Shown here one piece after another: positions 1 through 35,593 of a DNA stretch of 35,593 nucleotides. Under the pieces are notes generated by a model. The model made no database searches, had not been told where the DNA came from, and worked only from the letters and a program-made list of their open reading frames with translations. The DNA is from a virus. The stretch's first letter is position 1, and each line of letters begins with the position of its first letter. The stretch lies in the IMG/VR virus record IMGVR_UViG_3300025168_000277, positions 1-35,593 of that record; one strand, given 5' to 3'. The translations under genes were made by a program, and so were the position numbers.

Positions 1-27
1 TTAAAACCTAAACTATTAATAGTTGTA

Positions 28-48
28 CCCGACATCGAGACATAGGAG
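28..48 (+). promoter_or_regulatory. Candidate phage promoter motif, copy 1
   Basis: CCCGACATCGAG begins at 28 and is followed by AGGAG at 44-48, just where tRNA-Trp begins. The same ten bases CCCGACATCG recur at 463 with AGGAG at the same distance, and related copies lie at 5408 and 5422. All copies seen are in non-coding DNA ahead of plus-strand transcription units. This suggests a promoter for one of the two phage RNA polymerases, but a processing or other regulatory signal is also possible. No transcription start is shown by the sequence. Confidence 0.4.
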
Positions 49-117
49 ATAAGTGTTACGGAAGCACAACTGATTCCAAACCAGTTAGCGTAGGTTCGAC
101 TCCTACATCTCCTGCCA
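44..117 (+). tRNA. tRNA-Trp (anticodon CCA)
   Basis: A full 74-nt cloverleaf can be drawn. The acceptor stem pairs 44-50 with 107-113, followed by discriminator G114 and an encoded CCA at 115-117. The D stem pairs 53-56 with 64-67. The anticodon stem pairs 69-73 with 81-85, with loop TTCCAAA and anticodon CCA at 76-78. The T stem pairs 90-94 with 102-106 around loop TTCGACT. Two oddities: an A.C mismatch closes the anticodon loop (73/81), and position 8 is A rather than the usual U. The tRNA would read UGG and probably supplements host supply during infection. It is the first transcribed element on the plus arm. Confidence 0.88.
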
Positions 118-185
118 ACTATTATGATAGACCACAACTGTAAGAAAACTTGTTCGCAAGCTTGTAGTGGTCTTTCATAGTAGTT
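117..185 (+). ncRNA. Long hairpin directly downstream of tRNA-Trp
   Basis: Bases 117-135 pair with 167-185 over 19 positions, with one G.U wobble and one mismatch. Inside the loop, CTTG (149-152) and CAAG (157-160) pair across a UUCG-type tetraloop (153-156). The hairpin abuts the encoded CCA of the tRNA. It has no U-run after it, so it is not a standard terminator. A competing hairpin, ATAGTAGT/ACTACTAT around 178-197, shares its 3' arm, so the two could be alternative folds. A role in tRNA 3' processing or transcript stability is inference. Confidence 0.6.
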
Positions 186-445
186 ATATGACTACTATAC
201 AACCAAATACACCAAAATATACGATTGGATGAGGCGTAACCTTCCACGGTGTATCAAAGGAGTTGGAAAAATATCACGACGGTGATATCGCATAGTGACA
301 GAATAATGTTTGAACGACATAATGTAATGACTAGGAATAGCTACCACGCTTCGCAGCAATAGTCATGTTGGGTATCATAGCCAGTTCTCTTTAGGCCCTT
401 GCAGGTAATACAATAAATCCTGCCTATGCACTTATAAAAATTACA
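186..445 (+). ncRNA. Structured non-coding region, possible phage RNA
   Basis: No convincing coding sequence lies here; the longest ATG frames are under 20 codons. The stretch is dense in complementary segments. ATACACC near 208 pairs with GGTGTAT near 248, enclosing a GGA-AGG/CCTTCC stem. ATATCAC (271-277) pairs with GTGATAT (282-288). ATGACTA (327-333) pairs with TAGTCAT (360-366). GCAGG near 401 pairs with CCTGC near 419. GCATAG (about 290-295) could close the domain with CTATGC (about 424-429). The RNA is not recognisable to me as tmRNA, RNase P RNA or a named riboswitch. It may be an orphan structured RNA made with the tRNA. Confidence 0.45.
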
Positions 446-459
446 AATTAAAAACAGAA

Positions 460-482
460 GTTCCCGACATCGGGGACAAGGA
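460..482 (+). promoter_or_regulatory. Candidate promoter motif, copy 2, in a perfect hairpin, with RBS
   Basis: The CCCGACATCG motif at 463-472 lies inside a perfect 7-bp hairpin: 460-466 pairs with 471-477 around loop ACAT. AGGAG (478-482) follows at once and is the ribosome binding site of the first small gene. N4-type virion RNA polymerases use short hairpin promoters of 5-7 bp, so this element fits a packaged-polymerase promoter. It could instead act only as an mRNA leader structure. Confidence 0.4.
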
Positions 483-491
483 GTGAACAAA

Positions 492-632
492 TTGAGAGAC
501 TTTTTTGCATACCCACTAGAAGGGGTAGCAATATCTCTTCTTTGGGTTAACAGTTTATTATTTAAATACGAATACGAAGTAGCAAAGTTTGATACCGATA
601 AACCTAATAAGGATATTAATCACAGTAAATGA
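492..632 (+). CDS. Small membrane-associated protein, 46 aa (TTG start)
   Basis: The frame opens with TTG at 492, nine bases after AGGAG (478-482). An in-frame GTG at 483 is too close to that site but cannot be excluded. The product has a hydrophobic segment from about residue 12 to 27 (VAISLLWVNSLLF) and a charged C-terminal tail. The stop codon overlaps the next start (ATGA at 629). I do not recognise the family. As the first gene after the leader it is probably expressed very early; a role in the host envelope is inference. Confidence 0.5.
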   Translation: MRDFFAYPLEGVAISLLWVNSLLFKYEYEVAKFDTDKPNKDINHSK

Positions 633-706
633 CAGTAATACTTGCAGTAATAGTAGCAGTATTAATGATAGCATTTATAAGTGACGTGATTAGATGGAAA
701 CCATGA
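629..706 (+). CDS. Tiny single-span membrane peptide, 25 aa
   Basis: The ATG overlaps the stop codon of the preceding gene (ATGA), indicating translational coupling. The peptide is nearly all one hydrophobic helix (residues 2-17, VILAVIVAVLMIAF) followed by a short basic tail, typical of phage mini-membrane proteins. A strong binding site for the next gene begins right after the stop. Function unknown; a holin-like or superinfection-related role is speculation. Confidence 0.45.
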   Translation: MTVILAVIVAVLMIAFISDVIRWKP

Positions 707-721
707 TGAAAGGATAAAATA

Positions 722-970
722 ATGTCTATATGTGGAGAAATAGAAATAAGTCAAAAAGAATTAACAGAATCATTAGAAAGATTATCAAGAACTTCAGATC
801 TTCTTACAAAAATAAAAGAAACATTAAATGAAACAGTAAAACTACATGAATTTGCTGTAAAATCACATGATATAGCATGTAAGAGACTAATATTATTACT
901 TGAAGTAGATAAACAAACCATACCACCTAATGATGAAATACTTCAAGAATTACTAGAAGACGTAAACTAA
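722..970 (+). CDS. Hypothetical coiled-coil protein, 82 aa
   Basis: AGGA at about 711-714 lies upstream of ATG 722. The sequence is helical, with heptad-like spacing of Leu, Ile and Val from about residue 12 to 65, which suggests a coiled coil and an oligomeric protein. There is no signal peptide, no membrane span and no recognisable motif. It sits in the early accessory run between the small membrane peptides and the Gp88-like gene. I do not recognise the family. Confidence 0.7.
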   Translation: MSICGEIEISQKELTESLERLSRTSDLLTKIKETLNETVKLHEFAVKSHDIACKRLILLLEVDKQTIPPNDEILQELLEDVN

Positions 971-992
971 TTTACCACAGAAAGGTAATACT

Positions 993-1616
993 ATGGTAGA
1001 ACGAACCGGAGTACATATTAGTAAGATGACAAGTAAACTAGAAGGTTTACGTGCAATATCTACAAATACTATAACAAATCCATATTGTAACAAACAGCAT
1101 ACAACAGGTAAAAGTAATAATATCTGTACTCTTTGTTACTCACAAGCAATGCTCAAGACATATCGTAAGAATATGCAAGCATGCTTACAACACAATAGTG
1201 ATTTCTTATCAAGTAAAGTACATGAAATGCAGTATCTACCAGTATTACTAGACGCATTTATTCGATTCAATGCTCATGGTGAGCTAATAAACTTAAACCA
1301 CTTAGAAAATCTAGTGAATATCGCTAAGAAAAACCCACATTGCCGATGTGTATTGTGGACTAAACGTAATGATCTGGTCGTGAAATACTTCAAAGGGAGT
1401 CAAAAACCAGATAACTTTGTACTAATCTACAGTAATCCTATAATATCTACAATAATGCGTAAAATGCCAAAACATTTTGATAAAACATTCAACAATGTAT
1501 TAGTTCATGAGCATGTAGAATCACAGAATTGCACAGGTCAGAAGTGTAAAGATTGTTTACTGTGTTACACTAAAAATAACACCACAGTAATCGTTGAAAA
1601 AGTAAAGAAATATTAA
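993..1616 (+). CDS. Gp88-like phage protein, 207 aa
   Basis: The protein matches the pattern of the phage 'gene product 88' family as I know it: an N-terminal stretch with isolated Ser/Thr and Cys residues (NPYCNKQ then ICTLCYSQA at about residues 30-51), a middle section with a WTKR element, and a C-terminal Cys cluster (NCTGQKCKDCLLCY, about 179-192). The clustered cysteines suggest bound metal, either zinc or an iron-sulfur cluster. The family is common in phages and plasmids and its biochemical role is not settled. AAAGG at about 981-985 precedes the ATG. The family call rests on recalled pattern, not on a search. Confidence 0.7.
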   Translation: MVERTGVHISKMTSKLEGLRAISTNTITNPYCNKQHTTGKSNNICTLCYSQAMLKTYRKNMQACLQHNSDFLSSKVHEMQYLPVLLDAFIRFNAHGELINLNHLENLVNIAKKNPHCRCVLWTKRNDLVVKYFKGSQKPDNFVLIYSNPIISTIMRKMPKHFDKTFNNVLVHEHVESQNCTGQKCKDCLLCYTKNNTTVIVEKVKKY

Positions 1617-1638
1617 TATAACCAAAGAAAGAAATATT

Positions 1639-1851
1639 ATGAATATTAAAGATGTACCATTTATAAGCCGTAGACTTAAATCAAAAGTTAAAGTTTCAGC
1701 CATCAATCCTATCGGACGTCAACGATTAATCTTTAGACGCTCAACAACACGATATGGCTTTGGCAAAGGAACATTCAGTTCTAACCAAGGTTACCTATCA
1801 GTAGCTCGTGATGCAAATTCAGGACAATTTGTATCTCGCGAACTTCTATGA
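1639..1851 (+). CDS. Hypothetical basic protein, 70 aa
   Basis: A strongly basic protein (many Arg and Lys) with a Gly/Ser-rich middle, no membrane span and no cysteine. The stop overlaps the next start (ATGA at 1848), so the two genes are translationally coupled. The high positive charge would suit nucleic acid binding, but no motif supports this. Not recognised. Confidence 0.6.
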   Translation: MNIKDVPFISRRLKSKVKVSAINPIGRQRLIFRRSTTRYGFGKGTFSSNQGYLSVARDANSGQFVSRELL

Positions 1852-2204
1852 CCTTTGATGGCCCTGTCACAGAAGAGATAAAAGAACAATACTGGTTCAA
1901 ACAAAAACTTCCCCTAGAAAAGCCTAGCAATCTCTTCAGAACTCCCGACACACTAGAAGATATGCAAGAAATTGTTAGAGAATCAACTCCAGAAACTATG
2001 GTAATTGTTGCTATGGTTCAAAACTTCTTAACCAAAAACTACAATAATGTTGTTGTAGCTCATAATAAACTATGTGACAATCTTGCAGATAATCAAATGT
2101 TAGATTATGATGAAGGATATAAAGATGGTTGGGATGAAGGTAGAGGTTGTCTAACATTAGCAGATCTAGACATATTTAGAAAAAAGATACTAGAAAAGGA
2201 CTAA
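1848..2204 (+). CDS. Hypothetical protein with GYxDGWxEG motif, 118 aa
   Basis: The start is coupled to the preceding stop by ATGA. The N-terminal part is rich in Glu and Pro. Near residue 83-94 lies DEGYKDGWDEGR, a short acidic and aromatic repeat motif seen in many small phage proteins; a similar element (FDEGYDEAR) occurs in the gene at 4703. The two might share an ancestral helix-turn unit. Function unknown. Confidence 0.65.
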   Translation: MTFDGPVTEEIKEQYWFKQKLPLEKPSNLFRTPDTLEDMQEIVRESTPETMVIVAMVQNFLTKNYNNVVVAHNKLCDNLADNQMLDYDEGYKDGWDEGRGCLTLADLDIFRKKILEKD

Positions 2205-2207
2205 ACA

Positions 2208-2438
2208 ATGGGTAAATTCAGTGAAATAGATATGGCAATAGAAGATATTGCACATTCATGTTACAAACGTGGCATGGATGCAGGTGAGACATATCATGCA
2301 ATAGAAGACGAGATGTCAATGTATAATATAAAAGCATCAGATCATGAAGATTATGTCAACGAAGTCATTCAAGATGCAAAAGAAAGCATTGAGTCTACCT
2401 TTAATATGATAAAAGGTATCTCACAACTAGGAGTATAA
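2208..2438 (+). CDS. Hypothetical acidic protein, 76 aa
   Basis: It starts three bases after the previous stop, with AAAGGA inside the upstream gene as binding site. The product is helical and acidic, with the pattern CYKRGMDAGETYHAI near residues 18-32. No recognised domain, membrane segment or signal. It is part of the coupled accessory run; no function is assigned. Confidence 0.6.
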   Translation: MGKFSEIDMAIEDIAHSCYKRGMDAGETYHAIEDEMSMYNIKASDHEDYVNEVIQDAKESIESTFNMIKGISQLGV

Positions 2439-2439
2439 A

Positions 2440-2643
2440 ATGGTAGAGTCACAATGTAACGTGTCGATATCTCGTAACGATGAGGGTGTTATAACAAGCA
2501 TCCTCATTGTGCTAGGAGATAACGCTATAGAACTAAGCCGTTCAGAAGCTGAAAGAATATTTGTTCAACTTGGACATGTGCTTCAGGATATGGACATAGA
2601 ACAAGGATCTATTCCAATTAATAATGAGTGGGTAAACGATTAA
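2440..2643 (+). CDS. Hypothetical protein, 67 aa
   Basis: The ATG at 2440 follows the previous stop by one base, with AGGAG about 8 bases upstream. The sequence alternates short beta-like strands (NVSIS, VITSILIVLGDNAIELS) and then a helix, suggesting a small mixed fold. The stop TAA overlaps the start of the MazG-like gene (TAATG). Not recognised. Confidence 0.6.
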   Translation: MVESQCNVSISRNDEGVITSILIVLGDNAIELSRSEAERIFVQLGHVLQDMDIEQGSIPINNEWVND

Positions 2644-2954
2644 TGATATATATGAGTCAATACCAAACAAAAGCTAAAGAAACAGCTATATATCCAGAAG
2701 ATAAAGCCTTAGAGTATCTTGCTCTAGGATTAGCTGGAGAAGCTGGAGAAGTAGCTAATAAAGTAAAAAAGGTAATACGTGACGGAGCATCACCAGATGA
2801 CATTATTCATGAACTTGGTGATGTATTATGGTATTTAGCAATGCTATCTACTGAATTAAATTATTCACTAGATACAATAGCTGATAAAAACTTATGGAAA
2901 CTTGCCAACCGTAAGACCAGAAATGTGCTAGGTGGCTCTGGCGATAATAGATAG
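2643..2954 (+). CDS. mazG: MazG-like nucleotide pyrophosphohydrolase, about 103 aa
   Basis: The core LGLAGEAGEVANKVKK with IIHELGDVLWYLAML shows the paired acidic motifs (ExxE then ExxD) that bind magnesium in the all-alpha MazG/dUTPase-like NTP pyrophosphohydrolases. These hydrolyse (d)NTPs or signalling nucleotides to monophosphates. In phages they are thought to adjust nucleotide pools or alarmone levels. I place the start at ATG 2643, coupled to the previous stop (TAATG); an in-frame ATG at 2652 gives MSQYQ, a typical MazG opening, and a GTG at 2628 is less likely. The length is normal for single-domain phage MazG proteins. Confidence 0.85.
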   Translation: MIYMSQYQTKAKETAIYPEDKALEYLALGLAGEAGEVANKVKKVIRDGASPDDIIHELGDVLWYLAMLSTELNYSLDTIADKNLWKLANRKTRNVLGGSGDNR

Positions 2955-2963
2955 GAGAATAAT

Positions 2964-3062
2964 ATGATTGCAATATTTCAAATAATATTCATGCTGTTCG
3001 TGTTTGAGGCTGCAAATTATGTGCCTGAAACACCAGAACCACCTGCAGAAGCATCAGACTAA
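2964..3062 (+). CDS. Tiny membrane or secreted peptide, 32 aa
   Basis: A consensus AGGAG (2953-2957) lies 6 bases before ATG 2964. The first half is hydrophobic (IAIFQIIFMLFVFEAA) and the second half is Pro/Glu-rich, a layout expected for a membrane-anchored peptide. There is no lipobox. The strong binding site and exact fit between its neighbours argue that it is real despite its length. Function unknown. Confidence 0.5.
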   Translation: MIAIFQIIFMLFVFEAANYVPETPEPPAEASD

Positions 3063-3063
3063 G

Positions 3064-3183
3064 ATGAAAAAGCGTAACCCTGTAGCCAAAGCATTGCATA
3101 GCCCTAAGTTTAGGCTCAGGGTTATTGCTGACAAAACTAAAAAACTATTTAGAAAAGCTAAACATAAAAAGGTGGTAAAATGA
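3064..3183 (+). CDS. Small basic protein, possible ArfA-like ribosome-rescue factor, 39 aa
   Basis: The start lies one base after the previous stop, and the final TGA overlaps the next ATG (ATGA). The protein is very basic. Its segment LHSPKFRLRV (residues 11-20) followed by a Lys/Arg run ending RKAKH resembles the core of bacterial ArfA, from memory LHDPLFRQRV then RKGKH. ArfA recruits release factor 2 to stalled ribosomes. Small proteins opening with KRNPxAK are common in phages and proteobacteria and usually unnamed. The link to ArfA is inference from a short match. Confidence 0.6.
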   Translation: MKKRNPVAKALHSPKFRLRVIADKTKKLFRKAKHKKVVK

Positions 3184-3377
3184 ACTTAAGTGTAAAAGGT
3201 ATGGTAGAAAGAATGCGTCAAAGAGTAAACACTAAAAGAACTATTGATGCATTAAGTAAATTAAATGATAGAGATCTAGCAGACATAGGTATACACAGAG
3301 CACAAATAATAAGTGTTGCCACCGGATTGTTAGATGTTCATAGAAAAGAAAGAGATGAAAATGGAAGTAATAATTGA
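3180..3377 (+). CDS. DUF1127 (YjiS-like) protein, 65 aa
   Basis: Residues 23-48 read ALSKLNDRDLADIGI then HRAQIISVATG, the signature of DUF1127 (Leu-x-x-Leu, DRxLADIGI, RxxI). DUF1127 proteins are small arginine-rich bacterial proteins; some alphaproteobacterial members bind RNA and act in sRNA or transcript turnover. A phage copy may alter host or phage RNA metabolism. It is translationally coupled to the upstream basic protein (ATGA) and overlaps the downstream gene slightly. The family call is firm; the role here is inference. Confidence 0.8.
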   Translation: MNLSVKGMVERMRQRVNTKRTIDALSKLNDRDLADIGIHRAQIISVATGLLDVHRKERDENGSNN

Positions 3378-3636
3378 TATGCCAACACCAGAACTTAAAG
3401 AAGCAATGGAAAAGAAAATAAATAAAACACTACCATTTCTATGCGAAGTCGGAGATGAACCAGAGATAGTAGCAAATAGATTCACTGGTCAAGAAATAGA
3501 ACTTCAACCAGAAGCAGTCGCAGTCTATGATACAATCATGGGTGCAGAAATGATGGAACAATGGCCTATAGTTAGAAAAGGTATCACATGGTTCAGACAA
3601 AACTACCCTGAAGAATATATGGTACTACTAGATTAA
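3355..3636 (+). CDS. Conserved-looking phage hypothetical protein, 93 aa
   Basis: ATGs in frame occur at 3334, 3355 and 3361. I favour 3355 because the first would overlap the DUF1127 gene by 44 bases and GAAAG lies upstream of 3355. The C-terminal half (AVYDTIMGAEMMEQW then WFRQNYPEEYMVLLD) looks like a compact helical domain of the kind seen in other small phage proteins, but I cannot name it. Acidic, soluble, no cysteine cluster. Confidence 0.65.
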   Translation: MKMEVIIDMPTPELKEAMEKKINKTLPFLCEVGDEPEIVANRFTGQEIELQPEAVAVYDTIMGAEMMEQWPIVRKGITWFRQNYPEEYMVLLD

Positions 3637-3646
3637 GGAGAATATC

Positions 3647-3832
3647 ATGAAATATGCTGTAATGTTTGAACCATTTGATGAGCTTGAATATGTATGCAAA
3701 CCTAAATCTGTAATTGATCCTTTTGGTCGAGAACTCCTACTCTTTGAAAAAAAGTGGATGGCACAATTAGAAGCAGATAAATGGAACACAGGTATAGTGG
3801 TAGAATATATGGAGAATAATACATGTCCATAG
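3647..3832 (+). CDS. Hypothetical protein, 61 aa
   Basis: AAGGAGAA precedes ATG 3647 at good spacing. The sequence has aromatic residues spread along it (MFEPFDELEY, WMAQLEADKW) and no motif that I recognise. Its end overlaps the next start by 10 bases, as for its neighbours, which supports it as a real member of the run. Confidence 0.6.
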   Translation: MKYAVMFEPFDELEYVCKPKSVIDPFGRELLLFEKKWMAQLEADKWNTGIVVEYMENNTCP

Positions 3833-4044
3833 CTAAACCAACAGAAGAAGAAGCTATAGAAGCATTACGGGAAGCAAGTATATCTATAGCATGTTTAATG
3901 GATGAAAACTGTGATGATCTCATACTAGGATTAGAAATAGAACATATTCAAGATCAAATAACAATAGTAGAAAACTTTTATGATCCTGTACCAGAAGGAG
4001 TTAAAACCTACACAGTTCAAGATTGGGTAAAAGACAATGAGTAA
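3823..4044 (+). CDS. Hypothetical acidic protein, 73 aa
   Basis: The start lies inside the end of the previous gene, with GGAGAA about 9 bases upstream. The protein is strongly acidic (many Glu and Asp) and mostly helical, with no membrane span. Acidic early phage proteins sometimes bind host enzymes or mimic DNA, but nothing specific supports that here. Not recognised. Confidence 0.6.
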   Translation: MSIAKPTEEEAIEALREASISIACLMDENCDDLILGLEIEHIQDQITIVENFYDPVPEGVKTYTVQDWVKDNE

Positions 4045-4300
4045 TATAATAGACTTCCCTGCAAAAGAAGAAGAAGATCCAGAAATGGAATGGTTCTTCA
4101 CAGTAGAAGTATACAGAAAACCAAGTGGTAAGTATGAATATCAACTACAAGTTGACGAAGATATGGATAATGACTTAGATGTAGCAGATGCGTTAGCTCG
4201 TATGGCATTCCAAGTTGCACCAGATGATTGGTCACAACGTGTAGATGTAGATGAATTAATTATTGAACCTATAGATGAAAGTGAAACCAATGAAATATAG
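4037..4300 (+). CDS. Hypothetical acidic protein, 87 aa
   Basis: It overlaps the previous gene by 8 bases. The central part EWFFTVEVYRKPSGKYEYQLQVDEDMD suggests a small beta-sheet followed by an acidic helix (residues 15-60); the C terminus returns to strand-like sequence. The following gene begins inside its last codons (ATG 4290). No recognised family. Confidence 0.6.
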   Translation: MSNIIDFPAKEEEDPEMEWFFTVEVYRKPSGKYEYQLQVDEDMDNDLDVADALARMAFQVAPDDWSQRVDVDELIIEPIDESETNEI

Positions 4301-4430
4301 AGTAATGTTTACATACGATGAAATCATAGAAGCTGATGACGTAAGAGAAGCACTAATTGAAGCTAATCTTGATGACTTATCTGATGTTGTTGACTTTGGT
4401 GAAATAACAGTGGAGCCAGTATATGACTAA
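4290..4430 (+). CDS. Hypothetical acidic mini-protein, 46 aa
   Basis: ATG 4290 overlaps the previous gene's last codons; the stop at 4428-4430 overlaps the next start (ATG 4423). The sequence MKYRVMFTYDEIIEADDVREA then a beta-like tail resembles many small phage proteins with a strand, a helix and a strand. It is acidic. Not recognised. The unbroken chain of start/stop overlaps is the main evidence that it is expressed. Confidence 0.5.
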   Translation: MKYRVMFTYDEIIEADDVREALIEANLDDLSDVVDFGEITVEPVYD

Positions 4431-4572
4431 AAACAATGCTAAAGAATTATATATATGGATGACAACATGTCCAGTAGACTACATCGTACTTGATATGGAA
4501 AATGCTGAGAAAAAAGGAACAGTTAGTGTAGTATTTGACTTAGTAGAACCAAATAACGAGGACACTCAATAG
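4423..4572 (+). CDS. Hypothetical mini-protein, 49 aa
   Basis: ATG 4423 lies inside the end of the preceding gene, giving an 8-base overlap. The product has a short helix, a single Cys and a beta-like segment (GTVSVVFDLVEP, residues 32-43). No domain recognised. The downstream gap of 18 bases contains the binding site of the next gene. Confidence 0.5.
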   Translation: MTKNNAKELYIWMTTCPVDYIVLDMENAEKKGTVSVVFDLVEPNNEDTQ

Positions 4573-4590
4573 TAAACCGAGAGGTAAAAT

Positions 4591-4701
4591 ATGGGTGAAC
4601 AAAAAGAAAAAGAAGATTTCGGAGAAGAACCTGAGGTCCCTAATGATCCTACAGACGATTGGTCTGATAATGTAACCAAACTACCACAGAAAGGTGATTA
4701 A
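4591..4701 (+). CDS. Very acidic mini-protein, 36 aa
   Basis: GAGAGGT just upstream gives a good binding site for ATG 4591. Nearly half of the residues are Glu, Asp or Lys, with Pro in the middle, so the peptide is likely disordered. Its stop lies immediately before the next start. No recognised family. Confidence 0.45.
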   Translation: MGEQKEKEDFGEEPEVPNDPTDDWSDNVTKLPQKGD

Positions 4702-4702
4702 A

Positions 4703-4912
4703 ATGTTTGATAAATTAGGACGTGAAGAGCAAGTCGAACATGCATATGAAGCAGGTTTTGATGAAGGTTATGATGAAGCTAGAACCGATGCCATTAATGC
4801 ACTAAAAGAGTTTCAAAAAGATACATATGATACTGTATTGGGTACAGTAAATAATGATATTATAAACCAATGTATAACTCTAGTAGAATGGAATACAAAA
4901 GATGGCCTATAA
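4703..4912 (+). CDS. Hypothetical protein with DEGYDEAR motif, 69 aa
   Basis: I choose ATG 4703, preceded by AAAGGTGA at about 6 bases, over an in-frame GTG at 4694. Near residues 13-25 it carries AYEAGFDEGYDEAR, close to the DEGYKDGWDEGR element of the gene at 1848, so the two may be distant paralogs. The rest is helical. The stop region overlaps the next start (ATG 4902). Function unknown. Confidence 0.6.
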   Translation: MFDKLGREEQVEHAYEAGFDEGYDEARTDAINALKEFQKDTYDTVLGTVNNDIINQCITLVEWNTKDGL

Positions 4913-5174
4913 TTACTTAAGTAAAGCAAATATAAAAATTAGAAATAGACGTATTCAAAATAAATGGGATAACTTCGGTAAACTAAATCCAGAAGAACGT
5001 GAAGTTATAAATGAAACATGTAAAACACTGGATTCTTGTCTAAATCTACTCCTAGAATGTCAAGATATGTACATAAGTGATCTAAGAGATTTAGACCACG
5101 CTAGATATAAACTCAAAGATATATGGGGTATCGGTGATGAACTAGAATGTCTTGATAAAGCAGAGGAAGAATAA
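4902..5174 (+). CDS. Hypothetical helical protein, 90 aa
   Basis: ATG 4902 overlaps the end of the previous gene. The product has a basic N-terminal third (NIKIRNRRIQNKW) and an acidic, Leu-rich helical remainder with two cysteines. The stop TAA overlaps the next ATG (TAATG at 5172-5176). No recognised domain. Confidence 0.6.
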   Translation: MAYNYLSKANIKIRNRRIQNKWDNFGKLNPEEREVINETCKTLDSCLNLLLECQDMYISDLRDLDHARYKLKDIWGIGDELECLDKAEEE

Positions 5175-5353
5175 TGGTTAGAGAAGATGAAATGATCATG
5201 ATATCCGAAGATGAATATGAAGAATATGGTCAAATACAATTCAATGAAGGTTGGAGTGAATTTAAACATTTAGTACTAGATTACATAAATCAAAACTACA
5301 GTGATACAAGATTTGGCGATGGTCTTCATTTAGATATAGAAGACCTATGCTAA
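5174..5353 (+). CDS. Acidic hypothetical protein, 59 aa, last gene of the accessory run
   Basis: The start is coupled to the preceding stop by TAATG. The protein is very acidic at its N terminus (SEDEYEEYG) with an aromatic centre (FNEGWSEFKHLVLDYI). It ends ten bases before a strong terminator, so it closes this plus-strand transcription unit. Not recognised. Confidence 0.55.
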   Translation: MVREDEMIMISEDEYEEYGQIQFNEGWSEFKHLVLDYINQNYSDTRFGDGLHLDIEDLC

Positions 5354-5362
5354 AATAAAAAA

Positions 5363-5402
5363 CCCCTAGGTACTATAAAAGTACTTAGGGGAAACCTTTT
5401 TA
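5363..5402. terminator. Bidirectional intrinsic terminator
   Basis: Bases 5363-5374 pair with 5380-5391 in a 12-bp stem (CCCCTAGGTACT against AGTACTTAGGGG, one G.U pair). A T-rich run follows on the plus side (5397-5402) and an A-run precedes the stem (about 5357-5362), giving a U-run on the minus transcript. It separates the converging gene at 5174-5353 (plus) and the gene at 5452-5844 (minus). Confidence 0.85.
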
Positions 5403-5407
5403 TTATA

Positions 5408-5430
5408 CCCGGTATCGAGTACCCGACATC
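5408..5430 (+). promoter_or_regulatory. Candidate promoter motif, tandem copies 3 and 4
   Basis: CCCGGTATCGAG (5408-5419) differs from the motif at position 28 at two bases, and CCCGACATC (5422-5430) matches its first nine. They lie between the terminator and the end of the minus-strand small-terminase-like gene. If they act as plus-strand promoters, the transcript would run antisense through that gene into the replication genes from 5928. Confidence 0.4.
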
Positions 5431-5433
5431 TGA

Positions 5434-5449
5434 GATCGCTAGCGCGATC
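5434..5449. repeat. Short GC-rich palindrome
   Basis: GATCGC (5434-5439) and GCGATC (5444-5449) form a perfect 6-bp inverted repeat around TAGC. It lies just 3' of the stop codon of the minus-strand gene and contains no U-run, so it could be a protein binding site or a weak structure at the mRNA end rather than a terminator. Confidence 0.5.
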
Positions 5450-5451
5450 AC

Positions 5452-5844
5452 CTAATTCGGTTTTAATATTTCTTTTAATTGTCTGTCTAACTCTTCGTCA
5501 GTCAGTTCATCAACGGTTAATTCTGTATTTGTCTGATCAATTCTAGACAATTTAGGTGATTCAAACTCAGCTAAAGACTTTGCTAAATCAGCAGCCTGTA
5601 TATCGTCACCAGCATCTAGTGCTTTCATCATTAAGATGCGAAGTATATCGATAGCACCTACGGGTTCGTCTTCAAGTGATTCTTTGAATTCTTTAAATTG
5701 TTTAATAGTAACCTTAAGTTTTTCTCTCGCTATATTATTAGCTCTGCGACTTTCAGCTGATTTCAACTGAGCAGCTCGTGCTGTGTCTGGTGTTAGCAAA
5801 GGCTTAAGATTCTTTAAACTATTTGGATGTGAATTATGAGCCAT
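5452..5844 (-). CDS. Putative terminase small subunit, 130 aa
   Basis: The N terminus (NSLKNLKPLLTP then a basic, Arg/Lys/Ala-rich helix to about residue 45) and the helical middle (AIDILRILMMKALDAGD, ADLAKSLAEFESPKLSR) resemble phage small terminase subunits, which bind the packaging site and load the large ATPase. The acidic tail ELTDEELDRQL fits the segment expected to contact the large subunit. AGGAG lies 6 bases before the start on the minus strand. It is the only minus-strand gene in the plus arm, flanked by a bidirectional terminator and a divergent intergenic region. The large terminase is outside this window, so the call rests on sequence pattern alone. Confidence 0.5.
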   Translation of the reverse strand: MAHNSHPNSLKNLKPLLTPDTARAAQLKSAESRRANNIAREKLKVTIKQFKEFKESLEDEPVGAIDILRILMMKALDAGDDIQAADLAKSLAEFESPKLSRIDQTNTELTVDELTDEELDRQLKEILKPN

Positions 5845-5873
5845 GTTAACTCCTCTTGGCTTATTGTAATAAT

Positions 5874-5887
5874 AGAGAACATTCTCT
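5874..5887. promoter_or_regulatory. Inverted repeat in the divergent intergenic region
   Basis: AGAGAA and TTCTCT flank a 2-base centre (CA) between the divergently oriented genes at 5844 (minus) and 5928 (plus). A dyad in this position could be an operator or lie within overlapping promoters. No clear sigma70 boxes are seen nearby. Confidence 0.35.
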
Positions 5888-5927
5888 TTAAGGGGTATAT
5901 AGAAATTATCAAAAGAAAGGATATGTT

Positions 5928-6176
5928 ATGACACAAGATGTTGTAGAAAGACCAGAACACTACACCAGATGGACTGTAGAACCTATTGTTTTCATTATGC
6001 AAAATAATATAGAGTTCTGGAGAGGTAATATAATAAAATATGTTATGCGAGCAGGTTTCAAAAGATATGACCATCAAGACCAAAGATCATCAGAAATAAC
6101 AGATCTTCGTAAAGTAATAAGATATTCAGAAATGCGTATAAATCAACTAGAAGGGAGAGAAGCTAATGACATATGA
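5928..6176 (+). CDS. DUF3310 protein, 82 aa
   Basis: ERPEHYTRW then IMQNNIEFWRGNIIKYVMRAGFK (residues 7-46) and LRKVIRYSEMRI (about 62-73) are the features of DUF3310: PxHY, GNxxKYxxRAG and a closing helix. The domain is frequent in phages of the T7 group, close to replication genes, where it accompanies nucleotide metabolism; its own activity is not established. AAAGGA lies upstream of the ATG. It is the first gene of the replication block and overlaps the next gene by 11 bases. Confidence 0.85.
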   Translation: MTQDVVERPEHYTRWTVEPIVFIMQNNIEFWRGNIIKYVMRAGFKRYDHQDQRSSEITDLRKVIRYSEMRINQLEGREANDI

Positions 6177-6324
6177 AGAAGAACAAAAGCTATCATTCTG
6201 GGATTTCATAGCTCAAAAATATCAATCAGAATACACATGTGTTAAATGTAAAAAGAAATTCAATAGGGTAAGTATAGATAAAGGTAGAACTTGCCCAAAA
6301 TGCAGCAACAAAGAAAGTAAATAA
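6166..6324 (+). CDS. Zinc-ribbon mini-protein, 52 aa
   Basis: CVKC (residues 25-28) and CPKC (residues 43-46) form the four-cysteine pattern of a small zinc ribbon; the N-terminal third is an acidic helix (EEEQKLSFWDFIAQKY). The ATG lies in the end of the DUF3310 gene and the TAA directly precedes the polymerase ATG with no gap, so it is tightly coupled to the polymerase. It may be an accessory nucleic-acid-binding or protein-docking factor; that role is inferred from motif and position. Confidence 0.65.
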   Translation: MTYEEEQKLSFWDFIAQKYQSEYTCVKCKKKFNRVSIDKGRTCPKCSNKESK

Positions 6325-8157
6325 ATGAAAATATGTTATGATATAGAAACAGATGGTTTCGAAGCTAACGTAATATGGTGCTTAGTAGCACAAAATATGG
6401 AGACAGGAATTGTATACAAATACTCTGACCACGACGATAAATTACCTCCTATCAAAGATGGGGTATCACTACTCTCCAACGCCCAAGTACTTATCGGGCA
6501 TAACATCATTGGATTTGACAACGTGCAAGTTGACAAACTCTACGGAACCGACCTCAACTCAAAGAAATGTTACGACACATGGGTCATGTCACAAGTATTA
6601 CGATACAGAAGAACCCATAAGCAAGGACTTGCAGGGTGGGGAGAACATTTAAATAACTCTAAAATACATTATGATGACTGGTCAGGCTATAGTAAAGAAA
6701 TGCTTAGGTACTGTGTACAAGATGTTAAACTTAATGTGTTAGTATATAATGAATTACTAAAAGAATACAAAGCAATACACTCTAAATATCCATTAATAAA
6801 ACAAGGTTTAAAGATAGAGCATGATGCAGCAGTCTTCAATGCAAGAACTAAAGATAAAGGATGGAAGTTTGACACCGAACTAGCTAAATCTAATCTAAGA
6901 ATGATGGAAGAAAAGATGAATACTATATGTAGTACCATCGAACCTGAATTAGGTGATCACAAAGTATACATAGATAAAGAACCTAAGACACCTAAATACA
7001 AAAAGAATGGTGACTACACTATAGTGACTGCAAGAATACTATCAGAGTTCCTAAACTACCCTGTAAAATGTGAAGACACACATGTAATGGCAGCAGGTAC
7101 AGAATTTCAAAGATTTACTGTTAATGATATTACATTAGGTCAACTAGATCTAGTTAAAGAATGGTTGTTAACTAAGAAAGGATGGAAACCTGATGAATTT
7201 ACTAAGAAACGCATGCCGGACGGTAGTTGGATAACCACAACACCTAAACTTACCACCACATCGCTTTTAAAGCTCGGTGGGGTAGGTGAAATGATTGATG
7301 AGTACTATACACTAAGAAATAGAGCATCCGTTATACGTGGCTGGTTAGAGCAGGTAAAGCATGGTCGTATCCACGGAAATATGTGGGTTATAGGCACTCC
7401 TACGTTCAGAGCTAGGCATGAAGTAATCGTAAACTTACCTAGTATAACTGCAAAATATGGTAAAGAATTAAGAGAATTATTTGTAGCTGATAATGATATG
7501 GTTGTTGTTGGAGCAGATAGTAGTGGTAATCAACTACGTGGCCTGTGTCACTATGTAGATAACGATAAATTCACACACGAAGTATGCTTTGGTGATCAAC
7601 ACCAGAGAAATGCTGACTCACTTGGATGCACTAGAGGTATCGCTAAGAACTATCTATACGCCTACTTGTTTGGTGCTGGAGATGCAAAGCTAGGTCAAGT
7701 GCTTACTGGTAAATCAAATGCTAAAATTGGAAAAGAATCTAGAGTTAAATTCTCCAAAGGTATTAAAGGTCTAGATGAATTACGAAAATGGGTAACTAGT
7801 ACTTGGAACACAACGTATCACAATCAAGGTACTGGTTGGTTCCCTGCACTAGATGGTAGACCTGTGTTCGCTACTTCAGAACATCAATGTTTAAACTATC
7901 TACTACAAACAACTGAAGGTATTACCTGTAAAGCTGCATTATCATACTCTATGAATAAAATCAAAGAAGAAGGACTAGAAGCTGAACCAAGATTATTCTA
8001 TCATGATGAAATTGCATACGTATCATCAAAGAAAGATGCTAATCGTGTTGGAGAAATACTAAAAGAATCTTTCAAAGAAGCACCCAAAATGTTTGGTGTA
8101 ACATGTATGGATGGCGGTGACTACGTTGTAGGCTCAAGCTATGCGGATGTACATTAA
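6325..8157 (+). CDS. Family A (T7-like) DNA polymerase with 3'-5' exonuclease, 610 aa
   Basis: This is the replicative polymerase. The N-terminal proofreading exonuclease has ExoI D6/E8 (YDIETDG), ExoII D65 (GHNIIGFD) and ExoIII Y129/D133 (YCVQD). The polymerase domain has motif A with D398 (GADSSGNQLR), motif B R437-K441-Y445 (RGIAKNYLYAYLFGAGD) and motif C H560-D561-E562 (YHDE). All catalytic residues are present. It is shorter than T7 gp5 (about 704 aa), so the insertions are reduced; a thioredoxin-binding loop is not obvious. The HNH gene starts in its stop codon (TAATG). Family assignment is firm. Confidence 0.97.
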   Translation: MKICYDIETDGFEANVIWCLVAQNMETGIVYKYSDHDDKLPPIKDGVSLLSNAQVLIGHNIIGFDNVQVDKLYGTDLNSKKCYDTWVMSQVLRYRRTHKQGLAGWGEHLNNSKIHYDDWSGYSKEMLRYCVQDVKLNVLVYNELLKEYKAIHSKYPLIKQGLKIEHDAAVFNARTKDKGWKFDTELAKSNLRMMEEKMNTICSTIEPELGDHKVYIDKEPKTPKYKKNGDYTIVTARILSEFLNYPVKCEDTHVMAAGTEFQRFTVNDITLGQLDLVKEWLLTKKGWKPDEFTKKRMPDGSWITTTPKLTTTSLLKLGGVGEMIDEYYTLRNRASVIRGWLEQVKHGRIHGNMWVIGTPTFRARHEVIVNLPSITAKYGKELRELFVADNDMVVVGADSSGNQLRGLCHYVDNDKFTHEVCFGDQHQRNADSLGCTRGIAKNYLYAYLFGAGDAKLGQVLTGKSNAKIGKESRVKFSKGIKGLDELRKWVTSTWNTTYHNQGTGWFPALDGRPVFATSEHQCLNYLLQTTEGITCKAALSYSMNKIKEEGLEAEPRLFYHDEIAYVSSKKDANRVGEILKESFKEAPKMFGVTCMDGGDYVVGSSYADVH

Positions 8158-8501
8158 TGGCTAGTATGGGGTCACCTAAGAATGTAAAATATGGTGGATG
8201 TAGATACACTTCACGATGGGTAAGACAAAGATATCGTAAAGATATCATACACAGATGGAAAAGAATGAAAGGGTGTAAGAAATGTGGTTATAACGAGAAT
8301 GGAGTAGCTCTTGATCTTGACCATATAGAACCCGGAAAGAAAGCTTTTGCAATAGGTAATGGTAGATCCATATCATCTAAAACATGGCTTGTTGTAAAAG
8401 AAGAACTATCAAAATGTCAAGTACTATGTAAGAACTGTCATGCAGTAAAGACATACGTTAACCAAGATACTTATAAAGAAAGGAGTAAGTATGCAAGATA
8501 A
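8157..8501 (+). CDS. HNH endonuclease, 114 aa
   Basis: The protein has the Cys4-type HNH fold: CKKC (40-43), LDLDHIEP with D55-H56, and CKNCHAVK (91-98). These residues bind zinc and the catalytic metal. The basic N terminus would contact DNA. The gene sits between polymerase and exonuclease, overlapping the polymerase stop and the exonuclease start. T7 also has an HNH gene (5.3) after its polymerase, so it is probably a selfish homing endonuclease that settled there; a role in DNA metabolism is possible. Confidence 0.92.
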   Translation: MASMGSPKNVKYGGCRYTSRWVRQRYRKDIIHRWKRMKGCKKCGYNENGVALDLDHIEPGKKAFAIGNGRSISSKTWLVVKEELSKCQVLCKNCHAVKTYVNQDTYKERSKYAR

Positions 8502-9303
8502 TAATGGCGTAATACTAGTAGATGCTGATTCAATATACTTTAAAGCAGCATGTGTAACTAAAACAAAACGATCTATAAAAAGAAATATAGACTCGTTAAT
8601 GGCTGAAATAGATGGTCAATGTTTTATGAACGAATTAAAAGTAGCTGTCAAAGGTCGTGGTAATTTTAGAAAAGATATATATAAATTATATAAATCTAAT
8701 AGACCTAAATTAGATAAAGATCTAAGAGAAGCCCTTAACTATGGATACACCCATATGGTTAAGAAATGGAAAGCAATACCTGCAAATGGTATGGAAGCAG
8801 ATGACTTAGTGTCTATATGGGCTTACGAAGCTCGTGAAAAAGAAAATCAATATGTAGTAGTAGGTATCGATAAAGATTTACTACAGATACCCGGAAATCA
8901 TTATAACTTCAATAAGAAAACACATAGATTTGTTAGTGATGATGAAGCGCACAAACTTCTTATGATACAATGCTTAACTGGTGATCGTACAGATAACATA
9001 CCGGGAATAAAAGGTATTGGTCCAAAGAAAGCTGAGAAGATACTAGAAGGTGTAAACAATGATGTTATGTGGAGACATGTTAAGAAAGCATGGCAAGAAC
9101 ATAATGCAGGTGACCCTAAAATATCTTTAAGATTACTATCAATGATAAAAACATGGGAAGAATATGAAGATATTAAATCATCTATTGAAGATAAAGCCCT
9201 TGAGTGCCAACAAAACTCTGGGAGCAAGAGGGAAGAACTCCTTCAAGAGCGCGGAGTACGTGAAGTACCAGAAGGAAATAGCGGAGTTACTGAAGGATGT
9301 TAA
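8491..9303 (+). CDS. 5'-3' exonuclease (FEN / T7 gp6-like), 270 aa
   Basis: Acidic metal ligands lie in ILVDADSIYF (residues 8-17), GMEADDLV and VVVGIDKDLLQIPG, and a helix-three-turn-helix DNA-binding element in TGDRTDNIPGIKGIGPKKAEKIL, marking a flap-endonuclease-type 5'-3' exonuclease that removes RNA primers and degrades host DNA. AAAGGAG lies upstream of ATG 8491, in the end of the HNH gene. The last 45 or so residues are low in family character and are read through the start of the next gene in another frame, a 140-base overlap. The gene may have lost an earlier stop codon, or an indel may be present. Confidence 0.92.
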   Translation: MQDNNGVILVDADSIYFKAACVTKTKRSIKRNIDSLMAEIDGQCFMNELKVAVKGRGNFRKDIYKLYKSNRPKLDKDLREALNYGYTHMVKKWKAIPANGMEADDLVSIWAYEAREKENQYVVVGIDKDLLQIPGNHYNFNKKTHRFVSDDEAHKLLMIQCLTGDRTDNIPGIKGIGPKKAEKILEGVNNDVMWRHVKKAWQEHNAGDPKISLRLLSMIKTWEEYEDIKSSIEDKALECQQNSGSKREELLQERGVREVPEGNSGVTEGC

Positions 9304-9532
9304 ATGGCCTTTCGGGGTCAACCAAGTAACATTCGAAGTCGAAGGAGGATTCTCTAATAGAGGAGCTGATCTTGACAATATAATTAAACCAATATTAGAT
9401 ACATATCAAAGGATATTTGAGGACTTCAATGATAACAGAGTATATAAAATCAAACTCACAAAACGAATCACCCCAAAAGGAGATGAGTACATCAGAGTCA
9501 GAATTTACGAAGAGCCAGAACAAGAAGAGTGA
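9164..9532 (+). CDS. RusA-like Holliday junction resolvase, 122 aa
   Basis: KIKPLSANK near the N terminus and SNRGADLDNIIKPILDTYQ (residues 64-82) with FNDNRVYKI are the RusA pattern: the two Asp in DLDN and the later Asp coordinate magnesium. RusA enzymes resolve four-way junctions and help process replication intermediates before packaging. GGGAAG precedes ATG 9164; the conserved core starts soon after, so a later start is unlikely (TTG 9185 at most). It overlaps the exonuclease gene by 140 bases in the +1 frame. Confidence 0.87.
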   Translation: MKILNHLLKIKPLSANKTLGARGKNSFKSAEYVKYQKEIAELLKDVKWPFGVNQVTFEVEGGFSNRGADLDNIIKPILDTYQRIFEDFNDNRVYKIKLTKRITPKGDEYIRVRIYEEPEQEE

Positions 9533-9605
9533 TGGTAAGAAACTTAAAAGAAAAATAAATAAATCAAACAATAGAAAGCTAAAGGCAGAAAGAGATTACT
9601 TATGA
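9483..9605 (+). CDS. Small lysine-rich protein, 40 aa
   Basis: The frame bridges the gap between the resolvase and the primase-helicase and its TGA overlaps the primase ATG (ATGA at 9602). The C-terminal half is strongly basic (KKLKRKINKSNNRKLKAERD), which would suit nucleic-acid binding. An AGGAG directly abuts ATG 9483, too close for optimal use; in-frame starts at 9417 and 9432 lie deeper in the resolvase gene. Not recognised; it may only serve to couple translation. Confidence 0.4.
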   Translation: MSTSESEFTKSQNKKSDGKKLKRKINKSNNRKLKAERDYL

Positions 9606-11218
9606 GCAGATACACGATGGGTCCATGTGAATTCTGTGGTTCGTCTGATGCATTTGCGTCTTACGAAGACGGAGTAGGTACATGTTTTAGTTGTAATAAA
9701 TCTAAGAAATTAACTGAGGAAAGGGATGAGCCAATCACCTATACAAGTAATGATAACATCACCAACATCTCTGCTTATTCTAGTTACGGTATATCTAGTC
9801 GTAACATATCTAAGGAAGTAGTAGATCACTATGGTGTTAAAATGTCAACAACTCCCGATGGAAAACCGGGGTCACACTACTATCCATATACTAAAAAGAA
9901 TGAGATAGTAGCATATAAAGAAAGAATATTACCAAAAGATTTCAGAATACATGGTAACTTTACAAATGTAGAGTTGTTTGGTCAAAATACATCTATTGGT
10001 AATAGAATGCTAGTAATAACTGAAGGTGAACTAGATGCAATGGCAGTATGTGAATCCTTCTATAGAAAATCTAAGAAGTTTTACCCATGCGTGTCTATAC
10101 CTTCTGCATCAGCAATTAAAATTGTACTTGAACAAAGAGATTGGATAAATAAATTTGATACTGTTGTCCTAATGTTTGATCAAGATGAAGCAGGAGAAAA
10201 GTGCACAACAGCAGTAGCTAAAATGATACCTGCAGGTAAAGTAAAGATTGCTAAACTACCTAAGAAAGATCCATGTGCTGTACTATCAGAGCTTGGATCA
10301 CAAACTTTAGAAAGATGTGTATGGGATGCACAACCTTGGTCACCTGCTGGAATTGTAGTAGGAGAACAAATATGGAAACAGTTTACTGATAGACAAAACA
10401 TAGAGTCTGTACCATACCCTGATTGCCTAGAAGGTCTTAATAGAAAGCTTAAAGGTATCAGACATGGTGAGATAACACTGTTCACTAGTGGTACTGGTAG
10501 TGGTAAAAGTACTGTAATTAAAGAAATTGTATTAGATCTACTACATAAAACAGACTATAAAGTAGGGTTAATATCCCTAGAAGAAAGCATTGGAGATACT
10601 GCAGAAAAGTTTATATCTATGGAACTACGTAAAAATATAATTGAAACAGTAGATCCAACAGATGATGCAACTAGATCCGCATTTAATTCTGTGTTTGGTA
10701 ATGAAAACCTAATACTACTAGATCATCAAGGATCTGTAGGTGACTCAACTCTAATCGAAAAGATAGAGTACATGGCATTAATGGGTTGTAAATACTTAGT
10801 GCTAGACCACATAACTATAGCTGTATCTGAAGGATCTGAGGGACTCTCAGGTAATGAAGCAGTAGATAAAATTATGTCTGACCTGTTAAAGATTGTTAAG
10901 AAACACAACATATGGTTAGGTCTTATCTCCCACCTACGTAAGTCACAAGGTGGTACTAAAAGTTTTGAAGAAGGAAAGCTTGCCTCCATTGATGACATCA
11001 AAGGTTCAGGTTCTATTAAACAAATATCATTTGATATCATTAGCTTTGCTAGAAACCTGTTAGCTGAATCTGATTCAGAACGTAACATAATAAAGTTCAG
11101 AGTATTAAAATCTAGATTCACTGGACTAACTGGTAGCGCAGGGTCAGCAATGTATAACCACAAAACCAGCCGATTAACTGCTACAGGGGGCTTTGACTTT
11201 GTAGCTACAGGAGATTAA
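9602..11218 (+). CDS. T7 gp4-like primase-helicase, 538 aa
   Basis: A single protein that primes lagging-strand synthesis and unwinds DNA. The zinc-binding site uses C9, C12, C28 and C31. The TOPRIM primase core has E141 (ITEGELDAM) and D193/D195 (MFDQDEAG). The RecA-type helicase has Walker A GTGSGKST (297-304, K302), Walker B near D402 (YLVLDH) and the H motif WLGLISHLRK. Length and domain order match T7 gp4A, so both activities should be intact. It ends two bases before the RNA polymerase start. Confidence 0.96.
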   Translation: MSRYTMGPCEFCGSSDAFASYEDGVGTCFSCNKSKKLTEERDEPITYTSNDNITNISAYSSYGISSRNISKEVVDHYGVKMSTTPDGKPGSHYYPYTKKNEIVAYKERILPKDFRIHGNFTNVELFGQNTSIGNRMLVITEGELDAMAVCESFYRKSKKFYPCVSIPSASAIKIVLEQRDWINKFDTVVLMFDQDEAGEKCTTAVAKMIPAGKVKIAKLPKKDPCAVLSELGSQTLERCVWDAQPWSPAGIVVGEQIWKQFTDRQNIESVPYPDCLEGLNRKLKGIRHGEITLFTSGTGSGKSTVIKEIVLDLLHKTDYKVGLISLEESIGDTAEKFISMELRKNIIETVDPTDDATRSAFNSVFGNENLILLDHQGSVGDSTLIEKIEYMALMGCKYLVLDHITIAVSEGSEGLSGNEAVDKIMSDLLKIVKKHNIWLGLISHLRKSQGGTKSFEEGKLASIDDIKGSGSIKQISFDIISFARNLLAESDSERNIIKFRVLKSRFTGLTGSAGSAMYNHKTSRLTATGGFDFVATGD

Positions 11219-11219
11219 C

Positions 11220-13529
11220 ATGCAGCCTATTTATGAGGTTAGAGACTACCTCATTGAGAAAGTGAGGACTGTCAATAGTAAGAATCCAAAAGCAAATACA
11301 GGCGCAGTAATACTGCAATACAACAAGGACTACGAAACAAATATGGAAGGCTTTGTAAAGAATGCTCTCCAAACTATACAAATATTGTTCACAACCAGTA
11401 GTAGTTCTAATCCTGTAGGAACAGCCAGCTTAACTAATGTATCATTCAAAATAGGAAGAGAAATTAGTAAAGAACTAGGAAGAGAATTAACTTGGCTTAA
11501 TCAAATTAGACTAGGTGACCTGTTCGTAGAAGCATTCTATCAATGTGGTTTTGCAGATATATATTATCCAAAAACTAGAAACACTAGTTATATTATATCT
11601 GCAACAGCTAGATGGGTAGAGCTGGCAGACATACCCGGTATGTTCTCTAGAATAAACCTACTGCACACTTCAATCACACCACCAAGAAACATTAATGGTA
11701 TGATGCAGAAGTCAGGAGCAGTATTTTTCCCTGTAATAAAAGGTAAAACTGCAAAAGATTTTCTAGAGTTAGACAAACCATATATACGGTCAATAAATAA
11801 ACTGCAAAACTCTGGATGGAGAATAAACAGAAGAGTACTAGATGTTATAGAGAAATACAAAGAAGTATTCTCTAGCTCTATACCATTTAAAGACAACGAT
11901 GCTAAAGAATTAAAACGTAGAAGTCAGGCATTAGAATGGAGTTTCATTATAGCTAAAGCTAATATATTAAAAGATGAAGATATATTCTATCAATATCTAG
12001 ACGCTGACTACAGAGGACGATTGTACTACAAAGAACCTTTCCTAAACTATCAAGGATCAGATATATCTCGTGGTATGTTAAAGTTCGCAAGAGCTAAACC
12101 TATGACACAAGAAGGTCTGTATTGGTTAGCAGTACATACAGCAACAAGTTACAATGCAAGCTTTAGTATAGATAAAATACCAGAGTGGTGTGAATCTGAT
12201 TATGAATCATACCTAAAAGAAGAAGGACTAGATGATATATCCGTAGATAAAATGACATTAGACGATAGAGTACGATGGGTTAATGAAAATATGGATGCAA
12301 TTGTTAACTTAGGTACAGATGGTGAGATTGATTCTGAAGCAGAAAAGATAGTAACTTTCTTAGCTTGCTGTATTGAATGGTCTGACTACACTAAAGCTGT
12401 AAAAGATAAAAGAATACATATGTCTAACCTTCCAATACCTATCGATGGGTCTAACAACGGGTGGCAACACTTAGGTGCTATATCTAAAGATACTCAAACA
12501 GGTGATCTTGTTGGTCTTATACCTAGAGAAATACAGAAAGACTTCTATGTACAAACTGCAAAAGAACTAATTAATCTAACAGATGATGAAAGGTTAATAA
12601 GCATACTAAACATGATGCCTATGAAAAGTATACGTAAAGGTATTACTAAACGTGGCAGCATGACTCGTGCCTACTCAGCAGGTGCTAAGAAGATCGCTGA
12701 GAATATGTTCTTTGATTGTAAAGCAGAAGATTATCATACAGAATATGGTATAACTCAGGACGATTGCAACAAGTTTGCTAAGGTATTAATAAAAGCAATC
12801 AATAATGTATGTCCGGGTCCATTACAGACTATGAGTTACCTTCAAGAGCTTGCTAAGTATGAACTTGGTACTTTCAAGAAGGTTGATGAAGATGGAAAGA
12901 TAGCAGGACCAGAGTATAAAGAAGCTGTAAAGAGAAGATCAGAATTGTTCAAAACAAAAGACATAACTGATGAAGAAATTGATGAGTTAAATGAACTTGT
13001 AAAGTTTACATCAAAATACAAATCAATTCTTGTATACGGCAATGGTGCTGATAGAGTTAAATGGACTACCCCATCTGGATTCAGTGTTGAATATACAAAA
13101 TTCAGAATGGAACGTAAGAAAGGTAGAGGTACTATCGCAGGGTTCAAGAAAAACAGTGGTGGTCATCAAGGGATAAACCACGTTGCTCAGACAGCAACTA
13201 TATATCCTGACATACAAGGGTTCTTGTGTGGTATATCACCAAATGTAATACACTCACTCGATGCAAGTCACATGGCTCTAGTAATAGATCAGTGGCATGG
13301 AGAGTTTGGTGCAGTGCATGATAGCTTCTCCACCCATGCATGTGACGTTGAACACCTCATTGGTATAACCAAGAGAGCGTTCATAGACATGTATGATGTA
13401 GATAACTTCTACAACTGGCTCGAACAAGAGCTAATATCTGAAGACCATGAGGGTCTAGAGGTACAACAACCACAGTTAGGTACACTAGATGTCAATGACA
13501 TCCAAGAGTCCGACTACTTCTTCGCATAG
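11220..13529 (+). CDS. T7-like single-subunit RNA polymerase, 769 aa
   Basis: The polymerase shows the family motifs in order: GR element with R267 (DYRGRLYY), motif A D409 (IDGSNNGWQH), motif B K477 to Y485 (TKRGSMTRAYS), HSLDASH, and motif C D701 (VHDSF), ending SDYFFA, very like the T7 C terminus. Motif B has Ser486 where T7 has Gly. Y485 is the residue equivalent to T7 Y639 and is retained. It is shorter than T7 RNAP (883 aa), so the N-terminal promoter-binding region is reduced. It lies at the end of the replication block and probably transcribes later genes. Confidence 0.96.
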   Translation: MQPIYEVRDYLIEKVRTVNSKNPKANTGAVILQYNKDYETNMEGFVKNALQTIQILFTTSSSSNPVGTASLTNVSFKIGREISKELGRELTWLNQIRLGDLFVEAFYQCGFADIYYPKTRNTSYIISATARWVELADIPGMFSRINLLHTSITPPRNINGMMQKSGAVFFPVIKGKTAKDFLELDKPYIRSINKLQNSGWRINRRVLDVIEKYKEVFSSSIPFKDNDAKELKRRSQALEWSFIIAKANILKDEDIFYQYLDADYRGRLYYKEPFLNYQGSDISRGMLKFARAKPMTQEGLYWLAVHTATSYNASFSIDKIPEWCESDYESYLKEEGLDDISVDKMTLDDRVRWVNENMDAIVNLGTDGEIDSEAEKIVTFLACCIEWSDYTKAVKDKRIHMSNLPIPIDGSNNGWQHLGAISKDTQTGDLVGLIPREIQKDFYVQTAKELINLTDDERLISILNMMPMKSIRKGITKRGSMTRAYSAGAKKIAENMFFDCKAEDYHTEYGITQDDCNKFAKVLIKAINNVCPGPLQTMSYLQELAKYELGTFKKVDEDGKIAGPEYKEAVKRRSELFKTKDITDEEIDELNELVKFTSKYKSILVYGNGADRVKWTTPSGFSVEYTKFRMERKKGRGTIAGFKKNSGGHQGINHVAQTATIYPDIQGFLCGISPNVIHSLDASHMALVIDQWHGEFGAVHDSFSTHACDVEHLIGITKRAFIDMYDVDNFYNWLEQELISEDHEGLEVQQPQLGTLDVNDIQESDYFFA

Positions 13530-13537
13530 GAGGTGTT

Positions 13538-13777
13538 ATGAGTAGAGAATATAATATTTTAGCACTAAGAGGTGCTGATATAAAGGATCAAGAGTATGTA
13601 GAAATGTATGATTTAGACCCTAAGTTAGCAAACACACCAGATATAAACTACGCAATGTTAGATCTGGTTTACAAAGAAAACTTGAAAGAAGGAAGCACAG
13701 AAGCTAGAGCTAATGAGCTACGATCAAGTGCTGAAAGAGACATGAAGATATTGCTTGCCAAGAAAGGCTGGCTCTAA
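13538..13777 (+). CDS. Hypothetical protein downstream of RNA polymerase, 79 aa
   Basis: AGGAGGT gives a strong binding site before ATG 13538, eight bases after the polymerase stop. The product is acidic and helical (LDPKLANTPDINYAMLDLVYKENL, then a helix rich in Ala/Arg/Glu). No domain recognised. As the last gene of the plus arm it ends just before the shared terminator. A regulator of the polymerase is conceivable from position alone. Confidence 0.65.
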   Translation: MSREYNILALRGADIKDQEYVEMYDLDPKLANTPDINYAMLDLVYKENLKEGSTEARANELRSSAERDMKILLAKKGWL

Positions 13778-13788
13778 TAAATAAAAAA

Positions 13789-13836
13789 CCCCCACTAGGA
13801 ATCCTTAATTGGAAACTTAGTGGGGGTATTTTTTTT
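13789..13836. terminator. Bidirectional terminator between converging arms
   Basis: CCCCCACTAGG (13789-13799) pairs with CTTAGTGGGGG (13816-13826), about ten base pairs. A T-run follows on the plus side (13829-13836) and an A-run precedes the stem (13783-13788), giving a U-run on the minus transcript. It ends transcription of both the plus replication arm and the minus virion arm. Confidence 0.88.
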
Positions 13837-16800
13837 ATCCTGAATAATGATTAGCAATATTTTCCTTGCTACCATCTTGATTTATTAAAGTATAACCTGA
13901 TTTCTTCATAAGATCTAATGCATTCATCTTTTGAACATGAGTTTTTGTAGCCCAATTTCTAAGTCTAGAAAAGTTTTTACCATATAAGAAACTAAAGTAA
14001 ATAGGTATTAACTCTTGTAAAAATCCATAATTTAAATTGTTCACAGTACTAATATAATCTGGAGAGTTAACATCAAAATTATATTTAGCGTTACCTCCAA
14101 TAGATGACGAAATCAAATGCCTTATAGTTGATAAAGACTGAGTTTGTACATTGTTAGATTGCTCTAACCAATTTTTATTATGAGACATAAAACTTTTAAT
14201 ATTTATATTAAACTGAGATTCATGTCTAAACTTTGCACGAGAACCTAACCTTTTATCATACTCTCTACTGCCCTCAGGTACACCTGAATTATAACTAAAC
14301 AAATCTACAAAGAATCTTTTATCTTCATCAGTTAGACGTTCTTTAGGGTTTTGTTTGTTTAACCATTTCATATATGAAGTATGTTCTTTTTGAAGAGAAT
14401 TTAAAAGTTGTTGAAATATATTATAATTCCTTATAACATCTGTAATAGCTCTATTAACTTCCCTTAACACTGTATCAAAAGTTCCTATGTCAAGATAAAT
14501 AGCATCATAAACCATTTGCATAAATGGGTTACCACCACTGTTATGGCCTATCATTGAGAATGTTTTACCAGTAAGAATATGATTGAAGACTGCTGCATCA
14601 ATTGAATGTACAACTTTAGAAATTATTTTACTATGTAGATCACCACCTGACATAGAGATATCTACCCCTGAAACTGGATCAATATCTTCTTTATATGCTG
14701 TCATAGATCTTTTAGTTTCCCATTGACCAACAGTTAAAGATATTTTTTCAAATTTATTAGGGTCTTCATCACCTTTATCTTTCAATAATTTACTTTGTCT
14801 TGTCATTGAATATGAATTAGATGTTGAATCATCCCATCCACGAGATTCCCATAAACCTACAGTCAAAGGTGTATTATCAGGACTCATAAAGATTAACTCA
14901 GGTGTGTTCATAAGTTGATAAGATAAACTAATAGTTCTTAAAATAGATCTATATTCTCTTGCATCATCCCCTTGTAAAACTTCATAACTTTCCATGTACT
15001 TTTTATGTACCATATGTGCTACAGCATTTAAGTTATTATTTTTCTTTAAATTATCATAAGAAGTAACAAAAGGATGTGGGTTCCCAATTGTTTGGCTAGA
15101 TTTTAAATTTCGATATAAAATATCAATAGTATTTTTAACATCTGCTTTATAAGAATCACGCTCCTTGCCAAAAGCTTCAGTCATTACAACATGCTTTGCC
15201 ATAGTATTATTCTTACCTTCACCTCTAGTTTTAAAAACCTCAACAGATATATTATGAATATCAAGATAAGGCAATTCACTATTAGGTGATCCATCACTAT
15301 CATTAAATAAGTTTTTAGGATAATCCCAGTTAATCACTGGTTCACTTTCAAGAGTACTTAAAAGAATACTAATTAGCTGATCTCTTAAATCTCCATTATC
15401 AAGGATAGATATACCTTGAGATCTTAACATGCCTGTTTTATATAAGTTATCTATATTACCTATCAAGGCGGCAATAATAAAAGCACCACTTGTTTTACCA
15501 TCTATGTTTGACATAGTTGTTGAGTAAAAAGGAGTGTCAGTATTTTCCCTTTTCCATTTCCTATATTTAGAAAACTCTGATAAGTCCTTTAAAAAAGCAA
15601 TGGATTCTATACCTTTTTCTTTTATAGCAGAAATTAACTTAGCATCCAATTCATTATTAGGATCTAACGTAGGTGAGTTCATTCCAGTAAACACTGGATT
15701 TTTTACTAACTCACTAACATGACCTTGACCTGCTACAGTTTTTTCAGGTGGTGGGAATATACCATCCTTCATACCGATAAGATCTTCTCCAAAATTATCT
15801 ACTAAATCAAACACTTCAATAACTCTATCACCCATCTCTTCAAAAAGATTACTATTTATTTCTAAATTACGATCTCTTTCTTTAAATAATAAGTCATCTG
15901 TTTTAAGACCTGTCTTAATTACTTTACCATCTGATATTGTATAATACTCTGCAGCTTTAATAGCAAAATTTAATGCAAACATCTGCCTAAGAAGAGCTTC
16001 AGATCTATTACCTTTACGAATAGGATAGACAACAGGATTAGCTAATGCACCCCTTACTATTTTTAAAGCTTGAGGATTTAAATGAGTTACATCTAAATCT
16101 ATTCTACCAGAAAACCCTTGTATAGCTGTATTAAAATAAAACAAAAGACCTTGCGCTCTAGCAAGAGACCTTAGTACCCTTGCAACTTGTAAGACTGCTG
16201 CATCATATTCTTGTTCTACTGTTGGAATGCGAGAGTTTTTAGGTACACCAGACCTTCTATTAAAATACTCAGTTACTTGTTGGCTTTCAATGGATGCAGT
16301 TATTTCATTAATTTTTGCTTGACCTATTCCAAGAGCATCTAACTTCCATCTTTTTGACTCATCACTCTTTTCAAACACAGTTTTATAACCTTCACCATCT
16401 TGTCTTGATTTTAAAAAAGGTATAAGTAATTGAAATAAAATATATAAATTTTTATTATTTATTTTAAAAGAAATACTAGAAAGATTAAACCTAGCCTCTT
16501 CAGCTTTTTTAGATAAGCGTCCACCAATAGCACCACGAACGGAATTTAAATTATCACCCTTTAAAGGTGGTGTTAGTAAAATATCTTTAAACTCTTTACG
16601 CAATAAAAACCCACGAGCCATTCTAGATTCAGGATTATTAAATACCTTATGACCTAACTCTGTCAATGCAAACTTAATTGGAGATGATATCTCACCACCC
16701 TTACCCTTAACAGAAGGTATTCTTGTAAGTAAAGGGTACTTAATACCACCATTATTATCAGCTCTACCTTCCTGACCATGAACAGAATATAATAACTCTT

Positions 16801-17896
16801 GAGCATAATCACCTAGTGTTGTAGCTTCTTGAGAATTAGAGTCAGCCTCCTCATCTCTACCCTGTGATAACCAGAATTGTTTTATTGCTTCACCACCTAT
16901 CATACCATTGCTTCTATTCTTTGCAATTAATGTTTTATCTTTATAATCAACTTGCTGTTGAACAGTTAAGTTATCCTTATTAGCTAAAGCATCAGCATAC
17001 ATAGACTTAGCTATTGCATCTTCAGCTGCTACAAGTAAAAACGTCACAAGATCAGGATGTAAATACATCTTTTGTTTTCTAGCCTCTGCACCTTGTCTTT
17101 CAATTTCAACACCTTCTACTTTAACAGGTCTTAAAGTTAAAGGTGCATCAGTATTTTCTCTTACAATACCACCAACTGATTCAGCAGCAGCAAGATAACT
17201 ACCGGGTCTTACAGATTTATGTCTAGCAAATGCTAACCGTTTAACAGGATCACTAGCAATCTGTATCATAGGTTTACCATTTAAATTTTCTTGTATCCAC
17301 TCAGGATGTTCAGCAAGAAACGATTCAGATGTAGATTCATAAGGTATTGTAAGACCTGCACCTTCGTTTCTAGAGTATTCTATTCCATCTTGTATTCTGG
17401 AATCTAAACCAATCAAAGCATCACCATTAACTAATGCCTTAATTGGATTAAGATATTCATCAGCAGCATTTGCTTCATCTTGTTCTGGGTTCCAAGTGCC
17501 AGATTTTATAGCCTCACGTCTACCAGTCACTGTAGTTGCAGTAGGATCTAAATCTACCCCAGAACTCTCTGATATCTCAGTAGCATCAGCTTCAACAGGA
17601 CCATAAGGTGATCCCTCTCTAAAAGGATCTTCACCAAAATCAAAAGGAACTGAAGAAGCTATATCATATAAACTTCGATTTTCTTTTTCAGCTGCAAGGT
17701 CAGACTCCCTTTGAATATCCACAGATGTAGGTGAGTTTAGCTCATCTGTTTCATCCACTAAATACTCTTCTACAGTATCTGCTACAGCCTCTTTAGCTTT
17801 AGATCGATTTTTTAAATCTTGTAATAAATCTGGATGAAGTGTATTACCAAGAGCTGTTTCATTATCCACTACCCCACCAACTGATGTTTTAGCCAT
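13835..17896 (-). CDS. Putative virion-packaged single-subunit RNA polymerase, 1353 aa
   Basis: Visible motifs in family order: GFSGRIDLDVTHLNPQ with R598 (T7 R425 region), motif A IDGKTSG with D799 (T7 D537), motif B NTMAKHVVMTEAFG with K901 and F909 (T7 K631 and Y639), VVHSIDA near 1095-1101 (T7 HSQDGSH), and motif C VYDAIYLD with D1131 (T7 D812). Spacing between motifs is longer than in T7, as in the N4 virion polymerase. The first 550 residues or so match nothing I know and could hold a packaging or injection domain. It is the last gene of the virion operon, four bases after the 1501-aa ejection protein, so packaging and ejection with DNA is likely. F909 (codon TTT, checked) replaces the sugar-discriminating Tyr. 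The motif match is direct; packaging is inference. Confidence 0.72.
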   Translation of the reverse strand: MAKTSVGGVVDNETALGNTLHPDLLQDLKNRSKAKEAVADTVEEYLVDETDELNSPTSVDIQRESDLAAEKENRSLYDIASSVPFDFGEDPFREGSPYGPVEADATEISESSGVDLDPTATTVTGRREAIKSGTWNPEQDEANAADEYLNPIKALVNGDALIGLDSRIQDGIEYSRNEGAGLTIPYESTSESFLAEHPEWIQENLNGKPMIQIASDPVKRLAFARHKSVRPGSYLAAAESVGGIVRENTDAPLTLRPVKVEGVEIERQGAEARKQKMYLHPDLVTFLLVAAEDAIAKSMYADALANKDNLTVQQQVDYKDKTLIAKNRSNGMIGGEAIKQFWLSQGRDEEADSNSQEATTLGDYAQELLYSVHGQEGRADNNGGIKYPLLTRIPSVKGKGGEISSPIKFALTELGHKVFNNPESRMARGFLLRKEFKDILLTPPLKGDNLNSVRGAIGGRLSKKAEEARFNLSSISFKINNKNLYILFQLLIPFLKSRQDGEGYKTVFEKSDESKRWKLDALGIGQAKINEITASIESQQVTEYFNRRSGVPKNSRIPTVEQEYDAAVLQVARVLRSLARAQGLLFYFNTAIQGFSGRIDLDVTHLNPQALKIVRGALANPVVYPIRKGNRSEALLRQMFALNFAIKAAEYYTISDGKVIKTGLKTDDLLFKERDRNLEINSNLFEEMGDRVIEVFDLVDNFGEDLIGMKDGIFPPPEKTVAGQGHVSELVKNPVFTGMNSPTLDPNNELDAKLISAIKEKGIESIAFLKDLSEFSKYRKWKRENTDTPFYSTTMSNIDGKTSGAFIIAALIGNIDNLYKTGMLRSQGISILDNGDLRDQLISILLSTLESEPVINWDYPKNLFNDSDGSPNSELPYLDIHNISVEVFKTRGEGKNNTMAKHVVMTEAFGKERDSYKADVKNTIDILYRNLKSSQTIGNPHPFVTSYDNLKKNNNLNAVAHMVHKKYMESYEVLQGDDAREYRSILRTISLSYQLMNTPELIFMSPDNTPLTVGLWESRGWDDSTSNSYSMTRQSKLLKDKGDEDPNKFEKISLTVGQWETKRSMTAYKEDIDPVSGVDISMSGGDLHSKIISKVVHSIDAAVFNHILTGKTFSMIGHNSGGNPFMQMVYDAIYLDIGTFDTVLREVNRAITDVIRNYNIFQQLLNSLQKEHTSYMKWLNKQNPKERLTDEDKRFFVDLFSYNSGVPEGSREYDKRLGSRAKFRHESQFNINIKSFMSHNKNWLEQSNNVQTQSLSTIRHLISSSIGGNAKYNFDVNSPDYISTVNNLNYGFLQELIPIYFSFLYGKNFSRLRNWATKTHVQKMNALDLMKKSGYTLINQDGSKENIANHYSG

Positions 17897-17899
17897 ATC

Positions 17900-20800
17900 T
17901 TACTCCTTGAAATTTAGGTTAGTTGTTAAGTCACCTATCTCGTTTGTTAATCTATTAATAGATCCAATGTACGGTGTTGCTTTAGAAAGTTTCTTAAGAC
18001 CACTACCAACATCACCAGTTATTAAATTTTCTCCTGCACCTATTAATCTTTCAAGGTTACCAAGTCCGGGAGATTCTCTAGATACTGCTCCAAATAAATA
18101 TTCAATCATAGTATCACCTTTATTACCCTGAGGGTACAAAGGCGCAAACTGATCTAGTATTCTTTCGTATGTACCTAATAATCCAGAAGACCTAACACCA
18201 CGTTGAAGGTAACCTGACGTATCTAAGTAAGGATTACTACGACTACCTTCAAGTGGATTAACCACACCCATGAAGTTGTCTTCATCTTCATACTTCAACA
18301 TGTCCTTAATAGCTTGAGAAGCAAATCCCAACATGATCATAGTTGCCATCATAGAGTATGCACTATACTTCATAGTTGGTGAACCACGTTTAAGGTACTC
18401 ACCATATAACCTTGGCAAGTGACTAGCTGTAAACGTAGCCATAAACCCTTGAAACTGTGTAAACAATGCGTACCTAGGATCTTGATAGATTAAAGGTCTA
18501 TTCATAGCCATAGGTAATGCCACTGCTTCATTAACAAAATTAAATGTAGCTTCTCTTAGCTGACTGTTTCTATATTCCATTTCTTTTTCTGTTAATATAT
18601 CTAGACCACCTTTCTGCTCCATGTCTCCAATTGAATTATTAGTTTCAATAATTTTCTTTCTTGCAGATTCCTTTTCTTCTAAGGTAGTAGTATCACTAAG
18701 GAGTATTTTATACTCTGCTATATTAGCATGTTTCATATTTAAATCAAATCTTTTATAAAAATCTACAAAAGTTTCAACATCTAATCCTAAGTTTCTTAAT
18801 GACTCTTTAGCTTGAGTTACTTCACGAGTTACCTTATCAACTTCTTCTCTATTTAATGTAAGGGTTCCGGGTTCTTCATCAATATCTCTTTTTAAATCCA
18901 TTGAATTAACAAAATTAGAGATTGATTCTCTACCTAACTCTGTATTTATATCAATAAAAGGATCAACATCAAAAACATAACCGTAATCAACAATCAGTTT
19001 TAATTTTTCACTAATAAAGTCAGCTGCAATAGAAGCACGAACAGCACGAGTGTAGTTTGTCCACCCTTGTAAACCATTCCATTTAAAATATGATTGCATA
19101 ATATTTCTTTGCCAAGCATTAATTTCTGTAGCACCAACTGTAGTCGATGCACCTAAGCCACTTTTAATATAACCCAGATCACGTATAATCCTTTGACCTC
19201 TTGCTAACTTAGCAGATGTATCAAAGTTTTTACCACCGGGTATATCATTAGATATTTGTTTCATACCAGACTTAATCATTGCAGCAAACTCTTGACCTTG
19301 AGTTTTTAAAAGACCATTAACATCTTCAGGTTTTAAATGCCTACCAGTTAAAGCAAGCTCAACAAAAGAAGATATAGTAGATAAAGATAAGCCAGCTAAA
19401 GCTGTAAACATTAAGAACGATCTTTGTATTTGTTCAAGTTTCTTACCTGCCTCAGTAGTTGCACGTTTAAAATTTCCAGACTCAGCTAACAGTGCGTTAG
19501 ATAACTCAAAAGCTAATTTATCAATTAAAATTTGAGCTTTCTCTTCACCATAAACCTTAGCTAAATTTTCTTGAGACTGATTAAGTAATTCATTTACAAT
19601 CCTACCATCTTTACCTATAAACATAGAGTGTGATAAGTGTCTTGCAGCTGTAGCAGAGTAGCGTGTTAAATTAGTAAACACATCTTGCTCTAAGAACTCT
19701 TTAAACTCTGGTCTTTCGGAAAGTTTTAAAGTTCTTTTCTTAGTAAAGCTAGGGTTAAGATCACCCTTTACCATTGAAAAAGCTTCATCAAGATCAACTG
19801 TTCCAGTGGTAATTATCTTATCAATCACAGCATCAATCTCAGTTTCTGAATAATTTATATCTTTTCTAATACTCATTAATAATTTTTTAAATAACTTTTT
19901 CTTTTTCCTAACACTCCTTACACTTAAAGTTTTAAATACACTACCGTATTGTGGTGTATACTCTAATGAACCTCTCTCTCTACCTTGTGTATCTAATCTA
20001 TTACTCTTAAGGTTTTGTTCATTAATTTTTTTAAACACAGTGTCAGTAGCTTTATTAATCTGATTAATTAATTCTATATATGTTTCTCTGTTCTTTAAAT
20101 CCAATGGTATTAAAGTTTCATCAAACACAACACTAGTAGTACCATCAGGATTCTTTACAGTTTTTTTAGCATTATCCCATACATCATTAAACTTTTCAGA
20201 TGCAGCCTTCTGTTTCTTCCTAGTTGAATTACCTTCAATTACTGTATTATAAAAAGTAGACTGATCCATAACATCACTCATAATTTCAGATTGTAAATGT
20301 ACCTTTATAGACTCCCATGCTGCACCACTAAAAGATTTTTGATTAGCGTTACCAAAGATATCTTTCAACATTCTTCCGGGAACTTCTGCAACTGCTAAAA
20401 ACTCTTTTGTAAAACTAGACGTAGATATACTCTGGAAAAATTTAGGAAACATTTTTAAACTATCAATAACTCTATTTTGAAAAGCCATTTTACCAAACCT
20501 TTGCATATGTCTTTGAGACTTATCATTAAGGTCATCTGTATTAATTTTATTCTTTGGGTTTTGTAAGTTTCCTTTTTCTATATTTAACTTAGCTTTTGCT
20601 TTAGCATCTGCATATAACTTTGCTTTAGCTGTCTCAGATCTACCATCCCACTCACCTTTAGCTATACTTTTTTTCTTTGCAATACTAAAAAGTCTAAAAG
20701 CTTCATCATCAATTGCTTTATTATTTACTTGAGCTAAGTCATCTGCTTCGGATGCATTGTCTTGATTCGTTGGCATACCTTTTAAATTATTCTTTTTAAT

Positions 20801-22405
20801 ATATTCATCAGCCCATGCACTAGCATCTGATATCTCAGAACCATCTCCTTCTTGCGCGCCATAGGCAATGTTAGCCCATCCTACATGATTTGATGCCTGA
20901 AAAGGCACACTAAATCCAAGACCTAAAGCTCCACCAGTAATCGCAGCTGTCATCATTCTTTTATTTAATTCATCAAAGTCAAAGACTTTATCAGATCCAG
21001 CAGTGGCTGCAAGATAGTTAGTAGCTTCTTGACCAAGCTCTGTTAATCCCTCACCAGCTGATGCAGCTCCTGATTTTGAAGCTATAGATTTAAAAAGTTC
21101 TTTCCCTCTTATCTGTTCTTTAGCTACCTTAGCAGCATCACCTGCAAAACCTACAAGTTCTCGCTTAGTTGCAGTAGCTATCTGAGCCTGTGCAACTTCC
21201 CTAGGGACACCCCTTGCAATCAATTCTAATAGAGCAGTATCTAAAAGTTTCTTAGGCATAACACCTTTACTAAATACAGCTGCTAAACCTAATCTATCTA
21301 AGGTTGCTTGAACAACACCAGACATCATAGCAATTTTTGGATCTCTATTACCAGACATCTCATTATAAGTTTGACCTGCATACACAGCAGAGGTAGCAGA
21401 TATACCAAGAGGTAATGCTAAAGTAGCACCTATCAAAGGAGTGGCTACATTAGCAACAGCTAAAGTACCTAAAGCTAAAGCCATGTAAGGTACAGACATA
21501 GCTGCGTTATTAGCAAGCCATATCATAGTATCATATGCACCATCAATATCTCTGTAGTCTGTTAACCTTGTACCATACTCACCTATTTTGGCACGATACC
21601 TTTCAACACCTTCTTCCCCTATATCACTCAATCTCTCTGCGTCTAGTAGATCACCAGATGCTTCTAAGAAACCATACATACCTTCCATGACTCCCATCCA
21701 ACCATGTTCCCAAGAGTCGGTAATAGGGTTTAAAGATTCATTGGTTACAGTACGATCATTCTTTCTTGTTTGAGTAAGAGTTTGGGAGTAATAGTTCCCT
21801 TGTTCTAATTGGTTTGCAGCTGCTAATTCCTTTTCATCAAATGCAACTTTCTTTATTCCTTGTGAGAACTCTCCCTCTTTTATTCTAGCAGAAAGCATTT
21901 GATTCCTAGCTAAATCATAGCTTGTGGTCTCAGCACTTCCCATACTATAGAACCTTTCTAAAGCCCCTACACTATGTTTAGCTACATCTAAATCTGAAGA
22001 GTATGCAGAAGTACCTAATATTCCCTCTCTTAAAATCTTATCTTTAAAACTTTGACCACTACTATTTACTAAGTCAGCCAATGTTCTTCCATAGAAATCT
22101 TTTTTAATATTTCCCTTACCATCAGTAAGAGGTCTAATATTAGTAAAGCCATTATCATTTGCTAGCTTTGACATAATAGCTGTAGCTGCTGAACCTCCAG
22201 CAGTTCCTTCTTTAAAAGTACCATCATCAAGTATTTTTGAAACTTCGGGAGTATCAAACCCAACTAGCCTATACCTAACACCTCCTTTGTCAACAGTATC
22301 TCCGTCAACAAAGTAAGGCATGGTATTAGGAGATTGAATGTAATCATTCGGGTCACCAAGCTGTGAGCTTTCAAACCTCTCATTTACTGCATCTATCAAA
22401 CTCAT
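17900..22405 (-). CDS. Giant ejection protein with N-terminal SNase-type nuclease, 1501 aa
   Basis: Residues about 28-150 form a staphylococcal-nuclease-like domain: FVDGDTV (D34, D36), RLVGFDTPE (R46, D51, T52, E54) and DFYGRTLADL (R107) supply every catalytic residue of that family. A long hydrophobic stretch (about 296-345), further hydrophobic segments near the middle and C terminus (LMFTALAGLSLSTISSF, MMATMIMLGFASQAI) and a Gly-rich tail ending near LITGDVGSGLKKLSK suit a membrane-inserting internal virion protein of the T7 gp16 kind. Such proteins form the DNA-ejection channel. It sits between the murein-hydrolase and polymerase genes. An added nuclease could act on host DNA or RNA after entry; it must be restrained in the virion. 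The domain call is strong, the ejection role inferred. Confidence 0.78.
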   Translation of the reverse strand: MSLIDAVNERFESSQLGDPNDYIQSPNTMPYFVDGDTVDKGGVRYRLVGFDTPEVSKILDDGTFKEGTAGGSAATAIMSKLANDNGFTNIRPLTDGKGNIKKDFYGRTLADLVNSSGQSFKDKILREGILGTSAYSSDLDVAKHSVGALERFYSMGSAETTSYDLARNQMLSARIKEGEFSQGIKKVAFDEKELAAANQLEQGNYYSQTLTQTRKNDRTVTNESLNPITDSWEHGWMGVMEGMYGFLEASGDLLDAERLSDIGEEGVERYRAKIGEYGTRLTDYRDIDGAYDTMIWLANNAAMSVPYMALALGTLAVANVATPLIGATLALPLGISATSAVYAGQTYNEMSGNRDPKIAMMSGVVQATLDRLGLAAVFSKGVMPKKLLDTALLELIARGVPREVAQAQIATATKRELVGFAGDAAKVAKEQIRGKELFKSIASKSGAASAGEGLTELGQEATNYLAATAGSDKVFDFDELNKRMMTAAITGGALGLGFSVPFQASNHVGWANIAYGAQEGDGSEISDASAWADEYIKKNNLKGMPTNQDNASEADDLAQVNNKAIDDEAFRLFSIAKKKSIAKGEWDGRSETAKAKLYADAKAKAKLNIEKGNLQNPKNKINTDDLNDKSQRHMQRFGKMAFQNRVIDSLKMFPKFFQSISTSSFTKEFLAVAEVPGRMLKDIFGNANQKSFSGAAWESIKVHLQSEIMSDVMDQSTFYNTVIEGNSTRKKQKAASEKFNDVWDNAKKTVKNPDGTTSVVFDETLIPLDLKNRETYIELINQINKATDTVFKKINEQNLKSNRLDTQGRERGSLEYTPQYGSVFKTLSVRSVRKKKKLFKKLLMSIRKDINYSETEIDAVIDKIITTGTVDLDEAFSMVKGDLNPSFTKKRTLKLSERPEFKEFLEQDVFTNLTRYSATAARHLSHSMFIGKDGRIVNELLNQSQENLAKVYGEEKAQILIDKLAFELSNALLAESGNFKRATTEAGKKLEQIQRSFLMFTALAGLSLSTISSFVELALTGRHLKPEDVNGLLKTQGQEFAAMIKSGMKQISNDIPGGKNFDTSAKLARGQRIIRDLGYIKSGLGASTTVGATEINAWQRNIMQSYFKWNGLQGWTNYTRAVRASIAADFISEKLKLIVDYGYVFDVDPFIDINTELGRESISNFVNSMDLKRDIDEEPGTLTLNREEVDKVTREVTQAKESLRNLGLDVETFVDFYKRFDLNMKHANIAEYKILLSDTTTLEEKESARKKIIETNNSIGDMEQKGGLDILTEKEMEYRNSQLREATFNFVNEAVALPMAMNRPLIYQDPRYALFTQFQGFMATFTASHLPRLYGEYLKRGSPTMKYSAYSMMATMIMLGFASQAIKDMLKYEDEDNFMGVVNPLEGSRSNPYLDTSGYLQRGVRSSGLLGTYERILDQFAPLYPQGNKGDTMIEYLFGAVSRESPGLGNLERLIGAGENLITGDVGSGLKKLSKATPYIGSINRLTNEIGDLTTNLNFKE

Positions 22406-22428
22406 TTGTCTCTCCTAATTTAAGTCTA

Positions 22429-25400
22429 TTAATTAAACCTTTCACTGTACATAAGGTACTCTAAGTATTTTAAGAACTCACTTTTCCCTGCGTGAGCTTT
22501 ACCTTTACTATCTCTCCAGTCTTCTATGTTCTTAGCTATTGGAGCATTATTACCCTTATCAGAACCTTGGTAATCTCTGTTAGGCCCTGCTCCCTCAACA
22601 AAGTTTTCTCTCCAAGTATTCCAATCTGGAAACATTACCTCATCTAAAGGTTTATTTTTATTAATCTCTCTTATTTTTTCAGACACAAGTGCAAGAAGAC
22701 CAGATGAAAATACTCCCAAATCTTTATCATGAAGATTTGGAAACAGATAAGTAGTTACTCCATCCCTAGTTTTTTGCATCTTTTGAAGTTTTAAAAATGT
22801 ATTTGTAATATCACTAGGCTTATCATACTGAGCTGAAGAAGCATGAGTATATGTAGTAGCATGTCGTTTAGATTTTTCAGCTGGCTTAGTCATAAACAAA
22901 GACTCGTCTTGACCTATTTTAATTTTAATCCAAGCAGCATTCATAAATGAACTATCTACATCCATACCTGCAATGCCTCTAATTGTAGACGCTTTACCTG
23001 ACCCACCTGTTTTTATATGATGTTTGTATGCTTCTGCCATAGCTTGTTCATATATTTCTAGAACCACAGCCGAAGGAAGGTTGTACCTCTGACCAAAGTG
23101 AGCTAAATTTATTGCTTCTGCTGTAGGTGCTACTTTAGAAAAGGTGTTAAAGGTCTTATCACTATCTTTACCAGATACCTGTTTAGTATCATCATACGTG
23201 TACGTGTCTAAATAATCATCTACCGAACCTTTATACGTAGTAGTAGCTGATGCTGAAAAGTCTAGATAATCTGTTGATTGAAAGTCTCTAGCTATAACAG
23301 AATCATCAGTCCAAAGTGGATCCATAGGATTAATCTTCACTTTATCATTCTTCTTTGTCTTTGGATTATAAATAGAAGCCATATATCCAGACTGTTTTTT
23401 ATCACCTGTACCAGTAGACCAATATACAGCTGTATATTTACCAACCTTATTACCATTTTTATCTAGTCGGTAGTAAACCTTAGTCTTTGATGCATCATAA
23501 TTTGTATTATTTAACTCACTAAATCTTACTAAGTCATCTGTATCTTGACTCCTATTATATAACTCAAGACTGGGTTTAGTAAATACATTATAACTTGCTA
23601 ATTTTTTAACATGGTTATTCCACATATCTAACTTATTAACGTAAGCAACTTGGGTCATGTAGTCTTCACCAGCAGCTTTAATAGCTTGGTTACCTGTAGC
23701 ACCAGTTGCTCTGTATGCTGCGTAAATCATAGCTGCTCTTGCTAAAGACTTACCATCAAACACATCATCAAATGCAGCTTTAATAACACCTTCAGCTGCA
23801 TCTAAAATTCCTTTCCACTTAGTAGGTTTTTCAGCTTTATCTATTTCCATCTGTTGTAAAGCAGCTTTAGTTGATCCCCCAAAAGGATCATTACCAAAAA
23901 TCTTTGCTCTCTCTGGTTCAGATCCCGGTTCTTGTGGGTTATCATAAGCAATTAATTTATTTCTTACATCTGCTTCAGAGCCATGTATTAAAGAAGGTTG
24001 AGCTTTATTAATCCTTTCCATACTAGATGTTTTAAATGCATCAGATACATCAGCAATCCCTTTAACTTTTTCAATATATGCATCTATACTTTTTACTTGA
24101 GGACTATCTTCTGCAAGACCTTGATCAATATACTCTTGTCTTTTATCTAACGCTTTATCAATAACTACTTTATTCTTTTCTATTCCAATTATTGCGTTTC
24201 TAATATTTTTACTTTCAAATATTTGAAGTCTTGCCTTAGAGTCTTCTACTTTTTTATCTAGCTTTTCACGATCAGACGTACTAAGATCGGTATTATATTG
24301 ACTAATTAAATCAGCAAGTGTTTTCTCTTCTGATCTTAAATAATCTAAAGAAGATCTTATTGGAGTTTCTTTGCTTATAAGAGAACCACCGGGTCCGGGT
24401 ATTCCTTCTGAACTAATCGGAGGTTTAAAATCTACTGAGTCTTCAGAAATATATGGGTTTTGAATATCTTTTAATAGTTCAGGTGTATTCTCAGGAACTA
24501 TATCTGTAAATAAATCGCTACTATAAATAGGGTTGTTTTTTAGCAAGTTACCACCACCCAACCAAGGAGCAACTTTGCGTTCTTTAGTAAGAAAATTCCA
24601 CCATTTATTAGAGGACTTTTCTTCTTGAGCGTCTATTGGTATTGGGCCTTCTGGTGATGAAGTTGTACCTTCAGTAACTAATGTGTTCTGTCCTGTATTA
24701 GGAACAGCACCACCGTAAGGACTATCTACAAAATTCTTACCATCCCAGTTAGAAAACTGTTGCTGCCGCGTTTGATTAAGACCGGGCATTATTCTTCTTT
24801 CATTAGTCTCTATATTTTCCTGAATAGGTGTATCATTTTTACCAGTGTAAAACTCCCATAAATCTTTTTTCTCTGGAGTCTCTTCAACTTCAGGCGAGGG
24901 GATACCATAAGGGAATCCATGAGAATCTAATCTTGGTGGGTAAGAATGTAGCTGCCTACCATAAGGATCACCGGGTCCACCTAAGACGTTATTACGAGCC
25001 TGAGAAGAACCATACAACATAGCTTCATCAGTCATCTGATCTCTACCTAGTTGATTAACTTTATGCTTTGTAAAACCACCTGACTTATTACCCTTTAGTA
25101 ATCCTTGTATTAATGTTTGTATAGAGCTAGCTCCAGTATTTGCGTACATAGGGGTATCCTCCATAGCTGGTACGTTTAAAAATGAGTTCTCTACAGAATC
25201 TCTTGTTGATTTCATAATATTATTTATATGATCTTCAGCGTTAGATGTTGGTACATCTAAAGTTCTAACCTTTGGTATAAGAGACTTGTAGCCTACGATA
25301 GGGTTTTGATAACCTAATACTTTATCATCACTAGAGAAAACATGATTACCAATTTTTCTTCTATTATGTGTTTTACTCCACCATTCCATAGGATAACCTT

Positions 25401-26043
25401 CACCTTCTAGCTTATCACTACCTTCAAATCCATAAAAGTTATCATCATCAGGTCTTAAAAAATAGTGAGCACCATTAGTAGGATCTACAATATCACCTTT
25501 TATCATACCTTCAAGAATAGCTTTAGATCTTAAGTATTCTTCTGACTCTTCTATCTTATCTTTATACCAATGATAAGTTGGATTATTTGATCTTGGATTA
25601 GCTGATGAAAATTGGTATCTAATTTCTCCTTTTTTGTTTTTTTTATTTTTATTAATTATATCTTTTATACTATTACCACCCCATTGCTTTTGATCTGCTT
25701 TCTGTCTATTTAAAACAGTATACATAACACCAGCTCTACCTTCGTCATCTTCTCCAACAGACTCTCCTAAAGACATTCTAATTAATAAGTCTTTATCATC
25801 TTCAGATAAAACATACTTACCATCATTAGCAGTAAGGTATGGTATATTACCACCTGCATTATACTTTGGTACATCACCTTTAACCATTTTATTTTCTGCA
25901 GCTCTTTGCTCTAAACCTGCATCATTCATAGCTTGTAGTTGTGGTCCAAACATCTGAGAAGCTTCTTTATTTATTACCCATTCACCCGGAGTTAGCATCG
26001 CAGGGATGCTATCTCTGTTCGTAGGATCTGTAAGGTCTCTCAT
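22429..26043 (-). CDS. Internal virion protein with SleB-type murein hydrolase domain, 1204 aa
   Basis: Residues 84-240 match the SleB cell-wall hydrolase domain: IRMSLGESVGEDDEGRAGVMY with E94, QFSSANPR, DPTNGAHYFLRPDD, and a closing IGNHVFSS. SleB enzymes are lytic transglycosylases; in a virion protein the domain would open the cell wall during DNA entry. The N terminus has DSIPAMLTPGEWVINKEA (11-28), a motif usual in tail tape-measure proteins. A charged coiled-coil section lies near 560-690 and an Ala-rich amphipathic section near 750-800. It is followed at 24 bases by the SNase-fusion gene. No holin or free endolysin is visible, so it may also aid exit, but entry is more likely. Confidence 0.82.
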   Translation of the reverse strand: MRDLTDPTNRDSIPAMLTPGEWVINKEASQMFGPQLQAMNDAGLEQRAAENKMVKGDVPKYNAGGNIPYLTANDGKYVLSEDDKDLLIRMSLGESVGEDDEGRAGVMYTVLNRQKADQKQWGGNSIKDIINKNKKNKKGEIRYQFSSANPRSNNPTYHWYKDKIEESEEYLRSKAILEGMIKGDIVDPTNGAHYFLRPDDDNFYGFEGSDKLEGEGYPMEWWSKTHNRRKIGNHVFSSDDKVLGYQNPIVGYKSLIPKVRTLDVPTSNAEDHINNIMKSTRDSVENSFLNVPAMEDTPMYANTGASSIQTLIQGLLKGNKSGGFTKHKVNQLGRDQMTDEAMLYGSSQARNNVLGGPGDPYGRQLHSYPPRLDSHGFPYGIPSPEVEETPEKKDLWEFYTGKNDTPIQENIETNERRIMPGLNQTRQQQFSNWDGKNFVDSPYGGAVPNTGQNTLVTEGTTSSPEGPIPIDAQEEKSSNKWWNFLTKERKVAPWLGGGNLLKNNPIYSSDLFTDIVPENTPELLKDIQNPYISEDSVDFKPPISSEGIPGPGGSLISKETPIRSSLDYLRSEEKTLADLISQYNTDLSTSDREKLDKKVEDSKARLQIFESKNIRNAIIGIEKNKVVIDKALDKRQEYIDQGLAEDSPQVKSIDAYIEKVKGIADVSDAFKTSSMERINKAQPSLIHGSEADVRNKLIAYDNPQEPGSEPERAKIFGNDPFGGSTKAALQQMEIDKAEKPTKWKGILDAAEGVIKAAFDDVFDGKSLARAAMIYAAYRATGATGNQAIKAAGEDYMTQVAYVNKLDMWNNHVKKLASYNVFTKPSLELYNRSQDTDDLVRFSELNNTNYDASKTKVYYRLDKNGNKVGKYTAVYWSTGTGDKKQSGYMASIYNPKTKKNDKVKINPMDPLWTDDSVIARDFQSTDYLDFSASATTTYKGSVDDYLDTYTYDDTKQVSGKDSDKTFNTFSKVAPTAEAINLAHFGQRYNLPSAVVLEIYEQAMAEAYKHHIKTGGSGKASTIRGIAGMDVDSSFMNAAWIKIKIGQDESLFMTKPAEKSKRHATTYTHASSAQYDKPSDITNTFLKLQKMQKTRDGVTTYLFPNLHDKDLGVFSSGLLALVSEKIREINKNKPLDEVMFPDWNTWRENFVEGAGPNRDYQGSDKGNNAPIAKNIEDWRDSKGKAHAGKSEFLKYLEYLMYSERFN

Positions 26044-26052
26044 ATTAATCTC

Positions 26053-27879
26053 CTAGTTGTCTAGTTTTATTTTACCATAGTCAGTAAACCTATGGATAGG
26101 CGTTCTTGCTAGAATAGGATCTACTATTCTTTCTCTAATACTTAATGGTGCTTCACCCGGAAATGAACGTACCATATGTTTACCATAATATCTTCTCAAT
26201 TGTGAATCAGCTGCTTCAGCTTGATTGTAATAGTCATACGCATAAGCATGTGCTTTAGCTTGAGGTGTCATCATCTGACTACGACCAAGAGGTCCACCAT
26301 GATTATACTCTACAGGACCACCACTATTATACCCACATCCACAATTAGATTTACCACAAGATGGACATACTTTACCACCTTTGTTAAGGCCAAGTGATTC
26401 TTTTCTTAATTCTTCTAACTTAAATTGTCTACGAGCTTCTACTTCCTCTCTACCCATACCTAAAGGAGCACCCTGTACTACTGAACCAGCTTCAACGTCA
26501 GCCTCTGACATGTTCATCATTGGACGATACTTTGGGATAAGTGATATTTCAGGAGCATTGTATATACTTTCTTGTATAACAGGTTTAGATAAATGAGGAG
26601 CATAGTAATCTTCGTATTGACTTTGATTAAACATCATTAGATCATTAGGATTTCTGTATTTATTTGAATTAGGATCTTTAAAATCAGAAATTAAATTATC
26701 TCTTGCTATTCTATCAGCACCACCTAAAGGTGACATAGGCATACCTATTGCATTAACACCATACCCTTGAGCTTCTGCTACTAACGCATCAGGTATTCTA
26801 ATGTTTTCATTACTACCATCTATATGAGATGTAGTTCCTGAAAAATTCATAGGTTTCTTTTTAGTTTCACCTTGTATCTTTGCAATCTTTGCATCGTTTA
26901 AAGCATCTTTCCTACGTTGTTCAGCATTAGATTCACTTTGTTTTAAAGCATGATCTAACTGGCTCTTAGCATCTTCATTAGAATAAGGAGATAGTGGACC
27001 TATCATATCTGGTGGTCCACCTTTAAACCTAACATCATCAATTCTTTCTGTAGGGAAATCCCAAGATTGTCCCTGTGTACCAGCCCATAAATTAGATAAC
27101 CAATCTTTAGTTACTGGCATTGCTGATTGGTATGGATGAGCTTCTGGGACAATTGATTCAGTTACACCTTGATTATTTTTATTCAACCATGCTTGTCTTA
27201 ACCTTTCTAATTCAGCTGCTCTTGCAGATTCTACCTCATCTCTTCCACCTACTGGCATACCTGTATTCATTCCAATTCTTCCACCATTATTTGCAAGATG
27301 TTTAATATGTCCACCACCACCACCAAGTTTAGATGCAAGTAACCCACCACCTATTAATAGTCCTAGAGGTGCTAAGGGTCCAAGTGCTGCCATTGCTGGT
27401 AATGCTCCTGCTAACCCTGCTGCTGTAGATCCACCTGCTACTGCACCTGCTGTCATAGCTGGAACTGCTGCTGGGGCTGCTGCTCCAGCTAATGCTGCAC
27501 CTGTTCCGACATTCCCTGTTATAGCTGCTGCTGCTCCGGGAGCAATTCCTAACCCTGCAGGTGCTGCTGCTGCACCTGTTTGTAATGCTGCTGTTTGTAA
27601 AGCCGAAGGAGCTACTGAAGAACCTATAGCTGCTTGGGTAGTAGCAGATTGAGCTGTTTTTCCTACACCAGAACTTATAGATGGTTTGTTAAGAAACTCC
27701 GCACCCTTTTCCCAAGCTGCATCAAAACCCTCACCTAATTTATCAGTTGCCTTTGATTTCACAGCACCTTTAACTATCTCAGTCAATGGTCCATCCTTAA
27801 CATTAGGATCATGATGTTCAAAACCAATAGGATTATTTCCATACTGCATTTGATTACTCTTATGTTTTTGAAAAGCCAT
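26053..27879 (-). CDS. Putative internal virion (ejection) protein, 608 aa
   Basis: The start overlaps the previous stop (TAATG). After a charged N terminus, residues about 80-185 are extremely Ala/Gly/Pro-rich and hydrophobic (for example AAPAAVPAMTAGAVAGG, LAPLGLLIGGGLLASK), a likely membrane-inserting segment. Two related Arg/Glu helices (GRDEVESARAAELERLRQ and GREEVEARRQFKLEELRK) occur in the middle and late regions. Near residue 515 lies CPSCGKSNCGCG, a compact Cys cluster flanked by GG repeats. The features and the position ahead of the SleB protein fit an ejection protein. No family name can be given. Confidence 0.65.
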   Translation of the reverse strand: MAFQKHKSNQMQYGNNPIGFEHHDPNVKDGPLTEIVKGAVKSKATDKLGEGFDAAWEKGAEFLNKPSISSGVGKTAQSATTQAAIGSSVAPSALQTAALQTGAAAAPAGLGIAPGAAAAITGNVGTGAALAGAAAPAAVPAMTAGAVAGGSTAAGLAGALPAMAALGPLAPLGLLIGGGLLASKLGGGGGHIKHLANNGGRIGMNTGMPVGGRDEVESARAAELERLRQAWLNKNNQGVTESIVPEAHPYQSAMPVTKDWLSNLWAGTQGQSWDFPTERIDDVRFKGGPPDMIGPLSPYSNEDAKSQLDHALKQSESNAEQRRKDALNDAKIAKIQGETKKKPMNFSGTTSHIDGSNENIRIPDALVAEAQGYGVNAIGMPMSPLGGADRIARDNLISDFKDPNSNKYRNPNDLMMFNQSQYEDYYAPHLSKPVIQESIYNAPEISLIPKYRPMMNMSEADVEAGSVVQGAPLGMGREEVEARRQFKLEELRKESLGLNKGGKVCPSCGKSNCGCGYNSGGPVEYNHGGPLGRSQMMTPQAKAHAYAYDYYNQAEAADSQLRRYYGKHMVRSFPGEAPLSIRERIVDPILARTPIHRFTDYGKIKLDN

Positions 27880-28607
27880 TACTTACCTCCTCCGATTGTC
27901 TCGGAATGTTTACCTGTTTGACCATATAGACTAAACATTTTCTGTGCAGCATCAAAGTCTTTATCGAGTACCTTTTGATTATAATCCATACCATAAGATC
28001 CAACATCGCCAAGCGCGTCGGCATTAGATAGATAACTATCTGTAATACCTTTATGAGACCCAATGAAAGATCCAGCACCACCAAGTGCATCTGTACGCTG
28101 ACGAGCTAATTCTTCTGAAGTTTTATCATAAGCAATATTACCCATAGCACCTTCACGCATCATCTCTCCACGAGCGGAACCAAGACCACCAGACATAGCA
28201 GCATCAGTACTAAGACCTCCCATTCTACCTTTTTGTTCTCTTGAAATTTGTTCTTTAATTTGATTTTGAACAACATCATATTGGTCTGCTCCAAAAATAC
28301 CTGTTTGATTCTTTTGATCTTCATAGATACTCATAGCCTCTTCAGCTTTACCTGTTAGAATATTCCCATCAGCAACAGCTTTTTCTTTCATATCTAAAGC
28401 TTCTTGCATTTCAGGTGTGATATCAGCTACCCGACCAACTTTACCTTCATCATCTAATGCTTGCATTTTTTCTAATTGTGTCGTAAGGTATGGCATAAAT
28501 TCTTTCGGTATAGTAGTAGTAGTGGTTTTATCTCCACCCCCACCCCAACAAACCATAGCGTTAGGGTGTTGTGTCCATTTCGTTGGACTTAACGGATTAC
28601 AAATCAT
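27879..28607 (-). CDS. Putative internal virion protein (gp14-like in position), 242 aa
   Basis: AAGGAG lies eight bases before the start on the minus strand. The N-terminal part has CWGGGGDK and a Thr run (TTTTT), then a long helical, Gly/Ala/Met-rich body (GGLSTDAAMSGGLGSARGEMM), with a Gly-rich tail. Small internal core proteins of T7-type podoviruses have this composition and lie just upstream of the large ejection proteins, which is its position here. No catalytic motif. The role is inferred from context. Confidence 0.55.
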   Translation of the reverse strand: MICNPLSPTKWTQHPNAMVCWGGGGDKTTTTTIPKEFMPYLTTQLEKMQALDDEGKVGRVADITPEMQEALDMKEKAVADGNILTGKAEEAMSIYEDQKNQTGIFGADQYDVVQNQIKEQISREQKGRMGGLSTDAAMSGGLGSARGEMMREGAMGNIAYDKTSEELARQRTDALGGAGSFIGSHKGITDSYLSNADALGDVGSYGMDYNQKVLDKDFDAAQKMFSLYGQTGKHSETIGGGK

Positions 28608-28608
28608 A

Positions 28609-29022
28609 TTATAGCTCCTTCATAAATATTTGATAAGGTTGTTTGTACTCTTTAGGTAGAATCTTACTCCAACCTTTACGACCATACATACTTAAATGTT
28701 TACAGCCGACACCTTTAGCAAAGTGTTCAAACAATTTTAGACCTTTGTTTAGACCAACGTCATTCAAAATGCCCTTTCCTGTTAAGGTTACAATAATTAG
28801 TTCTTTATAATTTTCATATTGAATCAATCTAGTTATCGCGCAACCCTTTATAATTCCGTCCTCGTCTTCTAATATCCAACATTGGGATATATTTTCTAAA
28901 CACTCTCTAAATAATCCAAAGGACGTAACGTCCCCAGTACCATGAGAGAGAGCATTAGATACCATAGGTTCTATCACTGACCATCTTAACGAAAGTTCTT
29001 CATCTCTTATTATTCTTATCAA
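28609..29022 (-). CDS. GNAT-like acetyltransferase-fold protein (T7 gp13-like), 137 aa
   Basis: The order of strands and helices (CWILEDEDGIIKGCAITRLI, ELIIVTLTGKGI, GLKLFEHFAKGVGCKHLSMYGRKGW) follows a GNAT N-acetyltransferase fold. T7 gp13, needed for assembly of the internal core, is a comparable small protein in a virion operon. The usual acetyl-CoA loop R/Q-x-x-G-x-G/A is not clear, so enzymatic activity is doubtful. It lies between the tail-assembly chaperone and internal virion genes, consistent with a morphogenesis role. Confidence 0.6.
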   Translation of the reverse strand: MIRIIRDEELSLRWSVIEPMVSNALSHGTGDVTSFGLFRECLENISQCWILEDEDGIIKGCAITRLIQYENYKELIIVTLTGKGILNDVGLNKGLKLFEHFAKGVGCKHLSMYGRKGWSKILPKEYKQPYQIFMKEL

Positions 29023-29032
29023 TGTATATTCC

Positions 29033-29428
29033 TTATGTCGGCCTTGTAGGCCATGTTATATTTGATGGATAACCAGCTTGAGCTGGAACATCTCTTAATG
29101 CTTGCCTGTAGTTTTGCCAATTAGTTTTATCAGAGTCTGATAGCTTCGCATTAAAGTCTACAGTTTGTACATAATCAGACTTAGCTAACAACTCTAATCT
29201 TTTAGATTCTGCATTGTATCTATCAGTTACTAACGTAGCAGCTGTTAAATCTGTACTTGTTTTAGATACTATACTACCATCTACAACTCTTTGTGTTTCA
29301 GAGTCAGACTTTTGTTTAATCCACTGATGTCCAGTAGGTGTATTAAGATCTGATAAAGAATCATAATCAGCTTGTAAGTTAGCTATTATTACTCCAGTTG
29401 AAGTATTGTAAATTGTATAATCACTCAT
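29033..29428 (-). CDS. Phage tail-assembly chaperone-like protein, 131 aa
   Basis: The C terminus WQNYRQALRDVPAQAG then SNITWPTRP is the hallmark of the Phage_tail_APC family (W-x-x-YRQxLRDxP and WPxxP). It acts in tail or fibre assembly and is often located just after the fibre gene, as here; its start overlaps the fibre stop (ATGA). N-terminal residues show a short beta-rich region (DYTIYNTSTGVIIA). Family call rests on this clear C-terminal pattern. Confidence 0.82.
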   Translation of the reverse strand: MSDYTIYNTSTGVIIANLQADYDSLSDLNTPTGHQWIKQKSDSETQRVVDGSIVSKTSTDLTAATLVTDRYNAESKRLELLAKSDYVQTVDFNAKLSDSDKTNWQNYRQALRDVPAQAGYPSNITWPTRPT

Positions 29429-32400
29429 CGTTTTAGTCCTATCCCTAGTAGTGCAAACCCAGATAATGTTGTATCTCTTATATTTCCATCAGTACTGTTT
29501 ATAGCACCTTGAAGTTTAACAACCATACTTGTTGCACCTGATACAGCTGTAAAGAGAGCAAGACCATTAATTCTTACAGCTTGCCCACCTTGACCATTTA
29601 CATTTTCCGAAAATTGATACGCTAAACTCCCATCTGCATATAATACACGTACAATCATTGGACCCGGATATACCGCGCCTTGTCCAGCTTCTGAAGGAAA
29701 ACTAATAAATCCTGAAAACCAAAAAGCTCCTGTCATACCAGCAGTTATTGGTAATGTCATAGTACCTAAATCTTGATAGGTATTACTTGTTATAACTACA
29801 GCTGATGGGAATAAAGTAGAATTAGTTGTTACTGAGCTAGGATTTAAGTTAGCTGTACCTACAACATTACCATTTAAAGTTAGCAATCCAGAGCTAGGGT
29901 GTACTGTTATGTTAGTTGTAGCATCACCCATAGATACAATACCAGCACCTGTTCCAGTACCTATAGCTTTAAAGCCTTCACCACCTGTTACAGCACCTGT
30001 ACTTGTATTAACTGCAAGATCACCTATAAGAATATTTTTACCTGTTATCGCATCAGCATGTAACTCATCTGCAGTTATAGCATTTGTAGCTATTTGGTTT
30101 GCTGTAATAGTATTTGCAAGTATTTGAGTTGCGGTAACAGAGTTTGCAGTAATTTTACCACCATCGATAGTAGTTGTATTAGCATTAATAATTGAAGCAA
30201 AGTCTTCTAGTACCCAATTAGATGGAGTTCTACCAGCATTAGTTGGACCAGCGTTAGCGTTAACAGCAAAATACATTTTGTTATCATCATTAGTATCAAC
30301 CCACACATCACCAATAGCTGTTGCATTTGGCATTCCGTCTTGATAAAATGATTTTGCTTTACCATCAGCAGTAGTTTGTGCAGCAGTGGCTGCATTCTGA
30401 GCAGTAGTAGCTGATGCTCTAGTTACTACTGCTGTATAATCTAATAGAGCTTGCCTTGCATCGTAGTAAGTTTTAAAGTGTCCATTAAATACAGTCCTAG
30501 TTATCAAATTACTTGATGTTGCGCTAGTAAGAGTTGCACCACTAGACGCAGAAGTAAATAATTCTATACTACCATTACCTGTAACAAGGTATTGATATAA
30601 ACTATCATAAGCTGAGTTAAAAGTAGTAAAAGTTGTATGACCTCCAACAACACCAACTGATAATGCTGTAGATCTTATACCGGGTTTTTCACCACGGATA
30701 GCGTCCCATATAGTTTGAATAGATGGTTTCTCATTAGGTGTAATATAGTCATCATCAGCAATATTATCTAGTAAACCTTGAGCTGTTGCTGCATTATCAA
30801 AAGCAGTGTTAGCTTTAGCCTGTGCAGTTGCTGCATCATCAAAAGCATCATCAGCCTTATCTTGAGCAGTATCTGTCTTATCTTTTAAAGTTGAAGCTGT
30901 AAAATCTAATAGTCCTTGCCTTGCATCATAGTAAGTTTTAAACTTTAAATCAAAAGCATTAGTCCCTGAAGTCCTAGAAATACTTGTATTTACTAACTCT
31001 CCTGAAGAAAGAACAAGCGCACCATTGGTATCAAATATAGCTATACTTCCTGTTCCGCTAACAAGATAAGTTGTTAAAGCTGTGTAAGCTGATGTGTATG
31101 TTGTATACTTAGTATGATTTGTAGCTACTCCTGCATCAACAGAAGTAGCTATTATACCAGCATACTCTCCACGTATGGAATCCCATAAAGTTTTAATTGA
31201 AAGTTTTTCTACAGGTGTAAGTATAGCATCTGAACTTATATCATTTAGTTCACCTTGAGCTGTCGCTGCATTATCAAAAGCATCATTAGCTTTATTCTGT
31301 GCAGTTAGTGCATTTTGAACTCCAACGTCTGCTCTATCTTTTAAAGTTTCTGAAATAAGATCTAACAATGCTTGCCTTGAGTCATAGTAAGTTTTAAACT
31401 TTAAATCAAATGTAGATCTAACAATTGTTGTATTTACTAACTCTCCTGAAGAAAGAACAAGCGCACCATTGGTATCAAATATAGCTATACTTCCTACTCC
31501 AGTAACAAGATAAGTTGTTAATGCAGTATAAGCAGAAGTAAAAGCTATGTACTTTGCATGACCTGTTGAAATACCTGCATCAACAGCAGTAGCTATAATT
31601 CCAGATTGTACTCCACGTATAGTATCCCATAAAGGTTTAATTGCAAGTTTTTCTACAGGTGTAAGTACAGAATCCGAACTTATATCATTTAGCTCACCTT
31701 GAGCTGTTGCTGCATTAGTAGCAGCAGTGCTAGCAGCAGAGGCTGCATTAACAGCAGCAGTGTTAGCAGCTGTAGCAGCAGCTTGAGCAGTAGCATCTAA
31801 TGATCTTTCCCATTCACCTGCGGTTATTTGATCAGCTCCTGCGGATAGTGCTATATACATTAAGTTATCATCAGTATCAATCCATACATCATTTTTAGCT
31901 AATGATGTGGGTATACCAGATTGTTTAAATGTTTTTGGAAAGTGTACAGTTGTTGTGGTTCCACTTACAGTTGATCCTAATGAAGCTCCACTATTAGTAA
32001 ACTTTACAATACCATCAAAGGTAATTACTTTTGCAACTAACCCAAATGTTTCTGTAACATTACCACCAGCTGAAGCCTCTACTGCTTTAAAAGTACATTG
32101 ATAGTATGGATCATTATCATTTGTATCAAGAACAGGTGGAACTTGTGACCACCCACTTGGTAATGTTGTAAATGCTGCATCGTTAAAAGAATAAGTACTA
32201 TTACTGTTTGTTGGTGCTGACGGTGGTGTACTATCAGTAGTAGTTCTGTATACAATACCGTTTGTTTGTCTAGCACCTGTCTCTCCTGTACCACCAGTTA
32301 TATTACTACTCATAAGAATAGCATTAGAAAACGCTGATGCTGCTATACTAACTGATGTATTTAAACTTACTGCACTAGCTTGAATCATCCATAAGTATTG

Positions 32401-33246
32401 ACCAGTTGATAACCCTGTAGCTGTTTGACTCCAACCATCTAGTGTTCCACCAGATAATGTATTATTTAAAAATGTATATGTAAAAGTACCAGTTGGATCA
32501 GTAGGAGGAGTTGAGTTACTTGTGTTAGCTTTGTATAGTTGAACAGTAGCAACATTAGTTCCGTCAATTACATCAGATATTGTTATACCATCTGATACTG
32601 TAAAGTTACCAGCTGAAGTTACAACACACTGAAAGAAGTCAGAAGATCCAGATATATCACTAGGAGTTACCATTAAGAATGGTTTATCTAAATCACTAGT
32701 ACCCATTCCAGAATAAGCAGGATCAAAGGATGCTCCGTTCTTTGTCCAAGCATAAGAGTATCCTCTTCTATCTGCAACACTAGAACTAACGCCACCAACA
32801 CGTACATCAGCTATAAGTACTTTTGTATTAGTATCTGAACCAAAGTTTATACCAGTATTAGTTTGTGGAAATACTGAAGAACTTAAATAATCGATAGATC
32901 CTCCAGCCCATTGAGATGCTAATGTAGAAAAAGAAGTTGTAGATCCTAATGCTCTTACGGATACTTGTGAAAATATAGCGTTATCCCCTGAGGCTCCTTT
33001 AAACTCTACAAATATTACATCTACTAAAGGTAACGTAGGTTTAGTTAAAGACTCGTGGAAGTACACAAATGTTCTTGTTCCCGGTGAAAACGATTGATTG
33101 GCTCCACTAACACTTGTAGCATATATTGTAAATACAGAAGTACCTGTAGTACCTTCAACTGTACCAGAATCTAAATCATCTCTTATACTTTCTAAATAAG
33201 AATTTAGTTCTGGGTTATCTGTTATGGGTGGTAAACGTAATACCAT
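29425..33246 (-). CDS. Large tail fibre / host-specificity protein with tandem modules, 1273 aa
   Basis: N-terminal 400 residues are beta-rich and Thr/Ser/Gly-rich, with Ig-like spacing. From about residue 480 to 970 three related modules of roughly 145-165 residues follow; each has LTPVEKLxIKxxWDxIRGE or a variant, a FDLKFKTYYDxRQ-type helix and an Ala-rich coiled-coil linker (AATAQxELNDIS). The same helix pattern is frequent in lambda gpJ-like tail proteins. The C-terminal 300 residues include NTxTANQIxxNAIT repeats and a beta domain ending GFALLGIGLKR, expected to bind the host. The previous stop overlaps its start (TAATG). It is the main candidate for receptor binding. Confidence 0.8.
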   Translation of the reverse strand: MVLRLPPITDNPELNSYLESIRDDLDSGTVEGTTGTSVFTIYATSVSGANQSFSPGTRTFVYFHESLTKPTLPLVDVIFVEFKGASGDNAIFSQVSVRALGSTTSFSTLASQWAGGSIDYLSSSVFPQTNTGINFGSDTNTKVLIADVRVGGVSSSVADRRGYSYAWTKNGASFDPAYSGMGTSDLDKPFLMVTPSDISGSSDFFQCVVTSAGNFTVSDGITISDVIDGTNVATVQLYKANTSNSTPPTDPTGTFTYTFLNNTLSGGTLDGWSQTATGLSTGQYLWMIQASAVSLNTSVSIAASAFSNAILMSSNITGGTGETGARQTNGIVYRTTTDSTPPSAPTNSNSTYSFNDAAFTTLPSGWSQVPPVLDTNDNDPYYQCTFKAVEASAGGNVTETFGLVAKVITFDGIVKFTNSGASLGSTVSGTTTTVHFPKTFKQSGIPTSLAKNDVWIDTDDNLMYIALSAGADQITAGEWERSLDATAQAAATAANTAAVNAASAASTAATNAATAQGELNDISSDSVLTPVEKLAIKPLWDTIRGVQSGIIATAVDAGISTGHAKYIAFTSAYTALTTYLVTGVGSIAIFDTNGALVLSSGELVNTTIVRSTFDLKFKTYYDSRQALLDLISETLKDRADVGVQNALTAQNKANDAFDNAATAQGELNDISSDAILTPVEKLSIKTLWDSIRGEYAGIIATSVDAGVATNHTKYTTYTSAYTALTTYLVSGTGSIAIFDTNGALVLSSGELVNTSISRTSGTNAFDLKFKTYYDARQGLLDFTASTLKDKTDTAQDKADDAFDDAATAQAKANTAFDNAATAQGLLDNIADDDYITPNEKPSIQTIWDAIRGEKPGIRSTALSVGVVGGHTTFTTFNSAYDSLYQYLVTGNGSIELFTSASSGATLTSATSSNLITRTVFNGHFKTYYDARQALLDYTAVVTRASATTAQNAATAAQTTADGKAKSFYQDGMPNATAIGDVWVDTNDDNKMYFAVNANAGPTNAGRTPSNWVLEDFASIINANTTTIDGGKITANSVTATQILANTITANQIATNAITADELHADAITGKNILIGDLAVNTSTGAVTGGEGFKAIGTGTGAGIVSMGDATTNITVHPSSGLLTLNGNVVGTANLNPSSVTTNSTLFPSAVVITSNTYQDLGTMTLPITAGMTGAFWFSGFISFPSEAGQGAVYPGPMIVRVLYADGSLAYQFSENVNGQGGQAVRINGLALFTAVSGATSMVVKLQGAINSTDGNIRDTTLSGFALLGIGLKR
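30984..31051 (-). repeat. 68-bp exact direct repeat, copy A
   Basis: This segment is identical to 31428-31495, 444 bases away, within fibre module 2. It encodes the fragment around GSIAIFDTNGALVLSSG. Exact identity includes third codon positions, unlike the surrounding module sequence. Confidence 0.92.
31428..31495 (-). repeat. 68-bp exact direct repeat, copy B
   Basis: Identical to 30984-31051, within fibre module 1. A second exact match of 29 bases flanks it (31382-31410 with 30926-30954). Recent duplication or gene conversion between modules is the likely cause. Confidence 0.92.
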
Positions 33247-35477
33247 TACCTTGTACCTCCTGCTCCTAGACTAACCGAAATACCATGTATATCCCATTGT
33301 AGTGTACTTGTGTTAGATATTTTTAAATTAACTAATCTTGATACTATTCTTGTATCTACTTTGTAGTTTGCATTTTCACCTGCAAATCTAAATGGATAAT
33401 CTAAATTATCTGTAGACGTAGTAAAAGATATAGGTTGATAAGCTGAGTTATTTGATCTTCTTAATTGAACATTTAATTCACCTGCAGCTGTTTCACTATT
33501 AGTGGCCTCTGCAGTTCCACTTGTTTGCATGTACAAAGCTTCAACTGAGTCTGTAACATGAGGTGCAGCTTCCATATTACTTTTTAGTACATAAGATTGA
33601 TATGAAGATCCTGCAAATCCATACGTTAAATCAGCAGCATATATTTTATTAGCTCCCCCAAAACATACAAAGTTTTTAGCTTGGTTAATTGTACCTAACC
33701 CCCAAGGCCTTTCAGAATCAAATGATCCTGTAGTTGAAGGGGAAATGGTAGTTGTAGAAGTATCTACTACTCTTACAGATATAGAAGGTGCATTATTACT
33801 TGTTGGATTTTTATCAACTGATACATGACCACCACTGATTCTAGAATTAAAATCTGATTGAACACTAATTAAATTATGAAAAGCTGTAGCTACTTGACTA
33901 GAACTATGTCCTGCAGATACAGAACCTTCTAGTTCTGTCAATGATCCATCACTTGCAGTTACAGTAACTTTTACTGAGCCATTTGCAGATTGAGTTGTAA
34001 ATGCATAAGTATCTGCTGGAGCACCACCACCGGGTATTGGACCTGCAGTTAATGTAGTTGTATTAGATGGTAAATCTCTTTTAGTCCAAGTGTTATTTTG
34101 ATAGCTCCATACTAAAGCTTTATCTAATAATCCAACAGAGTTAGAAGAAGAATTACTTGGATAAGCTATCCATATTTCATCATGTTGTTGATTCCTAACA
34201 ATCTTTGATTTTCTAAAAGATGTTGGATGTAAATCATTAAAGAAATACTTTCTAACTCTTGTGTCAGATAGAGATGTAACATTAGCCGTACCATTAAATT
34301 GATAGATATCGTTAGATCCTATTACAATATGATTACCTTTAAATTCAAATACTGATGATTGAGACTGCGCTCCATACTCAGTTGTTACAGGTATACTAGA
34401 TAATCCAGAACCAGATACTCTAAGTTGAGTTATAGAATTATTTGTATATACTATAGGTGACCCTCTTAGATTACGTATTGCAGTAATTCTACCAGAGTCT
34501 GCTAAATTTAATTCATCTGCTGTACCAGCACCAACTGCAAACGGGTCCCAATTAATAGGTATTGTTCCCGGAGAAGCTACTGAAGAAGATCTTACAACAC
34601 CATTAAGATTCCTAACAATTACTTTAGAAATACCAGCTGAAGTATTAAAAGTTATAAGATCATTACCAGCACTAAAAGCACTAAAAGAAGTTGTATTAGT
34701 TGTAGTTGTAATAACATTGCCATTAACACCATTAACAGTATACTCAACACTATTAAAGTTATCAGTTGCAGAATTATATACAGTAAACCTATCACCGTTA
34801 GATAAACTAGGGCTTGAAGCAAAAGTTGCAACTCCCGGATTAGCGGATGTAAATGAAGTTATTGCTGGTAATACAGGTTTACTTCTTTCAGTTAAATCAC
34901 CTGCAATTAATAAGTTACCTGCTGATACTATAACACCACAAGATACAGAGACCTGCCCGGATATTATAGATCCAGAAGCATACGACTCCCATCCTGTTAA
35001 TGCAGTGAATTTAGTACTTGAAGATAAATCAGTACCTAAGGATACAGTAATATGATGAGGTTGTTCAATACCATTATTTATAATAACAGAATATCCACCA
35101 TTAAATAAAGTGGATGACCAAGCATCAGATGCAGTGAATGATCCTGAAGCAGGTGTTCTATCTACAGCAACTCCATTACCAGATCCATTAACACTAACTG
35201 TATAAACTTTATCAGCTCCTGATTCTCTTGATATTACTACATATAGTCTTTCATTTGGGTTCTCCCAATACACTATATGTTGTATATCTAATGTAGCAGC
35301 AAATCCAGTAGCTGATCCAAATATTTCAATATGCCCTTTCATTTTACTTATAGAACCATCATCAAACCTTACGTTATTAACATCCGACCATGCACCCATA
35401 GGTAGATTTACTGCAGGTGTATCAGAAATAAACCCTAACTTATCTATCCCTTCAAAAGGTATAATCTGTCCTGCCAT
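33246..35477 (-). CDS. Putative tail hub / DNA-stabilization protein, 743 aa
   Basis: AGGAGG precedes the start on the minus strand. The N terminus (residues 21-50, AVNLPMGAWSDVNNVRFDDGSISKMKGH and neighbours) is the opening of podovirus tail proteins often annotated as stabilization or tail hub proteins, related in idea to P22 gp10. Most of the protein is beta-rich with repeating Ser/Thr/Gly strands, consistent with a beta-propeller. A region near 480-580 has small beta domains. No transmembrane segment. It lies between a holin-like gene and the fibre, which fits a tail tip component. Exact family name not certain. Confidence 0.6.
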   Translation of the reverse strand: MAGQIIPFEGIDKLGFISDTPAVNLPMGAWSDVNNVRFDDGSISKMKGHIEIFGSATGFAATLDIQHIVYWENPNERLYVVISRESGADKVYTVSVNGSGNGVAVDRTPASGSFTASDAWSSTLFNGGYSVIINNGIEQPHHITVSLGTDLSSSTKFTALTGWESYASGSIISGQVSVSCGVIVSAGNLLIAGDLTERSKPVLPAITSFTSANPGVATFASSPSLSNGDRFTVYNSATDNFNSVEYTVNGVNGNVITTTTNTTSFSAFSAGNDLITFNTSAGISKVIVRNLNGVVRSSSVASPGTIPINWDPFAVGAGTADELNLADSGRITAIRNLRGSPIVYTNNSITQLRVSGSGLSSIPVTTEYGAQSQSSVFEFKGNHIVIGSNDIYQFNGTANVTSLSDTRVRKYFFNDLHPTSFRKSKIVRNQQHDEIWIAYPSNSSSNSVGLLDKALVWSYQNNTWTKRDLPSNTTTLTAGPIPGGGAPADTYAFTTQSANGSVKVTVTASDGSLTELEGSVSAGHSSSQVATAFHNLISVQSDFNSRISGGHVSVDKNPTSNNAPSISVRVVDTSTTTISPSTTGSFDSERPWGLGTINQAKNFVCFGGANKIYAADLTYGFAGSSYQSYVLKSNMEAAPHVTDSVEALYMQTSGTAEATNSETAAGELNVQLRRSNNSAYQPISFTTSTDNLDYPFRFAGENANYKVDTRIVSRLVNLKISNTSTLQWDIHGISVSLGAGGTR

Positions 35478-35489
35478 GAGAACCTCCTA

Positions 35490-35593
35490 TTATTTTACGT
35501 ATGGATTTCTAAACTTAGCAATAGATCCACCAAAGTAGAATGAAACAATCCCAGCAAATACATCCAGCATTGTAGTTAACCACATCAGTGGTA
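35490..35593 (-). CDS. Partial holin-like membrane protein (C terminus only)
   Basis: Only the last 34 residues or so are in the window, ending FAGIVSFYFGGSIAKFRNPYVK before stop 35490-35492. The hydrophobic stretch WLTTMLDVFAGIVSFYFGGS is a transmembrane helix. A small membrane protein just ahead of a tail gene would be a holin candidate. The start lies outside this window, so length and identity are unknown. It is upstream of the tail hub gene in transcription. Confidence 0.5.
   Translation of the reverse strand, partial: PLMWLTTMLDVFAGIVSFYFGGSIAKFRNPYVK

Follow-up and report, generated by a model that had tools for sequence, protein, structure and literature searches.

A predicted second single-subunit RNA polymerase, related to the N4 virion RNA polymerase, at the end of a podovirus virion operon

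Results

Gene content of the locus

The window, i.e. the whole stretch of DNA analysed, comprises an entire IMG/VR record (IMGVR_UViG_3300025168_000277) of 35,593 bases from a marine bacterial virus. It is a genome fragment, with its right end falling within structural genes. On the minus strand, positions 13835..17896 form an open reading frame that begins with ATG and encodes a cysteine-free protein of 1353 aa, the putative second single-subunit RNA polymerase (ssRNAP) and a candidate compact N4-type virion RNA polymerase (vRNAP). Convergent with it on the plus strand is an ordinary T7-like RNAP (11220..13529; 769 aa, 9 cysteines; Pfam RNA_pol, E 9e-56) that is 38% identical to gp30 of the cultured Roseobacter podovirus CRP-7 (MK613349, 58.1 kb). 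An A-stem-loop-T element (13782..13836) lies between the two polymerase genes and is terminator-like from both strands, with folds of -26.9 and -25.4 kcal/mol.

Upstream of the 1353-aa gene, and ending 3 bp from it, is a minus-strand gene for a large virion/ejection protein (17900..22405; 1501 aa, no cysteine) that is homologous to CRP-7 gp34 and matches a PHROG virion structural protein. It is preceded on the same strand by a gene for a large putative ejection protein (22429..26043; 1204 aa, no cysteine) with a cell-wall hydrolase domain at residues 97-236. The 1353-aa gene thus closes the minus-strand virion operon, and the replication genes and T7-like RNAP enter the convergent junction from the left while the virion genes enter it from the right. 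Gene order and strands therefore bear out the original prediction, made from the sequence alone, of a second RNAP in an ejection-protein operon opposite the ordinary T7-like RNAP. Its wording of a small podovirus genome was inexact, since the record is a fragment, CRP-7 has the length given above and several related contigs measure 57-61 kb.

Polymerase motifs

The elements expected of an ssRNAP (GR element, motif A Asp, motif B Lys and motif C Asp) are all present and in order. R598 (minus-strand codon 16103..16105) corresponds to R424 of N4 and R425 of T7 in the DxxGR element and is followed by NPQxxKxxR, as in N4. D799 of motif A (15500..15502, minus) lies in DGKTSG, the N4 counterpart being D559 in DGVTNG. 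Motif B, K901 to F909 (15170..15196, minus), corresponds to N4 K670 to Y678, and D1131 of motif C (14504..14506, minus) lies in YDA, not HDS, with N4 having D951 in FDG. These residues, together with G910 and a VVHSIDA element (H1097/D1100), had all been placed correctly by the original prediction. The motif B spacing that it gave, RxxxKxxxMxxxYG, did not hold: the protein reads N897-K901-M905-F909-G910, with the Arg and Tyr absent.

An alignment of 27 sequences, the others being approximately 16-27% identical to the window protein, has only 18 invariant columns, among which are R598, D799, G800, G804, K901, G910, D1131 and N1148. The invariance of polymerase residues is far beyond chance, and the catalytic residue set is intact. 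Position 909 is Tyr in the other 26 of the 27 members and Phe in the window protein. This is the position of the Tyr that selects ribose (Y639 in T7, Y678 in N4), and a Y639F change in T7 RNAP relaxes discrimination against dNTPs. The vRNAP of the schitovirus DEV has Phe at this position as well.

Family A DNA polymerases have Phe at motif B +4 and an HDE motif C. By these criteria, identity with a DNA polymerase of that family was rejected, as the window protein has M905 at the former position and no HDE at motif C.

Kinship to the N4 virion RNA polymerase

BLAST and phmmer searches of the window protein against phages and the PDB gave no match. Pfam returned no domain in it, and RNA_pol in one of 10 homologues (E 0.0017). 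The PHROG family 'virion RNA polymerase' was matched by residues 1124-1189, the motif C region, at E 0.0012, and 'RNA polymerase' was matched by five of 10 homologues. An HMM of the homologues found no polymerase among PDB sequences, so the link to N4 rests on profile-profile and fold comparison.

For the former, a profile of 27 homologues was compared by hhalign with a Schitoviridae vRNAP profile built from 13 RNAP domains, including N4 residues 998-2103. The two matched with a probability of 98.6 (E 7.4e-16, score 155) over 706 columns, covering residues 274-1180 of the window protein (14357..17077, minus strand). The catalytic residues fell into register (R598 with N4 R424, D799 with D559, K901 with K670, F909 with Y678 and D1131 with D951), as did NPQ-K612-R615 with N4 NPQ-K437-R440 and N1148 with N968. 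Control comparisons with one reversed and five column-shuffled N4 alignments gave no match (E 0.34-0.98). Motif A aligns even when N4 is used as a single sequence (LMALMEYSRY...EADGVTNGP in N4 versus LKDLSEFSKY...NIDGKTSGA in the window protein), and the signatures DGxTNG/SG, NPQxxKxxR and [FYH]D[AG] are common to the window protein and the N4 family. When the comparison was made with an 18-sequence profile of the T7-like RNAP of these phages, the score fell to 33, versus 155 for the N4 vRNAP. On this sequence evidence, the 1353-aa protein is a second ssRNAP that belongs to the N4 vRNAP lineage, with homology across the RNAP domain, rather than being a copy of the adjoining T7-like RNAP; its closest kinship does not lie with the T7-type RNAPs of the Autographiviridae.

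The profile comparison proposed with the original prediction thus returned a match, and its view of a divergent N4-kind ssRNAP of less than half the N4 vRNAP length (1353 versus 3500 aa) is supported. The '550-residue novel N-terminal part' was overstated, as the alignment with N4 begins near residue 274 and leaves approximately 270 residues without a match.

Predicted structure

An AlphaFold2 model of residues 200-1353, computed with 23 sequences in the alignment, had a mean pLDDT of 69 and a pTM of 0.69, with core blocks mostly at 80-92. Model residue 600 (D799, motif A) ends a strand and model residue 932 (D1131, motif C) sits in a strand-turn-strand, as in polymerase palms. Foldseek matched the model to T7 RNAP (E 3e-15) and to N4 mini-vRNAP (E 4e-12), and the matches in BFVD were phage RNAPs and vRNAPs. 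VIA-align gave Z 25.3 for T7 RNAP (542 residues, rmsd 7.0), Z 20.8 for 1cez (531 residues, 3.9 Å), Z 21.2 for N4 mini-vRNAP (584 residues, 4.8 Å) and Z 22.9 for mitochondrial RNAP, where values within 1 Z count as tied and a higher Z for T7 than for N4 does not imply closer kinship. The protein is thus predicted to adopt the right-hand fold of ssRNAPs. The palm, whose absence was to have spoken against the original prediction, is present in the model, which superposes on T7 RNAP and N4 mini-vRNAP.

Counterparts in CRP-7 and related viruses

Homologues of the T7-like RNAP, DNA polymerase, primase and several virion genes occur in the same order in CRP-7, where the equivalent place is taken by gp33, a 'hypothetical protein' of 1235 aa. 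Direct BLAST comparison of the window protein with gp33 showed no similarity, and intermediate clades were needed as a bridge. Using the T7-like RNAP as an anchor, 72 viral contigs were collected, and a convergent large ORF, of 1.2-1.5 kaa if complete, follows this gene wherever the contig extends far enough. These ORFs form three BLAST-connected clades. Invariant residues include R598, D799, K901, G910 and D1131 in the window clade; the GR-element Arg, D, YG and HDA in the CRP-7 clade (A5); and R, D, K-x7-YG and the motif C Asp in the third clade (A6). Profile comparisons link the three clades, their motifs lining up (E 1.8e-7, 5.8e-6 and 1.1e-12), and the A5 and A6 profiles matched the window clade at E 6e-10 and 1e-9, respectively. 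Against N4, A5 and A6 gave weak matches (E 0.003 and 0.001), that of A5 lying outside motifs A-C.

A scan with the window-clade alignment recovered 51 loci, mostly 22-29% identical. A T7-like RNAP and a primase, convergent with the vRNAP-like gene, were present at all 48 of the analysed loci found via that gene; three of the weakest were short, and in one case the T7-like RNAP is split into two ORFs. Full-length members of the family measure 1117-1498 aa, and a scan of genome contigs found no cellular or proviral copies. A second model, for the protein of a contig close to CRP-7 (L048; ~83% identity to gp33), superposed on T7 RNAP with Z 24.1 (4.0 Å, 496 residues). Because this relative models as an ssRNAP, cultured CRP-7 very probably has an enzyme of the same kind in gp33, previously unnoticed. 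Gp33 is a cysteine-free positional counterpart of the window protein with cryptic motifs A, B and C, and it differs in having DARQSNAG at motif A, Gln for a conserved His and HDA at motif C.

Some contigs match the window at 78-89% identity in DNA polymerase, primase and T7-like RNAP. Their version of the second RNAP shares just 23-29% of its residues with that of the window, and identity to the 1501-aa neighbour is about 39-45% over its length. The ejection module is either exchanged or very fast evolving.

Cysteine content and operon order

Cysteine is absent from all 4,058 aa of the window protein plus the two large proteins encoded upstream of it, versus 64 cysteines in the plus-strand genes counted (3,507 aa). 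Homologues across the three clades likewise lack cysteine, save three related sequences with one each. In N4, gp50, gp51 and gp52, the known ejection proteins of that phage, have none, and gp53, gp54 and gp65 have 3-11. Since the N4 major capsid protein and CRP-7 gp51 are cysteine-free too, the lack of cysteine is suggestive of ejection, not proof. The N4 ejection operon consists of three genes with the vRNAP last (PMC12633501). The window operon likewise has three large genes with the putative vRNAP last, in an order matching gp50-gp51-gp52. By analogy with N4, these features are suggestive of a 1353-aa protein that is packaged in the virion and ejected.

Promoter search

In N4, the promoters form hairpins whose loop has 3 nt (PMC4496689). 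Hairpins of this type (stem of at least 6, 3-nt loop) numbered 12 in the window versus 10 expected from shuffles, and none had a stem of 7; the promoter rules may differ here, and part of the left end may be missing. A different repeat, CCCGACATC or close variants of it, is found on the plus strand in noncoding/intergenic DNA at 27, 462, 5407 and 5421. With up to 3 mismatches it has six matches versus 0.65 expected, and it might be a promoter for either polymerase.

Discussion

We consider it probable that the 1353-aa protein is an ssRNAP of the N4 lineage that is made late, packaged, ejected and used for early transcription before the T7-like RNAP takes over. The gene product would represent the N4 vRNAP lineage reduced to little beyond the mini-vRNAP core plus short extensions. 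Synthesised late, it would be packed into the capsid together with the 1501-aa and 1204-aa proteins, reach the host cell together with the DNA or before it and transcribe the early genes of the left genome end; middle and late transcription would pass to the T7-like RNAP once that had been made.

The intact catalytic residues would also suit an active polymerase that stays out of the virion and serves as a late second enzyme in the cell, e.g. for late transcription or replication priming. We regard this as unlikely, as the gene is the last of a virion/ejection operon with only a 3-bp gap to the next gene, its product is cysteine-free along with those of its operon neighbours, and its position and order are those of N4 gp50. 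A more improbable reading is that a former vRNAP now acts as an ejection protein in the manner of T7 gp16, its polymerase role lost or changed. It would accommodate the very fast divergence (23-29% identity versus 78-89% for flanking replication proteins) and the Arg-to-Asn and Tyr-to-Phe substitutions of motif B in the window protein. Against it, R598, D799, K901, G910 and D1131 are invariant in 27 sequences sharing about one fifth of their residues, the set is kept in all three divergent clades, and DEV shows that Phe at the Tyr position occurs in a schitovirus vRNAP.

Least credible of all, at a very small chance, is a diverged duplicate of the phage's own T7-like RNAP. Both proteins are ssRNAPs, they are adjacent, and the family HMM weakly matches T7-like RNAPs (E 2e-4); the vRNAP-type clades nonetheless score 155 with N4 and 100 and 96 among themselves, versus 33 for the neighbour profile.

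The packaged, ejected polymerase that we favour resembles N4 gp50 (mini-vRNAP, residues 998-2103) in predicted fold, catalytic register, lack of cysteine, DGxTNG-type motif A, NPQxxKxxR element and [FYH]D[AG] motif C. Like gp50, it is encoded by the last late-operon gene, beside other ejection proteins and convergent with replication genes. It differs in length, having no room for the large C-terminal domain and most of the N-terminal domain of the 3500-aa N4 protein. The window phage itself is not N4-like, its partner RNAP is a single chain whereas N4 RNAPII has two subunits, and no excess of N4-type promoter hairpins was found in the window. With T7/Autographiviridae RNAPs the protein shares the predicted right-hand fold, motifs A, B and C and the GR element, yet it is far closer to N4 vRNAP in sequence, has longer ends and no cysteine, and is encoded in the virion operon.

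The vRNAP has been called unique to Schitoviridae, at ~3,500 aa (PMC12633501, PMC7650795), and hallmark criteria are a length of 2,842-3,820 aa and an ExDGxxxG motif (PMC10654107). The window protein falls outside that length range and reads NIDGKTSG at the motif. A large search for N4-like viruses dropped proteins shorter than 2,500 aa (PMC10654107), which would have removed the compact family by design; this cut-off and the blindness of single-sequence BLAST probably explain why it was missed. In the paper on CRP-7, the T7-like RNAP (ORF30 there) is the sole RNAP reported (PMC6918029), and no report of a compact vRNAP was found in the literature searched, which covered few subscription papers or preprints. 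ORF30 of Poorviridae phage vB_PunP_Y3 has been claimed as a distant N4 vRNAP outside Schitoviridae (PMC11654794). It is likewise large, cysteine-free and reported from outside that family, and it differs in being 3421 aa long and annotated as ParB-superfamily; it has no K-x7-YG motif B and was absent from the best 31 vRNAP-profile matches.

Conclusions

N4 needs host RNAP for its late genes. We infer that a phage family other than Schitoviridae ejects a polymerase for early transcription, and tentatively suggest, at somewhat less than even chances, that in widespread marine podoviruses of this kind an ejected mini-vRNAP and an adjoining T7-like RNAP run the whole cycle without host RNAP, a two-stage scheme more self-sufficient than that of N4. 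If true, a cysteine-free vRNAP about one third of the usual size would occur in another, widespread marine phage group, and giant flanking domains would not be needed for an ejected polymerase. The compact vRNAP would offer a small subject for studying the passage of a polymerase through the tail and its refolding, and a phage of the Roseobacter RCA lineage would gain a probable enzyme for early transcription.

Left end and early region

A tRNA-Trp (CCA) gene lies at the left end of the window (44-117) and is followed by approximately 600 bases without a long ORF. The motif (A/T)CCCGACATCGRG occurs on the plus strand in noncoding or intergenic DNA (27-42, 462-477 and 5407-5436), with six matches in the window versus 0.65 expected. 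Its sites precede the tRNA gene and early genes, and are also found upstream of the DNA polymerase region. We consider the motif a candidate phage promoter. A small minus-strand gene within the early region (5452-5844) is homologous to gp61 of the cultured Roseobacter podovirus CRP-7 (MK613349). Gene order at this locus is unlike that of CRP-7, because gp61 adjoins the terminase large subunit gene in the latter.

Putative ejection module and RNA polymerases

The 1501-aa putative ejection protein (17900-22405, minus strand) has a weak Staphylococcal nuclease-like match (residues 45-129; E 0.01) close to its N-terminus. In the related contig L088, the T7-like RNAP is found in two separate ORFs (13463-15725), reflecting either a frameshift or a sequencing error, and the virion RNA polymerase (vRNAP) is intact. 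ORF30 of phage vB_PunP_Y3 (24147-34412) has been described as an N4 vRNAP relative (PMC11654794). This assignment looks doubtful; a K-x7-YG motif was looked for in ORF30 and not found, and the ORF is annotated as ParB-superfamily.

The window vRNAP has Phe (F909; 15170-15172) as the natural residue where motif B has the ribose-selecting Tyr, as does DEV vRNAP, and its NTP/dNTP selection may be relaxed. The window vRNAP (13835-17896, minus strand) is 24-29% identical to those of contigs L014, L028, L025 and L018, and the replication proteins of these contigs are 78-89% identical to those of the window. The low vRNAP identity would mean either that the sequence diverges at an unusual speed or that the ejection module has been exchanged.

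Follow-up and report, generated by a model that had tools for sequence, protein, structure and literature searches.

The window analyzed in this study is the whole of a 35,593-base linear virus record, an incomplete genome fragment, in which three consecutive large genes lie on the minus strand (Table 1). These open reading frames (ORFs) are real, with the lengths and positions given in the initial annotation, and are read end to end in the order SleB protein, SNase protein and RNA polymerase (RNAP). Their tight spacing also holds, but each spacer is one base shorter than the 24 and 4 bases first reported, with 23 bases between the SleB and SNase genes and 3 between the SNase and RNAP genes by ORF coordinates. 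The boundary of a three-gene kit does not stand, as only 9 bases separate the SleB gene from the preceding gene, which encodes a 608-aa protein, and the minus-strand block extends upstream as far as a tail gene. Because the operon runs on unbroken in this direction, a limit of three genes is arbitrary, and the triad is the distal end of the late (particle) operon, not a self-contained unit.

Table 1. Positions and supporting evidence for the genes and domains of the virus record considered here.
Feature	Coordinates	Strand	Evidence
T7-like RNAP, 769 aa, replication module	11220..13529	+	PF00940 9e-56
Predicted compact virion RNAP, 1353 aa	13835..17896	-	Motifs, AF2 model, Schitoviridae profile match
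SNase-domain long helical protein, 1501 aa	17900..22405	-	SNase residues, PDB SNase, PHROG 6958
SNase domain, residues 20-150 of the 1501-aa protein	21956..22348	-	Family alignment, pLDDT
Wall-hydrolase scaffold protein with SleB, 1204 aa	22429..26043	-	PF07486, PHROG endolysin, relatives' slot
Gly/Ala-rich 608-aa protein, possible further ejection protein	26053..27879	-	Position, hydropathy, relatives
242-aa protein, possible further ejection protein	27879..28607	-	Position, weak PHROG 4287 match of counterpart
Tail protein, 743 aa	33246..35477	-	LUZ24-type matches, PHROG 3287

Upstream of the triad, the 608-aa protein has a hydrophobic segment at residues 156-183 (hydropathy), and relatives also have a gene at its place. 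The counterpart of the 242-aa protein in locus L103 showed a weak match to PHROG 4287, DNA ejection protein (E 0.021), and the tail protein matched PHROG 3287 (6.8e-58) and particle and tail proteins of LUZ24-type phages at ~31% identity. The T7-like RNAP gene is convergent with the triad, and no terminator-like site was found between the two convergent polymerases of the window. Elsewhere in the record, a tRNA-Trp gene (anticodon CCA) is located at the left end (44-117), and an HNH endonuclease gene (8157-8501), possibly a homing element, comes straight after the DNA polymerase gene.

The SleB domain was correctly recognized in the initial annotation, residues 97-236 of the protein matching PF07486 (Hydrolase_2) at E 1.1e-9, with a score of 39.3 bits against a curated cut-off of 27. 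The same protein matched a PHROG endolysin (1.3e-14) and carries the N-terminal sequence PAMLTPGEWV, a tape-measure-type motif. Among 18 members of the hydrolase family, the window protein included, the N-terminal half held Phage_lysozyme in eight, SleB in four, SLT in two and Phage_lysozyme2 in one; a loose look for PF07486 over the genomes of relatives gave one, which is an under-count when set against these direct scans (4/18 with SleB). In Roseobacter phage CRP-7, the nearest isolate, a pesticin-type lysozyme occupies this slot on the common scaffold. These domain matches indicate that the hydrolase domain is exchanged among at least four folds, whilst its place in the gene order is fixed.

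The SNase assignment of the second protein was weak in Pfam (E 0.01, below the cut-off), but among PDB entries the family profile picked out staphylococcal nuclease (1.7e-5), and D36, T37, R46, E54 and R107 are invariant in 52 of 52 relatives. SNase residues D21, R35, E43 and R87 correspond to D36, R46, E54 and R107 of the window protein, and the position equivalent to SNase D40 is variable, with Asp in 34 of the 52. The conservation of these catalytic residues indicates that the protein has an intact nuclease site. The membrane segments described for it were also recovered, as two hydrophobic stretches at residues 302-342 and 997-1015. The protein matched PHROG 6958, a virion structural protein (2.3e-13), and a relative matched a virion structural protein of Pseudomonas phage KPP25 (E 2e-10); this protein, ORF088, is homologous to part of the SNase protein family, but is ~2000 aa long and has no RNAP gene after it. 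A model of residues 1-1150 had a mean pLDDT of 57 and was best in the SNase region and a few helical stretches, with a pLDDT of about 67-88 across most of residues 31-150. This low-confidence model gave no channel-like fold match, and since it is too weak for fold matching, no claim of a channel is made for the SNase protein.

The RNAP was more difficult to place. As a single query, the 1353-aa protein had no match in Pfam, the PDB or phage records, and showed a weak match to PHROG 2206, virion RNA polymerase (E 0.0012). Because single-sequence searches gave so little, family profiles were needed. With the T7-like RNAP gene as bait, 80 IMG/VR loci were fetched, and in most of them a relative of this polymerase lies directly convergent with the bait gene. 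These relatives are about 1120-1700 aa long and mostly 19-29% identical to the window RNAP. The RNAP family profile likewise had no sequence match in the PDB. Of 37 family members, 21 matched PHROG 414, RNA polymerase. The signature of single-subunit RNAPs (Asp in motif A, Lys and Gly in motif B, Asp in motif C) is present in the window protein as D799-G-K-T-S-G, K901...F909-G910 and D1131, alongside R598, and the motifs DGKT(N/S)G (A), K...M..(Y/F)G (B) and (Y/F)DA (C) are kept together with R598 in the relatives with few exceptions. In 60 nonredundant sequences pooled from two fetches, R598, D799, G910 and D1131 were present in all 60 and K901 in 59. The position of T7 Tyr639 is taken by F909 in the window and by Tyr in the other 59 sequences; in T7 RNAP, the Y639F change relaxes ribose selection.

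An AF2 model of residues 200-1353 (pLDDT 71, pTM 0.74) has the right-hand polymerase fold, and its top structure matches in the PDB were all single-subunit RNAPs (T7, mitochondrial and N4). Re-alignment gave a Z of 27.5 over 552 residues for T7 and 22 over 613 for N4 vRNAP, scores that do not separate the T7 type from the N4 type. On motifs and model together, the 1353-aa protein is a genuine single-subunit RNA polymerase, as had been proposed. Profile comparison does distinguish the two types, with a P of 1.4e-6 for the vRNAP of Schitoviridae against 0.024 for the T7-like partner in the same genomes (control, N4 vRNAP against T7-like, P 0.08), and the motif DGxTNG is common to the N4 type and most members of the family. 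The sequence evidence therefore favours a polymerase nearer to the N4 virion enzyme than to T7-like enzymes. The RNAP is under purifying selection, with dN/dS of 0.07-0.35 in close pairs.

Several further features of the RNAP family were observed. Relatives in loci L144, L150, L151, L152 and L154 are 1450-1700 aa long, with extra stretches at differing places that are possibly further inserted domains. In loci L003, L004, L007, L009 and L042, the T7-like RNAP is 86-89% identical to that of the window whereas the adjacent virion-type RNAP is 24-29% identical, and this contrast at the convergent junction may reflect cassette exchange or very fast change. In the RNAPs of L022, L025 and L029, a NADAR-like domain of ~130-150 aa (PF08719, below the Pfam cut-off) is inserted after motif B and before motif C. 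NADAR enzymes undo the guanine ADP-ribosylation made by DarT-type toxins (PMC11125620), so this insert could be a pre-loaded counter-defence.

Conservation of the gene order, which the initial annotation had offered as a check, was followed in ocean contigs using the SNase-protein alignment, so that the polymerase was not selected for. One scan found 188 relatives of the SNase protein in IMG/VR viral contigs, of which 80 were kept along with three from bacterial assemblies. The RNAP gene directly follows the nuclease gene in all 80 contigs with room for it, and in 52 of 55 loci with room the gene immediately before the nuclease gene is a hydrolase-scaffold gene, although the independent count is smaller, since some contigs recur across assemblies. 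The nuclease-RNAP junction ranges from an overlap of ~150 bases (open frames) to a gap of 16 bases. In 76 of the 83, the triad is faced by a T7-like RNAP, the remaining seven being cut-off contigs or loci. That a constant SNase stands beside a freely swapped wall hydrolase suggests a core role in entry for the nuclease.

The initial annotation regarded the triad as distinct from the entry systems of both T7 and N4. T7 gp14-gp16 are late internal virion proteins, one of which has a wall hydrolase, and T7 is not known to package an RNA polymerase or to carry an SNase. By these features, the window resembles T7 in that one of its predicted late internal proteins bears a wall hydrolase, but differs in that the set includes an RNAP and an SNase. 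The N4 genes are read from gp52 through gp51 to gp50, and this last gene, encoding the vRNAP, closes a late minus-strand block that faces the replication genes. The window shares with N4 the succession of putative ejection proteins and virion RNAP, its place at the end of the late minus-strand block, convergent with the replication module, and, by sequence profile, a single-subunit RNAP of the N4 subtype. It differs in that its RNAP is 1353 aa long as opposed to 3500 aa, without the ~3500-aa build of N- and C-terminal domains around the polymerase, in that a wall hydrolase and an SNase are added, and in that the partner polymerase is one T7-like chain, whereas N4 RNAPII is two-subunit. The distinction from N4 is thus borne out for size, wall hydrolase, nuclease and partner polymerase, but not for position, order or polymerase type. 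The three N4 proteins are ejected and build a conduit, with no wall hydrolase evident among them (PMC12633501).

A survey of N4-like phages in IMG/VR discarded hits of <2500 aa and required the motif ExDGxxxG (PMC10654107). The window RNAP is below this length and has NIDGKTSG at motif A, and by the criteria of this one family survey the window is not a member of Schitoviridae. The compact RNAP family described here would have escaped the survey because of this filter. In phage CRP-7, gp33, gp34 and gp35 (1235, 1368 and 1223 aa, sizes like those of the triad) have the same position and order beside a T7-like RNAP and are annotated as hypothetical, the CRP-7 paper mentioning the T7-like RNAP alone (PMC6918029). 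The SNase residues are present in gp34 and the lysozyme in gp35, but the kinship of gp33 with the window RNAP is distant (E 0.005), and its catalytic Lys is replaced by Arg. In motif B of gp33 (L084, 17862-21566), Lys and Arg are swapped in comparison with T7 R627/K631. Thermus phage P23-45 also has a packed RNAP that transcribes the first genes, another phage RNAP included (PMC10770324), which is the role that the window RNAP would have if packed, but the P23-45 enzyme is homologous to cellular RNAPs and is fused to the tape measure protein.

Taken with the gene position, the kinship of the SNase protein with a virion structural protein and the N4 parallel, these comparisons suggest that the triad is an ejection cassette of the N4 kind, whose compact virion polymerase initiates early transcription, a reading to which we give a probability of about 0.72. 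The three proteins would be packaged into the particle and leave it when a cell is infected, probably being injected together. The SleB-bearing protein would cut peptidoglycan, and the SNase/helical protein would enter the envelope and form or line part of the DNA conduit. The compact RNAP would then enter the cell with the first DNA and transcribe the early plus-strand genes, among them that of the T7-like polymerase, which in turn would drive middle and late transcription. The gene order may then mirror the order of entry events, as the initial annotation had it, and packing for the next infection is what makes most sense of an RNAP made late from a structural operon. Against the cassette are the divergent CRP-7 gp33 with its Arg, the weak SNase-protein model, the incompleteness of the genome fragment, and the lack of N4-like hairpins: the early region (118-6300) showed no excess of 3-base-loop hairpins and no enrichment of repeated motifs.

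The alternative that survives best, although improbable, is that the RNAP is a late-made, unpackaged second polymerase for some late genes, with the SleB and SNase proteins alone being ejected. We infer the packaging in the preferred reading, the genome already has a T7-like RNAP, and two phage RNAPs dividing labour are known from P23-45 (PMC10770324). However, the RNAP gene is always the last of the structural block, overlapping the nuclease gene or within 16 bases of it in every contig with room (80/80), and in both kinship and gene position it corresponds to the N4 virion enzyme. It is less likely again that the cassette is ejected with an RNAP that transcribes weakly or not at all, its scaffold serving mainly as a structural element or an effector (through the NADAR insert, for instance). 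The NADAR-like inserts of three relatives, the Phe of the window RNAP in place of T7 Tyr639, the Lys to Arg change in CRP-7 and the rapid divergence of the RNAP would agree with such a role, yet the catalytic Asp, Lys and Gly are near-invariant over 60 sequences, most of them 19-29% identical to that of the window, and catalysis is therefore hard to dispense with. Very unlikely is a set of tail or lysis proteins with no entry role, in which lysis is carried out by the SleB gene product and its two neighbours have structural roles. Domains of the SleB and lysozyme types do often bear the annotation endolysin, but the hydrolase sits within a ~1000-1450-aa scaffold with a tape-measure-type motif beside tail genes, and at least two relatives have, by eye, a separate small lysozyme-like ORF elsewhere (L095, 13167-13607; L098, 14029-14469).

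To return to the ejection cassette, its components are already known, but the mostly open-access literature searched contains no description of their combination, of so small a polymerase, of the invariant SNase or of the ocean-wide set. More tentatively, and at somewhat less than even odds, the loci may represent a widespread group of ocean podoviruses that begin infection with a compact N4-type RNAP of their own, packed and delivered by an ejection set with a swappable hydrolase, an invariant nuclease and, in some cases, a NADAR de-ADP-ribosylation domain within the polymerase as counter-defence loaded in advance. Packed single-subunit RNAPs are known mainly from N4-like phages, in which the enzyme has ~3500 residues. 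If the cassette is as proposed, a compact packed RNAP in a widespread marine lineage would show the minimum needed for injection and transcription, and infection independent of the host polymerase would become testable in an existing isolate, CRP-7.

What the first reader, a model, noticed from the sequence alone, without database searches (positions are those of the whole stretch)
15169..15172. Natural Tyr-to-Phe change at the sugar-discrimination position of the packaged RNAP
In the well-aligned motif B the residue matching T7 Y639 is F909 (codon TTT on the minus strand at 15172-15170). In T7 RNAP, Y639F strongly weakens discrimination between rNTPs and dNTPs. The other polymerase in this genome keeps Tyr (Y485, codon TAC). 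The packaged enzyme may accept dNTPs, so it could make mixed transcripts or DNA primers, or it may discriminate by another residue.
Basis: partly seen in the sequence, partly recalled or inferred. Interest (0 to 1): 0.74.

Follow-up and report, generated by a model that had tools for sequence, protein, structure and literature searches.

The report
Phage virion RNA polymerase with Phe gate
A marine phage's likely packaged RNA polymerase really does carry phenylalanine where almost all its relatives carry the tyrosine that helps tell RNA from DNA building blocks, but the same natural swap is already known in Pseudomonas phages, so it is probably a working RNA polymerase that is less choosy in the test tube, not a new kind of enzyme.

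Summary
The 1353-aa ORF at 13835-17896(-) has F909 (TTT, 15172-15170) in K901-x7-F909-G910, the motif B position of T7 Y639 and N4 Y678; the second polymerase keeps Y485. Profile comparison (hhalign 99.3%, E 3e-20, against N4-like virion polymerases), a predicted T7/N4 fold (Z 27.5 and 22.1), the absence of cysteine, and a place beside structural genes make it an N4-type virion RNA polymerase about one third the size of N4's. That it is packaged is inferred. Phe is not fixed: all 45 readable homologs found through a neighbouring gene have Tyr, and a Phe-specific scan of viral contigs found only this phage population (two assemblies). Phe is not unprecedented either: LIT1/LUZ7-type Pseudomonas phages and Littlefix carry it, and a 2010 paper noted a 'Y678F' substitution in such phages. 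This lineage also departs from its family at 11 other near-invariant sites, has a private 6-residue insert before the O-helix, and a reciprocal F-to-Y at 916. Best reading: a functional RNA polymerase on a fast-diverging branch, with predicted relaxed ribose selection; it keeps the H784 and G542 equivalents, so transcripts are still RNA. Nothing supports DNA-primer synthesis.

The parts
13835..17896 (-). N4-type virion RNA polymerase homolog, 1353 aa, no cysteine (P0001)
15170..15172 (-). F909 codon TTT, the position of T7 Y639 / N4 Y678
15206..15223 (-). private 6-residue insert GEGKNN (892-897) between R891 (T7 R627 position) and the O-helix; low confidence in the model
15224..15226 (-). R891, equivalent of T7 R627 (displaced by the insert)
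15194..15196 (-). K901, equivalent of T7 K631; invariant in the family
15149..15151 (-). Y916; Phe, Leu or Met in all other members (T7 F646 position); reciprocal F-to-Y change
15500..15502 (-). D799, motif A catalytic Asp (T7 D537)
15485..15487 (-). G804, equivalent of T7 G542, retained
   Evidence: role from PMC11617373
16103..16105 (-). R598 of the T/DxxGR motif
14606..14608 (-). H1097, equivalent of T7 H784 (VHSxD), retained here; Gln in most of the family
14504..14506 (-). D1131, motif C catalytic Asp (T7 D812)
17900..22405 (-). 1501-aa protein without cysteine; weak SNase-like N-terminus; PHROG virion structural protein; likely ejected protein
22429..26043 (-). 1204-aa protein without cysteine; cell wall hydrolase domain PF07486; likely ejected protein
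11220..13529 (+). second, T7-like RNA polymerase, 769 aa, with Y485 (codon 12672-12674)

Best explanation
The gene encodes a compact N4-type single-subunit virion RNA polymerase of a marine podovirus related to Roseobacter phage CRP-7. It is most likely packed in the capsid, ejected with the DNA through the cell envelope together with its two cysteine-free neighbours, and transcribes the first phage genes (inferred from N4). [quoted passage not shown] By analogy with T7 Y639F and the natural LIT1-type enzymes, it should polymerise rNTPs nearly normally while selecting less strongly against dNTPs; because rNTPs outnumber dNTPs in cells and H1097 and G804 remain, the products should be RNA with at most about a percent or two of dNMP (my estimate). 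The change is private to this lineage and is one of 12 departures at near-invariant positions, so the most economical reading is tolerated, near-neutral or compensated drift on a fast-diverging branch rather than a new function. Shown: sequence, alignment, distribution. Inferred: packaging, activity, relaxed selectivity.
For: Codon and residue verified in two assemblies. Tyr in 45/45 other readable homologs found through the neighbouring RNAP gene, and a Phe-motif scan of viral contigs returned no other family member. Family relation: hhalign to N4-like virion polymerases 98.3%, E 2e-14, 578 columns, and 99.3%, E 3e-20, 714 columns with more members; PHROG 'virion RNA polymerase' hit E 0.0012; AF2 model pTM 0.75 matching T7 RNAP Z 27.5 and N4 mini-vRNAP Z 22.1. 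No cysteine in 1353 aa and in the two neighbours, as in N4 vRNAP, against 9 in the early polymerase and 12 in T7; cysteine-free virion polymerases noted in PMC3715699. Catalytic residues R598, D799, K901, G910, D1131 kept. Natural Phe at the same site in LIT1, vB_PaeP_4034, KPP21, PJNP053, Littlefix, and the LIT1/LUZ7 particle contains its virion polymerase (PMC3715699). 12 of 47 near-invariant columns deviate here against 0-3 in every other full-length member, though L004 has a nearly as long branch (1.59 vs 1.79) and deviates at only 2. T7 Y639F numbers: PMC9836923.
Against: No activity, packaging or substrate data exist. Besides Y909F, the 6-residue insert displaces R891, so triphosphate binding or activity could be altered in ways the T7 mutant does not model. 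The reciprocal F916Y might partly compensate, making selectivity normal. With only identical sequences in this lineage, selection on the gene cannot be measured.
Confidence: 0.7

Rival explanations
1. Compensated discriminator: the lineage moved its sugar check. H1097 (T7 H784 position), G804 and possibly the reciprocal Y916 restore normal rNTP selection, so Phe has no effect on substrate choice.
For: H1097 and G804 retained; Y916 is the only Tyr at a site that is Phe, Leu or Met in all other members; H784 and G542 help discrimination in T7 (PMC11617373).
Against: H784 and G542 are present in T7 too, and Y639F still loses most selectivity (PMC9836923). Y916 lies seven residues away, at the T7 F646 position, with no evidence that it reaches the sugar. 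The Phe lineage LIT1 has no Tyr there (motif FGSNTKTA).
Confidence: 0.15
2. Decaying or repurposed polymerase: the catalytic domain is losing function and the protein stays as an ejected structural or internal protein.
For: 12 of 47 near-invariant sites changed; insert at the O-helix start; longest end branch in the tree.
Against: ORF intact over 1353 codons; all catalytic Asp, Lys and Arg residues and motif glycines kept; confident polymerase core in the model.
Confidence: 0.1
3. Adaptive relaxed sugar selection: the enzyme uses dNTPs in vivo, making mixed transcripts or DNA-containing primers for phage replication.
For: Y639F relaxes selectivity in T7 (PMC9836923); Phe maintained for a long time in LIT1/Littlefix-type phages (about 51% identity apart).
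Against: Phe absent from all other relatives of this phage; no genomic feature points to such a role; rNTP excess in cells (general knowledge).
Confidence: 0.05

Closest known systems
Virion RNA polymerases of LIT1/LUZ7/KPP21 (Migulavirinae) and Littlefix
   Same: N4-type virion polymerase, no cysteine in the part read, Phe at N4 Y678 (MMFGSN), motifs A and C kept; the Y678F substitution already noted in PMC3715699
   Different: About 3400 aa; motif R...K spacing normal with no insert; no Tyr seven residues later; only distant sequence relation
N4 gp50 virion RNA polymerase (mini-vRNAP, PDB 3c46, 2po4)
   Same: Fold, motifs, cysteine-free, convergent position at the edge of the late genes next to ejection proteins
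   Different: 3500 aa, Tyr678; host phage has a two-subunit middle polymerase (PMC3715699) rather than a single T7-like one
CRP-7-type marine podovirus virion polymerase homologs (L003-L082 and others)
   Same: Same gene order, 1150-1480 aa, 0-1 cysteine, same motifs
   Different: All have Tyr; no 6-residue insert; Gln rather than His at the T7 H784 position in most
T7 RNA polymerase Y639F (engineered)
   Same: Same residue change at the O-helix tip
   Different: Laboratory mutant; promoter and N-terminal domain differ; whether the kinetics carry over is untested

Membership tests
Single-subunit (T7-type) RNA polymerase | T/DxxGR, motif A Asp, motif B R...K-x7-Y/F-G, motif C Asp | tested here: met
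   R598, D799, K901-x7-F909-G910, D1131 aligned with T7 and N4
Single-subunit (T7-type) RNA polymerase | Right-hand polymerase fold of T7 RNAP | tested here: met
   T7 RNAP Z 27.5, 546 residues aligned, rmsd 5.1
N4-type virion RNA polymerase | Profile similarity to Schitoviridae gp50 polymerases | tested here: met
   hhalign 98.3% and 99.3%, E 2e-14 and 3e-20
N4-type virion RNA polymerase | No cysteine | tested here: met
   0 of 1353; N4 0 of 3500
N4-type virion RNA polymerase | Gene beside ejection-protein genes at the edge of the late cluster | tested here: met
   Next to two cysteine-free virion-type proteins, convergent with the early genes, like N4 gp50-52 (PMC12633501)
N4-type virion RNA polymerase | Giant size of about 3400-3500 aa | tested here: not met
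   1353 aa; the whole marine family is 1150-1480 aa, so it is a compact relative, not a Schitoviridae gp50
N4-type virion RNA polymerase | Presence in the virion | not testable with these tools
   Needs mass spectrometry of particles
N4-type virion RNA polymerase | Hairpin promoters in the early region | tested here: inconclusive
   No hairpin with a stem of 7 bp or more (3 or more G/C) and a 3-nt loop in the window, but published stems are 4-5 nt in LIT1/LUZ7 (PMC3715699) and the early end of the genome may be missing
Schitoviridae (as phage) | N4-like core genome | tested here: not met
   Early region matches Roseobacter phage CRP-7 with a single-chain T7-like polymerase

The most novel reading that the evidence does not exclude
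A natural virion RNA polymerase whose active site has been remodelled (Y909F, F916Y, O-helix insert, changes beside motif A) so that it uses dNTPs in vivo, for example to lay down mixed or DNA-containing primers during genome entry.
Probability: 0.04. Interest if true: 0.8.

Novelty: new member of a known kind. Interest (0 to 1): 0.36.

Why it matters
It gives an apparently independent natural case of the Tyr-to-Phe change that was engineered into T7 polymerase to make modified RNA, and suggests that virion polymerases tolerate it. It also brings to light a compact, cysteine-free virion polymerase family in CRP-7-type marine phages that is unannotated in the records examined, which makes natural tolerance of relaxed sugar selection directly testable with a 1353-aa enzyme.

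Tried and rejected
tblastn of the protein against 50,697 phage records found nothing, and PDB phmmer found nothing, so relatives had to be reached through the neighbouring polymerase gene. Pfam gives no hit for the protein. Single-sequence hhalign against N4 or T7 is not significant; only profile against profile is. A first Phe pattern specific to this motif found only this population plus one contig (L090) that gave no motif match on translation and no hit to the family profile; the broader Phe pattern gave 12 other contigs, none of which matched the family profile; in three the motif could be read and lay in proteins without similarity to the polymerase. The scan covers only K...MT.[AG]FG.E contexts. 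The Tyr-pattern homologs are selected for Tyr and are not counted as evidence for its conservation. Sequencing error was rejected (two assemblies). An alternative Tyr at the site was considered: Y916 is the nearest, seven residues on, aligned with T7 F646, so it is not the discriminator position. CRP-7 gp33 as a homolog is supported only by gene position, lack of cysteine and weak profile scores.

Full report
Observation. The minus-strand ORF 13835-17896 (1353 aa) has Phe at 909, codon TTT at 15172-15170, in MAKHVVMTEAFGKERD; the 769-aa polymerase at 11220-13529 has Tyr485, codon TAC. Another contig, IMGVR_UViG_3300001450_000488, matches the window over 17,232 bp with three base differences and two Ns, none in this gene. 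The Phe is therefore real.

What the protein is. Pfam finds nothing in it, and PHROGs give only a weak hit to 'virion RNA polymerase' over motif C. There is no match in the phage records. The neighbouring polymerase led to 80 related contigs and to Roseobacter phage CRP-7; about 50 of these contigs encode a homolog in the same convergent position, mostly at 22-29% identity. The family profile aligns with N4-like virion polymerases at 98.3% (E 2e-14, 578 columns), and at 99.3% (E 3e-20, 714 columns) with a larger set. An AlphaFold2 model of residues 285-1353 (pTM 0.75, most of the core at pLDDT 80-93) matches T7 RNAP (Z 27.5) and N4 mini-vRNAP (Z 22.1). The protein has no cysteine, nor do the two genes beside it (1501 aa; 1204 aa with a cell wall hydrolase domain), while the early polymerase has 9; N4 gp50 has none in 3500 aa. 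Lack of cysteine in virion polymerases was linked to passage through the tail and periplasm in PMC3715699, and N4 gp50 is one of three ejection proteins (PMC12633501). I infer a packaged, ejected polymerase about a third of the size of N4's.

Is Phe conserved? No. In the unbiased set (found through a different gene), 45 of 45 other readable homologs have Tyr; K901 is also invariant, as is D799 wherever it is covered. The combined 64-member set has 63 Tyr and one Phe (part of that set was selected for Tyr).

Is Phe unprecedented? No. Reading 23 N4-like virion polymerases, Phe stands at N4 Y678 in LIT1, vB_PaeP_4034, KPP21, PJNP053, TEMp-D2 and Littlefix; the others have Tyr. The legend of supplementary figure S2 in PMC3715699 already names a Y678F substitution among these N4-like phages, guessing that it affects dNTP discrimination. 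The LIT1/LUZ7 particle contains its virion polymerase (same paper), so a Phe enzyme is compatible with a working phage. The window's Phe belongs to a separate family whose other members have Tyr, so it most likely arose independently.

What else is odd. Among 47 near-invariant columns this protein departs at 12 (K366Q, R483N, T490L, L644F, L685F, L692V, N795M, A806F, Y909F, G1008N, F1296L, L1326A), the other 35 full-length members at 0-3. It has a private insert GEGKNN between R891 (T7 R627) and the O-helix, which the model leaves disordered. Position 916, Phe in nearly all members of the first set and never Tyr in any, is Tyr here, so Phe and Tyr are swapped. It sits on the longest end branch of the tree (quick tree). 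So Y909F is one of many unusual changes, and a neutral or co-evolved history is at least as likely as a specific adaptation.

Mechanism. In T7 the Tyr639 hydroxyl senses the 2'-OH through a metal ion; Y639F lowers rATP/dATP selectivity from about 120-140 to 5-7-fold (PMC9836923). H784 and G542 contribute (PMC11617373); their equivalents H1097 and G804 are present. With cellular rNTPs in roughly 10-50-fold excess (general knowledge), a 5-7-fold preference would give around 0.3-2% dNMP (my estimate). The products should remain RNA.

Mosaic context. The early genes are mostly 68-89% identical to those of L003, L007, L009 and L042, yet the virion polymerase is only 24-29% identical and its neighbour 39-55%. 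The late side has been exchanged or has evolved far faster, which may explain why this polymerase looks so divergent.

Verdict. Phe is a private, apparently independent recurrence of a known natural substitution. The larger gain is the recognition of a compact, cysteine-free virion polymerase family in CRP-7-type marine phages; the CRP-7 paper reports only one RNA polymerase in the passages searched (PMC6918029), and gp33 is annotated as hypothetical.

Noticed in passing
13835-17896 compared with 6325-13777: Early genes are mostly 68-89% identical to several relatives while the virion polymerase is 24-29% identical: an abrupt change at the early/late boundary.
   Followed up: partly
17900-26043: Two further large proteins without cysteine (1501 and 1204 aa), one with a cell wall hydrolase domain, beside the polymerase; likely a three-protein ejection set.
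   Followed up: partly
L083:17859-21566 (Roseobacter phage CRP-7 gp33, 'hypothetical protein'): Same position, 1235 aa, no cysteine, HDAL motif-C-like sequence and YGK: probably an unannotated virion polymerase; sequence support weak.
   Followed up: partly
L120-L194, e.g. L143, L165, L171, L191: A second, larger clade of marine cysteine-free virion polymerase homologs with motif B FLKKSPMTMGYGQE and R-K spacing longer by one residue.
   Followed up: partly
15149-15151: Y916 replaces a residue that is Phe, Leu or Met in all other members, a Phe/Tyr swap with F909.
   Followed up: partly
14606-14608: The T7 H784 position is His in this clade and Gln in most of the family, so sugar-recognition residues vary in this family.
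   Followed up: no
44-117: tRNA-Trp (CCA) gene at the left end of the window.
   Followed up: no
993-1616: Gene product 88 family protein (PF17338).
   Followed up: no

What the first reader, a model, noticed from the sequence alone, without database searches (positions are those of the whole stretch)
17900..22405. Complete SNase catalytic domain fused to a giant ejection protein
The N-terminal 150 residues have all seven catalytic/metal residues of staphylococcal nuclease (D34, D36, R46, D51, T52, E54, R107), fused to a membrane-active protein of ejection type. I know of no standard podovirus ejection protein with such a domain. It could act on host nucleic acid at entry, remove competing DNA, or degrade incoming rivals. 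How it avoids damage to the packaged genome is an open question; calcium dependence could provide control.
Basis: partly seen in the sequence, partly recalled or inferred. Interest (0 to 1): 0.74.

Follow-up and report, generated by a model that had tools for sequence, protein, structure and literature searches.

The report
Nuclease-armed phage ejection protein
A short-tailed phage carries, on the protein that helps push its DNA into a bacterium, a built-in DNA/RNA-cutting domain that its sequenced relatives also keep intact, suggesting these viruses deliver a nuclease at the moment of entry.

Summary
The rest of the protein is homologous to phage LUZ24 gp50, a virion protein that lacks the SNase. 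Of 84 distinct family proteins, including gp34 of the cultured marine Roseobacter phage CRP-7 ("hypothetical protein"), 82 could be aligned and 82 of 82 keep D34, D36, R46, E54 and R107. D51 is kept in 55; T52 is variable. The other two have the domain on a separate upstream ORF. The domain is under purifying selection. It lies in an ejection cassette: the upstream protein often carries a swappable peptidoglycan hydrolase, and the next gene downstream is a compact single-subunit RNA polymerase (72 of 72 cases). In a sister clade a lysozyme sits directly before the SNase, pointing to a periplasm-side location. Most likely it is an active nuclease co-delivered with the polymerase at DNA entry; its substrate is unknown. 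Calcium alone probably cannot protect a seawater phage's packaged genome. I found no earlier description in the papers searched. No activity or virion content was shown.

The parts
17900..22405 (-). 1501-aa ejection-type protein with N-terminal SNase domain
   Evidence: ORF; phrog_6958 residues 207-438 E 2.3e-13; LUZ24 gp50 homology
21956..22324 (-). SNase domain, residues 28-150; catalytic D34, D36, R46, D51, E54, R107
   Evidence: AF2 model and VIA-align Z 10.7 to S. nuclease; PDB profile hits; 82 of 82 alignable relatives keep D34/D36/R46/E54/R107
17900..21730 (-). Residues 226 to C terminus: region homologous to LUZ24 gp50, which has no SNase
   Evidence: hhalign A1 vs LUZ24 gp50: 932 aligned columns, E 6.5e-19, starting at window residue 226
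21377..21502 (-). Hydrophobic stretch, residues 302-343, candidate membrane hairpin after the SNase
   Evidence: Kyte-Doolittle scan; equivalent region has a 19-residue peak of 1.2 or more in 80 of 82 relatives
19346..19420 (-). Second hydrophobic stretch, residues 996-1020
   Evidence: Kyte-Doolittle scan
13835..17896 (-). 1353-aa single-subunit RNA polymerase of the ejection cassette (virion-RNAP-like); conserved R598, D799, K901, D1131
   Evidence: AF2 core pTM 0.80; T7/mitochondrial/N4 RNAPs Z 14-18; motifs invariant in 92 of 92 distinct relatives; phrog_2206 E 0.0012
22429..26043 (-). 1204-aa upstream ejection-cassette protein with N-terminal cell-wall hydrolase domain
   Evidence: Pfam Hydrolase_2 E 1.1e-9, residues 97-236; phrog_15649
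25336..25755 (-). Hydrolase_2 (SleB-type) domain of the upstream protein
33246..35477 (-). LUZ24 gp56-like virion protein, start of the structural module in the window
   Evidence: phrog_3287 E 6.8e-58; tblastn to LUZ24 gp56 E 3e-19
11220..13529 (+). Second, intracellular T7-type RNA polymerase on the opposite, early strand
   Evidence: Pfam RNA_pol E 9e-56; phrog_414

Best explanation
The protein is the large member of a short-tailed phage's ejection cassette, extended at its N terminus by a complete SNase domain. Shown from sequence and models: SNase homology and fold, intact active site, purifying selection, fusion to a LUZ24 gp50-type virion protein, and position between a peptidoglycan-hydrolase-bearing protein and a single-subunit RNA polymerase. 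Inferred: the protein is packaged near the portal, is ejected at adsorption with the hydrolase and the polymerase, and helps build the channel across the envelope. The SNase, which precedes the first hydrophobic hairpin, stays on the periplasmic side, as the N-terminal transglycosylase of T7 gp16 does. There calcium is plentiful, and it cuts nucleic acid around the entry channel while the phage's own DNA is shielded inside the channel. In the producing cell the low cytosolic calcium keeps it silent; inside the virion it must be held away from DNA by position or fold. The most plausible substrate is DNA that competes at the envelope (rival genomes, debris DNA); host nucleic acid is the next candidate.
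For: Domain. Conservation: 82 of 82 alignable relatives keep D34, D36, R46, E54, R107; G117 is the only other such column in residues 27-199 (the gap-dominated columns 20-26 set aside). The scans that found the relatives used C-terminal peptide patterns, not the SNase, so the domain's presence in 82 of 83 distinct complete proteins is not an effect of the bait. Selection: dN/dS 0.02-0.32 for the SNase in 14 informative pairs (17 pairs printed; L144/L177, L164/L162 and L201/L196 set aside as frameshifted, 3 codons, dS zero). Cassette: RNAP downstream in 72 of 72 distinct proteins with a downstream ORF. Upstream hydrolase in 6 of 9 relatives scanned, in the window and in CRP-7 gp35. Location: a sister clade carries a GH24 lysozyme N-terminal to the SNase (8 of 8 hit Pfam Phage_lysozyme; PDB lysozyme E 0.003), and no hydrophobic segment lies between them (7 proteins); a lysozyme must reach the periplasm. 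T7 gp16 N-terminal domain is periplasmic (PMC8954989, passages).
Against: No activity, metal use, virion content or ejection has been measured. D51 (calcium ligand D40 of S. nuclease, recalled) is Asp in 55, Glu in 11 and Ser/Asn/other in 16 of 82, so metal use may vary. Pfam recognises only 10 of 48 domains at E 0.1, the window domain scores below the cut-off, and CRP-7 gp34 gives no Pfam SNase hit. Universal retention fits an obligatory entry function at least as well as an optional weapon against rivals. Hydropathy is a weak guide to topology in ejection proteins, which refold. The domain is acidic (median pI 4.7), unlike the basic S. nuclease (recalled). The substrate is inference only.
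Confidence: 0.42

Rival explanations
1. The nuclease is delivered into the cytoplasm and attacks host DNA or RNA at the start of infection, for shut-off or nucleotide supply, together with the co-ejected polymerase.
For: Invariant next-door RNA polymerase, which must act in the cytoplasm, suggests that this cassette delivers large enzymes inside; early gene content is that of a lytic phage.
Against: An SNase that needs calcium would be nearly silent in bacterial cytosol (recalled). The phage already has a 5'-3' exonuclease and an HNH endonuclease among its early genes. It would endanger the incoming phage DNA. The lysozyme-SNase order argues for the periplasm.
Confidence: 0.24
2. The domain works during assembly or inside the virion, for example trimming DNA or clearing nucleic acid from the portal core before packaging ends.
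For: Ejection proteins lie by the portal and compete with DNA for space (PMC8402733, abstract read).
Against: A nonspecific nuclease in the head is dangerous: packaged SNase digests T4 DNA when calcium is added (PMC3012670). LUZ24 gp50 does without the domain.
Confidence: 0.12
3. It is an anti-defence enzyme that destroys host defence RNAs or nucleotide signals at entry.
For: Delivery at time zero suits counter-defence; SNases cut RNA as well as DNA (recalled). No call tested this.
Against: No defence link was found; the domain is fixed across the family instead of patchy, and anti-defence genes are usually patchy (recalled).
Confidence: 0.1
4. The SNase fold is kept only as a nucleic-acid-binding or structural module, as in several SN repeats of Tudor-SN.
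For: Best Foldseek PDB hits are human SND1; calcium ligand D51 is not universal.
Against: 82 of 82 keep the catalytic Arg/Glu/Arg and two Asp while the domain as a whole diverges to 23-46% identity with the window.
Confidence: 0.08

Closest known systems
Staphylococcal (micrococcal) nuclease family, PF00565
   Same: Fold, order of strands and helices, and the D-x-D-T...R...D-x-x-E...R active-site pattern
   Different: N-terminal domain of a 1501-aa ejection-type protein, acidic (pI 4.9), D51 variable in the family
LUZ24 gp50 / phrog_6958 virion structural protein (Bruynoghevirus)
   Same: Homologous over 932 aligned columns; same kind of place in the structural module
   Different: 1055 aa, no SNase domain found, and no annotated RNA polymerase gene next to it
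T7 gp16 ejection protein
   Same: Large ejection protein with an N-terminal enzyme domain ahead of the membrane part (PMC8954989, passages)
   Different: Enzyme is a lytic transglycosylase, not a nuclease; sequence homology to T7 gp16 was not tested here
N4/DEV (Schitoviridae) virion RNA polymerase ejectosome
   Same: Single-subunit RNAP encoded beside the ejection proteins at the point where early and late genes converge (PMC10925440 and PMC12633501, passages)
   Different: Polymerase of 1353 aa instead of about 3,500; companion protein carries a nuclease; gene content otherwise points elsewhere (LUZ24-type tail proteins)
Roseobacter phage CRP-7 (MK613349) gp33-gp35
   Same: Same cassette order and SNase domain (A3 profile E 2.9e-25; catalytic residues present)
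   Different: Only about 20% identical to the window protein; its genes are annotated hypothetical and its paper has no occurrence of 'nuclease' as a word start
Engineered T4 heads with packaged staphylococcal nuclease
   Same: SNase inside a phage head, controlled by calcium (PMC3012670, PMC7697877, passages)
   Different: Artificial; the nuclease destroys the packaged genome when calcium is added

Membership tests
SNase (PF00565) | SNase fold | tested here: met
   AF2 pLDDT 89.3; VIA-align Z 10.7, 116 residues, rmsd 3.4 to S. nuclease
SNase (PF00565) | Catalytic Asp21, Arg35, Glu43, Arg87 equivalents (S. nuclease numbering recalled) | tested here: met
   D36, R46, E54, R107 present and invariant in 82 of 82 alignable relatives; PDB alignment puts them on the S. 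nuclease residues
SNase (PF00565) | Second calcium ligand Asp40 equivalent (recalled) | tested here: met
   D51 in the window; Asp in 55 of 82 relatives, Glu in 11
SNase (PF00565) | Pfam gathering score | tested here: inconclusive
   Window 16.7 and 19.6 bits, below 21; family member L126 24.4 bits, above
SNase (PF00565) | Calcium-dependent cleavage of DNA and RNA | not testable with these tools
   needs purified protein
LUZ24 gp50-type ejection/virion protein (phrog_6958) | Sequence homology over the main body | tested here: met
   hhalign E 6.5e-19 over 932 columns; phrog_6958 E 2.3e-13
LUZ24 gp50-type ejection/virion protein (phrog_6958) | Place in the structural module beside other ejection-type genes | tested here: met
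LUZ24 gp50-type ejection/virion protein (phrog_6958) | Present in the virion and ejected into the cell | not testable with these tools
   virion proteomics needed
N4-type virion RNA polymerase (neighbour 13835-17896) | Single-subunit RNAP fold and catalytic motifs | tested here: met
N4-type virion RNA polymerase (neighbour 13835-17896) | About 3,500 aa with large N- and C-terminal domains | tested here: not met
   1353 aa in the window; 1117-1689 aa for full ORFs of relatives
N4-type virion RNA polymerase (neighbour 13835-17896) | Packaged in the virion | not testable with these tools
   inferred from its place in the cassette

The most novel reading that the evidence does not exclude
A large marine phage lineage outside Schitoviridae has an ejection machine with three enzymes: a swappable peptidoglycan hydrolase, an obligatory SNase-type nuclease and a compact virion RNA polymerase. 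The ejected nuclease is stationed on the periplasmic side of the DNA channel and destroys rival incoming DNA, a virion-borne form of superinfection exclusion present from the first second of infection and kept off the phage's own genome by the channel.
Probability: 0.22. Interest if true: 0.86.

Novelty: new variant of a known kind. Interest (0 to 1): 0.64.

Why it matters
Podovirus ejection proteins are known to carry peptidoglycan hydrolases and, in schitoviruses, an RNA polymerase; a nuclease on one of them adds a new activity to what a virion delivers. The 2022 review of ejection proteins has no occurrence of 'nuclease'. The domain is more constant in this family than the hydrolase, so it is unlikely to be decoration. 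It raises a clear, testable problem: how a nonspecific nuclease is packed with a genome in calcium-rich seawater. CRP-7 is in culture, so the question can be tested.

Tried and rejected
Chance motif: rejected by fold and by conservation. Pseudo-enzyme: unlikely, same calls. Assembly artefact of one contig: rejected, many independent contigs plus CRP-7. Calcium alone as the safety lock: judged insufficient. Hydrolase and SNase as one exchangeable slot: rejected, hydrolases vary while the SNase stays.

Searches that gave nothing or little: PDB search with residues 1-150 alone; tblastn of the protein and of the polymerase in named phages at 1e-5; viral scan with the gp56-like protein; PDB profiles of the full-length proteins A1 and A2; hhalign of the polymerase profile to N4 vRNAP aligned only a 35-column stretch around motif A (E 0.035, probability 1.5%). 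Foldseek PDB E-values for the SNase were above 0.001; S. nuclease came top only in VIA-align. Paper searches for an SNase on an ejection protein found none. They cover open-licence PMC only; of the 61 and 754 hits I saw 15 and 12 in the listing.

Limits: scans kept the best 80 of 157 and 80 of 141 relatives, so more distant members were not examined and may lack the domain. Of 163 family ORFs, 28 were dropped (start off the contig or under 1000 aa) and identical copies merged, leaving 83. One search covered 41 of the 75 helicase loci's records; 22 of 41 had the protein, and many of the others are fragments.
Full report
What is there. The ORF at 17900-22405 lies on the minus strand and encodes 1501 aa. 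The window is a 35,593-base viral record. Early genes (DNA polymerase, HNH endonuclease, 5'-3' exonuclease, primase-helicase, T7-type RNA polymerase) run on the plus strand. A structural module runs on the minus strand and meets them at about 13.8 kb. The structural module includes a LUZ24 gp56-like protein, a protein with a cell-wall hydrolase domain, the SNase protein and, last, a 1353-aa protein.

The SNase domain. Pfam sees it weakly in the window (E 0.01, 16.7 bits, cut-off 21). A relative, L126, passes the cut-off at 24.4 bits, and 10 of 48 family domains match at E 0.1 or better. A profile built from the 48 domains finds staphylococcal nuclease first in the PDB (E 0.001 and 0.002), and the alignment lays D-x-D-T, Arg, D-x-x-E and the late Arg on the enzyme's own residues. 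AlphaFold on those 48 rows gives pLDDT 89.3 and pTM 0.78. VIA-align gives Z 10.7 over 116 residues at 3.4 A for S. nuclease, and 301 of 940 chains reach Z 8. Foldseek alone ranked human SND1, also an SN-domain protein, first at E 5e-3. In the viral model library a 1368-aa protein came first (E 2.2e-8); its length equals that of CRP-7 gp34, but the table gives no name. Viral proteins annotated as nucleases (one as a micrococcal nuclease homologue) are among the next hits.

Conservation. Relatives were reached in two steps. The primase-helicase brought 75 loci; 22 of the 41 records searched encode the protein. A profile of 13 full-length proteins then brought 157 relatives, best 80 kept; a second profile led by CRP-7 brought 141, best 80 kept. 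The baits were C-terminal peptides. Among 83 distinct complete proteins, 82 match the SNase profile. The exception, L177, has the domain on an overlapping upstream ORF, and one of the 82, L162, matches only in part because its SNase is on a separate ORF that ends at an in-frame TAA. With window and CRP-7 there are 84 distinct proteins; 82 align through the domain, and all 82 keep D34, D36, R46, E54 and R107. T37 is Thr in 80 and Ser in 2. D51 is Asp in 55, Glu in 11 and otherwise mostly Ser or Asn; T52 is mostly Ala. In close pairs the domain's dN/dS is 0.02-0.32 in the 14 informative pairs out of 17 printed, lower than the rest of the protein in 9 of the 14.

The carrier. From window residue 226 onward the protein is homologous to LUZ24 gp50 (hhalign E 6.5e-19), annotated as a virion structural protein, which begins after the SNase position and shows no such domain. 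A hydrophobic stretch at residues 302-343 follows the SNase; the equivalent region is hydrophobic in 80 of 82 relatives.

The neighbours. The next gene downstream is a single-subunit RNA polymerase. It matches phrog_2206, virion RNA polymerase, at E 0.0012. Its core models at pTM 0.80 and aligns with mitochondrial, T7 and N4 virion polymerases (Z 18.3, 18.1 and 17.5). The catalytic Arg, motif A Asp, motif B Lys and motif C Asp are invariant in 92 of 92 distinct relatives (motif names recalled). It stands next to the SNase protein in 72 of 72 distinct cases with a downstream ORF. The upstream protein carries a peptidoglycan hydrolase of changing type: SleB-like in the window, and lysozyme, tail lysozyme, SLT or SleB-like in 6 of 9 relatives scanned. 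In one clade whose upstream protein showed none (L196), a GH24 lysozyme is fused directly before the SNase. This is the best clue to location: a lysozyme has to reach the periplasm, and no hydrophobic segment separates it from the SNase (7 distinct proteins).

How it most likely works. By the T7 model the N-terminal enzyme of the large ejection protein lies in the periplasm beside the tunnel (PMC8954989, passages); in N4 and DEV the polymerase is ejected with its tunnel partners (PMC12633501, PMC10925440, passages). I infer that this protein is ejected in the same way, with its SNase on the periplasmic side, where calcium is available and the phage DNA is inside the channel. The substrate is open; DNA of rivals or debris fits the place, host nucleic acid fits the timing. 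Inside the head, calcium cannot be the only lock: SNase packed in T4 heads digests the DNA once calcium is added (PMC3012670). Position by the portal or restraint of the domain must matter.

What is known. CRP-7 was described in 2019 as a new phage group without mention of a nuclease on this protein ('nuclease' as a word start has 0 occurrences in the main text of PMC6918029; passages read); its gp33-gp35 are annotated as hypothetical. The paper searches found no SNase on an ejection protein. I file the domain as SNase and the carrier as a LUZ24 gp50-type protein; the polymerase works like the N4 virion polymerase but does not meet its size.

Noticed in passing
window 13835-17896 (-); L131-L291: Compact single-subunit RNA polymerase (1117-1689 aa in full ORFs of relatives) in the ejection cassette of phages that are not typical Schitoviridae, whereas the DEV paper calls the virion RNAP unique to that family (PMC10925440). 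It is so divergent that tblastn finds no named phage at 1e-5.
   Followed up: yes
L196:7344-12158, L207, L248, L256, L122, L123, L124, L127, L128: GH24-type lysozyme (pattern E-8x-D-5x-T, recalled) fused directly before the SNase; the upstream protein of L196 lacks a detectable hydrolase.
   Followed up: yes
upstream proteins, e.g. window 22429-26043, L168:5014-7986, L149:4145-7918, L206:4042-7926: The peptidoglycan hydrolase on the upstream ejection protein changes type between relatives (SleB-like, lysozyme, SLT, tail lysozyme).
   Followed up: partly
L162:1440-1890: In-frame TAA between the SNase (142-aa ORF) and the rest of the protein, with a possible restart a few codons on; natural split or sequence error.
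   Followed up: no
L177:7941-12012: SNase and main body on overlapping ORFs in different frames; a close relative (L144) is intact, so probably an assembly error or a frameshift.
   Followed up: no
L214, L215, L216: Relatives in MAG contigs labelled Dehalococcoidia, Bacteroidetes and Pelagibacter; probably free phage contigs that were binned with bacteria, so no host can be read from them.
   Followed up: no
window 21956-22324: The SNase domain is acidic (pI 4.9; family median 4.7), which might reduce contact with packaged DNA.
   Followed up: no
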